Below, piece by piece: positions 1-35,159 of a DNA stretch of 35,159 bases. Each line of letters begins with the position of its first letter. Position 1 is the stretch's first letter. This DNA comes from Acidimicrobiia bacterium (GTDB taxonomy: Bacteria; Actinomycetota; Acidimicrobiia; Acidimicrobiales; Bin134). Location of the stretch: contig JAJEDQ010000100.1 in NCBI GenBank assembly GCA_022821445.1, positions 1-35,159 on the forward strand, given 5' to 3'. The position numbers and the translations under genes were made by a program. A model generated the notes under the pieces. That model did not search any database, was not told the origin of the DNA, and was given only the letters and a program-made list of their open reading frames with translations.

Positions 1-449
1 CCGGTGGGCTCGGGCACGCTGAGGTTGAAATAGGGGCCGGCCACCGGGTTGGCCCCGCCCAGCACGGTGGCAAACTTGTCGGCCCAGCCCGCGTACCACA
101 CCCAGCGGTCGATGGCCGCGGCGGTCTCGTCGGCCGCAGCCACCTCGGTACAACCGTCAACCGCCCGGAGCACCTCGGCGCTGAACTCGTCTCGGCGGGA
201 TTCCATCACCTCGGCCACCCGATACAGGATCTGGCCCCGGTTGTAGGCCGTTCGTCCGGCCCAGCCCGCCTGGGCCGACCGGGCTGCGGCCACCGCGTCA
301 CGAACGTCTTTGCGGGACCCCTGAACCGCGTGGGCCAAGAGCTGGCCCCCAGCCCCGACTACTGGATATGACCGGCCCGACTCGGAGCGCTCGAATGCCC
401 CGCCGATGAACTGCTTGTAGGTCTTGTTGACCGCCAGTCGATCACTCAT
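1..449 (-). CDS. Aldehyde dehydrogenase, N-terminal part (cut by window edge)
   Basis: The first 149 residues of an NAD(P)-dependent aldehyde dehydrogenase; the gene continues beyond the left edge, so the catalytic Cys and Glu are not visible. The reading starts MSDRLAVNKTYKQFIGGAF and contains the family's N-terminal strand (QFIGGAF), the helix in which the chain is set out (AVAAARSAQAGWAGRTAYNRGQ) in shortened form, and WVWYAGWADKF, which matches FFHYAGWADKL of the upstream paralogue. The ATG at 449 overlaps the TGA of a 12-residue mini-frame (ATGA), which in turn overlaps the end of the first dehydrogenase, so the two are very likely cotranscribed with deoC. Family is secure; substrate is unknown, acetaldehyde from the DeoC reaction being the contextual guess. 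Confidence 0.9.
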   Translation of the reverse strand, partial: MSDRLAVNKTYKQFIGGAFERSESGRSYPVVGAGGQLLAHAVQGSRKDVRDAVAAARSAQAGWAGRTAYNRGQILYRVAEVMESRRDEFSAEVLRAVDGCTEVAAADETAAAIDRWVWYAGWADKFATVLGGANPVAGPYFNLSVPEPT

Positions 450-484
450 GCAACCAACTCCACGGGTGAGAACAGCCTGCTCAT
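446..484 (-). repeat. 12-codon mini-frame between the two dehydrogenase genes, repeating the upstream gene's 3' end
   Basis: The frame reads MSRLFSPVELVA and is joined by ATGA overlaps to the stop of the upstream dehydrogenase and to the start of the downstream one. Its last 20 bases match the last codons of the upstream gene (VELVP then stop) at 16 of 20 positions, with an offset of 35 nt. It looks like the fused start and end of a deleted third dehydrogenase copy, or a slippage duplication. It could also act as a translational relay. No protein function is proposed. Confidence 0.6.
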
Positions 485-1938
485 GGCACTAACTCCACAT
501 AGGGCAGGAGACCGGCCCGGCCTCCCTCGCGGCCGTAGCCGCTCTCCCGGTAGCCGCCGAAGGGGCTGGCCGGGTCGAACCGGTTGAAGGTGTTGGCCCA
601 CACCACGCCGGCCTGCATCCGATCGGCCATCCACAAGATGCGAGACCCCTTCTCAGTCCAGATGCCGGCCGACAGCCCATAGGGCGTGTTGTTGGCCTTG
701 TCCACCGCCTCCTCGGCGGTGCGGAAAGTGAGCACCGACAGCACCGGCCCGAAGATCTCCTCCTGGGCTATGCGGTGGGCGGTGGACACATTGGTGAACA
801 GCGCCGGAGCGTGGAAGAAGCCGCGCTCGGGCAGCACGCACTCCGGCGTGTACAGCTCCGCCCCCTCGGCCACCCCCGAGGCCACCAGCTCTTGGATGCG
901 GTTGAGTTGGGCTTGGGAGTTGATCGCCCCGATGTCGGTGTTCTTGTCCAGCGGATCACCCACCCGCAAGGTGTCCATTCGCCGCTGGAGCTTGCCCACC
1001 ACGGTGTCGGCCACCGTCTCCTGCACCAGCAGGCGCGATCCGGCGCAGCACACCTGGCCGCCGTTGAAGTAGATGCCGTTGACGATGCCCTCGGTCACCT
1101 GGTCGAGGGCGGCGTCGTCGAACACGATGTTGGCCGCCTTGCCCCCCAGCTCCAAAGTGAGGCGCTTGCCGGTCCCCGCCATCTCGGCGGCAATGGCCCG
1201 GCCCACCTCGGTAGAGCCAGTGAACGCCACCTTGTCCACTCCGGGGTGGGCCACCAGCGCGGCCCCGGCGGCGTCGTCTCCGGTGATGATGTTGACCACG
1301 CCGGGGGGAAGCCCGGCGTCACGCAGTACCTCGGCCAGCAGCAAAGCGGTCAGCGGAGTGGTGGGCGCCGGCTTGAGAACCGCGGTGTTCCCACAGGCCA
1401 GCGCAGGGGCCAGCTTCCAAGCCGCCATCAGCAGGGGGAAGTTCCACGGGATTACCTGGGCAGCCACTCCCAGGGGTGCGGCCCGGCGGCCGCTGAAGGC
1501 GTAGTCGAGCTTGTCGGCCCAACCGGCGTAGTGGAAGAAGTGGGCCGCGGCCAGCGGGATGTCGAGATCGCGGGACTCCCGGATGGGCTTGCCCCCGTCC
1601 ATCGTCTCCAGCACGGCGAACTCCCGAGCCCGTTCCTGCAACAGCCGGGCCACCCGGTACAGGTACTTGGCCCGATCCGCACCGGGCAGATCACGCCATC
1701 CCCCTTCCCAGGCGGTACGGGCCGCGGCCACGGCCCGGTCCACGTCGGCGGCATCGGCCACGCTGACTTCGGCCAACGCCTCCCCGGTGGCGGGGTTGAC
1801 GGTGGGGGCGAGCCGACCGGCAGCCGGCTCCACCATCTCGCCCCCCACGAACAGGCCGTACTGCGAGGCCAAGCGCACCGGGGCGGTGGATTCGGGGGCA
1901 GATGCATACTCGAGGTCGAAATCGCCTACCGGCGCCAC
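481..1938 (-). CDS. Aldehyde dehydrogenase
   Basis: An NAD(P)-dependent aldehyde dehydrogenase of about 485 residues, the normal family length. Visible landmarks in order: IPWNFPLLMAAWKLAPAL (catalytic Asn and substrate channel), AVLKPAPTTP (cofactor Lys), FTGSTEVGR (Rossmann turn), LELGGK (general-base Glu), GGQVCCAGSR (nucleophilic Cys) and EEIFGPVLSV (nicotinamide-ribose contact). Starts further upstream would run into deoC. The GTG at 1938 has AGGA six bases before it and lies 22 bases after the deoC stop, so I chose it; a TTG at 1968 is an alternative. Being between deoC and a second dehydrogenase suggests oxidation of acetaldehyde released from deoxyribose 5-phosphate. Function within the family is inferred. 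Confidence 0.93.
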   Translation of the reverse strand: MAPVGDFDLEYASAPESTAPVRLASQYGLFVGGEMVEPAAGRLAPTVNPATGEALAEVSVADAADVDRAVAAARTAWEGGWRDLPGADRAKYLYRVARLLQERAREFAVLETMDGGKPIRESRDLDIPLAAAHFFHYAGWADKLDYAFSGRRAAPLGVAAQVIPWNFPLLMAAWKLAPALACGNTAVLKPAPTTPLTALLLAEVLRDAGLPPGVVNIITGDDAAGAALVAHPGVDKVAFTGSTEVGRAIAAEMAGTGKRLTLELGGKAANIVFDDAALDQVTEGIVNGIYFNGGQVCCAGSRLLVQETVADTVVGKLQRRMDTLRVGDPLDKNTDIGAINSQAQLNRIQELVASGVAEGAELYTPECVLPERGFFHAPALFTNVSTAHRIAQEEIFGPVLSVLTFRTAEEAVDKANNTPYGLSAGIWTEKGSRILWMADRMQAGVVWANTFNRFDPASPFGGYRESGYGREGGRAGLLPYVELVP

Positions 1939-1960
1939 CTCGTGTCCTGGAGACGAGCGG

Positions 1961-2944
1961 TCAGTCAACGCTGTAGTCCTCCCGCCGCTGATAGCGGCCG
2001 TCGCGGAGTTTGGCCCGCTGCATGAGCACATCGTTGAGCAGGCTGGAGGCGCCCAAGCGAAAGCGCTCTGGGGTCAGCCACCCCGGTCCCAATGTCTCGC
2101 CCACAATCACCAGGTAGTGCCAGGCCTGCTTGGCGGTTCGGATTCCCCCGGCCAGCTTGAGGCCCACGGGCCGCCCGGTTTGCTCGGCCATGTCCCGGAT
2201 GGCCTCGGCCATGCACAGGGCGACAGCCGGGGTGGCCGAGGTGCCGATCTTGCCGGTGGAGGTCTTGATGAAGTCGGCCCCCGCCACCATGGCCAGCATC
2301 GACGCCCGCCTGATCTGGTCGTACGACCCCAGCTCGCCGGTCTCCAAAATCACCTTCAGATGGGCCGACCCGCAGGCCTGCTTGGCCCCGGCGATTTCGT
2401 CATAGGCCTTTTGGTACCGCCCGGACAGAAATGCCGAACGGTTCAGCACGATGTCCACCTCGTCGGCCCCCGCGGCCGCCGCCCAGGCGACCTCGGCCAG
2501 CCGAGCTTCCAGAGGGGCCAGTCCGGCCGGGAATCCTCCGGCCACGCTGGCCACCGCCACTGCACTGTCGGCCAGCGCCTCGGCGGCCACCGGCACCAAT
2601 TCGGGATATACGCACACCGCAGCCACGGAGGGTACTGACCAGTCGGCCGCGTCGGGATGACGGGCCCGGGTACACAGGGCCTCAACCCGCTCCGGCGTAT
2701 CAGCACCCTCGAGGGTGGTGAGGTCCATCACCCGGATGGCCAAGTCGAGCGCCGCTGCTTTGGAGGATGTTTTGATCGAACGGGTACACAGCGCGGCAGC
2801 CCGTTGCTCCAGCCCCACCGCGTCCACCGGGGTGATGCGCACTCCGGCCACGGCATCGGCGGCCCCTGTCGGGGTCTCGATGGCGAGCAGATCGGTCACC
2901 CGCCCAAGGATAGGGCGGGAGTTCGACAACCAGTCACCCGTCAT
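1961..2944 (-). CDS. deoC: Deoxyribose-phosphate aldolase
   Basis: Class I aldolase that splits 2-deoxyribose 5-phosphate into glyceraldehyde 3-phosphate and acetaldehyde in nucleoside catabolism. The long form (about 327 residues, like the animal enzyme) is seen. Key sites: VCVYPEL (conserved Cys-Tyr-Pro), ADEVDIVLN (catalytic Asp), LKVILETGEL, DFIKTSTGK (Schiff-base Lys) and VGLKLAGGIR (proton-relay Lys). The ATG at 2944 follows a weak TTAGG site; a GTG at 2899 would leave more room for a promoter, since the gap to the divergent upp is only 19 bp and the two ribosome sites overlap on opposite strands. It heads a likely operon with the two dehydrogenases. Confidence 0.95.
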   Translation of the reverse strand: MTGDWLSNSRPILGRVTDLLAIETPTGAADAVAGVRITPVDAVGLEQRAAALCTRSIKTSSKAAALDLAIRVMDLTTLEGADTPERVEALCTRARHPDAADWSVPSVAAVCVYPELVPVAAEALADSAVAVASVAGGFPAGLAPLEARLAEVAWAAAAGADEVDIVLNRSAFLSGRYQKAYDEIAGAKQACGSAHLKVILETGELGSYDQIRRASMLAMVAGADFIKTSTGKIGTSATPAVALCMAEAIRDMAEQTGRPVGLKLAGGIRTAKQAWHYLVIVGETLGPGWLTPERFRLGASSLLNDVLMQRAKLRDGRYQRREDYSVD

Positions 2945-2963
2945 CAATGCCTAAGGTGAGGCT

Positions 2964-3587
2964 ATGGAGGTTTCGGTTGTCGATCACCCGCTGGCGCAGG
3001 CCCGCCTGACCGCCCTGCGCGGGGCCGACACCCCTTCACCGGAGTTCCGGCGGGCCCTAGATGGGCTGAGCGGGCTGTTGGTCTACGAAGCCCTGCGGGA
3101 TCTTCCTGCCGCCGTGGTCAGAGTCGACACGCCGCTGGCGCCGACATCTGGAGTCCGAATCGACGAGCCCCCACTGCTGGTGCCGGTGCTGCGAGCAGGG
3201 CTGGGAATGCTCGACGCCGCTCGCAGGCTGTTGCCGGGGGCGGCCGTGGGCTTTCTGGGCGTGCGCCGCAACGAGGAGACGTTCCAGCCCGAGCCCTATC
3301 TCAACACTGTGCCCGACGATCTCCGCGGTCAGGCCGTGCTGGTGTTGGAGCCGATGCTGGCCACCGGAGGGTCGCTGGCCTACGTGTGCGGGCGGATGGC
3401 AGCCGCCGGCGCCGGACAGATCACCGCAGTGTGCGTGCTGGCCGCCCCTGAGGGGGTGAAGGCACTAGAAGCCGCCGCCCCTAGCGTGCGGCTGTACACC
3501 GCAGCGGTAGACGAGGGACTCAACGACCGGGCCTACATCGTGCCCGGCTTGGGAGACGCGGGCGACCGCCAGTTCGGAGAGCTCTGA
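2964..3587 (+). CDS. upp: Uracil phosphoribosyltransferase
   Basis: Converts uracil and PRPP to UMP for pyrimidine salvage; cytosolic. The 207-residue length is standard. The sequence shows [11 protein letters not shown] (family-specific loop), [11 protein letters not shown] (PRPP-binding loop, with Glu for the usual first Asp), and the C-terminal uracil-binding stretch [19 protein letters not shown] lies seven bases before the ATG. It is divergent from deoC, so the two halves of nucleoside salvage share one very short control region. The final 18 bases, including the stop codon, are repeated 37 nt downstream. Confidence 0.96.
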
Positions 3588-3629
3588 TACATCGCGCGGA
3601 AAAGAACAGTTCGGAGAACTCTGAACTGT
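3570..3629. repeat. Duplicated 3' end of upp, forming a hairpin
   Basis: The last 18 bases of upp (3570-3587, coding QFGEL and stop) recur at 3607-3624 with one mismatch, 37 nt away and in another frame. Within and next to the second copy, ACAGTTC (3606-3612) pairs with GAACTGT (3623-3629) around a 10-base loop. There is no T run, so a factor-independent terminator is doubtful, though the hairpin sits where a terminator between the convergent upp and the next gene would be expected. Confidence 0.6.
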
Positions 3630-3645
3630 CCCGCTGAGGGAAAGA

Positions 3646-4065
3646 TCAGCCGGGGCCGCCGAGGTCGGTGTCGTAGGCGCTGTACACCACGTCGACGGCG
3701 TGGTGATTGAGCTGGTCCACCTTGTGGACGATGTCGGCCATCGACCGCTCCAGAGTGGAGTCGGGCTTTTGGGTGTGCAGTCGGTGGATCTGCTGCTCCA
3801 CTGAGGCCTGGAGCTGAACCTGCTCGGTGCGGATCTTTTTCACTTGGGGCACCAGCCGAGGGGCCAGCTCGATGCAGTCGTCGAACAGCCCAAGGTCGCA
3901 GTCCGAACAGAATCCGGTTAGCGCCCGACTGAGTTCTCCGAGTTGGTCCTCTAGGCGCTGCACCCACTCGTCGAGATTGTCGGCGGGCATGCCCTCGGAC
4001 AAGAGCGCTTGCAGGCCAACTCCAGCCCGGTTGAGCTCAATGCGCCAGTCTTTGTTTTCCCCCAT
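3646..4065 (-). CDS. Small helical protein of unknown function with a cysteine cluster
   Basis: A 139-residue protein that I do not recognise. It is predicted mostly helical and charged, with a likely coiled coil through QVKKIRTEQVQLQASVEQQ and a compact cysteine group FCSDCDLGLFDDC near residue 55 that could bind metal. No signal peptide or membrane segment is seen. The ATG at 4065 has AGGAG at the right distance (GAGGAGATCGCC before ATG), which excludes the 25-residue upstream extension. It converges on upp. Two 12-base direct repeats lie 40-86 bases upstream of its start. Confidence 0.75.
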   Translation of the reverse strand: MGENKDWRIELNRAGVGLQALLSEGMPADNLDEWVQRLEDQLGELSRALTGFCSDCDLGLFDDCIELAPRLVPQVKKIRTEQVQLQASVEQQIHRLHTQKPDSTLERSMADIVHKVDQLNHHAVDVVYSAYDTDLGGPG

Positions 4066-4104
4066 GGCGATCTCCTCGTCATCATGTGGGAACGACCACG
4101 CTGT

Positions 4105-4151
4105 CGCTCTTGCGTTTTCATTGCGTGCGATACTGCGCACGCTCTTGCGTT
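4105..4151. repeat. Pair of 12-bp direct repeats, 35 nt apart, in a promoter region
   Basis: CGCTCTTGCGTT occurs identically at 4105-4116 and 4140-4151 in the 162-bp spacer between the small helical protein (start 4065) and the end of the deacylase gene (4228). Since both neighbours are on the minus strand, this is the only place for a promoter of the small protein. The pair may be an operator or the edge of a 35-bp tandem duplication. Confidence 0.7.
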
Positions 4152-4227
4152 CAACCGCAGCTTAGGCCCACTCCCCTGGAGCGCGCCAGAGCACTTTGGC
4201 GAATTCTTCGGAAACGCCTGGTTGTGC

Positions 4228-5895
4228 CTAGCGAGCAGAGGGGCGCAGGATCTCGCCGGGGTGGGCGCCTACGCCACTCTCGTCAACCTCGCCGTCGCGG
4301 CGAATGGGGATGCCGTTCACCAGCACATGGGTGATTCCCACGGAGGCATCCGCGGTGAGCCGCTCGGCGTTGGCGGGGAAGTCCCGAACCCGCCGCAGCG
4401 GCCCGGGCGCCACCGTGTCGGGGTCGAACACCACCACGTCGGCATAGGCCCCCTCCCGCAGATAGCCCCGGTCCACCAGATTGAACAAGTCGGCCTGCAC
4501 TGCGGAGAGCTTCCTTACCGCCTTCTCCATGGGCATGAGCTCGCGGTCGCGCACCCAATTGCCCAAGAAGTCGGTGGCCTGGGGGGCATCGCACAGTTGG
4601 CCCACGTGGGCGCCGGCGTCGGACAGTCCCAGCGTGCAGCCGTCCTGCTGCAACAGCATGGCCACCCCCTCGGGGTCGTCGTTGGCGATGATGCAGCTGA
4701 TCCGAGTGGCCAGGTCGTCGGATACCGCGGTGTCGAGAAGCACGTCGAGGGGGCGCACTCCCAATTCTTCGGCCACGTCGGTGAGCCGTCGCCCGACCAG
4801 TTCCGGGCGAGAAGCCGTCTCAGCGATCTGGAAGGTCTCCCACCGGGGAACCATGGCCTTCTGGTGTTTGAAGGCCTCCGCCGTCCGGTTGCGCCAGTCC
4901 TCATCGTCGTAGGCCTTGAGCCGGGCGTCGTGGTCCTCGCTCATCAGCGCGGCGAACTCGGGGTTCACGTTGAGGGTGAACGGATCGGTCATCACCATCT
5001 GGAAGGTGAGCGGGCGAGGAGTGACCTGGGGCCACACCTGAATTCCCTTTTCCCACGCCTCCCGGTTCTTGGCCGCGCTCTTCTCGTGGTTCCCATTGGG
5101 GAAGGTCAGAAGGGCGCCGTACGTGAACGGCACGCCCACCTGGGGCTGTAACGCGTACATGTCGTCGATGCCCACCTGCTCGCCGGGGGCAATCGAAACC
5201 ACGCCCCGGCGCTTTTGGCCGAGCACGCCGATGAGCGCTTGGAACTCGCCCCGGGTGGCGAATCGACTGGGGATGGGCAGTCCGTCGGCCCCTCGGTGGG
5301 TCATGGCAAAGCTGGTGGCCAGCCCGGCCGCCCCGGCGTCGATGGCCTCCGCCACCACCTCCACCATGCGGGCCACTTCCTCATCGGTTGACGCCCGCTG
5401 GTAGGCCTCGTCGCCCACCACGAACAGCCGCAAAGCGGTGTGGCCGATGTAAGCCCCGAAGTTGAGGGCGATGCCCCGGCGAGAGATGGAGTCCAGATAC
5501 TCAGGGAACGTCTCGAAGTCCCAGGGGATGCCCTCGGCCAGGCTGTCCACGTTCATATCCTCGACGTTCTCGAGGGTGCGGGCGATGAGGTCCTGATGGC
5601 GGGACCGGGTGGGGGCGATGGAGAAGCCGCAGTTGCCCGCGATCACCGAGGTCACCCCGTGGTAGCACGACGGGCTGAGCGCCGGATCCCAGAACACCTG
5701 GGCGTCGTAATGGGTGTGGATGTCGATGAAGCCGGGGGCCACCACCTGGCCGCTGGCATCCAACTCCACCTTGCCCGACAGCCCCGAACCGATCTCGCTG
5801 ATGCGGTCCCCGATGATGGCTACATCGGCCTCCCGTCCTGGCTCTCCTGAGCCGTCCACCACAGTTCCCCCGCGAATTACAACGTCTGCACTCAT
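4228..5895 (-). CDS. N-acyl-D-amino-acid deacylase family amidohydrolase
   Basis: A 555-residue metal-dependent hydrolase of the D-aminoacylase/dihydroorotase-like group, expected to remove acyl groups from N-acyl-D-amino acids or cleave a related cyclic amide. It opens with a beta-sandwich strand (ADVVIRGGTVVDGSGEPG), then GFIDIHTHYDAQVFWDP, which carries the two metal-binding His, and GVTSVIAGNCGFSIAP, typical of this group. SDAGAHVGQLCDAP near residue 450 supplies the catalytic Asp. The ATG at 5895 was chosen because the amidohydrolase fold begins there; GAGG lies a few bases upstream. Its start is five bases after the stop of the NAD-kinase-like gene, implying coupled translation. The exact substrate is not determinable from sequence. 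Confidence 0.88.
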   Translation of the reverse strand: MSADVVIRGGTVVDGSGEPGREADVAIIGDRISEIGSGLSGKVELDASGQVVAPGFIDIHTHYDAQVFWDPALSPSCYHGVTSVIAGNCGFSIAPTRSRHQDLIARTLENVEDMNVDSLAEGIPWDFETFPEYLDSISRRGIALNFGAYIGHTALRLFVVGDEAYQRASTDEEVARMVEVVAEAIDAGAAGLATSFAMTHRGADGLPIPSRFATRGEFQALIGVLGQKRRGVVSIAPGEQVGIDDMYALQPQVGVPFTYGALLTFPNGNHEKSAAKNREAWEKGIQVWPQVTPRPLTFQMVMTDPFTLNVNPEFAALMSEDHDARLKAYDDEDWRNRTAEAFKHQKAMVPRWETFQIAETASRPELVGRRLTDVAEELGVRPLDVLLDTAVSDDLATRISCIIANDDPEGVAMLLQQDGCTLGLSDAGAHVGQLCDAPQATDFLGNWVRDRELMPMEKAVRKLSAVQADLFNLVDRGYLREGAYADVVVFDPDTVAPGPLRRVRDFPANAERLTADASVGITHVLVNGIPIRRDGEVDESGVGAHPGEILRPSAR

Positions 5896-5900
5896 GCGCC

Positions 5901-6914
5901 TCAGTCTCCCACGCGGATTTCGAACTTGCCCGTCCGAGCACCGGAGAGCACCACCGAGCCCACATCGATTACCCGGGGCCCACCGCGCACGACCCGCAGC
6001 GAAGCGGTCTGGCCGGGATGCAGGCGGCGGCTGCGCTCTCCGTCGAAGGCCAGCAGACATGGCCCGGCCACATCCACGGAGACTCCGAGTTCCAGATACC
6101 GGCTTCGGGCCAAGCCAACCGACGCGAACCACCCCGGTGCCAACGCGCCCCGCACCAGCCGAGCCGGATTCTGGCTCGGTGGCATGAACTCCAGCACCAC
6201 TCCCTGTTCCTCGTCAGGGGTGCAGGGCAGCACCGTGCCCGCCAAGCCGCTGAAGCCGATGGCGGCTGGGTCAGCGCGGGTCAGTACGCCAAGCATCATG
6301 GTTTCCGGGTCGAACAGTTCCAGAGAACCCACATAGGGGTCATCCACTGCGATGGCATCGACGAGGGCCATGTCGGTTTCGGTGCCAGGGTCGCCACCGT
6401 TCACCTCCACCGCCACCACCTTGGCCCGGGACGAGTGGGTGTCAAGGTCCACAGCACCGGTAGCGATGAGTCCCGCGGCCATACCGGCCACGGTGGGCTC
6501 AACGTGGACGGGAAAGGCGTTGTTAGTACCGGTGGACACCGGAATCAGCGGGGCGTCGGGCCATCCCAGGGCCAGCGCCCGATTGGTGCCGTCGCCGCCC
6601 AAGCTGACCACCGAGCCGCACCCCGCGTCTCGCATGGCCAGAGCCGCATCCACGGAATCACGTTCGTTGTGGTGCAGGGGCAGGTTGAGAAACTCCACCT
6701 TCAGAGGCAGCTGGAGGTTCTCAGTCGCCCTGCGGGCGATGGAGAAGGGATCCCGGGTCAGCACCACCTGCTCGGCACCCGCCTCCACCGCTCCGTGAAT
6801 GAGGCGGCGGAGAATGCTGATTTTGTCCTCGATGGTGGACGAGCCGGCACTGGTGAGGAGACGCCGCACATCGCTGCCCGATCGCGGGTTTACCAGGATG
6901 CCGAAAGTGGACAC
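5901..6914 (-). CDS. ATP-NAD kinase-like (AcoX-type) protein
   Basis: A 337-residue protein of the NAD/diacylglycerol kinase superfamily, nearest by memory to the AcoX-like ATP-NAD kinases. Evidence is the N-terminal FGILVNPRSGSDVRR (nucleotide-binding strand and loop), SLGGDGTNR (the GGDGT signature), PVSTGTNNAFPV (second NAD-kinase motif) and a C-terminal beta-rich half ending in a small barrel-like strand set (PGQTASLRVVRGGPRVIDVG). The start is GTG at 6914; no clear ribosome site is seen, so a leaderless message is possible. It precedes the deacylase with a 5-base gap. A role in phosphorylating NAD or a lipid-like alcohol is family inference; the true substrate is open. Confidence 0.8.
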   Translation of the reverse strand: MSTFGILVNPRSGSDVRRLLTSAGSSTIEDKISILRRLIHGAVEAGAEQVVLTRDPFSIARRATENLQLPLKVEFLNLPLHHNERDSVDAALAMRDAGCGSVVSLGGDGTNRALALGWPDAPLIPVSTGTNNAFPVHVEPTVAGMAAGLIATGAVDLDTHSSRAKVVAVEVNGGDPGTETDMALVDAIAVDDPYVGSLELFDPETMMLGVLTRADPAAIGFSGLAGTVLPCTPDEEQGVVLEFMPPSQNPARLVRGALAPGWFASVGLARSRYLELGVSVDVAGPCLLAFDGERSRRLHPGQTASLRVVRGGPRVIDVGSVVLSGARTGKFEIRVGD

Positions 6915-7057
6915 TCTGCCATGTTGTCAGCACCCGTCCAGTGGGTGGTCATCCACAGTCCTTCGCTGTTCTCAGCACACCACGGCGATCGCTCCTTTTT
7001 AGGTTTGGGAGCGCGTTGCGTATTGTTGGGGGCCACTGGTTCAGAGGAGGTGTCGCC
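6915..7057. promoter_or_regulatory. Divergent spacer with a small hairpin and a DnaA-box-like site
   Basis: This 143-bp spacer separates two divergent genes. It holds TCATCCACA (6949-6957), one mismatch from the DnaA box, and a 6-bp stem CGCTCC (6990-6995) with GGAGCG (7008-7013) around a T-rich loop. AGAGGAGG just before 7058 is the ribosome site of the LysM gene. No convincing -35/-10 pair was found. Confidence 0.4.
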
Positions 7058-7603
7058 ATGCGCCGGGCACAATTGTTGTTGATGGTGCTGATGTTGGCCG
7101 TGTTGGGCGCGGCCTGCGGCGGTGGAGGGGGAACGACTTCGGAGGAACGCCCGCTCGGCGCAGACTCCGACGAGTTGGCCCCTCCCACCGCTCAGGTCGT
7201 CGTTCCGACTCCGCCCCCCACCCCGACGCCAACCTCAACCCCCGAGGCATTCATCTACGTGGTTCGGGGGGGTGACACGCTGGGCAGCATCGCCGACGAG
7301 TTCGGCATCACCTGGCAGGAGATCGACGCGATCAACGAGTTGGAGAACCCCAACGTCTTGAGCATCGGCCAAGAGATCGAGATTCCTCAAGACGCGCCGG
7401 TCGTTCTCAACAGCGACGGCACCGTCCGCCCCGGCGAGCGCACCCATATCGTTGTCCAAGGCGACACGCTGCTGGGGATCGCCTTCCAGTACGGAAAGAC
7501 TCTTGAGGAGATCACCGAGGCCAACAGCATCGTCGCGGCCGAACTGATCCAGATCGGCCAAGCGTTGATCATCCCCCCCGACGAGGAAGAGCCCGCTCCA
7601 TAG
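7058..7603 (+). CDS. Lipoprotein with two LysM domains
   Basis: A 181-residue exported protein expected to sit on the outer face of the membrane and bind peptidoglycan. The N-terminus has a hydrophobic signal (LLLMVLMLAVLGAACGG) with a lipobox-like LGAAC, where Gly takes the place of the more usual small-residue order. A Pro/Thr-rich spacer (PTPPPTPTPTSTP) leads to two LysM repeats, about residues 66-110 (YVVRGGDTLGSIADEFGI ... IGQEIEIP) and 129-174 (HIVVQGDTLLGIAFQYGK ... IGQALIIP). A strong AGGAGG site fixes the ATG at 7058. It carries no enzymatic domain, so it is probably a structural or targeting factor. Confidence 0.92.
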   Translation: MRRAQLLLMVLMLAVLGAACGGGGGTTSEERPLGADSDELAPPTAQVVVPTPPPTPTPTSTPEAFIYVVRGGDTLGSIADEFGITWQEIDAINELENPNVLSIGQEIEIPQDAPVVLNSDGTVRPGERTHIVVQGDTLLGIAFQYGKTLEEITEANSIVAAELIQIGQALIIPPDEEEPAP

Positions 7604-7609
7604 CGACAG

Positions 7610-7661
7610 TTATCCACAACTTGGGCCGACCACACCCTCATGACGGATATCCACAACTTGC
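7610..7661 (+). repeat. DnaA-box-like direct repeat, 38 nt apart
   Basis: TATCCACAACTTG is present at 7611-7623 and 7649-7661. The first copy is part of TTATCCACA (7610-7618), a perfect match to the classical DnaA box; the second has ATATCCACA (7648-7656), one mismatch. Similarity continues weakly beyond the 13 identical bases, which suggests a diverged 38-bp tandem duplication just after the LysM gene. Confidence 0.6.
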
Positions 7662-7745
7662 GCTAACCGCGCTTCTAGTGTGGGCCATATGGCCATTCCG
7701 GTTCGCGCCTGGTTATTTGCGCCGAGAGCGCGGCGCAAAGCCACC

Positions 7746-7886
7746 ATGTGGTGTCCACGCTGCGATGTCACATGGTGGGGCACGGCGCGCGACACCTGTT
7801 GGTCGTGCCGCCAGCACACCGCCACCACTCCGGCCCCGACCGCCAATGTCCGCGTGCTGGCTGCCAGCACGGTCGGCGAGTCGTGA
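7746..7886 (+). CDS. 46-residue zinc-ribbon protein
   Basis: A very small protein starting MWCPRCDVTWWGTARDTCW; it has two CxxC knuckles (Cys 3/6 and Cys 18/21) separated by 11 residues, which is a compact zinc ribbon, followed by a short Thr/Pro/Ala tail. In-frame starts at GTG 7680 and ATG 7689 would add a basic N-terminus; none of the three has a good ribosome site, so the start is chosen because the ribbon begins there. Its TGA overlaps a GTG (GTGA) that opens a 13-codon frame leading to the next gene, so it probably forms a unit with the membrane protein downstream. Function is unknown. Confidence 0.6.
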   Translation: MWCPRCDVTWWGTARDTCWSCRQHTATTPAPTANVRVLAASTVGES

Positions 7887-7958
7887 ACGTCAGGGTTGTT
7901 CTTCCCGCGATTGTCCTCTCGTGAACGCCGGGCTCGCCATTCCCGCGATCATCATCTT
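7883..7958 (+). repeat. Diverged 38-nt tandem repeat covering a gene start
   Basis: Bases 7883-7920 and 7921-7958 align at 27 of 38 positions. The second copy is the start of the membrane-protein gene (VNAGLAIPAIII); the first copy encodes VNVRVVLPAIVLS and then stops. GTGA overlaps join the zinc-ribbon gene, this 13-codon frame and the membrane-protein gene in series. The conservative amino-acid changes suggest the first copy once served as the start of the same protein. Confidence 0.65.
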
Positions 7959-8865
7959 GGGGTGCGGTCTGCTGGCCGGCATCGTGGCCATGGCTACCCG
8001 CAAGAAACGGGCCCTATGGGATATCTTCCCGGGCCCGGTCCCAGAGGCAAGCCAGGCCGCCTCAGAAGAGGGGCCGGTGCCTTTCAACGGCGAGCTTGAT
8101 TTCTCCCATTCCGAGGACGAATCAAAGGCCTCCAATGGGAAACCAAGACTTGAGCTGGTAGGTGACACCACAGACGAGGCGCCACACGCTGTGGACACCT
8201 CTCGGCCCGACCATGAGGGCCTGGCCGAGTGGCACCGGCGCCACGACCAGACGGTCTCGGCCTGGATCGAGAATCACCAGAAAGTGCTGGGCGAAATCAA
8301 TGCCTCGGGCCTCCAGGTCGATATGGACAACCGTGGCGAACTCTTGGCCGGCCATGAAGAACTGGCCCCGAAGATGCGGGAGGCCATCGCCAGCCATCCT
8401 TCGCCGGTCATGAGGGCCGAGCTGAGCGCCATGCACGTGGCCGGAGAGGCGGCGGTGTTCGCAGTGATCAAAAGCGACTACGCCACCGCCCGTCGCCAGC
8501 ACCTCATCTACGTGCAGTATCGGGACGAGTGGATCGAGCGGCTGCGCCAATTCTCCGAAGAGCCCATGAGCAACCTGCGGGCGGTTATGTCCACCGCCGA
8601 ATTCGAACTGGAGGAGATACGCACGGCACTGGAGGCGGCGCTGGTCGAGACCGACGAACCAGAAGAAGACGAGCCCGACTTCGAGGTCCCGCTCATAGTC
8701 AGAGATGACTCGACATCGGTCTTCGACCCGGATGAACAGCCCAAAGACGCCCTGCAAAGAGCCGTGGGCAACCCTGAAGACACCACCGAAGACCTAGAAG
8801 GCGGTCGCCTCCACCGCCTCCGCCGCCACCTGATCTCCCCCAGCACCCCTGAAGACGACGAGTAG
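7921..8865 (+). CDS. Single-pass membrane protein of unknown function
   Basis: A 314-residue protein not recognised as a known family. It starts with one membrane helix (LAIPAIIILGCGLLAGIVAM, about residues 4-23) followed by a positive patch (TRKKR), so the bulk is predicted to be cytoplasmic. The middle (about residues 100-240) is helical and acidic and includes EWHRRHDQTVSAWIENHQ and YRDEWIERLRQFSEE; the tail is rich in Asp, Glu and Pro. The GTG at 7921 lacks a ribosome site and overlaps the stop of a 13-codon frame, so translation is probably coupled to the upstream genes. It is the last gene before the RiPP cluster. Confidence 0.75.
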   Translation: MNAGLAIPAIIILGCGLLAGIVAMATRKKRALWDIFPGPVPEASQAASEEGPVPFNGELDFSHSEDESKASNGKPRLELVGDTTDEAPHAVDTSRPDHEGLAEWHRRHDQTVSAWIENHQKVLGEINASGLQVDMDNRGELLAGHEELAPKMREAIASHPSPVMRAELSAMHVAGEAAVFAVIKSDYATARRQHLIYVQYRDEWIERLRQFSEEPMSNLRAVMSTAEFELEEIRTALEAALVETDEPEEDEPDFEVPLIVRDDSTSVFDPDEQPKDALQRAVGNPEDTTEDLEGGRLHRLRRHLISPSTPEDDE

Positions 8866-9079
8866 CAGGCAGGGCCACATGAAATAGAGGGCGAACTCTG
8901 CCGGGGAGTGGTGGTCATGGCCAGGCTCTTTCGCCCAAGCTTGGGCTTAGGCGTATTGCGCAGAGTCCCTTCACCGCGGGCGAATCTGATGAGCAAGTCC
9001 CAAGAAACTCAAAATGAAGGCATTTAAGAGAGAGTAAGCAATCACCACTTTTGTGGCAGCAAATCATCAACTACGTAGG
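8866..9079. other. Spacer at the left edge of the RiPP cluster
   Basis: A 214-bp gene-free stretch. It contains a perfect 14-bp palindrome GCCCAAGCTTGGGC (8933-8946) and two copies of a GGGCGAA(C)TCTG motif (near 8889 and 8977). From about 8995 to 9075 the sequence becomes clearly richer in A and T than either side, which fits a promoter for the following hydroxylase gene, but no clean -35/-10 pair is visible. Confidence 0.5.
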
Positions 9080-11497
9080 ATGTCCAACATGGAAGCACCC
9101 ATTTCCGCCTCCGCCGTCGCAATGAGCAGTCGGGTCGTCGAGCCCTCGGTCTCGAACGCGCTCCCGCATTTCGCTCCCCTCGCGATCTTCCCGCTCATCG
9201 TCTGCGCCGCCATGTACGGCGGGTGGTGGCTCGCGGGTCCTCTCGCCCTCTTCATGCTCACATACCAATTCGACAGGGCCCTCGGACTAGAAGAGCGGAA
9301 TATGGATCCGGCTACCACCAGCGAGAGCCAACTGTTCCCGTACAAGCTATCGCTATGGCTGTGGGGCGCAGTCTGGCCAGCGGCCTTCATATTCTCACTC
9401 TGGCAGATGCTGGTCTCTGACCACCTATCCCTGTGGGAGATCGGGCTTATGGCCGCGATCCTCACACTCGTGGCTCAGTCGGTCTTCATAGTGGGCCATG
9501 AACTGGTCCACCGGCGCGTCCCCTGGGAACGTCGGCTCGGTGAGTTCCTGCTCGCTTCCTCCTCCTATCCGCATTACGCGACCGAGCACATCTACATCCA
9601 TCATCCCCACGTGTGTACGCCCTTGGACCCCGGCTCAGCGACCAAGGGTGTGTCCTTCTGGAAATACCTGCTCCCGGAGCTGAAGCACAATCTTCTGGGT
9701 GCCTGGCGTTTCGAACAGCGCCGGCTGAAACGCCGTCAGCTGCCGCTGTGGCACTACACGAACTCGTTCTGGCGCTACGCCGTGGGAATTGTCTTCTGGT
9801 ACGGACTGGTATTGTGGATGGGCGGCCCGTTAGCACTGCTGGTCTACCTCCTCCTGTGCGGCTCCGTGGTCTTCTCGATGAAGATCAGCAATTACGTACA
9901 GCACTACGGTTTGCGGCGCGTCCGCTTACCCAACGGCAGGTTCGAGTCGGTGAAGCCGCGGCACTCTTGGAGCGCCTCCTACAGGCTCAACAACTGGATG
10001 AACTACAACATGCAGCGCCACGCCGATCACCACATCTCGAATCAGCACTACCCGCTCTTGCAGCATCATGGCGAGTCAGCCTCGCCACTGCTTCCGGGCA
10101 ACTACACCCAGATGAACAGTCTGGCGCTCTCGCCCAAGCATTGGTTCAAGACCATAGATCCCCTGCTGGATCGTCAACGCGCGCAGTTCTATCCCGAGAT
10201 CAGCGACTGGAGCACCTACGACAGCCCGGCCTTCGCGGCACGCCCCGCCGCCTTCGACGTCATCGTGGAGATTCACACCGCGGCCCCCCGTCTCGCCACC
10301 TGGGTCAACCGCTCTCCAGAGCTGCTCGACAGGTTGCGAGACCGGGAGTTCACCGACCTGGAGTTGCCGGACACGATCGGGCCGGACCCGGAATCCGAGG
10401 CGGCCGCGCGCCGCGGGCTGGCGCGCCTGTACGGGATACACGAGCTGAGCCTCTCCGAGATGAAGGACCAGCTTGCCAACATCCCCGTGCAAGACAGCCG
10501 CGAGGCCGTTGCGGCGGCGCTCGAGTGGTCGAATGGCAAGGTCTTCCAAGTTGCCGTTCACGTGATGCGCAGGAGTTTGTCGATCGTCGAGGCGGGTACG
10601 GCGCTGTCGCGCATCGCGGAGGCCTCCATTGCGTTCGTGCTGGCCGCGGTGGAGGAGGACTTCGCCGATCGGGGTCGGCCGGGCGGCAGCGGCGGGATGG
10701 CAGTCGTCGTTCTGGGGAATCTGGCGAGCGGCCAGGCGATGCCGGGCGAGCCGCTCGATGTGCGGTTCGTGTACGAAGGCGGCTCGGCCAAGCACCATCA
10801 GGCGCTGTGCCTCCGCTTCCGCAAGGCACTCCGTGCGCTGTCGAACAACAACCTGCTTCTGGCGCCAGTCCCGCGCAGCGGCTTGGCTGAGGGCCAGACT
10901 CTCGCGGAGTTCGCGCAACAGATCGGAGATCCAGGTTCGGGCCGCGACTTAGTGGCGCAGGCGAGGGCACGGTGCGTGCTCGTGTCGGGTGATGATGAGA
11001 TCGGGCAACGGGTCGAAGAGGCGCTGCGCGATGCGTTGGCAGACAGCGCTGCCCGCGAGCTGCTACTAGCTGAGTTGCGCGAATCCGGCGAGGGCGTCAA
11101 GCCGGATCTGCTGTCGATTGCCGAGATGGACGGCGGTCTCCAAGATGTTGAACGCGCCGCCCTATATTTGCAGATGATGCCCGATGGCCATACACCCGAG
11201 ATGCTGGATTGCGATGCGGGTTCTGCTTTCCGAAAGGCAAGCGAGCACGGGTTGATCGCCGAAGATGCAGCCGAGCGGCTGGCGGCGGCGGCGGAGCTGT
11301 GGATGAACCTCTGCGGCTTGTTGCGGATCGTCCGCGAGGACGGGCCCGCGGCCAGCACTGCGGCCTCCAGGGCGGATGCGGCGATCGCCGAGGCCTGCGG
11401 ACTGGCTGGTGTTGATGCGCTGGCCGCGACGATCCGCGATACCGCATCCCGCACTGCCGCCGACCTCGACGCGCTTGCCCATGTCCCGGCCCGCTAG
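9080..11497 (+). CDS. AlkB-type membrane di-iron hydroxylase fused to a degenerate GlnE-like domain
   Basis: An 805-residue fusion. Residues about 30-375 are an alkane-hydroxylase (AlkB) domain with several membrane helices and the full histidine set: HELVH (140-144), EHIYIHH (169-175), NYVQHYG (271-277) and MQRHADHH (311-318); CTPLDPGSA and LLPGNYTQM also match AlkB. Residues about 390-800 follow the order of glutamine synthetase adenylyltransferase/deadenylylase: SPELLDRL, a helical stretch, AVVVLGNLASGQAMPGEPLD (the nucleotidyltransferase core, where GlnE has GxxGxxEL..GSDLDL), ARARCVLVSGDDEI, and MDGGLQDVERAALYLQM (GlnE GGLxDIEFxxQYLQL). The first catalytic Asp is replaced by Pro, so activity is doubtful. 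ATG 9080 or 9089 (AGGA before it) are both possible. Next gene overlaps by 17 nt. Confidence 0.85.
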   Translation: MSNMEAPISASAVAMSSRVVEPSVSNALPHFAPLAIFPLIVCAAMYGGWWLAGPLALFMLTYQFDRALGLEERNMDPATTSESQLFPYKLSLWLWGAVWPAAFIFSLWQMLVSDHLSLWEIGLMAAILTLVAQSVFIVGHELVHRRVPWERRLGEFLLASSSYPHYATEHIYIHHPHVCTPLDPGSATKGVSFWKYLLPELKHNLLGAWRFEQRRLKRRQLPLWHYTNSFWRYAVGIVFWYGLVLWMGGPLALLVYLLLCGSVVFSMKISNYVQHYGLRRVRLPNGRFESVKPRHSWSASYRLNNWMNYNMQRHADHHISNQHYPLLQHHGESASPLLPGNYTQMNSLALSPKHWFKTIDPLLDRQRAQFYPEISDWSTYDSPAFAARPAAFDVIVEIHTAAPRLATWVNRSPELLDRLRDREFTDLELPDTIGPDPESEAAARRGLARLYGIHELSLSEMKDQLANIPVQDSREAVAAALEWSNGKVFQVAVHVMRRSLSIVEAGTALSRIAEASIAFVLAAVEEDFADRGRPGGSGGMAVVVLGNLASGQAMPGEPLDVRFVYEGGSAKHHQALCLRFRKALRALSNNNLLLAPVPRSGLAEGQTLAEFAQQIGDPGSGRDLVAQARARCVLVSGDDEIGQRVEEALRDALADSAARELLLAELRESGEGVKPDLLSIAEMDGGLQDVERAALYLQMMPDGHTPEMLDCDAGSAFRKASEHGLIAEDAAERLAAAAELWMNLCGLLRIVREDGPAASTAASRADAAIAEACGLAGVDALAATIRDTASRTAADLDALAHVPAR

Positions 11498-12341
11498 TTC
11501 GGCCCGGCAGCAGGAGCTTGATGACTTCTTAGCGGCAAGCCGAGAGCGTCTCGACTCCCACCTCGACGAAGCACTGCCGGCAGCGACGCAGCACCCTGCC
11601 GAGCTTCACCAGGCCATGCGCTATGCCGTCTTCCCAGGCGGCAAGCGTGTGCGTCCGGCGTTGGCTTTCGGCGCCGCCATAGCTGCGAGGGCAGATCCCG
11701 AGCTAGCCATGCCGGTTGCGGGTGCAGTGGAACTGGTCCACGCCTGTTCGCTGGCGCTCGACGACCTGCCGTCCCAGGATGACAACCCCGTCCGCCGAGG
11801 ACAGCCCGCGGTCCACATTGCCTTCGACCATTCGACGGCTGTTCTGGCCGGCAGTGCCCTTCTGGTCGAAGCGTTTGCTCAATGCATGCGGCTTTCTGAC
11901 CCCACGGCAGCCACCGCCGTAGGGGCCCGCCTCACCAGCGCGATCGGATCTGGGGGTTTGATCGGCGGACAAGTCGATGACCTTGCCTTCAACCCCGCAG
12001 AAACAAGGCTGGAGGACGTCGAGTTCATCCATTTGAGAAAGACCGCCGCGCTATTCAGCTTCTCGGTTTGGGGCGGTGGTGTCTCCGCGGGCTTATCGGG
12101 CGAGCAACTCGGTCGCCTCGACACCTTCGGCCGCGCCTACGGGCTTGCCTTCCAGATAGTCGACGATTTGTTGGATGAAGACTTGGATGAGTGCTCAATT
12201 CTGCATGTGTTTACGCGGGAGCAGGCACGGGGGCACGTCCGTGAGTTGCTTCACAAGGCGGTACACGAGGTCGAGGCGTTCGGGCCGGGCGACTGGGTGC
12301 TTGCGGGGATGGCGCAACGCCTCGAAGGAATGATTCCTTAG
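11481..12341 (+). CDS. Polyprenyl (farnesyl/geranylgeranyl-type) diphosphate synthase
   Basis: A 286-residue all-helical trans-prenyltransferase that joins isopentenyl diphosphate to an allylic diphosphate. FPGGKRVRPAL, the first aspartate motif DDLPSQD (94-100) followed by DNPVRRGQPA, KTAALFSFSV and the second motif FQIVDDLLDED are all present, so the enzyme looks active. The DDxxxxD form of the first motif is the bacterial short-chain type; product length cannot be read safely. The ATG at 11481 lies inside the 3' end of the hydroxylase fusion, indicating translational coupling. The gene converges on the ABC transporter with only 4 bases between. A role in making an isoprenoid for the RiPP cluster is inferred from position. 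Confidence 0.9.
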   Translation: MSRPASSARQQELDDFLAASRERLDSHLDEALPAATQHPAELHQAMRYAVFPGGKRVRPALAFGAAIAARADPELAMPVAGAVELVHACSLALDDLPSQDDNPVRRGQPAVHIAFDHSTAVLAGSALLVEAFAQCMRLSDPTAATAVGARLTSAIGSGGLIGGQVDDLAFNPAETRLEDVEFIHLRKTAALFSFSVWGGGVSAGLSGEQLGRLDTFGRAYGLAFQIVDDLLDEDLDECSILHVFTREQARGHVRELLHKAVHEVEAFGPGDWVLAGMAQRLEGMIP

Positions 12342-12345
12342 ACAC

Positions 12346-15276
12346 TCAAGCCACCTGTCCGCTCATCAAGTCTTGGAACACGCCCGGGATCTCGACCAGC
12401 TCCGTAAAGGAGCCCTCCTGAACAACCTTGCCCTCCCGCATCACAAATATGCGGTCGGCCTTCAGCAAAGTGGAACGGCGGTGCGCGACCATGATCCGTG
12501 TCGAAGTCAAGCGCGACAGATTTTCGAGGATTCTGGACTGCGTCTCAGTGTCCAGCCAGCTCGTGGCCTCGTCCAGGATCAGGACGCGGGGATCGCGAAT
12601 CAGCGCATGGGCGATCTGGATTCGCCGGCTCTCTCCGCCGGAGATGACGGACGCTGCCGCGCCTATCGGAGTCAGCAAGCCCATTGGCATCGCCACGATC
12701 TCTCGGTCGACAGCAGCAAGCTGCGCCGCCCGCCACGCGTCCTCCGCAGTGAAGCCTTCGTGACCGCCCGCGATGTTGTCCCACAGATCATCGGGGTGGA
12801 GCCGCACATTCTGCGGCACCACCCCGACCTGCTGGCGCACTGACTTGAGATCGAGATTTTGAAGGTCGCGCCCATCGAAGTAGACCGATCCACTGGAAGG
12901 CCGTTCCAGCCCGAGCGCGAGCCGCAACAGTGTGCTCTTTCCAGAGCCAGACTCGCCGACGATGGCGATGAACTCACCCTTTCGGGCCCGAATCGATACT
13001 TCGTCGAGGATCAGCGGACCGTCTGCGTCGTAGCGGAAGGAGACTTTGTCGAAGACGACCTCGCCGTGCAGTTCCTCCACGAACTCCCCTTCAGCCCTCG
13101 TCTCGGTGGTCTCGACCAGCAGTGGCCGCATCTGATTCCATGAGGAGACTAGGGCGGCGAGGGCGCCGAACGATTCACCCAGGCGTATGACTGCCCGTTG
13201 ATAGAGCAAGAACAGAATGAAGATGACGATGAAGTCGCCAGCCGTAAAGGAGTTGGCTCCGAGCAACGTCACGAACAAGATCACCATCGCTCCGGCCAGC
13301 GATGGCAGAGCCGCCCCGAATGCTCGCAGGTGCGTCTCTAGGGCGTCGAGCTCCAGTTCCGTGCGCTTCTGCTCGCGATAGCCCCGCGCCCAGGCCGCGA
13401 AGCCGGAGCTCTCGGCACCATCCACGCGCAGTCTCGGAATGCCGCTGATAAGTTGGGACAATCGGCCGGTCAAACTCCGAACGATTTTAAGCCTGCGGTC
13501 AAGCAGGCCGACCTGCCGTAGTCCGAGTGCCACGGTCATGAACAGCGACAAGAGGCCGAAGGCGGCCGTCAATCCTCCGATCCGGGCATCCCGCCAAGCT
13601 ATGAGCACGAACACGGGCGACAGGAACAGGATCGACAGCACCCCATTGCCGATCACGCCGTGCGTAGCGTCGCGCATATTCTGAAACGTCATGCCCCGCA
13701 AGGCCAGATCGTTGGCCGGGTACTTCCGCAGCACGCTGGTCGGCAGCCGCAGCAACCGGTCCCAGAACACGGCTTCCATACGGGAACTCACGCGGGCCTC
13801 GATGCGCATCAGGGACATACCTTGGAGGACGTGAAGCAGCATACGGACGAGACCGAAGGCCACCAGGGCCAGGCTGATCCCATAAAGCAACCCGGCATCG
13901 CCGGCCGGGATCGCCTCGTCCGCGACAAAACCGACCGCTAGGGCCGGCAGCAACATGATCAGACCGCCCAGCAACCCGGTCACCACGAAGCGGGCCAAGT
14001 CCGAGCCCAGCCCTTTTCGTGCGACGCCCCACAGATCGCGCCAACTCACGTCGGCAGACTTCAGTGAGGGATAGAAGGCCCAAGCCTTCGGTCGCAGCGA
14101 CGCGGCGTTGGCGGCTGTGATCCGCCGCTTGCGCCCACTGACGGGATCGACTTCCCGGTAGTTTCCGATCCCGCTGGGCAACAGCGCCACGGGTCGGCCG
14201 TCCTCGGTGCGGAACCCCAGCATGGCACCGCTGTCGCCGACCCACCAGCGGTCTTCCCGAGCAAGCCGCACCTTTCGGCCCCGCACTCCGGACGTGTTGA
14301 GCACCCGAGCGAGAACCGCGTCGGCCGTGGAGCGTTCCGGGTCGGAGGAACCCAGCGGAAGCTGGAAGTCAATGCCTGCGTGCCTGCCAATCACTCTCAG
14401 GACATCGTGCAAGCCCAAGTCCGCATCTTCGGTTTCTTCGACCAGGCGAGCGTAGACGTTGAAGAGGCGGCGGCGAGCCGCTTCCTCATCGCCTCGGCGG
14501 CTGATGGTCTGCGCCCGCGCCAGATTCGCCTGATCGACAACGGCCAGTTGGCGGTTCAGTCGTTCGAGTGAGAACGCGACCTGATTGAAGGCATCCAGGG
14601 CCGGAAGCAGCAGCCTGCGCTCGGCAAGTTCGGTTGAGGAAGCCGGGGTGATGTGTGCTTCCTGTGTCAACGTGAGCCATGTGGCAGGTGTGAGCGGCAA
14701 TGCGCCGCCGACGCCATCAGAGACCGTTTCGTTTTCGGCGAGGTCGACCAGGTCCATGAACAGACCCGCCCCAAGCGGCAGCCCGGTGGCCCACACCATG
14801 TCGCGCCGTGCGGCCAGTCTGCCGCTTCTTGTCGCTGGCGCTTCACCGGGCTCAAGAAGCACGTCCATCCGCGGATAATGCGTGATGTCGCGAGCCAGCA
14901 CCGCCGAGATGTCCGAGATCCAGGCGTCCACCTGTATGGCCAGTTCCGCGCTGCTGATTGCATCGAGCCGGGAAAGGGGGAGACGCCGCAGAACGGTGCC
15001 TGACATTCCCTTGGCGATTATCCCCAGAGACGTCTCATCGCCCTGTGGCGCGATTCCGGGCAGGAGGCGACCGGCACTGGCGCGCAGCACATGCTGAAGC
15101 GCAGACTGCTCAACTCCCTCCCGCATTTCGACCAGGAATAGGTCGACCACGCCAGATTCGATGAACCAGACAAATTCGGGATCGCCCATGTTGACGGGCT
15201 GATTGGCGGCGCATGTCACCGCCGTGCCCCACTCGGCCGCGGCCTGACCGGGCGTCAGGTCCGACGGTCCGGTCAT
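12346..15276 (-). CDS. NHLM-type ABC transporter, ATP-binding/permease subunit without peptidase
   Basis: A 976-residue half-transporter of the type that accompanies NHLP-family precursors. The first 400 or so residues are a long soluble extension, starting with a beta-rich cyclic-nucleotide-domain-like part; membrane helices follow (VVTGLLGGLIMLLPALAVGF onward). The C-terminal ATPase has GESGSGKST (Walker A), QNVRLHPDDLWDN (Q loop), ISGGESRR (signature, with Glu instead of the common Gln), VLILDEATSWLD (Walker B and D loop) and MVAHR (switch His). It lacks the C39 peptidase, which is in the partner gene upstream, and overlaps that gene's stop by ATGA. Together they are expected to form the export heterodimer. 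Confidence 0.93.
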   Translation of the reverse strand: MTGPSDLTPGQAAAEWGTAVTCAANQPVNMGDPEFVWFIESGVVDLFLVEMREGVEQSALQHVLRASAGRLLPGIAPQGDETSLGIIAKGMSGTVLRRLPLSRLDAISSAELAIQVDAWISDISAVLARDITHYPRMDVLLEPGEAPATRSGRLAARRDMVWATGLPLGAGLFMDLVDLAENETVSDGVGGALPLTPATWLTLTQEAHITPASSTELAERRLLLPALDAFNQVAFSLERLNRQLAVVDQANLARAQTISRRGDEEAARRRLFNVYARLVEETEDADLGLHDVLRVIGRHAGIDFQLPLGSSDPERSTADAVLARVLNTSGVRGRKVRLAREDRWWVGDSGAMLGFRTEDGRPVALLPSGIGNYREVDPVSGRKRRITAANAASLRPKAWAFYPSLKSADVSWRDLWGVARKGLGSDLARFVVTGLLGGLIMLLPALAVGFVADEAIPAGDAGLLYGISLALVAFGLVRMLLHVLQGMSLMRIEARVSSRMEAVFWDRLLRLPTSVLRKYPANDLALRGMTFQNMRDATHGVIGNGVLSILFLSPVFVLIAWRDARIGGLTAAFGLLSLFMTVALGLRQVGLLDRRLKIVRSLTGRLSQLISGIPRLRVDGAESSGFAAWARGYREQKRTELELDALETHLRAFGAALPSLAGAMVILFVTLLGANSFTAGDFIVIFILFLLYQRAVIRLGESFGALAALVSSWNQMRPLLVETTETRAEGEFVEELHGEVVFDKVSFRYDADGPLILDEVSIRARKGEFIAIVGESGSGKSTLLRLALGLERPSSGSVYFDGRDLQNLDLKSVRQQVGVVPQNVRLHPDDLWDNIAGGHEGFTAEDAWRAAQLAAVDREIVAMPMGLLTPIGAAASVISGGESRRIQIAHALIRDPRVLILDEATSWLDTETQSRILENLSRLTSTRIMVAHRRSTLLKADRIFVMREGKVVQEGSFTELVEIPGVFQDLMSGQVA

Positions 15277-17501
15277 CCGACCAGCTCTGACTGCACGAAG
15301 CGATGGTACGTACCGTCCATATCCGCCATCAGCTCATCGTGGGTGCCGCGCTGTACAGCCACACCCCCGTCGAGCACGACGATCTGGTCGCAGTCGCGAA
15401 CCGTACTCAACCGATGAGCGATAATCAGGCAGCTGATGCCTCGGCGGCGCAGCGCGTCGTCGACATACGCCTCCGTCGCGGCATCGAGGGCGCTCGTCGC
15501 CTCGTCGAGAACCAGCACCGTCGGGTTTCCAACCAATGCACGGGCGATTTCCAGGCGCTGCCGCTGTCCACCACTGAAATTGACTCCATCTTCTTCCACG
15601 AGCGCGGAATACCCGCGGGGTCGCCTGAGAATGTCGTCGTGGATTGCTGCGTCACGGGCCGCAGCGACAATGTCATCGTCAAGCACCGCCGGGTTCCACA
15701 GCGAGAGGTTGTCGCGCACGGTGGCGGAGAAGAGGACGATGTTCTGCTCCACAACTGAAATGGAGCGGGCCAGCACTTCGTCGGGAATCTCGCTTCGGAG
15801 TCGGCCATCGAACAGAATCTCCCCCGACCAGGGGTGCAGGATGCCCGTGACGAGACGGGACAGCGTCGACTTCCCCCCCCCGCTCGGACCCACCACCGCG
15901 ATGCGCTGGCCCGGCTTGAAGGCGAGGCTGAAATCCCTGATAACTGGGGGGCGGTTCCGGCTGTAGCCGAAGGTCACACCGCGCAATTCCACGTGCCCGG
16001 CCAAACGCAGGCGCCCGTTGAAGGTGGCGATCGACTGTGATGCTCCATCCCGGCGGGCCACGCCTGGAACCTCCGGCGTCTCAATGATGTCGTCCAAGCG
16101 CTGCATGTCGGTCAGAAGTGTCTGGCGCTCGCGCGCCAACTCGGTGAAGCGCCCTACGGGTTCCAGAAACAGGATCGCAACGAGGTAGAAAGCCACCAGC
16201 GCACCCAGTGTCAACTCGCCGGATATGACCTTCGCCGCACCGAGCGCCAGAACCGCGGCACTCCCCAGGAACACAAACAGATCCGGCACGACAGCCATGA
16301 AATTGCTCAGTTCCGAGACCCGCTGGCGCACCTGCAACTCACGCGCCTGATGGCCGCTCCAGCGAATGAACATGGGGTCTTCTGACCCCGTCATCCGAAG
16401 GGTGTCGGCCTGATGCAGCATGACCGTGCCGACACCCATCAGCAAGCCCTGCTCGCGGCGCAGGGCGGAGGTCTCGTCGGATCGGGCCCGCGCGACCGGG
16501 GTTGAAATAAACACATTCAAGAGGGCGAGAGCCAATACCACGAGCGCCAAGAGGAAGTCGTAGGCGATCATGACGGCGAGGAACACGATGCTCATGGTGA
16601 CGTTGATCAACACGCCCAGAAACCGTTCCGACAGGCCTTGCGCAACCTTGTCGACGGACAGGATGCGAGCGGTCAGGTCACCGACATGTCGGTGGCTTAG
16701 ATAGTCCACCGGCAGACGCAGCAGCCGCGATACGGAGCGATTGCCCAGGACGATCGAGATACGGGTCGCCAACCGCCCCAGGAACCGCTGCTTCAGCCAG
16801 GTAACTCCATACACAAGCAGACCCGATCCCGCCAGGGCCCCCGCGAGGCCAAGCCCCCTCGGGTCGCCATCGTCCAGCAAACGGTCGATGAACAGGTTGG
16901 CCGCGAACGGTGCTGCCAGGGCCAGCACGGCCAGGATCAGCCCACAGACGATGGTCCACCCCAAACCGCTCCAAGCACCGTTCAACCAAAGCGGGAGGCG
17001 CCGAAGCAGCCCGACAGGAGCACCCGAGGGCTGGAAGGCCGGACCCGGACGAAACGTCAGTGCCACCCCCGTGAACCCCTGGTCGAACTCCTGCGGGGAT
17101 AGCTTTCGGTGGCCGGAGACCGGATCGTTCAAGTAGATCCACTTGCGGTCGAACCCCTCCAGGACCACGAAGTGGTTGAATTCCCAGAAGATGATCATCG
17201 GAAGTGGCATCTGCTTGAGGCGGCTCACCGGCACGCTCCAACCCTTGCCCTCGAGACCGTGGCGCTTTGCGGCCCGAATCAGCCCGGCGGCCGTGGAGCC
17301 ATCCCGGCCGACTTCACATGTATTGCGGAGTTCCGTCAGCGGCACCCAATGTCGGAAATGAGCCAACACGCTGCCGAGGCAGGCCGCGCCGCACTCGGTT
17401 GCGCTGGTCTGAAGAAAAATGGGCGTGACGACGCGCCGACCTCGCCCGTTGTCACGCTCTCGGCCGCCACGCCGGGCTTCTCGCCAGTCATGCCATGACA
17501 T
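15273..17501 (-). CDS. NHLM-type ABC transporter with C39 leader peptidase
   Basis: A 742-residue peptidase-containing ABC exporter that should cut the precursor after its double-glycine-like site and export the core. The N-terminal C39 domain has QTSATECGAACL (Gln31 and catalytic Cys37), FNHFVVLEGF (His110) and YLNDP (Asp126). Membrane helices occupy about residues 165-440. The ATPase has GPSGGGKST (Walker A, a Gly-rich variant), FSGGQRQRLEIARAL (signature), VLVLDEATSALD and IAHRLSTV. ATG at 17501 follows an AGGCG site and lies 7 bases after the HlyD stop. Family and role are secure; cleavage specificity is inferred. Confidence 0.95.
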   Translation of the reverse strand: MSWHDWREARRGGRERDNGRGRRVVTPIFLQTSATECGAACLGSVLAHFRHWVPLTELRNTCEVGRDGSTAAGLIRAAKRHGLEGKGWSVPVSRLKQMPLPMIIFWEFNHFVVLEGFDRKWIYLNDPVSGHRKLSPQEFDQGFTGVALTFRPGPAFQPSGAPVGLLRRLPLWLNGAWSGLGWTIVCGLILAVLALAAPFAANLFIDRLLDDGDPRGLGLAGALAGSGLLVYGVTWLKQRFLGRLATRISIVLGNRSVSRLLRLPVDYLSHRHVGDLTARILSVDKVAQGLSERFLGVLINVTMSIVFLAVMIAYDFLLALVVLALALLNVFISTPVARARSDETSALRREQGLLMGVGTVMLHQADTLRMTGSEDPMFIRWSGHQARELQVRQRVSELSNFMAVVPDLFVFLGSAAVLALGAAKVISGELTLGALVAFYLVAILFLEPVGRFTELARERQTLLTDMQRLDDIIETPEVPGVARRDGASQSIATFNGRLRLAGHVELRGVTFGYSRNRPPVIRDFSLAFKPGQRIAVVGPSGGGKSTLSRLVTGILHPWSGEILFDGRLRSEIPDEVLARSISVVEQNIVLFSATVRDNLSLWNPAVLDDDIVAAARDAAIHDDILRRPRGYSALVEEDGVNFSGGQRQRLEIARALVGNPTVLVLDEATSALDAATEAYVDDALRRRGISCLIIAHRLSTVRDCDQIVVLDGGVAVQRGTHDELMADMDGTYHRFVQSELVG

Positions 17502-17508
17502 TTCACGC

Positions 17509-18051
17509 CTATCCGAGGCCGAGGAGCGTGGCGGGCGAGTATCGTCCGTGGACGATCCGAGCCCGGCACGGCGTGCCGTCGGGGAGATCGAGGTCGGACG
17601 CCGATGGGAGGCTGATTGCGATTAGTCGCGTGAAGTCCGCGTCTGCGTCCGTTGCCAGATCCCCAACCCGCGACCTTCCGGCGGTAATCGCGCTGACGCT
17701 CCCTTCCAGCCGCCGGGTAGCGCCGTCGGTTAACTGCACTTCAACCGAAGCCTGCATGCCGGGTTGCAGGAGTCGGGCCACGCGCGGTGCGGCGAACATT
17801 ATGGCTTGGGGGTTGAGATCTCGGGGAACGGCGGCGGCGGTCTGCCTCCACGGTGCGAGCAGCACGCAGTCACGTTCGACTCCGCGGGCCATGCTGCCGA
17901 AAAAGACCCAGGCGATGACGCCGACGAGGATCAATCCTACGGCTGTCAGCACGATGCGTTCGCGGGGTGCCGTGACGCGGAGCAGGCGGTCTAGCTGCTG
18001 CCGGTTGGCACTCGCCTCGATCGCTTGCTCGCGATATGGGTTGTTGAACAC
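17509..18051 (-). CDS. Shortened HlyD-like membrane-fusion protein of the NHLM export system
   Basis: A 180-residue protein whose start (QQLDRLLRVTAPRERIVLTAVGLI) matches the NHLM HlyD family as I remember it: a short cytoplasmic segment and one membrane helix (about residues 32-52). The part after the membrane corresponds to the first outside strand and then, directly, to the C-terminal beta domain (VARLLQPGMQASVEVQL ... GSVSAITAG). The alpha-helical hairpin and lipoyl portion that make family members about 400 residues long are absent. The reading frame is intact, with no visible frameshift. GTG start at 18051, with a G-rich ribosome site about 12 bases upstream. It leads the transporter operon and is divergent from the precursor. 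Confidence 0.75.
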   Translation of the reverse strand: MFNNPYREQAIEASANRQQLDRLLRVTAPRERIVLTAVGLILVGVIAWVFFGSMARGVERDCVLLAPWRQTAAAVPRDLNPQAIMFAAPRVARLLQPGMQASVEVQLTDGATRRLEGSVSAITAGRSRVGDLATDADADFTRLIAISLPSASDLDLPDGTPCRARIVHGRYSPATLLGLG

Positions 18052-18124
18052 GGGGCCTGTCTCCCCCCCTTCGCGCTGCGGAAAGCGCTGGGCCGCTCAC
18101 TCTCAGCCGCCCCTTGCGGGGGGC

Positions 18125-18152
18125 TTGCATGTCTGGGTGATGATAGTAATAT
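18125..18152 (+). promoter_or_regulatory. Candidate promoter of the precursor gene
   Basis: TTGCAT (18125-18130) and TAATAT (18147-18152) are separated by 16 bp and lie 37 bp before the precursor ATG, in a locally A/T-rich stretch of the 138-bp divergent spacer. The match is moderate. AAGGAGG (18176-18182), seven bases before ATG 18190, is the strongest ribosome site in the cluster, as expected for a highly made precursor. Confidence 0.45.
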
Positions 18153-18189
18153 CTACATTCATACCCATCCCCGTGAAGGAGGACGCATA

Positions 18190-18477
18190 ATGGACACTAT
18201 GTTGGAATCTGCAATCCAGACGGCAGAAGAGATGCAGCGGTCGCTGATCGCGAAGGCCGGCGAGGATGCCGACTTCCGTGTGCAGCTCGTTTCCGATCCG
18301 AAGGCCGCCGTCAAACAGGAGTTCGGCATCGACGTACCCGACTTCATCAACTTTCAGGTACACGAAAGCACAATGAATGATCTGCACCTCGTGCTGCCCC
18401 CTGGCCCCGATGCCTGGATGGAACTGGACGAGGAGAGGCTGGAAGCGATCTCTGCCGGCCTTTGCTGCGGCGGGTAG
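18190..18477 (+). CDS. NHLP-family RiPP precursor peptide with a predicted five-residue core
   Basis: A 95-residue precursor. Residues 1-90 match the nitrile-hydratase alpha-subunit-like leader family (NHLP): LIAKAGEDADFRVQLVSDPK, then AAVKQEFGIDVPDFINFQVH, then LHLVLPPGPDAW and LDEERLEAISAG. The leader normally ends in VAGG or similar, so the cut is expected after Gly90, leaving LCCGG as the core. Two adjacent Cys are suitable substrates for the YcaO enzyme encoded nearby. The protein has no nitrile hydratase metal site (no CxxCSC), so it is not an enzyme. ATG 18190 is set by AAGGAGG. It converges on the 377-residue gene with a 7-base gap. Confidence 0.92.
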   Translation: MDTMLESAIQTAEEMQRSLIAKAGEDADFRVQLVSDPKAAVKQEFGIDVPDFINFQVHESTMNDLHLVLPPGPDAWMELDEERLEAISAGLCCGG

Positions 18478-18484
18478 CCAGCAG

Positions 18485-19618
18485 CTACTTGGCGGCCTCA
18501 TCGGCCGCGGCTTGAGCCAGAAGCGAAGGGAACACGAGGCAGAACACGTAGGCCTTGACCTCTTCAAAGCGGTCGCCGACCAGCACCATCTTGAAGTGGT
18601 GTATGCCTCTAACAACAAGCAGCATGCCGCGGCGTCCGAATACCGTTTCTACTCCCGGCCATGACTCCATGAGCGCGGACAATTTCTCTGGTATGACCAA
18701 TCCCGGTACGCGCAAGCCGTCGATGACTCCCATCCAGGGCTCGATGTCCTTGACCCATTGCGCGTCCCCCGCGTAGTAGCTCACGCCCAGCCCAGGTCTC
18801 ACACCCCCCTCATCGATGTCGAAGTGCGCCGCCAAGTGGGCGAAAGCGCCTCGTGCCTCGAGGTCAGCGACAAACGGAGCACAGCCTTCGGGCTGTCCGG
18901 GCCAGTTGGCGCGCTCCATGAGCGATGTCAGCTCATGTGTGCTCCTAATGCCCGTGATCGTCATTCGCAAGGCCCTCGGTCGATCCGGAAATCCTCCCAC
19001 GGAGCCGACCTGCGCGCCCGACGGGATGGCCAGGAACAGCTTCTGGGCGTGTCGGCGCTCTGCGCTGTCGGGTGCCCACCCGCAAGCGGCGGAAACCGCG
19101 TCGACCATGACACCGAGAGCTTCCGACTCGTGCGCCGAACCAGGATCGGTCAGTAAGCCATCGGCGGGATAGAGGAAGAGCCCTGGGTCCGGGAACGGCC
19201 CAGGATGCGCCGGATCGATGTCATACTCCAACATCAACTTCATGTCGGCGATTCGGTGCAGAGCGGCCCCTTTGCGTCCCATCTCCTTCAGAAGACCGAC
19301 AACCGCCTTCGCCGACACGTCTTCAGATCGCGACCGAGACCACTCCTCGAAATGCGCCACAGACCGGCTCCCGTGGAACAGCGCAAGGCCCAGATCAGCC
19401 CTTGGTTCGGCTTCATGCAGCCGCAGTTCGAAACCGAAACCAGGGGTCGCGAGGCTGATCGGTAGACCGCTCGAGCGCTCTATCAGCCTGTCCCATCCAG
19501 CACCATCGATCAGTGCGGGGGGAATCCGGCTCTTGAACTGCACCAGCAGCTCGCCGACGGAATCCGCTTGGGCCAGCATCTGCTCCTCAACGCTGGCGCG
19601 AGCTTCATCAAAGTTCAT
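18485..19618 (-). CDS. RiPP-cluster protein of unknown function (377 residues)
   Basis: I do not recognise this protein. It lacks a signal peptide and membrane helices. It alternates beta strands (FGFELRLHEA, MKLMLEYDID, KLFLAIPSG, RALRMTITGI, RPGLGVSYYAG) with helices, and ends with LLVVRGIHHFKMVLVGDRFE and EVKAYVFCLVF. I associate the closing pattern (a strand with IxHxK, then EAKAY-like) with uncharacterised proteins near NHLP/Nif11 precursors, but this is unverified memory. The length and alternating strands would also allow an aromatic-prenyltransferase-like barrel, which would fit the polyprenyl synthase; this is a guess. AAAGGA precedes the ATG. It follows the YcaO gene by 43 bases in one probable operon. 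Confidence 0.7.
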   Translation of the reverse strand: MNFDEARASVEEQMLAQADSVGELLVQFKSRIPPALIDGAGWDRLIERSSGLPISLATPGFGFELRLHEAEPRADLGLALFHGSRSVAHFEEWSRSRSEDVSAKAVVGLLKEMGRKGAALHRIADMKLMLEYDIDPAHPGPFPDPGLFLYPADGLLTDPGSAHESEALGVMVDAVSAACGWAPDSAERRHAQKLFLAIPSGAQVGSVGGFPDRPRALRMTITGIRSTHELTSLMERANWPGQPEGCAPFVADLEARGAFAHLAAHFDIDEGGVRPGLGVSYYAGDAQWVKDIEPWMGVIDGLRVPGLVIPEKLSALMESWPGVETVFGRRGMLLVVRGIHHFKMVLVGDRFEEVKAYVFCLVFPSLLAQAAADEAAK

Positions 19619-19661
19619 GGTTCCATTCCTTTCCGGGATTGCCGCAGCTTGCCAGTGTCCT

Positions 19662-21950
19662 TCAGGCGATGACCGGGATGGGATTCAGCTGGTCCTCCGA
19701 AAGTGTAGTCCCCCGCCAACCCATCGAAACAGGCACATCGAACAACCGTCCGGGTGCCAAACGTGCCCAGAAGTGGCGCATGCCCGGCACGATGACGCGC
19801 ACCACCGGCATGCCTATGTCAGGCCGGGTCTGGTCGAGCACCAGAAACTCCATGTCGCGGGCCTCGACAAGGGCGCGGCAGTGCTCCACGTCTTCGCGGG
19901 TGTCCGAGGTATCGGGAACCGGATAGTCCAGTTTGCCTCGCCGCGCGGCACCGGACGTCGGTGCCAGCCAGGGGTGATCGACCAGCTTCCCGGTCTGCCA
20001 CCACCAGCGGGTCGTGGGGTCGTCGACGGCGTAGTCCGGTCCGCGTCGGGCCGGTCCACTCACCCATTGCAGGCACTGGTTCAATTCGCATACCGCGCGC
20101 AGGGCCGCGATATGCGGGTCGGTGTGCGCACCAGCACCATAGATGATGTCCTCGGTGCCTTCGCCGGTCCGGTGGGAGACCGCCACGAAGGCCGGAATGC
20201 CGAAGTCCCCAGTGGCGTCCAGCACCCACATCTCGCGCTCATGGCGGCCGTAGTGTGCCGGAGCGGACGCCAAGTACTCGTCGTCAAAGCTCGACAGATC
20301 TACCTCCGGCAAGCCCAGCCGGTTGTACCACCAGATGGCGAATGCATCGCGTTCCACGAGTTCGAGGAACGCTTGGAAGATCGCCTCCTCGAGCGTGTTC
20401 CCCGCGGCGCACCCGTTCGAGTCCGCCTTGAGACTGGAACCGTCGCCTCCCTCCCCGGCCATTCCGTAGAGGATTGATGTGGGCACATACCGGTGCCGGC
20501 CTTGGGTGAGCGACCACACGGGTGACCAGTCGATCTCTGCTTCGGGATCGAGCCGGGGCGGCACGAAGTTGTAGGGATGGCCGCGGGCGTTGATCTGCTC
20601 CGCATCATCGAGTTGCCGGTCGCTGAACAGCTGGACCTCGTTCGGGTGAACCGCCTCCGCCTCTCCCGCTTCCTCGAAGTCCTCGAGACTGCGCCGACAA
20701 CGGATCTCGTCGCCGTGAAACGCGCCGCTGTAGCGCTCGATCGCCTCGCAGAGGGCGCTCACCTCCGCCTGCTGAGGTGTGCTGCCCTTGCCGGCGCTCT
20801 TGCTCCGCAGGCTGCGCCGCAGAGAACTGAGACTGCGGCTCCTGAGGGCGTAGTTACTGCCCGCCCAGTACACGTGCAGCCAGGGGTCGGCCTCGTCGGT
20901 CGCGCGGGTGAGCCACGTCACCACGCCGGTGATCGGGCTCACGAGGTGCCGATACTCGGCCAGCGTTGCCTCGGGAGGGGCCACGCGCTGGCCGCCGCTG
21001 CTGTGTGCCGGTTTGGGACTCGACTTCAGCCGCACCGGCTCCGCCGGCCGGTCGGCGCGGTACCGGGCCTCATCGCCGCACGAGAAACATTGCGGGCGAC
21101 GCATCGCTGGATGCAGCCGGCTCTCAAGGCTTGCCACATCCAGCGAGATCGCATGCTCGTGTATGGGCGCCATCTCCGCAAGCACCAGCCACTTGGCGAC
21201 CTCGGCCGCGGCCAAACCGCACACCGACTCCAGCATGGCCGGTGCCATGGCGCGGGGGCGCACTGCCGAGGACTCCCCACCGAGGTTGCGCAGGAAACTA
21301 TGGACCTCCTTGTGGGCTCGAAGGCGATAAGCGAGACACGCCCAGCACGGACCTCCTTCGGCCGGCCTAAAGACCGGCCCGAACAGCGGTTGCATGCCGC
21401 CCGGCCTGACCAGGATCCAGGGCGTGCCGGATTCGAGGTGGCGGCGGTTGATCGCGTCGTGGTCCTCGTCGAGGTAGTCCTCGCATAGGATCACGGAGAC
21501 AGAAGGATGGGCGGAGGCCGTCTGGACGCCCAGCGTCCCGAGCTGTCGGGCAAGCGGGCCGGCATCGCCGGGGGTTGCCACCGTGGTCTCTCCCAGACGC
21601 TGCTCCACCCAGCGCGGCGAGGCGCCCAACGACGACCAGTACGCCGCCTGGCTCGGGACCATGCAGTAGTCGCCCGACACGAGATACCCCCGCGACGCCA
21701 AGGCCGTGATCGCGGCCCGGATCTCCGGCGCCGAATGTGCGGGGGCCAGAGCGGCGGCGATCTCAACATGCGTGCGACGCCCGTCGCACAGCGGTATGAG
21801 ATCGCAATGGATCTGCCCGTTGAGCAGTGTGTTGAAGGTCTCGGAGACGAGCAGCAGCTGCTTGTTGCCGATCGGCCGAAACTCAAGGTGAGGCGTGAGA
21901 AGCGGGACCTCGATGTGGCCGCGGTCGGCGGGTGTGGTTCGCTTCAGCAT
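19662..21950 (-). CDS. Fused RRE/E1-like and YcaO azoline-forming cyclodehydratase
   Basis: A 762-residue C-D fusion that turns Cys (or Ser/Thr) residues of the precursor into thiazoline or oxazoline rings using ATP. Residues about 17-95 are a winged-helix RiPP recognition element that should grip the NHLP leader. Residues about 100-300 are the E1-like region with a zinc tetrad CWAC (202-205) and CFSC (288-291). The YcaO half has SAGKGSTPQQAEVSALCEAI (ATP site), SNGCAAGNTLEEAIFQAFLE and LVERDAFAIWWYNR. The chain ends NPIPVIA, reminiscent of the proline-rich tail (PxPxP) of azoline-forming YcaO proteins but not identical. ATG 21950 follows AGGCG and lies 37 bases after the FAD oxidase. Confidence 0.93.
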   Translation of the reverse strand: MLKRTTPADRGHIEVPLLTPHLEFRPIGNKQLLLVSETFNTLLNGQIHCDLIPLCDGRRTHVEIAAALAPAHSAPEIRAAITALASRGYLVSGDYCMVPSQAAYWSSLGASPRWVEQRLGETTVATPGDAGPLARQLGTLGVQTASAHPSVSVILCEDYLDEDHDAINRRHLESGTPWILVRPGGMQPLFGPVFRPAEGGPCWACLAYRLRAHKEVHSFLRNLGGESSAVRPRAMAPAMLESVCGLAAAEVAKWLVLAEMAPIHEHAISLDVASLESRLHPAMRRPQCFSCGDEARYRADRPAEPVRLKSSPKPAHSSGGQRVAPPEATLAEYRHLVSPITGVVTWLTRATDEADPWLHVYWAGSNYALRSRSLSSLRRSLRSKSAGKGSTPQQAEVSALCEAIERYSGAFHGDEIRCRRSLEDFEEAGEAEAVHPNEVQLFSDRQLDDAEQINARGHPYNFVPPRLDPEAEIDWSPVWSLTQGRHRYVPTSILYGMAGEGGDGSSLKADSNGCAAGNTLEEAIFQAFLELVERDAFAIWWYNRLGLPEVDLSSFDDEYLASAPAHYGRHEREMWVLDATGDFGIPAFVAVSHRTGEGTEDIIYGAGAHTDPHIAALRAVCELNQCLQWVSGPARRGPDYAVDDPTTRWWWQTGKLVDHPWLAPTSGAARRGKLDYPVPDTSDTREDVEHCRALVEARDMEFLVLDQTRPDIGMPVVRVIVPGMRHFWARLAPGRLFDVPVSMGWRGTTLSEDQLNPIPVIA

Positions 21951-21987
21951 CGGCGGTCGCCTAGAACCAAGTCCTCAAGCTGGAGTC

Positions 21988-23331
21988 CTATGCGCCGACG
22001 CCGAAGGGCATGTCTGCCGAGTGGAAGACGTGGTTGGGATCGAACTCCCGCTTCCACCTGATGCCCTGCCCGAGCATCTCGCCGTAGTGTTGCTCCCACT
22101 GCTCCGGGCTGTAGCCGACGCTGCCGGACAGGTAGCTCTTGGCACCGAGCCCGACAAGCTCTCGGTCAACGTCCTCCAGCTTCTTGGCCAGCTCGATTGC
22201 CTTCTCACGCTCGAACTCGCCCATCACGGCGAGGACGGAGTACGAAATCAGCCGCTTCTGCGGTGGACGCATGAACAGCGGCGCCTCAACCTCGCCCCTC
22301 CCGATCGGGTACAGCCCGATCCAGCTCCAGGCGCGACGCGGCATCGAGTCCGGAGGCAGCATTGGTTGGGCGAGCAGTCTTGGCAAAGCCTCCCACGGCA
22401 GCATCCAGTCGCGCCACGGGTGGTAGTGCAGCCAACTGAAAGACCACGAGGGGTACATTCCGGCCCGCCCAACGCTGGCGGTGTCCCTCGTGTATACAAG
22501 TTCGTCGTATCCCAACGACTCAAGGGCCCTGTCGTCGTCGGGCAGTTCGTCGTACTCGTTGCTGGCGAGCAGGACGATCAAGTTCTCGCGGTGGCGGAGT
22601 TCGGCCCGCAGGTGGTCGAAGCGATCCGATTCCATCAGGAGATCGAGATCCTCAACAAACCGCTCGAAGTCGCGGTAATGGAGTTCGTACTGCCGAAACC
22701 GCGCCCCTGCCGGACGGAGCCGGATCCAAGCCTCGGTGATGATCCCGAACTGCCCCTGACCACTCCTGACCGCATTGAAGAGCCCCGCGTTCTGGGTGGG
22801 CGAGCACCGAATCCGCTCGCCGGTGCCGGTCACCACCTCAAGCTGCTCGACCTGTTCGACCTGCGCGCCGTGACGGTGCGATGTGGTTCCTATACCCCCG
22901 GCGGCGAGCGTTCCACCCACTGTCGCCTCGCCGATGTCCACCAGTACCGGCGGCAGCCGTCGCGCGCCCTTCAGCGCGTCCACTACATCGCCCCACCGCG
23001 CCCCGCCCTGCGCGCGCACCAACTCCGAGCCGACGGGTTGGACCCGATTCAAACACGTTGTATCGAGGACCACGCCGCGGTCCGTCAGGCTCCGACCGCC
23101 CTGGGAGTGTCCTCCTCCCCGAATCGCCAGCCCAATCCCGGCACGCCCGGCGCGGTGCACGAGGTTGGCCACTTCCGCCACGCTCCGCGGCGTGGCCACC
23201 GCTTCCGGCACCTGCCGGGTCATCCGTCCGAAGTCGACGGCGCGAGCTTCCCGGTCTTCCAGGCTGCGGGTTGTGCCCGGGAGGAGACGATGATTGCTCG
23301 GCTCACCGACCATCCCACCCCTCTTCCCCAT
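21988..23331 (-). CDS. FAD-linked (PCMH/BBE-like, cytokinin-dehydrogenase-like) oxidoreductase
   Basis: A 447-residue flavoprotein of the PCMH family. IRGGGHSQGGRSL carries the His expected to bind FAD covalently, and VGGTLAAGGIGTTSHRHGAQ with QLEVVTGTGERIRCSP closely follows cytokinin-dehydrogenase order; QGQFGIITEAWIRL continues the FAD domain and KREFDPNHVFHS is the family's C-terminal motif. No secretion signal is visible, so it should act in the cytoplasm. It leads the YcaO operon and could oxidise azolines to azoles or another group on the product. Start is uncertain: ATG 23331 has a -10-like TATTAT 8 bases upstream, which suits a leaderless message; ATG 23313 has an AGAGGGG site. Confidence 0.88.
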   Translation of the reverse strand: MGKRGGMVGEPSNHRLLPGTTRSLEDREARAVDFGRMTRQVPEAVATPRSVAEVANLVHRAGRAGIGLAIRGGGHSQGGRSLTDRGVVLDTTCLNRVQPVGSELVRAQGGARWGDVVDALKGARRLPPVLVDIGEATVGGTLAAGGIGTTSHRHGAQVEQVEQLEVVTGTGERIRCSPTQNAGLFNAVRSGQGQFGIITEAWIRLRPAGARFRQYELHYRDFERFVEDLDLLMESDRFDHLRAELRHRENLIVLLASNEYDELPDDDRALESLGYDELVYTRDTASVGRAGMYPSWSFSWLHYHPWRDWMLPWEALPRLLAQPMLPPDSMPRRAWSWIGLYPIGRGEVEAPLFMRPPQKRLISYSVLAVMGEFEREKAIELAKKLEDVDRELVGLGAKSYLSGSVGYSPEQWEQHYGEMLGQGIRWKREFDPNHVFHSADMPFGVGA

Positions 23332-23339
23332 AGAGAAAA

Positions 23340-23429
23340 ATAATAGTCCTTACTCCACACCGCCATACATCCCACTGGCCGACTCCAATCCAGACCCATT
23401 TAGTCAGGTATTGTCTCGGCGGAGTAAGG
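23340..23429. promoter_or_regulatory. Divergent control region with a 9-bp inverted repeat
   Basis: CCTTACTCC (23348-23356) and GGAGTAAGG (23421-23429) form a perfect 9-bp inverted repeat between the FAD oxidase and the peroxiredoxin genes, so each gene has GGAGTAAGG in its own sense upstream. On the minus strand the motif is two bases before TATTAT (23345-23340), a good -10 box placed for a leaderless transcript. On the plus strand TTGTCT (23411-23416) could be a -35. A shared regulator is possible. Confidence 0.45.
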
Positions 23430-23472
23430 TGGGCAAGTTTTTTCATCAACTGCCGCGCAGAAGGAGCTGAAC

Positions 23473-24102
23473 ATGGCTATTCGACTTGGGGATGCCGCCC
23501 CCGATTTCACTGCCGAGACCACTGAGGGAACCATCTCTTTCCACGAGTGGAAGGAGAACTCGTGGGCGGTTCTGTTCTCCCATCCCAAGGACTTCACCCC
23601 AGTGTGTACTACCGAACTGGGCTACACCGCCCAGCTTGCCGAAGAGTTCGCAGCCCGCAATGTGAAGGTGATCGGCCTGTCGTGCGACTCGGTGGAAGAC
23701 CACCTCGCGTGGTCGCAGGACATCGAGGACACTCAGGGCATCCGTCCCAACTTCCCGATGATCGGCGACGCCGACCGCGCCGTGGCCGACCTCTACGACA
23801 TGATTCACCCCAACGCCAGCGACACCATGACGGTGCGCTCGGTATTCGTTATCGGCCCCGACAACACGGTCAAGCTCACCATCACCTATCCGGCCAGCAC
23901 GGGGCGCAACTTCGACGAGGTGCTGCGGGTGATCGACTCGCTCCAGCTCACCGCCACCAAGAAGGTGGCCACCCCGGTGAACTGGCAGCACGGCGACGAC
24001 GTGATCATCGCGCCCGCCCTCTCCGATGATGAGGCCGCGGAGCTGTTCCCCGACGGCTGGGACGAGCAGAAGCCCTACCTTCGTGTAGTCTCCCAGCCAT
24101 AA
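23473..24102 (+). CDS. 1-Cys peroxiredoxin
   Basis: A 209-residue thiol peroxidase that reduces hydrogen peroxide and organic hydroperoxides; cytosolic. FSHPKDFTPVCTTELGYTA holds the peroxidatic Cys in the PxxxTxxC motif, SVFVIGPDNTVKLTITYPAS is the dimer/active-site strand, and the long C-terminal extension to KPYLRVVSQP is typical of the Prx6/1-Cys group. No second redox Cys is seen in the C-terminal half. AAGGAGC lies six bases before the ATG. It is divergent from the RiPP operon and marks the return to ordinary chromosomal genes. Confidence 0.95.
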   Translation: MAIRLGDAAPDFTAETTEGTISFHEWKENSWAVLFSHPKDFTPVCTTELGYTAQLAEEFAARNVKVIGLSCDSVEDHLAWSQDIEDTQGIRPNFPMIGDADRAVADLYDMIHPNASDTMTVRSVFVIGPDNTVKLTITYPASTGRNFDEVLRVIDSLQLTATKKVATPVNWQHGDDVIIAPALSDDEAAELFPDGWDEQKPYLRVVSQP

Positions 24103-24148
24103 TTTCCGCCTACAAAGGTCCGGCTCGCACCAACGAAGGGCTATCTAC

Positions 24149-24979
24149 ATGAGTGACGCGTCCACGCTGGCCACAGAGACCATGGCTGCCGCCCGTGCGG
24201 TGGGCGCGGTGAAGATCTACGGGTCGGGGGAGACCGAAGTCAGAGCCCTCAACGGGGTGGACATCACCTTCGAGAAGGGTAAGTTCACCGCCATCATGGG
24301 CCCGTCGGGCTCGGGCAAGTCCACCCTCATGCACTGCATGGCTGCGCTCGACGACCTCACCGAGGGCCAGGCCTTCATCGGCGACACCGACCTGAGCACC
24401 CTGTCGGACAAAGAGCTCACTATGTTGCGCCGCGATCGGGTGGGGTTCATCTTCCAGGCGTTCAACCTGGTCCCCACGCTTAACGCCATCGAGAACATCA
24501 CCCTGCCGATGGACCTGGCCCGACGCGAGCCCGACCAGGAATGGGTCGACAGTGTGATCACCACCGTGGGGCTGCAAGACCGATTGACCCACCGGCCCAA
24601 CGAGCTGTCGGGCGGCCAGCAACAGCGGGTGGCAGTGTCGAGAGCGCTGGCCAGTCAGCCTGAGATCATCTTCGCCGACGAGCCCACCGGGAATCTCGAC
24701 TCCCGCTCGGGCAACGACGTGCTGAAGTTCATGCGCGAAGCGGTGGACGATTTGGGCCAGACCATCGTGATGGTCACCCACGACGCCAAAGCGGCATCCT
24801 TCGCCGATCGGACAGTGTTCTTGGCCGACGGCCTGCTCCGGGGCGAGATGCTCAACCCCACCGCCGATCAGATCCTCGACTACATGAAGATCCTGCAAGT
24901 GGGCCAGTTCGTCAAGGGCATACCAGAGGGGGCCACCATGGAAGAAGTGCTGGAATACATGAGGGATCTGGACGATTAA
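24149..24979 (+). CDS. ABC transporter ATP-binding protein (LolD/MacB type)
   Basis: A 276-residue ATPase that should drive the two FtsX-type permeases encoded next. It has GPSGSGKST (Walker A), FIFQAFNLVPTLNAIENI (Q loop, typical of the LolD/MacB/FtsE group), LSGGQQQRVAVSRAL (signature), IIFADEPTGNLDSRSG (Walker B/D loop) and MVTHD (switch His). An unusual feature is an acidic C-terminal extension of about 45 residues (DQILDYMKILQVGQFVKGIP onward) not found in the shortest family members. The start at 24149 has GAAGGG upstream. It follows the peroxiredoxin by 46 bases and could be cotranscribed with it. Confidence 0.93.
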   Translation: MSDASTLATETMAAARAVGAVKIYGSGETEVRALNGVDITFEKGKFTAIMGPSGSGKSTLMHCMAALDDLTEGQAFIGDTDLSTLSDKELTMLRRDRVGFIFQAFNLVPTLNAIENITLPMDLARREPDQEWVDSVITTVGLQDRLTHRPNELSGGQQQRVAVSRALASQPEIIFADEPTGNLDSRSGNDVLKFMREAVDDLGQTIVMVTHDAKAASFADRTVFLADGLLRGEMLNPTADQILDYMKILQVGQFVKGIPEGATMEEVLEYMRDLDD

Positions 24980-24987
24980 GAAGACGC

Positions 24988-25013
24988 CGAGCACTCCCCC
25001 GCTCCGGTGCTCG
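24988..25013. terminator. Hairpin between the ATPase and permease genes
   Basis: CGAGCAC (24988-24994) pairs perfectly with GTGCTCG (25007-25013) over a 12-base C-rich loop. There is no T run, and the genes on both sides belong together, so this is more likely an attenuator or an RNA-processing site than a full terminator. Confidence 0.4.
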
Positions 25014-25031
25014 TGATCAGGTAGTCGGCTG

Positions 25032-27626
25032 ATGACACTCCTGCGCTACAGCCTCCGCAGCATCGCCGGCGTCAAAGTCCGGTTCGCCCTCACCACCCTG
25101 GCGGTGATCGTCGGCGTGGCTCTGACCGTCGGCGTGCTGATCTCCACCGACGGCCTCCGCAACTCCCTCAACACCCTTTCGGGCCAGATCTACGAGAAGT
25201 ACGACTTCACCGTTCGCGCCGCGTCCGACGTCGGCGATCGCAACGAAGGAGTGCCCCTTCTCCCGATTTCGCTCAGCGATGACCTCACGGCGATCGACGG
25301 GGTGGAGGCAGTCACGGGGCTGGCGCAGGAATACAACGTTGTTGCCATCGACGGCGACGGCAATCCCGTGGATCCTGGCCAGGGACCACAACTCGGATTC
25401 GGCTGGCCCGAAACTGAGGTGCTGCGCACGGTCTACGTCTACGACGACGGCATCAGCCGTGAGCCCGTCGGACCCGACGAATTCGCCATCGACCATTTCA
25501 CCGGCCGGGAGAACGGATTCGTGGTCGGCCAGCGCTACAAGGTGGCCACCCCTGCTGGCACCGAAGAATTCGAGTTGGTCGGCTACCTGTACTTTCTAGA
25601 TCACGATACCCGAACAGTGCTTCAGATCGTCTCCTGGGAAATGTCCAGAGCCCGGGAGCTCATGCACGACGGGGGCGGCTACGACCTCATCCACGGGAAG
25701 CTGGCACCAGGGGCTTCGTACGAAGAGGTGGCCTCGGCTATCAGAGCCCAAGTGGGATCCGACATCGAAGTGATCTCCCGGCAGGACAACATCAACGAGA
25801 GCAATCAAGAGTCCGCCCGGAATATCGACCTGATCCGCAACCTTCTGTTGGCCTTCGCCGTCATCGTCTTGATCATCTCATCGTTCATTACCTACAACAC
25901 GTTTACCCTGGTTATCGGACAGCGGATCAGGGAGCTGGGACTGCTGCGGGTTCTCGGCGCCGGGCGACGCCAAGTGGCCCAAGTGGTGGCGGTCGAAGCC
26001 TTGATCGTCGGCATCGTGGCCACCATCTTGGGGTTCGGCCTCGGCATCCTGGTGGCTCTTGGCATTCGGAGCACCCTGGCTAGCGCCGGTACCCACCTTC
26101 CCGAATCCGGCGTGATCATCGGTAGGTGGACCGTTGTTGCCGCGTTGATCATCGGCGTCGGTGTGACCATGGTCACCGCCATTTGGCCAGCTTTGCGAGC
26201 CCGGCGGGTGACGCCCATGGTTGCGCTCGCTGACGACGCGGAGATCGATCCCTTCAACCGGCGCCGCTCATTGGCCGTCGGGTCGGTTGTCAGCGGGGCC
26301 GGACTGGTTCTGCTGCTCGTCGGCTTATTCTCAGACCTCACCACCTCCCAACTCGTCCTTCCCCTCGGCGTAGGGGCGTTACTGATGCTGCTCGGGGTCA
26401 ACATCATCACCCCGGCCCTGGCCCGATCGATGTCGCTAATCCTGGGGTGGCCCGCCGACCGGCTGTTCACCATCAACGGGCGATTCGCTCGCCTCAACGC
26501 GGCTCGCAACCCCCGCCGCACCGCCACCACCGCCTCAGCGCTCATGATCGGGCTGGCCATGGTGTCGCTGGTCACTGTTCTGGGAACATCCTTCAAGCAA
26601 ACCTTGAATGGCCAGCTCAAGGACTCAGTGCAGGCCGATTGGCTCGTCTGCACCAGCGATTGCAGCAATGACAAGGGGTCGTTCAGCACGCAGATGGGAG
26701 CGTTCAGCCCCGAGGTGACCCAGAAGGTGTCTGAGTCGCCCGAATTGGAGTCGGTGATGGCCTCCCAATTCCGCCCCGACGGTGTGCGCACCGCCAACGG
26801 CGAGCAGCACCGGATTACCGCCTCCGATCTCGATGCGTTTTCCCCTCATGTCGACCCGGGCGTCGTATCCGGCAGCTTGGCGACAGCCGGCGCCGGCGAT
26901 GTGCTGGTACACCAGGACTTGGCTGATGATCTGAACCTCACGGTCGGCGACGTCTTGTTTTTGGAGTTCCCCGGCAACCAGGAGTGGGATTTCAGAGTTG
27001 TCGCTCTCCACGCCGACGACTCAGTTGTCAGCGCTTTGGTGATTGACTCCAGCGACTGGGAACGCCTCGAGCTCAACTTCCAAATCAACCTGGTGACGGC
27101 AATCACCGCTCCGGACTACTCGTCGGAGCAGGCCCGGTCGAGCATTGAATCCAACATCACCGGCTTTCCCCAGATCACCGTGAAGGACCGGTCCGAATAC
27201 CGGGCAGCCAGGGCCGCCGAGGTCGATGACTTCCTGGTCATCATCAACGTGTTCTTGGTTCTCGCGCTGCTCATCGCGGTGGTGGGCATCTCCAACACCA
27301 TGGCTCTGTCGATATTCGAGCGAACCCGGGAAGTGGGTCTCCTGCGGGCCATTGGCACGGCCAAGCAGCAGATTTGGGGGGCGATCTTTTTGGAGAGCAT
27401 CATCGTGGCCGTTTTCGGCGGGCTGATCGGCATCGCCACCGGCGTGGTCGCCGGCTCGATCGCGGCAGCCGCCTTCCCCGGGGACTTCATCACCAGCCCG
27501 TCGGTGCCGTGGATCACCCTTGTGATCTACGTGGTGGTGTCGGCCGTGGCCGGAATGCTGGCCGCGTTCTTCCCCGCCCGAAGGGCCAACCGCCTCAATG
27601 TGCTGGAAGCCATCGCTCACCAGTAG
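25032..27626 (+). CDS. FtsX-type ABC transporter permease
   Basis: An 864-residue membrane protein with two FtsX domains. The N-terminal helix (VRFALTTLAVIVGVALTVGVL) is followed by an outside domain of about 210 residues. A block of helices with VIGQRIRELGLLRVLGAGRR (the coupling region to the ATPase) comes next, then a central pair, a second outside domain, and the C-terminal helices with SIFERTREVGLLRAIGTAKQ. It should export or extract a lipid, lipoprotein or peptide; the substrate is not known. ATG 25032 starts MTLLRYSLRSIAG. The ribosome site is weak. The next gene is a paralogue beginning 10 bases after the stop. Confidence 0.92.
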   Translation: MTLLRYSLRSIAGVKVRFALTTLAVIVGVALTVGVLISTDGLRNSLNTLSGQIYEKYDFTVRAASDVGDRNEGVPLLPISLSDDLTAIDGVEAVTGLAQEYNVVAIDGDGNPVDPGQGPQLGFGWPETEVLRTVYVYDDGISREPVGPDEFAIDHFTGRENGFVVGQRYKVATPAGTEEFELVGYLYFLDHDTRTVLQIVSWEMSRARELMHDGGGYDLIHGKLAPGASYEEVASAIRAQVGSDIEVISRQDNINESNQESARNIDLIRNLLLAFAVIVLIISSFITYNTFTLVIGQRIRELGLLRVLGAGRRQVAQVVAVEALIVGIVATILGFGLGILVALGIRSTLASAGTHLPESGVIIGRWTVVAALIIGVGVTMVTAIWPALRARRVTPMVALADDAEIDPFNRRRSLAVGSVVSGAGLVLLLVGLFSDLTTSQLVLPLGVGALLMLLGVNIITPALARSMSLILGWPADRLFTINGRFARLNAARNPRRTATTASALMIGLAMVSLVTVLGTSFKQTLNGQLKDSVQADWLVCTSDCSNDKGSFSTQMGAFSPEVTQKVSESPELESVMASQFRPDGVRTANGEQHRITASDLDAFSPHVDPGVVSGSLATAGAGDVLVHQDLADDLNLTVGDVLFLEFPGNQEWDFRVVALHADDSVVSALVIDSSDWERLELNFQINLVTAITAPDYSSEQARSSIESNITGFPQITVKDRSEYRAARAAEVDDFLVIINVFLVLALLIAVVGISNTMALSIFERTREVGLLRAIGTAKQQIWGAIFLESIIVAVFGGLIGIATGVVAGSIAAAAFPGDFITSPSVPWITLVIYVVVSAVAGMLAAFFPARRANRLNVLEAIAHQ

Positions 27627-27635
27627 AAATAGCTC

Positions 27636-30356
27636 ATAGGCCTCATCCGCTACGCCCTCAAGAGCATCGCCGGAACCCGCATCCGGTTCTTTCTGACCAC
27701 CCTGGCCGTAGTGGTGAGCGTGGGCTTCACCGTGGGCGTGCTGATCACCACTTCCGGGCTCCGCTCCACGTTCGGCAACCTCTCACAGGACATCTTTGAA
27801 GGGGTCGATCTCTCGGTTCGCCGAGAACTGGCATTCGGCGACCGCAGCCAGAGCGAACCGCTGCTCGATCCCGAACTCCTGAATGTGGTGCGATCGGTGG
27901 AGGGGGTGGCCGCCGCCACCGGCACCGTTGTCGAGTTCAGCGTGGTACCCATCACCGCCGACGGCGAGGCACTAGAGCTCGCCGGACCCCCCCGGATCGG
28001 CGTGGGCTGGCCCAGCGACGAGCGACTGGGGGCATTAGAAGTCTGGGCCGACGGCGTCAGCCGTCCTCCCTCCGGACCCGATGAGTTCGCCATGGACGCC
28101 GATACCGCCGAAGAGCACGGCTTCGAGGTGGGCCAGCGCTACCGGGTTTCGGCATCGGGGGGCACCCAGCAGTTCACCCTGGTCGGACTGTTCCGCTACG
28201 GAAGCGGGTCCAATGCCACCGCCGGCGCGCAAATGGTGGCGTGGGACACCGAGACCGCCCTCCAATTCCTGCACAACGGCGGCGGCTACGACAGCATCGA
28301 CATCGCACTCGAAGACGGCGCTGCCGTGCGGTCGGTACTGGCCGCGGTGGTCGCCGCCGTTGGCGATGGCCACGAAGTGGTGGCCCAAGAGGACCTGATC
28401 GAAGAACAAGAAGACCTCTTCAATCAGTTCATCGGCTTCTTCGAGATCTTCCTGTTGGCCTTCGCGGTGGTGATCTTGGTGGTGTCGGCCTTCATCATCT
28501 ACAACACCTTCACCATCTTGGTGGGCCAGCGCACCCGAGAGCTGGGGTTGCTTCGGGCAATGGGCGCCAGCGGCAGACAGGTCACCGCCATCGTGGTCGG
28601 AGAGGCGCTAGCGGTGGGGGTGATGGCCAGCGCGGCGGGGCTGGGTTTGGGAATGCTCATCTCGCTGGGCATAAGGGGTCTCATCAGCAGCCTGGGTGCG
28701 GGGCTGCCCGATGCACCCATCGTGGTGGAGTGGAACTCGATCGTGGCCGCCATCTTCGTCGGGGTGGTGGCGACCGCCCTCTCGGCCATCTGGCCCGCCC
28801 TGCGAGCCCGGCGCACCACCCCCATGGCGGCAATCACCGGCAACATCCCTCGCCACATAACCCAGGAGCGACGCGCCACCTGGACAGAGAAGCTGCTCAC
28901 GGTGGGCGGGGCGGTGGTGGTGGCCGCAGGCATCGTCTCGGAGTCCGCATTGCTCGTGGTGGCGACCGCCCTGATAGGGGCGTTGATGGCCTTTGTGGGT
29001 GGCAGGCACCTTCCGTCGGGGGTGGCCCAAGCCCGAGTGCTCATCCTGGGACTGGCCATGTTGGTGGTGGCCTTGGTCGGCGACTTCTCCACCGGCACGC
29101 TCCTCGCCATTCTTGGCATGAGCGCGCTGTTGGTGTTCGTGGGCATGAACCTGGTCAGTCCCGCCTTCGCAGTTCCTGTGGCCAGAGTGCTGGGCTGGCT
29201 GCCGGCCCGAATCTCCCCGGTGAGTGGGCGCTTGGCCCGCCAGAACGCCATGCGTAGCCCCCGTCGCACGGCCAACACCGCATCGGCGCTCATGATCAGC
29301 TTGGCCCTGGTGTCCATGGTCTCAGTGGTAGGCCAATCGTTCAAGCAAACCCTGAATGACGCCATAGATCGGTCGTTGGAAGCCGACTGGCTCATATGTC
29401 CGGGAAGCTGCGTGGACCCGTCGGAAACGTTCAGCACTCAGGTAGTCACGCCCATAAGCGACCTGCCGGAAGTTACCTCCGTGCTGACGTATCGATATCG
29501 CTTCGAAGGCATTCGCACCCTCGCCGATGGCGATGTGGACGATATAGGCGCCACCGATTTGGAAGCCTTGCCCGAACACTTCAATCTCGACGTGGCGGAG
29601 GGGAGCTTTGCCGGTGCCGGGTCGGGTGACATTGCGCTGCACACCGCCAAGGCTGAGGGCCTGTTGGTTGGCGTGGGCGACCCGCTGAAGGTGGAGTTCC
29701 CCGACGGGGACATTGCAACATTTAACGTGGCGGTGATTTACGACGACCAAGCCGCCATGGGTTCCTGGCTGATCGACCTCGACGACTGGGATGTCTACCT
29801 GCAAGACCAAGCAGCCGCCCTCATAACCGCCATCACCGCCCCGGGCTACACCCCGGAACAGGCTCGGGCCGCGCTCGATCAGGCACTAGTGGACTATCCG
29901 CAACTTGAGGTGCGGAACCAAGCGGAGTTCATAGAGTCGGTAGAAGGCCAAGCCGACACGTTCTTGGCCATCGTAAATGCTCTGTTGGCCATCTCGCTGA
30001 TCGTTGCCCTCATGGGGGTGGCCAATACTCTGGCCCTGTCGGTGTTCGAGCGCACTCGGGAGTTGGGCCTCCTTCGGGCCGTGGGGATGACGCGGCGCCA
30101 AACCCGGCGCATGGTCCGCTGGGAAGGCGGAATCGTGGCCGTATTCGGCGGGCTCATGGGCATAGTGATCGGAGTGGTGTTCGGCTGGGTAACAGTGGAG
30201 ATCATCCCCGACAGCTTCGTCTCGTCCTTCGACATCCCGTGGAGCACGCTCTGGATCTACTTGATGATCGTGGCCGTCGCCGGCTTGCTGGCCGCCTCGA
30301 TCCCCGCTCGCCGGGCCAGCCGCCTTAACATCCTCGACGCCATCGCCTACGAATAG
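27636..30356 (+). CDS. FtsX-type ABC transporter permease, second copy, probable ATA start
   Basis: A 906-residue paralogue of the previous permease with the same order of domains: N-terminal helix, outside domain, [20 protein letters not shown], central helices, outside domain, and [20 protein letters not shown] near the C-terminus. The aligned beginning reads (ATA)[18 protein letters not shown], matching MTLLRYSLRSIAGVKVRFA of the first copy, and an in-frame TAG lies two codons before the ATA. No ATG, GTG or TTG is available before GTG 27711, which would remove the conserved 25 residues and part of the first membrane helix. Either ATA is used through coupling to the previous stop, or a start-codon change has damaged the gene. 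Confidence 0.85.
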
Positions 30357-30397
30357 TCGGACAAGGGGCCTTCGGCGACCCGGTTACGCTGCGGGTG

Positions 30398-31921
30398 ATG
30401 CACGACACCGGCGAATGGCAGGCGCTGAGCGCTCACCGAGAAACGCTCGACGGTGTACACCTGCGGGATTTGTTCAATGGAGACCGGCACAGGGGCGAGC
30501 GGCTTGTGGCCGAGACTGACGGTTGGCTGCTGGACTACTCCAAAAACCGCCTGACCGCTGAGACGGTGGAGTTGCTGGCCGCTCTGGCCGACCAGGCCGG
30601 GTTGCGGCTACGGATTGAGGCCATGTTCGATGGCGAGCCGGTGAACACCACCGAGAACCGGCCCGCCTGGCACGTCGCCCTGCGCAGACCCAACCCGCCC
30701 CCTGAGGTCCGTGCCGAATTCGATCGCATGGCAGAATTCGCGGCCAAGGTCCGCAGCGGCCACTGGCAGACAGTGGTGAACATCGGCATCGGCGGATCGG
30801 ACCTGGGACCAGCCATGGCCACTGCCGCGCTGGCGACACACGCCCATCCAGAGCTGGATGTGCGCTTCTTGTCCAACGTGGATGGCGCCCATTTCCGCGA
30901 GATCACCCGAGGCTTGGACCCGGCCCTGACCCTGTTCGTTGTGGTGTCCAAAACGTTCACCACCACCGAGACCTCGACCAACGCCCGCACCGCCCGGGCC
31001 TGGATCGCCGATGCAGTGGGCGACGAACAAGCCGCTAGCCACTTCGCCGCCGTCACAGCCAGCCCAAACAAGGCCCAAGACCTAGGCATCGACGCCGATG
31101 CCGTCTTCGCCATGTGGGACTGGGTGGGCGGCCGTTATTCCCTGGCCTCAGCGGTGGGGCTCAGCCTCATGATCGCCGTCGGGCCTGACGCCTTCGCCGA
31201 GATGCTGGCCGGGATGCACCACATCGACGAGCACTACCGCACCGCACCGTGGGCCGAGAATCTGCCTGCCCTGCTGGGACTCGTCGGCATCTGGAACCGC
31301 AACTTCTGGGGTTGGCCCACTTATGCCGTGCTCCCCTATTCCCAGGAGCTGGCCCTGTTTCCGGCTTACATCCAACAGCTCGACATGGAGAGCAGCGGCA
31401 AGTCGGTACAAGCCGACGGCACCCCAGCGGCCACCGCCACCGGTCCGGTGGCGTGGGGCCAGCCGGGAACCAACGGTCAGCACGCCTTCCACCAACTGCT
31501 GCACCAGGGCACCGACATCGTCCCGGTGGAGTTCATCGGCTTCTGTCGCCCGAACCACGGTCTCGCGGAGCACCACGACCTGCTCATGGCCAACCTGTTG
31601 GCCCAGGCCGAGGCCCTGGCCTTCGGCGCCCCCGAAGCTGGCAACCCCCACCGGCAGTTCTCAGGCAACCGGCCAAGCACCGTCCTTCTTGCCGACCGAC
31701 TCACCCCCCGCACTCTGGGCCAGCTCGTGGCCCTCTATGAGCACAAAGTGTTCACTCAAGCCACCGTGTGGGACATCAACCCCTTCGACCAATGGGGAGT
31801 CGAACTGGGCAAGACCCTGGCCACCGACATCGCCGCCGAACTCACCGGCGCGGCTCACCCCAACCCGGCCCGCGACTCCTCCACCCAATCCCTCATCAAC
31901 CGCTATCTAGAGCATCGGTGA
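30398..31921 (+). CDS. pgi: Glucose-6-phosphate isomerase
   Basis: Interconverts glucose 6-phosphate and fructose 6-phosphate in glycolysis and gluconeogenesis; cytosolic dimer. At 507 residues it is a little shorter than the E. coli enzyme. Clear signature pieces are [28 protein letters not shown] (phosphate loop), [54 protein letters not shown] (catalytic His region) and [16 protein letters not shown]. An adjacent GTG at 30395 is also possible; ATG 30398 is preferred. It lies 41 bases after the permease gene and faces a 350-bp gene-free spacer. Confidence 0.97.
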
Positions 31922-32006
31922 AGTACCGAGAAAACGCAACCTGGGCGGCTGCTCCGCTCGGGGCGAAGGGGTGGTGTACGGCATCACCACCGTATAGGGT
32001 GCTAGG

Positions 32007-32077
32007 TGGAGCTAGAGGGGATCGAACCCTCCCGGCCGGGTGTCAAGTCCTTCACCGGCCCGACCACGGGTAGCCCC
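32007..32077 (-). ncRNA. Aberrant tRNA-like element
   Basis: Read on the minus strand the element starts GGGGCTA and ends TAGCTCC plus A, a 7-bp acceptor stem with one G-U pair. A perfect T arm precedes it: GAGGG, loop TTCGATC, CCCTC. CC follows the discriminator base but the CCA is not complete (CCT). The rest is not canonical: CCCG-TGGT-CGGG makes a D-like arm with only four loop bases, positions 8 and 9 are missing, and the next stem (CCGGTG with CACCCGG, one bulge) has a 10-base loop. The loop contains CTTGA, which resembles a serine-UGA anticodon loop without its stem. It may be a decayed tRNA, a tmRNA-like 3' fragment, or an unknown tRNA mimic. Total length is 71 nt. Confidence 0.5.
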
Positions 32078-32106
32078 ATAAGGGAGGAAGCTCTGCTGTC
32101 TCCTAG

Positions 32107-32143
32107 GACCGCACCGGGCCTGCAAGAAAGGCCCGGTGCGGTC
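32107..32143. terminator. 15-bp perfect hairpin
   Basis: GACCGCACCGGGCCT (32107-32121) pairs without mismatch with AGGCCCGGTGCGGTC (32129-32143) around the loop GCAAGAA. This is the strongest local structure in the window. It is positioned to end transcription from pgi, or to protect the tRNA-like transcript on the other strand. No T run follows on either strand, so the terminator label is tentative. Confidence 0.6.
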
Positions 32144-32273
32144 TAGTTCAGCTTACATGGAAATGTACTGAGAATGAGCAGACAACCACGCTGGGGTCCG
32201 AGGAGCGTCGAAGCAAGCGTCACCGGTGGTGGGTAGAGTGCTCGGATGCTCGGGGGGCGGCGTTGGGACCAGA

Positions 32274-34982
32274 ATGGCGGATCCTGACCAGCTGGTGAAA
32301 GGCGCCCGGGTTTGTTTGCCCGGGGATGATGATGTGGTGACGCTGGTGCAGGTGACCCAGGGGGCGTTCTGGGAGGTCGTCTATCGGGGTTCGGACGGCA
32401 GCCTGGGCGAGGTCACATTGCCTGAGGCTGAAGTACCAGAGATCAAGCTGATGTCATCGGCGGGACCGGTTCGCTTCAGCGGAGATCCTCGCCGGTTTCG
32501 GCTGGGGGTGGAGGCGCTGCGGATTGAGAGCATGTTCCGCCACGACATGGCCGCGTTGGCCGTTTCGAACATCTCCCCGTTGCCCCATCAGCTTGACGCG
32601 GTGTACGGGTCGTTGCTGCCGGAGCCGGTGCTCAGATTCTTGCTGGCAGACGATCCAGGCGCTGGCAAGACCATTATGGCTGGGCTTTACATCAAGGAGC
32701 TGATGCTGCGCCATGCCGCCGATCGAGTGTTGGTCGTGACCCCGGCCAACTTGCGCCCGCAGTGGCAGCGTGAGCTGGCCGAGCGGTTCGACATCCACTG
32801 CACTCAATTCGACTCGGCAATGTTGCATGCCCACCCGACACAGAACCCTTGGGATCAGCACGATTTGGTGGTGGTGTCGCGGGATTTGCTCCGGCGAGAG
32901 GAGGTGATGGAGGGGTTTGCCGGTGCTGAGCGGGAGTGGGACTTGGCCATCATCGACGAGGCCCACGGGTTCACGCTCGATGTCGATAGCAAGGGTCTGA
33001 TCAAAAGGCGCAGCGAGCGCTATAAGGCGGCTGAGGCAGTAGCCCGGAAGGCGCATCGACTGATCCTGTTGACGGCCACGCCGCACTCGGGCCGCAACGA
33101 GTCAATGTGGGGACTGCTTCGATTGCTCGACCCGGACGCCTATGGCGACCGCTGCCCCTCAGGCGATGTGCCGCTGAATCCCCACCAGTACCGCAAGGTT
33201 GCCAAGGAGGAGATGGTGGACATGAGGGGCGAAGCCCTGTTCAAGCCCCGTCACCCGCACACGGTGGCCTACAACCTCGCGGGCGCGGAACGGGACTTGT
33301 ACGAAGCGGTCACCAGCTTTGTGTCCACCGAACTGGCTCGCATCCGAGGCGAGAGCGGGCCGCGGGTTGCCGGTTTTGCGCTCACCACCATGCAACGGCG
33401 GCTGGCGTCGTCGCTGCGGGCCATCAAGCGCACGTTGGAGCGCCGAGTCAACCGCTTGGAACAAGCGCTGGAAGACCCCGCGGCCTATCTGCGGAGCCGC
33501 CAGGAATTCATCTCCGACGTCTACGGCGAGCAGCATCCCGACGAGTTGGGCGACCTCAACGAAGACGAGCGCTGGGAGATGGAAGAGAGAGCCCTCGAGG
33601 AGTGGTTACCGGGAACCATCACAGAGCTGGAGGAGGAGTTGACCGCATTGCGCCCCCTGCTCATCCAGGCCGAGGAGGCTGAGGCAGCGGGCACGGAGGT
33701 GAAGCTGAACGAGTTGCTCGAAGTGGTGCGCCAGGAGGGCCTGAGCGACGATCCGTCGGTCAAGTTGCTGATCTTCACCGAGCACCGCGACACCCTCCAC
33801 TATCTGGTGGAGAAGTTGTCGCCAGACTTCGATGTGGTCTCCATCCACGGTGGCATGAGGCTGGGAGACCGGATTGCCGCGGAAAGGGACTTTCGGGAAC
33901 GGGCCCAGGTCATGGTGGCCACCGAGGCCGCCGGAGAGGGCATCAACCTCCAGTTCTGCCATCTGATGGTGAACTACGACATCCCGTGGAACCCGAACCG
34001 GTTGGAACAGCGCATGGGCCGCATCCACCGCATCGGCCAGACCCGCGATGTTCATATCTACAACATGGTTGCCGCCAACACCCTTGAGGGCCATGTGCTG
34101 GCCACCCTTCTCCAGAAATTGGAGAACATGGGCAGAGTTCTCGGGGACAAGGTGTTCGACGTGATAGGGGAGACCTTTGCTGGATATCGCCTGGCAGAGT
34201 TGATCGAGCAGGTACTGGCCAAAGAACTCAGCCCAGACGACGCTGTTGAGAGCATCGGCGGAGACCAAGCTGATCCCGAGACGGAGGCGAGGTTCCGCGA
34301 GCTCACCAAGGAGGCGCTCGCCACCCGGTACCTGGATTGGCAGTCACAAGCCGAAGCCGCTGCTCGGTCAGCGGAGCGACGACTCCCGACCGGCTACATC
34401 GAGAAGTTCTTCACCGACGCAGTTGACTTTTTGGGAGGCAAAGTCGAACATCGGCTCGACCCCGGCGCCCTGCGAGTAACTCGCACACCCGACGAACTGG
34501 TTGCGGGGTCTCGGGCCGCTGGTGCAACCCGAGAGGTGTATCCGAGCTATGAGCGCATCACCTTCGACAAAGCAGTTCGCCTCCGGGCGCACACCAGCGG
34601 AGGTGAGCATGCCGTCCCAGAGGCTGAGCTATGCGGTCCCGGCCACCCCCTCTTCGATGCAGCGCTCAACACCGTGATCGTCCGCACTCGGGCCGATGTG
34701 GAGGCAGGAGCGGTGTTCTCCGCCCCTGACGTTGATGCGCCAACAGTCCTGTTTTTCCTCACCGGGGACTGTGTGGACGGCACCGGCGAGATGGTCCACC
34801 GGGCATTTGCCACCGTTGCCGAACCGCAGGGCCAAGCTCTCAGACCAAGCCGTGAGCTGCTGTATGACATGTTCCTCCACGAAGCTGAAGCACCCGAGGT
34901 GACTCTTTCTGATGTCGACAAGGTCGTGAACTGGGCGCGGCAGCACGAGTTCGAGCCTCACTTCCAGCAGGCCAGCACCTAG
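32274..34982 (+). CDS. SNF2-type DNA helicase/ATPase
   Basis: A 902-residue superfamily 2 ATPase. Motifs: PLPHQLDAVYGSLL (Q-like region), LLADDPGAGKTIMAGLYIKE (motif I), VVTPANLRPQWQREL (Ia), WDLAIIDEAHGF (DEAH, motif II), LILLTATPHSG (III), KLLIFTEHRDTLHYLVEKL (IV), VMVATEAAGEGINLQ (V) and QRMGRIHRIGQTRDVHIYN (VI). A coiled-coil insert (about residues 395-500) separates the two helicase halves, and a C-terminal part of about 200 residues has no domain I can name. Its layout resembles helicases of phage-defence islands such as DrmD of DISARM, but the partner genes lie beyond the window. ATG 32274 has a weak GGGACC site; longer starts lack support. Confidence 0.9.
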   Translation: MADPDQLVKGARVCLPGDDDVVTLVQVTQGAFWEVVYRGSDGSLGEVTLPEAEVPEIKLMSSAGPVRFSGDPRRFRLGVEALRIESMFRHDMAALAVSNISPLPHQLDAVYGSLLPEPVLRFLLADDPGAGKTIMAGLYIKELMLRHAADRVLVVTPANLRPQWQRELAERFDIHCTQFDSAMLHAHPTQNPWDQHDLVVVSRDLLRREEVMEGFAGAEREWDLAIIDEAHGFTLDVDSKGLIKRRSERYKAAEAVARKAHRLILLTATPHSGRNESMWGLLRLLDPDAYGDRCPSGDVPLNPHQYRKVAKEEMVDMRGEALFKPRHPHTVAYNLAGAERDLYEAVTSFVSTELARIRGESGPRVAGFALTTMQRRLASSLRAIKRTLERRVNRLEQALEDPAAYLRSRQEFISDVYGEQHPDELGDLNEDERWEMEERALEEWLPGTITELEEELTALRPLLIQAEEAEAAGTEVKLNELLEVVRQEGLSDDPSVKLLIFTEHRDTLHYLVEKLSPDFDVVSIHGGMRLGDRIAAERDFRERAQVMVATEAAGEGINLQFCHLMVNYDIPWNPNRLEQRMGRIHRIGQTRDVHIYNMVAANTLEGHVLATLLQKLENMGRVLGDKVFDVIGETFAGYRLAELIEQVLAKELSPDDAVESIGGDQADPETEARFRELTKEALATRYLDWQSQAEAAARSAERRLPTGYIEKFFTDAVDFLGGKVEHRLDPGALRVTRTPDELVAGSRAAGATREVYPSYERITFDKAVRLRAHTSGGEHAVPEAELCGPGHPLFDAALNTVIVRTRADVEAGAVFSAPDVDAPTVLFFLTGDCVDGTGEMVHRAFATVAEPQGQALRPSRELLYDMFLHEAEAPEVTLSDVDKVVNWARQHEFEPHFQQAST

Positions 34983-34994
34983 CGGACTCGGGTC

Positions 34995-35159
34995 GTGCGC
35001 ATCACCGAGGACTACCTCACCAAGGCATTCGCAGAGATAGCGGCCCGTCAGCAAACCGCCCTGCTCGACCTCGATACAGAGGTTGAGCGCGGGGTGGCCG
35101 GCGCAGAGGGCCGCCGCCGACAAGCCGAGCTCGCGGCGGCAGAGACCACCGCGAAACGC
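34995..35159 (+). CDS. Start of an unidentified gene (cut by window edge)
   Basis: An open frame begins with GTG 34995, 12 bases after the helicase stop, and runs to the window end (55 codons). It reads VRITEDYLTKAFAEIAARQQ and continues with a highly charged, Ala/Glu/Arg-rich helix typical of a coiled coil. The short gap suggests one operon with the helicase. The family cannot be assigned from this piece. Confidence 0.55.
   Translation, partial: MRITEDYLTKAFAEIAARQQTALLDLDTEVERGVAGAEGRRRQAELAAAETTAKR

Follow-up and report, generated by a model that had tools for sequence, protein, structure and literature searches.

An AlkB–GlnE fusion gene in a proteusin cluster

We found that the window (the whole stretch of 35,159 nucleotides that was analysed) carries one frame that encodes an AlkB-type hydroxylase followed by a GlnE-derived part. 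This gene lies in an srp-type proteusin (NHLP) cluster, a type for which Nguyen et al. 2021 (JACS) is reportedly the founding paper. The features are as follows.

9080–11497, plus strand: AlkB/pseudo-GlnE fusion gene, with a GTG at 9053 and in-frame ATG codons at 9080 and 9089
9080–10204, plus strand: AlkB-type membrane di-iron hydroxylase part (Pfam; PDB 8f6t and 8sbb; histidine motifs GHELVHRR, EHIYIHHPH, NYVQHYG and MQRHADHH)
9899–9901, plus strand: Gln283 in NYVQHYG, aligned to the place of the Fe2 ligand Glu271 in the solved AlkB
10205–10657, plus strand: conserved helical stretch of the GlnE adenylyltransferase (AT) half, residues 385–535 (identity, omega and its own HMM)
10658–10972, plus strand: relaxed, inactive nucleotidyltransferase core, residues 536–640 (identity, catalytic residues and omega)
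10745–10762, plus strand: GEPLDV, residues 565–570, remnant of an S-D-L-D type motif
11123–11494, plus strand: C-terminal helical tail, residues 691–814, absent or replaced in several relatives
11481–12341, plus strand: polyprenyl diphosphate synthase (PF00348, 1.9e-36); the ATG at 11481 is a chosen start and overlaps the fusion end by 17 bases
12346–15276, minus strand: NHLM-type export ABC transporter 2 (best NCBIfam model TIGR03797, 640.1 bits, below its cut-off of 709.4)
15273–17501, minus strand: NHLM-type export ABC transporter 1 with C39 peptidase (PF03412; best NCBIfam model TIGR03796, 828.7 bits, below its cut-off of 853.3)
17509–18051, minus strand: putative HlyD-like export accessory, named by position and look; a relative lies beside transporter 1 in most loci
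18190–18477, plus strand: SrpE-like proteusin (NHLP) precursor, reading LDEERLEAISAG up to the core LCCGG, with the core boundary placed by analogy
18485–19618, minus strand: 377-residue protein with a predicted ABBA prenyltransferase fold and without a family match
19662–21950, minus strand: YcaO cyclodehydratase with a leader-binding part (PF02624, 1.2e-97; TIGR03604 and TIGR03882, the latter for the leader-binding part, both over cut-off)
21988–23331, minus strand: FAD-linked oxidoreductase (PF01565), with relatives near the cluster in G340, G355 and L045 and a fragment match in G007

The fusion frame is open throughout from 9053 to 11497 on the plus strand (814 residues counted from the GTG), and the ATG at 9080 or 9089 is the likelier start. 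Residues up to about 384 are AlkB, and the roughly 430 residues from about 385 are GlnE-like. A sequence-only reading of this DNA had proposed such a join, and each part of it was recovered by homology search. In the window protein, Pfam placed FA_desaturase at residues 127–329 (5.9e-23) and the GlnE family PF03710 at residues 468–578 (2.7e-5; 24.1 bits, just above the cut-off of 24). PF03710 matched the C-terminal part alone at 3e-6 and, at 1e-3, 15 of the 16 members of our alignment A1. PRK14108 was the best NCBIfam model for the window protein and four relatives, with the window's match (1.5e-17) lying far below the model cut-off. The GlnE structure 3k7d matched the graft at 1.6e-16 by profile and at only 0.063 by single sequence. 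By hhalign the graft matched both halves of GlnE at 99.6%, aligning 366 columns with the AT half and 342 with the AR half, the latter at a slightly better E-value; three unrelated controls gave 0.2–0.3%. We left L077 out of the GlnE set, as its longest frame is not GlnE.

The graft follows the order found in GlnE, with a helical part, a nucleotidyltransferase core, a GGxxDxE-type motif and a helical tail, and the previously noted GGLxDIExxxQYLQL-like motif, MDGGLQDVERAALYLQM, is present in the window protein. The description of the graft as a whole GlnE-like region has to be corrected: it corresponds to just half of that enzyme, the adenylyltransferase half at the C terminus.

The fusion is real. 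A sequencing or assembly join of two genes could be suspected from the copies with damaged grafts (a frameshift in G340, stops in G457:C126), but the window and many separate assemblies have a frame that stays open across the joint, which refutes this idea; because the fusion recurs in this way, we consider an artefact practically impossible.

The hydroxylase part matched 8f6t at 1.2e-47 and 8sbb at 1.1e-34. All histidine motifs are present, as had been claimed, and the nine histidines in four motifs are kept in 16 of 16 rows. According to the parts of PMC10113152 consulted, the ligands in FtAlkB are nine histidines and Glu271. In place of this glutamate, 19 of 19 distinct fusions examined have glutamine, within NYxQHYG or DYxQHYG. 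AlkB-only frames, without the GlnE part, came from 27 loci of the window's order. The motif could be read in 32 of the AlkB-only frames compared, and not in three more; glutamate occupies the Fe2 carboxylate position in 31 of the 32. The lone exception is a frame-broken Loktanella AlkB, and glutamine is thus not unique to the fusions. The substitution possibly changes the di-iron chemistry, and it raises the question of whether the fusion AlkB still hydroxylates.

Around the fusion, the 377-residue product of 18485–19618 had no match in the PDB by sequence; a structural model predicts an ABBA barrel fold, from which prenyl transfer is predicted. The stretches fetched for L040, L041, L046 and L155 did not yield this protein, and of the loci compared only four (the window, L039, G007 and G340) have the prenyl-diphosphate synthase next to the fusion. 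The SrpE core is given as LCCCW in the consulted parts of PMC10858898; it occurs exactly in L040, L041, L047 and L050, and the window's core is LCCGG. A Pfam scan of the window's 19 larger ORFs detected no halogenase and no SrpI-like Trp brominase.

Distribution and linkage to the srp cluster

We counted the fusion at 27 places including the window: G007, G340 and G355; L038–L051 and L053 (15 of 17 loci from one search); and eight more (G461:C40, G461:C186, G448:C1:453k, G453:C102, G458:C20, G457:C126, G646 and G536). L052 is a further fusion fragment beyond these. Weak GlnE-like fusion matches in G405 and G027 were rejected, as they look like GlnD. The metagenome-assembled genome labels of the named fusion records are Palauibacter, Gemmatimonadales, Gammaproteobacteria, Porisulfidus, Opitutales, Binatia, Thiotrichales and Vicinamibacteria, and Alphaproteobacteria (G461) are also among the carriers. 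G446 and G455 bear the labels Gemmatimonadales and Palauibacter. Such labels are fallible: the AlkB part of L041 ('Gammaproteobacteria') is 99% identical to that of L040 ('Gemmatimonadales'). Most fusion genomes are, we assume partly from record titles, sponge-derived.

An SrpE-like precursor or srp-type YcaO lies close to the fusion at 23 of the 27 places. The fetched stretches of the remaining four (G448:C1:453k, G453:C102, G458:C20 and G536) contain neither, so a strictly obligate neighbourhood is rejected. A precursor is nonetheless on the same contig about 13 kb away in G536 and about 18 kb away in G453:C102, about 22 kb away in G448 and on another contig in G458. Of the 22 fusion genomes, 10 were tested, and all 10 encode both an srp-type YcaO and a precursor. 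The window's order was represented by 397 genomes, of which four carry the fusion; these four, and no others, have a YcaO of at least 80% identity, and three more have a YcaO at 37–44%, without the fusion. The suggestion that the fusion goes with NHLP precursors is thus upheld at the level of genomes, but not as a rule that the two always lie side by side.

Comparisons between genomes point to horizontal spread of the fusion cluster, because YcaO and AlkB similarity exceeds that of glucose-6-phosphate isomerase. Between the window and G340 or G355, the isomerase is 55–56% identical and YcaO 80–82% (71% for one G355 piece). In G455, G456 and G446 no isomerase matched at 1e-10, whereas the AlkB parts of L038, L039 and L040 are 76–77% identical. 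The isomerase is an imperfect yardstick: 7 of the 17 genomes compared gave no match, and the isomerase of G450, labelled Binatia, is 60% identical to the window's, closer than those of the order mates G340 and G355.

Origin of the GlnE half

We searched a profile of the fused parts against 190 genomes of the class of G461 (Alphaproteobacteria bacterium CAR1_bin_3). Of these, 28 passed an E-value of 1e-40, and the 17 best-scoring loci were used, which makes them a selected, high-scoring set. In these 17 alphaproteobacterial GlnEs, the profile scored 140–175 bits against the C-terminal (AT) half and 8–35 bits against the N-terminal half, and L135, the GlnE of G461 itself, scored 282.7 bits. An HMM of the helical part alone matched the C-terminal half of all 17 (E from 1e-16 to 6e-9) and of L135 (5e-37). 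In a second set of 32 GlnEs including L135, the other 31 reached at most 65.2 bits in their best domain, and 21 of the 32 matched better in their N-terminal half. Such distant GlnEs do not decide between the halves, so it is from the alphaproteobacterial set and the tree that we assign the graft to the AT half.

A maximum-likelihood tree with 54 rows placed 23 of 23 fusions in one clade (100/100), which L135 adjoins (100/99). The tree GlnEs were 14 of the second set's 32 and the 17 alphaproteobacterial ones; L126, L052, G007, G340 and G355 were left out, and the midpoint root is for drawing only. A single acquisition of the C-terminal half of an alphaproteobacterial GlnE is the best explanation of these comparisons. 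Descent from the host's own GlnE was considered and rejected. The window genome has its own two-halved GlnE of 983 residues, over the cut-off of the PRK14109 model, a type that we take to be actinobacterial; its halves score 24.3 and 20.9 bits against the fusion profile. The same idea is disfavoured by G446 and G455, which carry the fusion without a PF03710 match (the completeness of these genomes is not given).

Lost catalysis and retained constraint

We located the three catalytic aspartates by alignment, taking their positions to be those of the nucleotidyltransferase fold. All three are present in 31 of 31 GlnE AT halves of the tree set and, in another set, in 24 of 24 for each half. By contrast, none of 23 fusions has all three. 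The third position is never aspartate; the second is aspartate in 14 of 23; and the first is glutamate in 14, alanine in four, aspartate in three (L049, L115 and L123), proline in one (the window) and serine in one. Only L123 keeps both the first and the second. The R-L-R-P motif is absent from all 23 fusions and is altered in L135 too, so its loss is partly inherited and does not by itself indicate a change after fusion. Judged by these residues, the active site of the graft is dead. A broken site marked by GEPLDV at residues 565–570 had been foreseen, and the first aspartate is indeed lost there, but that description understates the damage, as more catalytic residues are gone. The gene is a clear case of an enzyme half that was grafted and reduced to a non-catalytic part.

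In A1 (16 rows; L052, a contig-end fragment, L054, AlkB only with broken frames, and G007, G340 and G355 were left out), mean pairwise identity is 63% over residues 385–535, 42% over 536–580 and 41% over 581–640, with 44 of 151 columns invariant in the helical part and eight in the core. Rough omega values from a simple Nei–Gojobori (NG86) count, uncorrected for codon bias, on ten hand-picked pairs, excluding L051, L052, G340 and G355, were 0.06–0.31 for AlkB, 0.05–0.36 for the helical part (defined in nine pairs) and 0.20–0.65 for the core. Omega of the core exceeded that of the helical part in nine of nine defined pairs and that of AlkB in nine of ten, with a small contrast between helical part and core in the window–L038 pair (0.36 versus 0.40). 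The helical part was at or below AlkB in six of nine pairs and less constrained than AlkB in three. By these values, constraint on the helical stretch is similar to that on the AlkB part, and the core is relaxed.

The tail is missing or unrelated in L038–L041 and L049; where it is kept, omega is 0.11–0.19 (L042–L045, L042–L043 and L047–L050) or 0.35 (L043–L044). The G007 fusion ends immediately after the core motif, where it leads into the prenyl-diphosphate synthase, that of G355 is shortened, that of G340 is split by its frameshift, G457:C126 contains stops and L051 runs off its contig end. The helical part is kept in every unbroken copy examined, including L038–L041, L049, G007 and G355, which lack the tail or a portion of the core. 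We found no conserved redox-type cysteine set in the graft, in which cysteine recurs at only two columns (12 and 13 of 16 rows).

Possible roles of the graft

The AT half of GlnE naturally handles a protein substrate. Because catalysis is gone and the helical part is constrained, docking, which the sequence-only reading had already raised, is the simplest reading of the graft. We tentatively favour the view that this pseudo-adenylyltransferase serves a membrane RiPP oxygenase as its docking module; the precursor is the most likely protein to dock, since every fusion genome tested also encodes one. Here, an AlkB-type oxygenase of an srp-type proteusin pathway would have acquired, once, the C-terminal half of an alphaproteobacterial GlnE, which then would have lost catalysis and taken on the task of docking a protein, presumably at the cytosolic face of the membrane. 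Helical residues 385–535 would hold a pathway protein, most likely the long leader of the SrpE-like precursor, and bring the docked peptide beside the membrane active site, which would oxidise a hydrophobic group of the peptide. This group might be a prenyl group where the prenyl-diphosphate synthase and ABBA-fold protein are present, and otherwise a core side chain. The prenyl group is an attractive target in the window lineage; it cannot be a general one, because the ABBA-fold protein was not seen in the stretches fetched for four loci and the synthase was seen at four loci only. In principle the pathway could do without an extra docking part, since YcaO has its own leader-binding part and SrpI needs no RRE to bind the leader (PMC10858898, consulted in part).

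The docked partner could instead be a protein other than the precursor, either a redox protein feeding the di-iron site or the YcaO or ABBA-fold protein in a membrane-side complex, which we consider rather unlikely. The graft sits at the C terminus of AlkB, where other AlkBs carry rubredoxin (PMC8918992 and PMC10113152, both consulted in part), and fusion and YcaO are neighbours on one strand in L042–L050 and L053; YcaO is, however, on the opposite strand in the window, G007, G340, G355, L040 and L041. The graft might also be a scaffold for folding or oligomerisation, or a passenger in slow decay, of which only the first helices matter for AlkB stability; the relaxed core and tail would fit this, as would the loss of the tail in several lineages. 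We rate it as slightly less likely still, given the low omega of the persisting tail in three pairs (though not in L043–L044), a number of invariant helical columns that is large for a linker, and the AlkB-only frames of the window's order, which do without the part. Least probable of these roles is a surviving nucleotide or nitrogen-status sensor that gates the hydroxylase: its GlnE ancestry, the second aspartate and the glutamate at the first position (each in 14 of 23) speak for it, but the third aspartate is gone from all 23 fusions and the core is relaxed.

Among the papers listed in searches of a collection of open-licence literature, none describes this AlkB–GlnE fusion. In its fullest form, the proposal is that one fusion and the loss of an active site turned the catalytic half of GlnE into a leader-recognition module unrelated to the RRE. 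By horizontal transfer this module would have reached sponge symbionts from several phyla, as part of a pathway with a Gln-for-Glu AlkB di-iron site that leads to an oxidised thiazoline peptide, prenylated in certain lineages. We regard this combined account as speculative and doubt that it holds in every part. The products of srp-type peptides are cryptic, and the fusion offers a way to approach them; the modelled fold of the hidden ABBA-fold protein predicts prenylation.

Comparison with known systems

The hydroxylase part resembles the AlkB alkane 1-monooxygenase (FtAlkBG, 8f6t; 8sbb) in the sequence of its membrane part and its nine histidines in four motifs. Unlike AlkB, the fusions have glutamine for Glu271 and so lack the carboxylate ligand of Fe2, and the gene sits in a RiPP cluster. 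An extra part fused at the C terminus recalls rubredoxin-fused AlkB, but here the partner is half of GlnE; the consulted parts of PMC8918992 and PMC10113152 name rubredoxin and ferredoxin/reductase as AlkB partners, and the present architecture goes beyond those.

The graft is like the GlnE AT half (PRK14108 type) in part order, best NCBIfam model and tree position. It differs in that the fusions have one half only, and not the two catalytic halves (AR and AT) that characterise GlnE, in lacking the catalytic residues and in being joined to AlkB. With RRE leader-binding domains it would share only the proposed role of bringing a leader to a modifying enzyme, and it is set apart from them by its GlnE ancestry.

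The cluster resembles the srp clusters of sponge microbiomes (SrpE, SrpC and SrpI) in having an NHLP precursor with an LCC(C) core together with a YcaO. It departs from them in the window's core, LCCGG, which has no Trp, and in the AlkB–GlnE fusion, the ABBA-fold protein and the prenyl-diphosphate synthase, which do not appear in the srp descriptions consulted.

Genes encoded near the fusion

Among the transport-type neighbours of the AlkB–GlnE fusion, two loci from other assemblies encode the following proteins:
L045:16133-18472, (-), exporter of the MMPL family, showing a sterol-sensing-type match
L050:12646-14976, (-), a second MMPL-family exporter, showing the same type of match

Such exporters close to the fusion hint that the product may be hydrophobic. 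NHLP leaders joined to a cyclase-like part were also found:
L040:14889-16187, (-), NHLP leader with a part weakly similar (Pfam) to the squalene-hopene cyclase/prenyltransferase toroid
L050:4446-6188, (+), the same arrangement, also by weak Pfam similarity
L041:14950-16251, (-), leader fusion of the same kind, detected by leader HMM

The AlkB–GlnE fusions of L040 (labelled Gemmatimonadales) and L041 (labelled Gammaproteobacteria) are nearly identical, reflecting either recent transfer or a mislabelled bin.

In four loci, the fusion is preceded, a few kilobases upstream, by a second AlkB-like protein with NYLEHYG and without the GlnE part:
L042:5854-6477
L043:6109-6732
L044:5563-6186
L045:4942-6081

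A solitary fusion copy lies approximately 1.6 kb from a RiPP enzyme:
L104:5830-6672, (-), MbnB/TglH/ChrH family

A candidate prenyltransferase family

One window protein belongs to a family that had no database match and whose predicted fold is that of an ABBA prenyltransferase:
18485-19618, (-), ABBA-fold-family protein (family alignment A2)

This is likely an unrecognised prenyltransferase family. L048, L049 and L053 have two copies each; in L053, members flank an MPAB/Lcp-type protein (rubber oxygenase family; 16206-17405, (+)) on both sides.

An operon-like run

At L105:5285-11793 the fusion lies in an operon-like run together with a LolA_like protein, an ABC ATPase and a pair of FtsX-type permeases, one of which carries MacB_PCD. 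The window likewise encodes two FtsX proteins along with an ABC ATPase (24149-30356).
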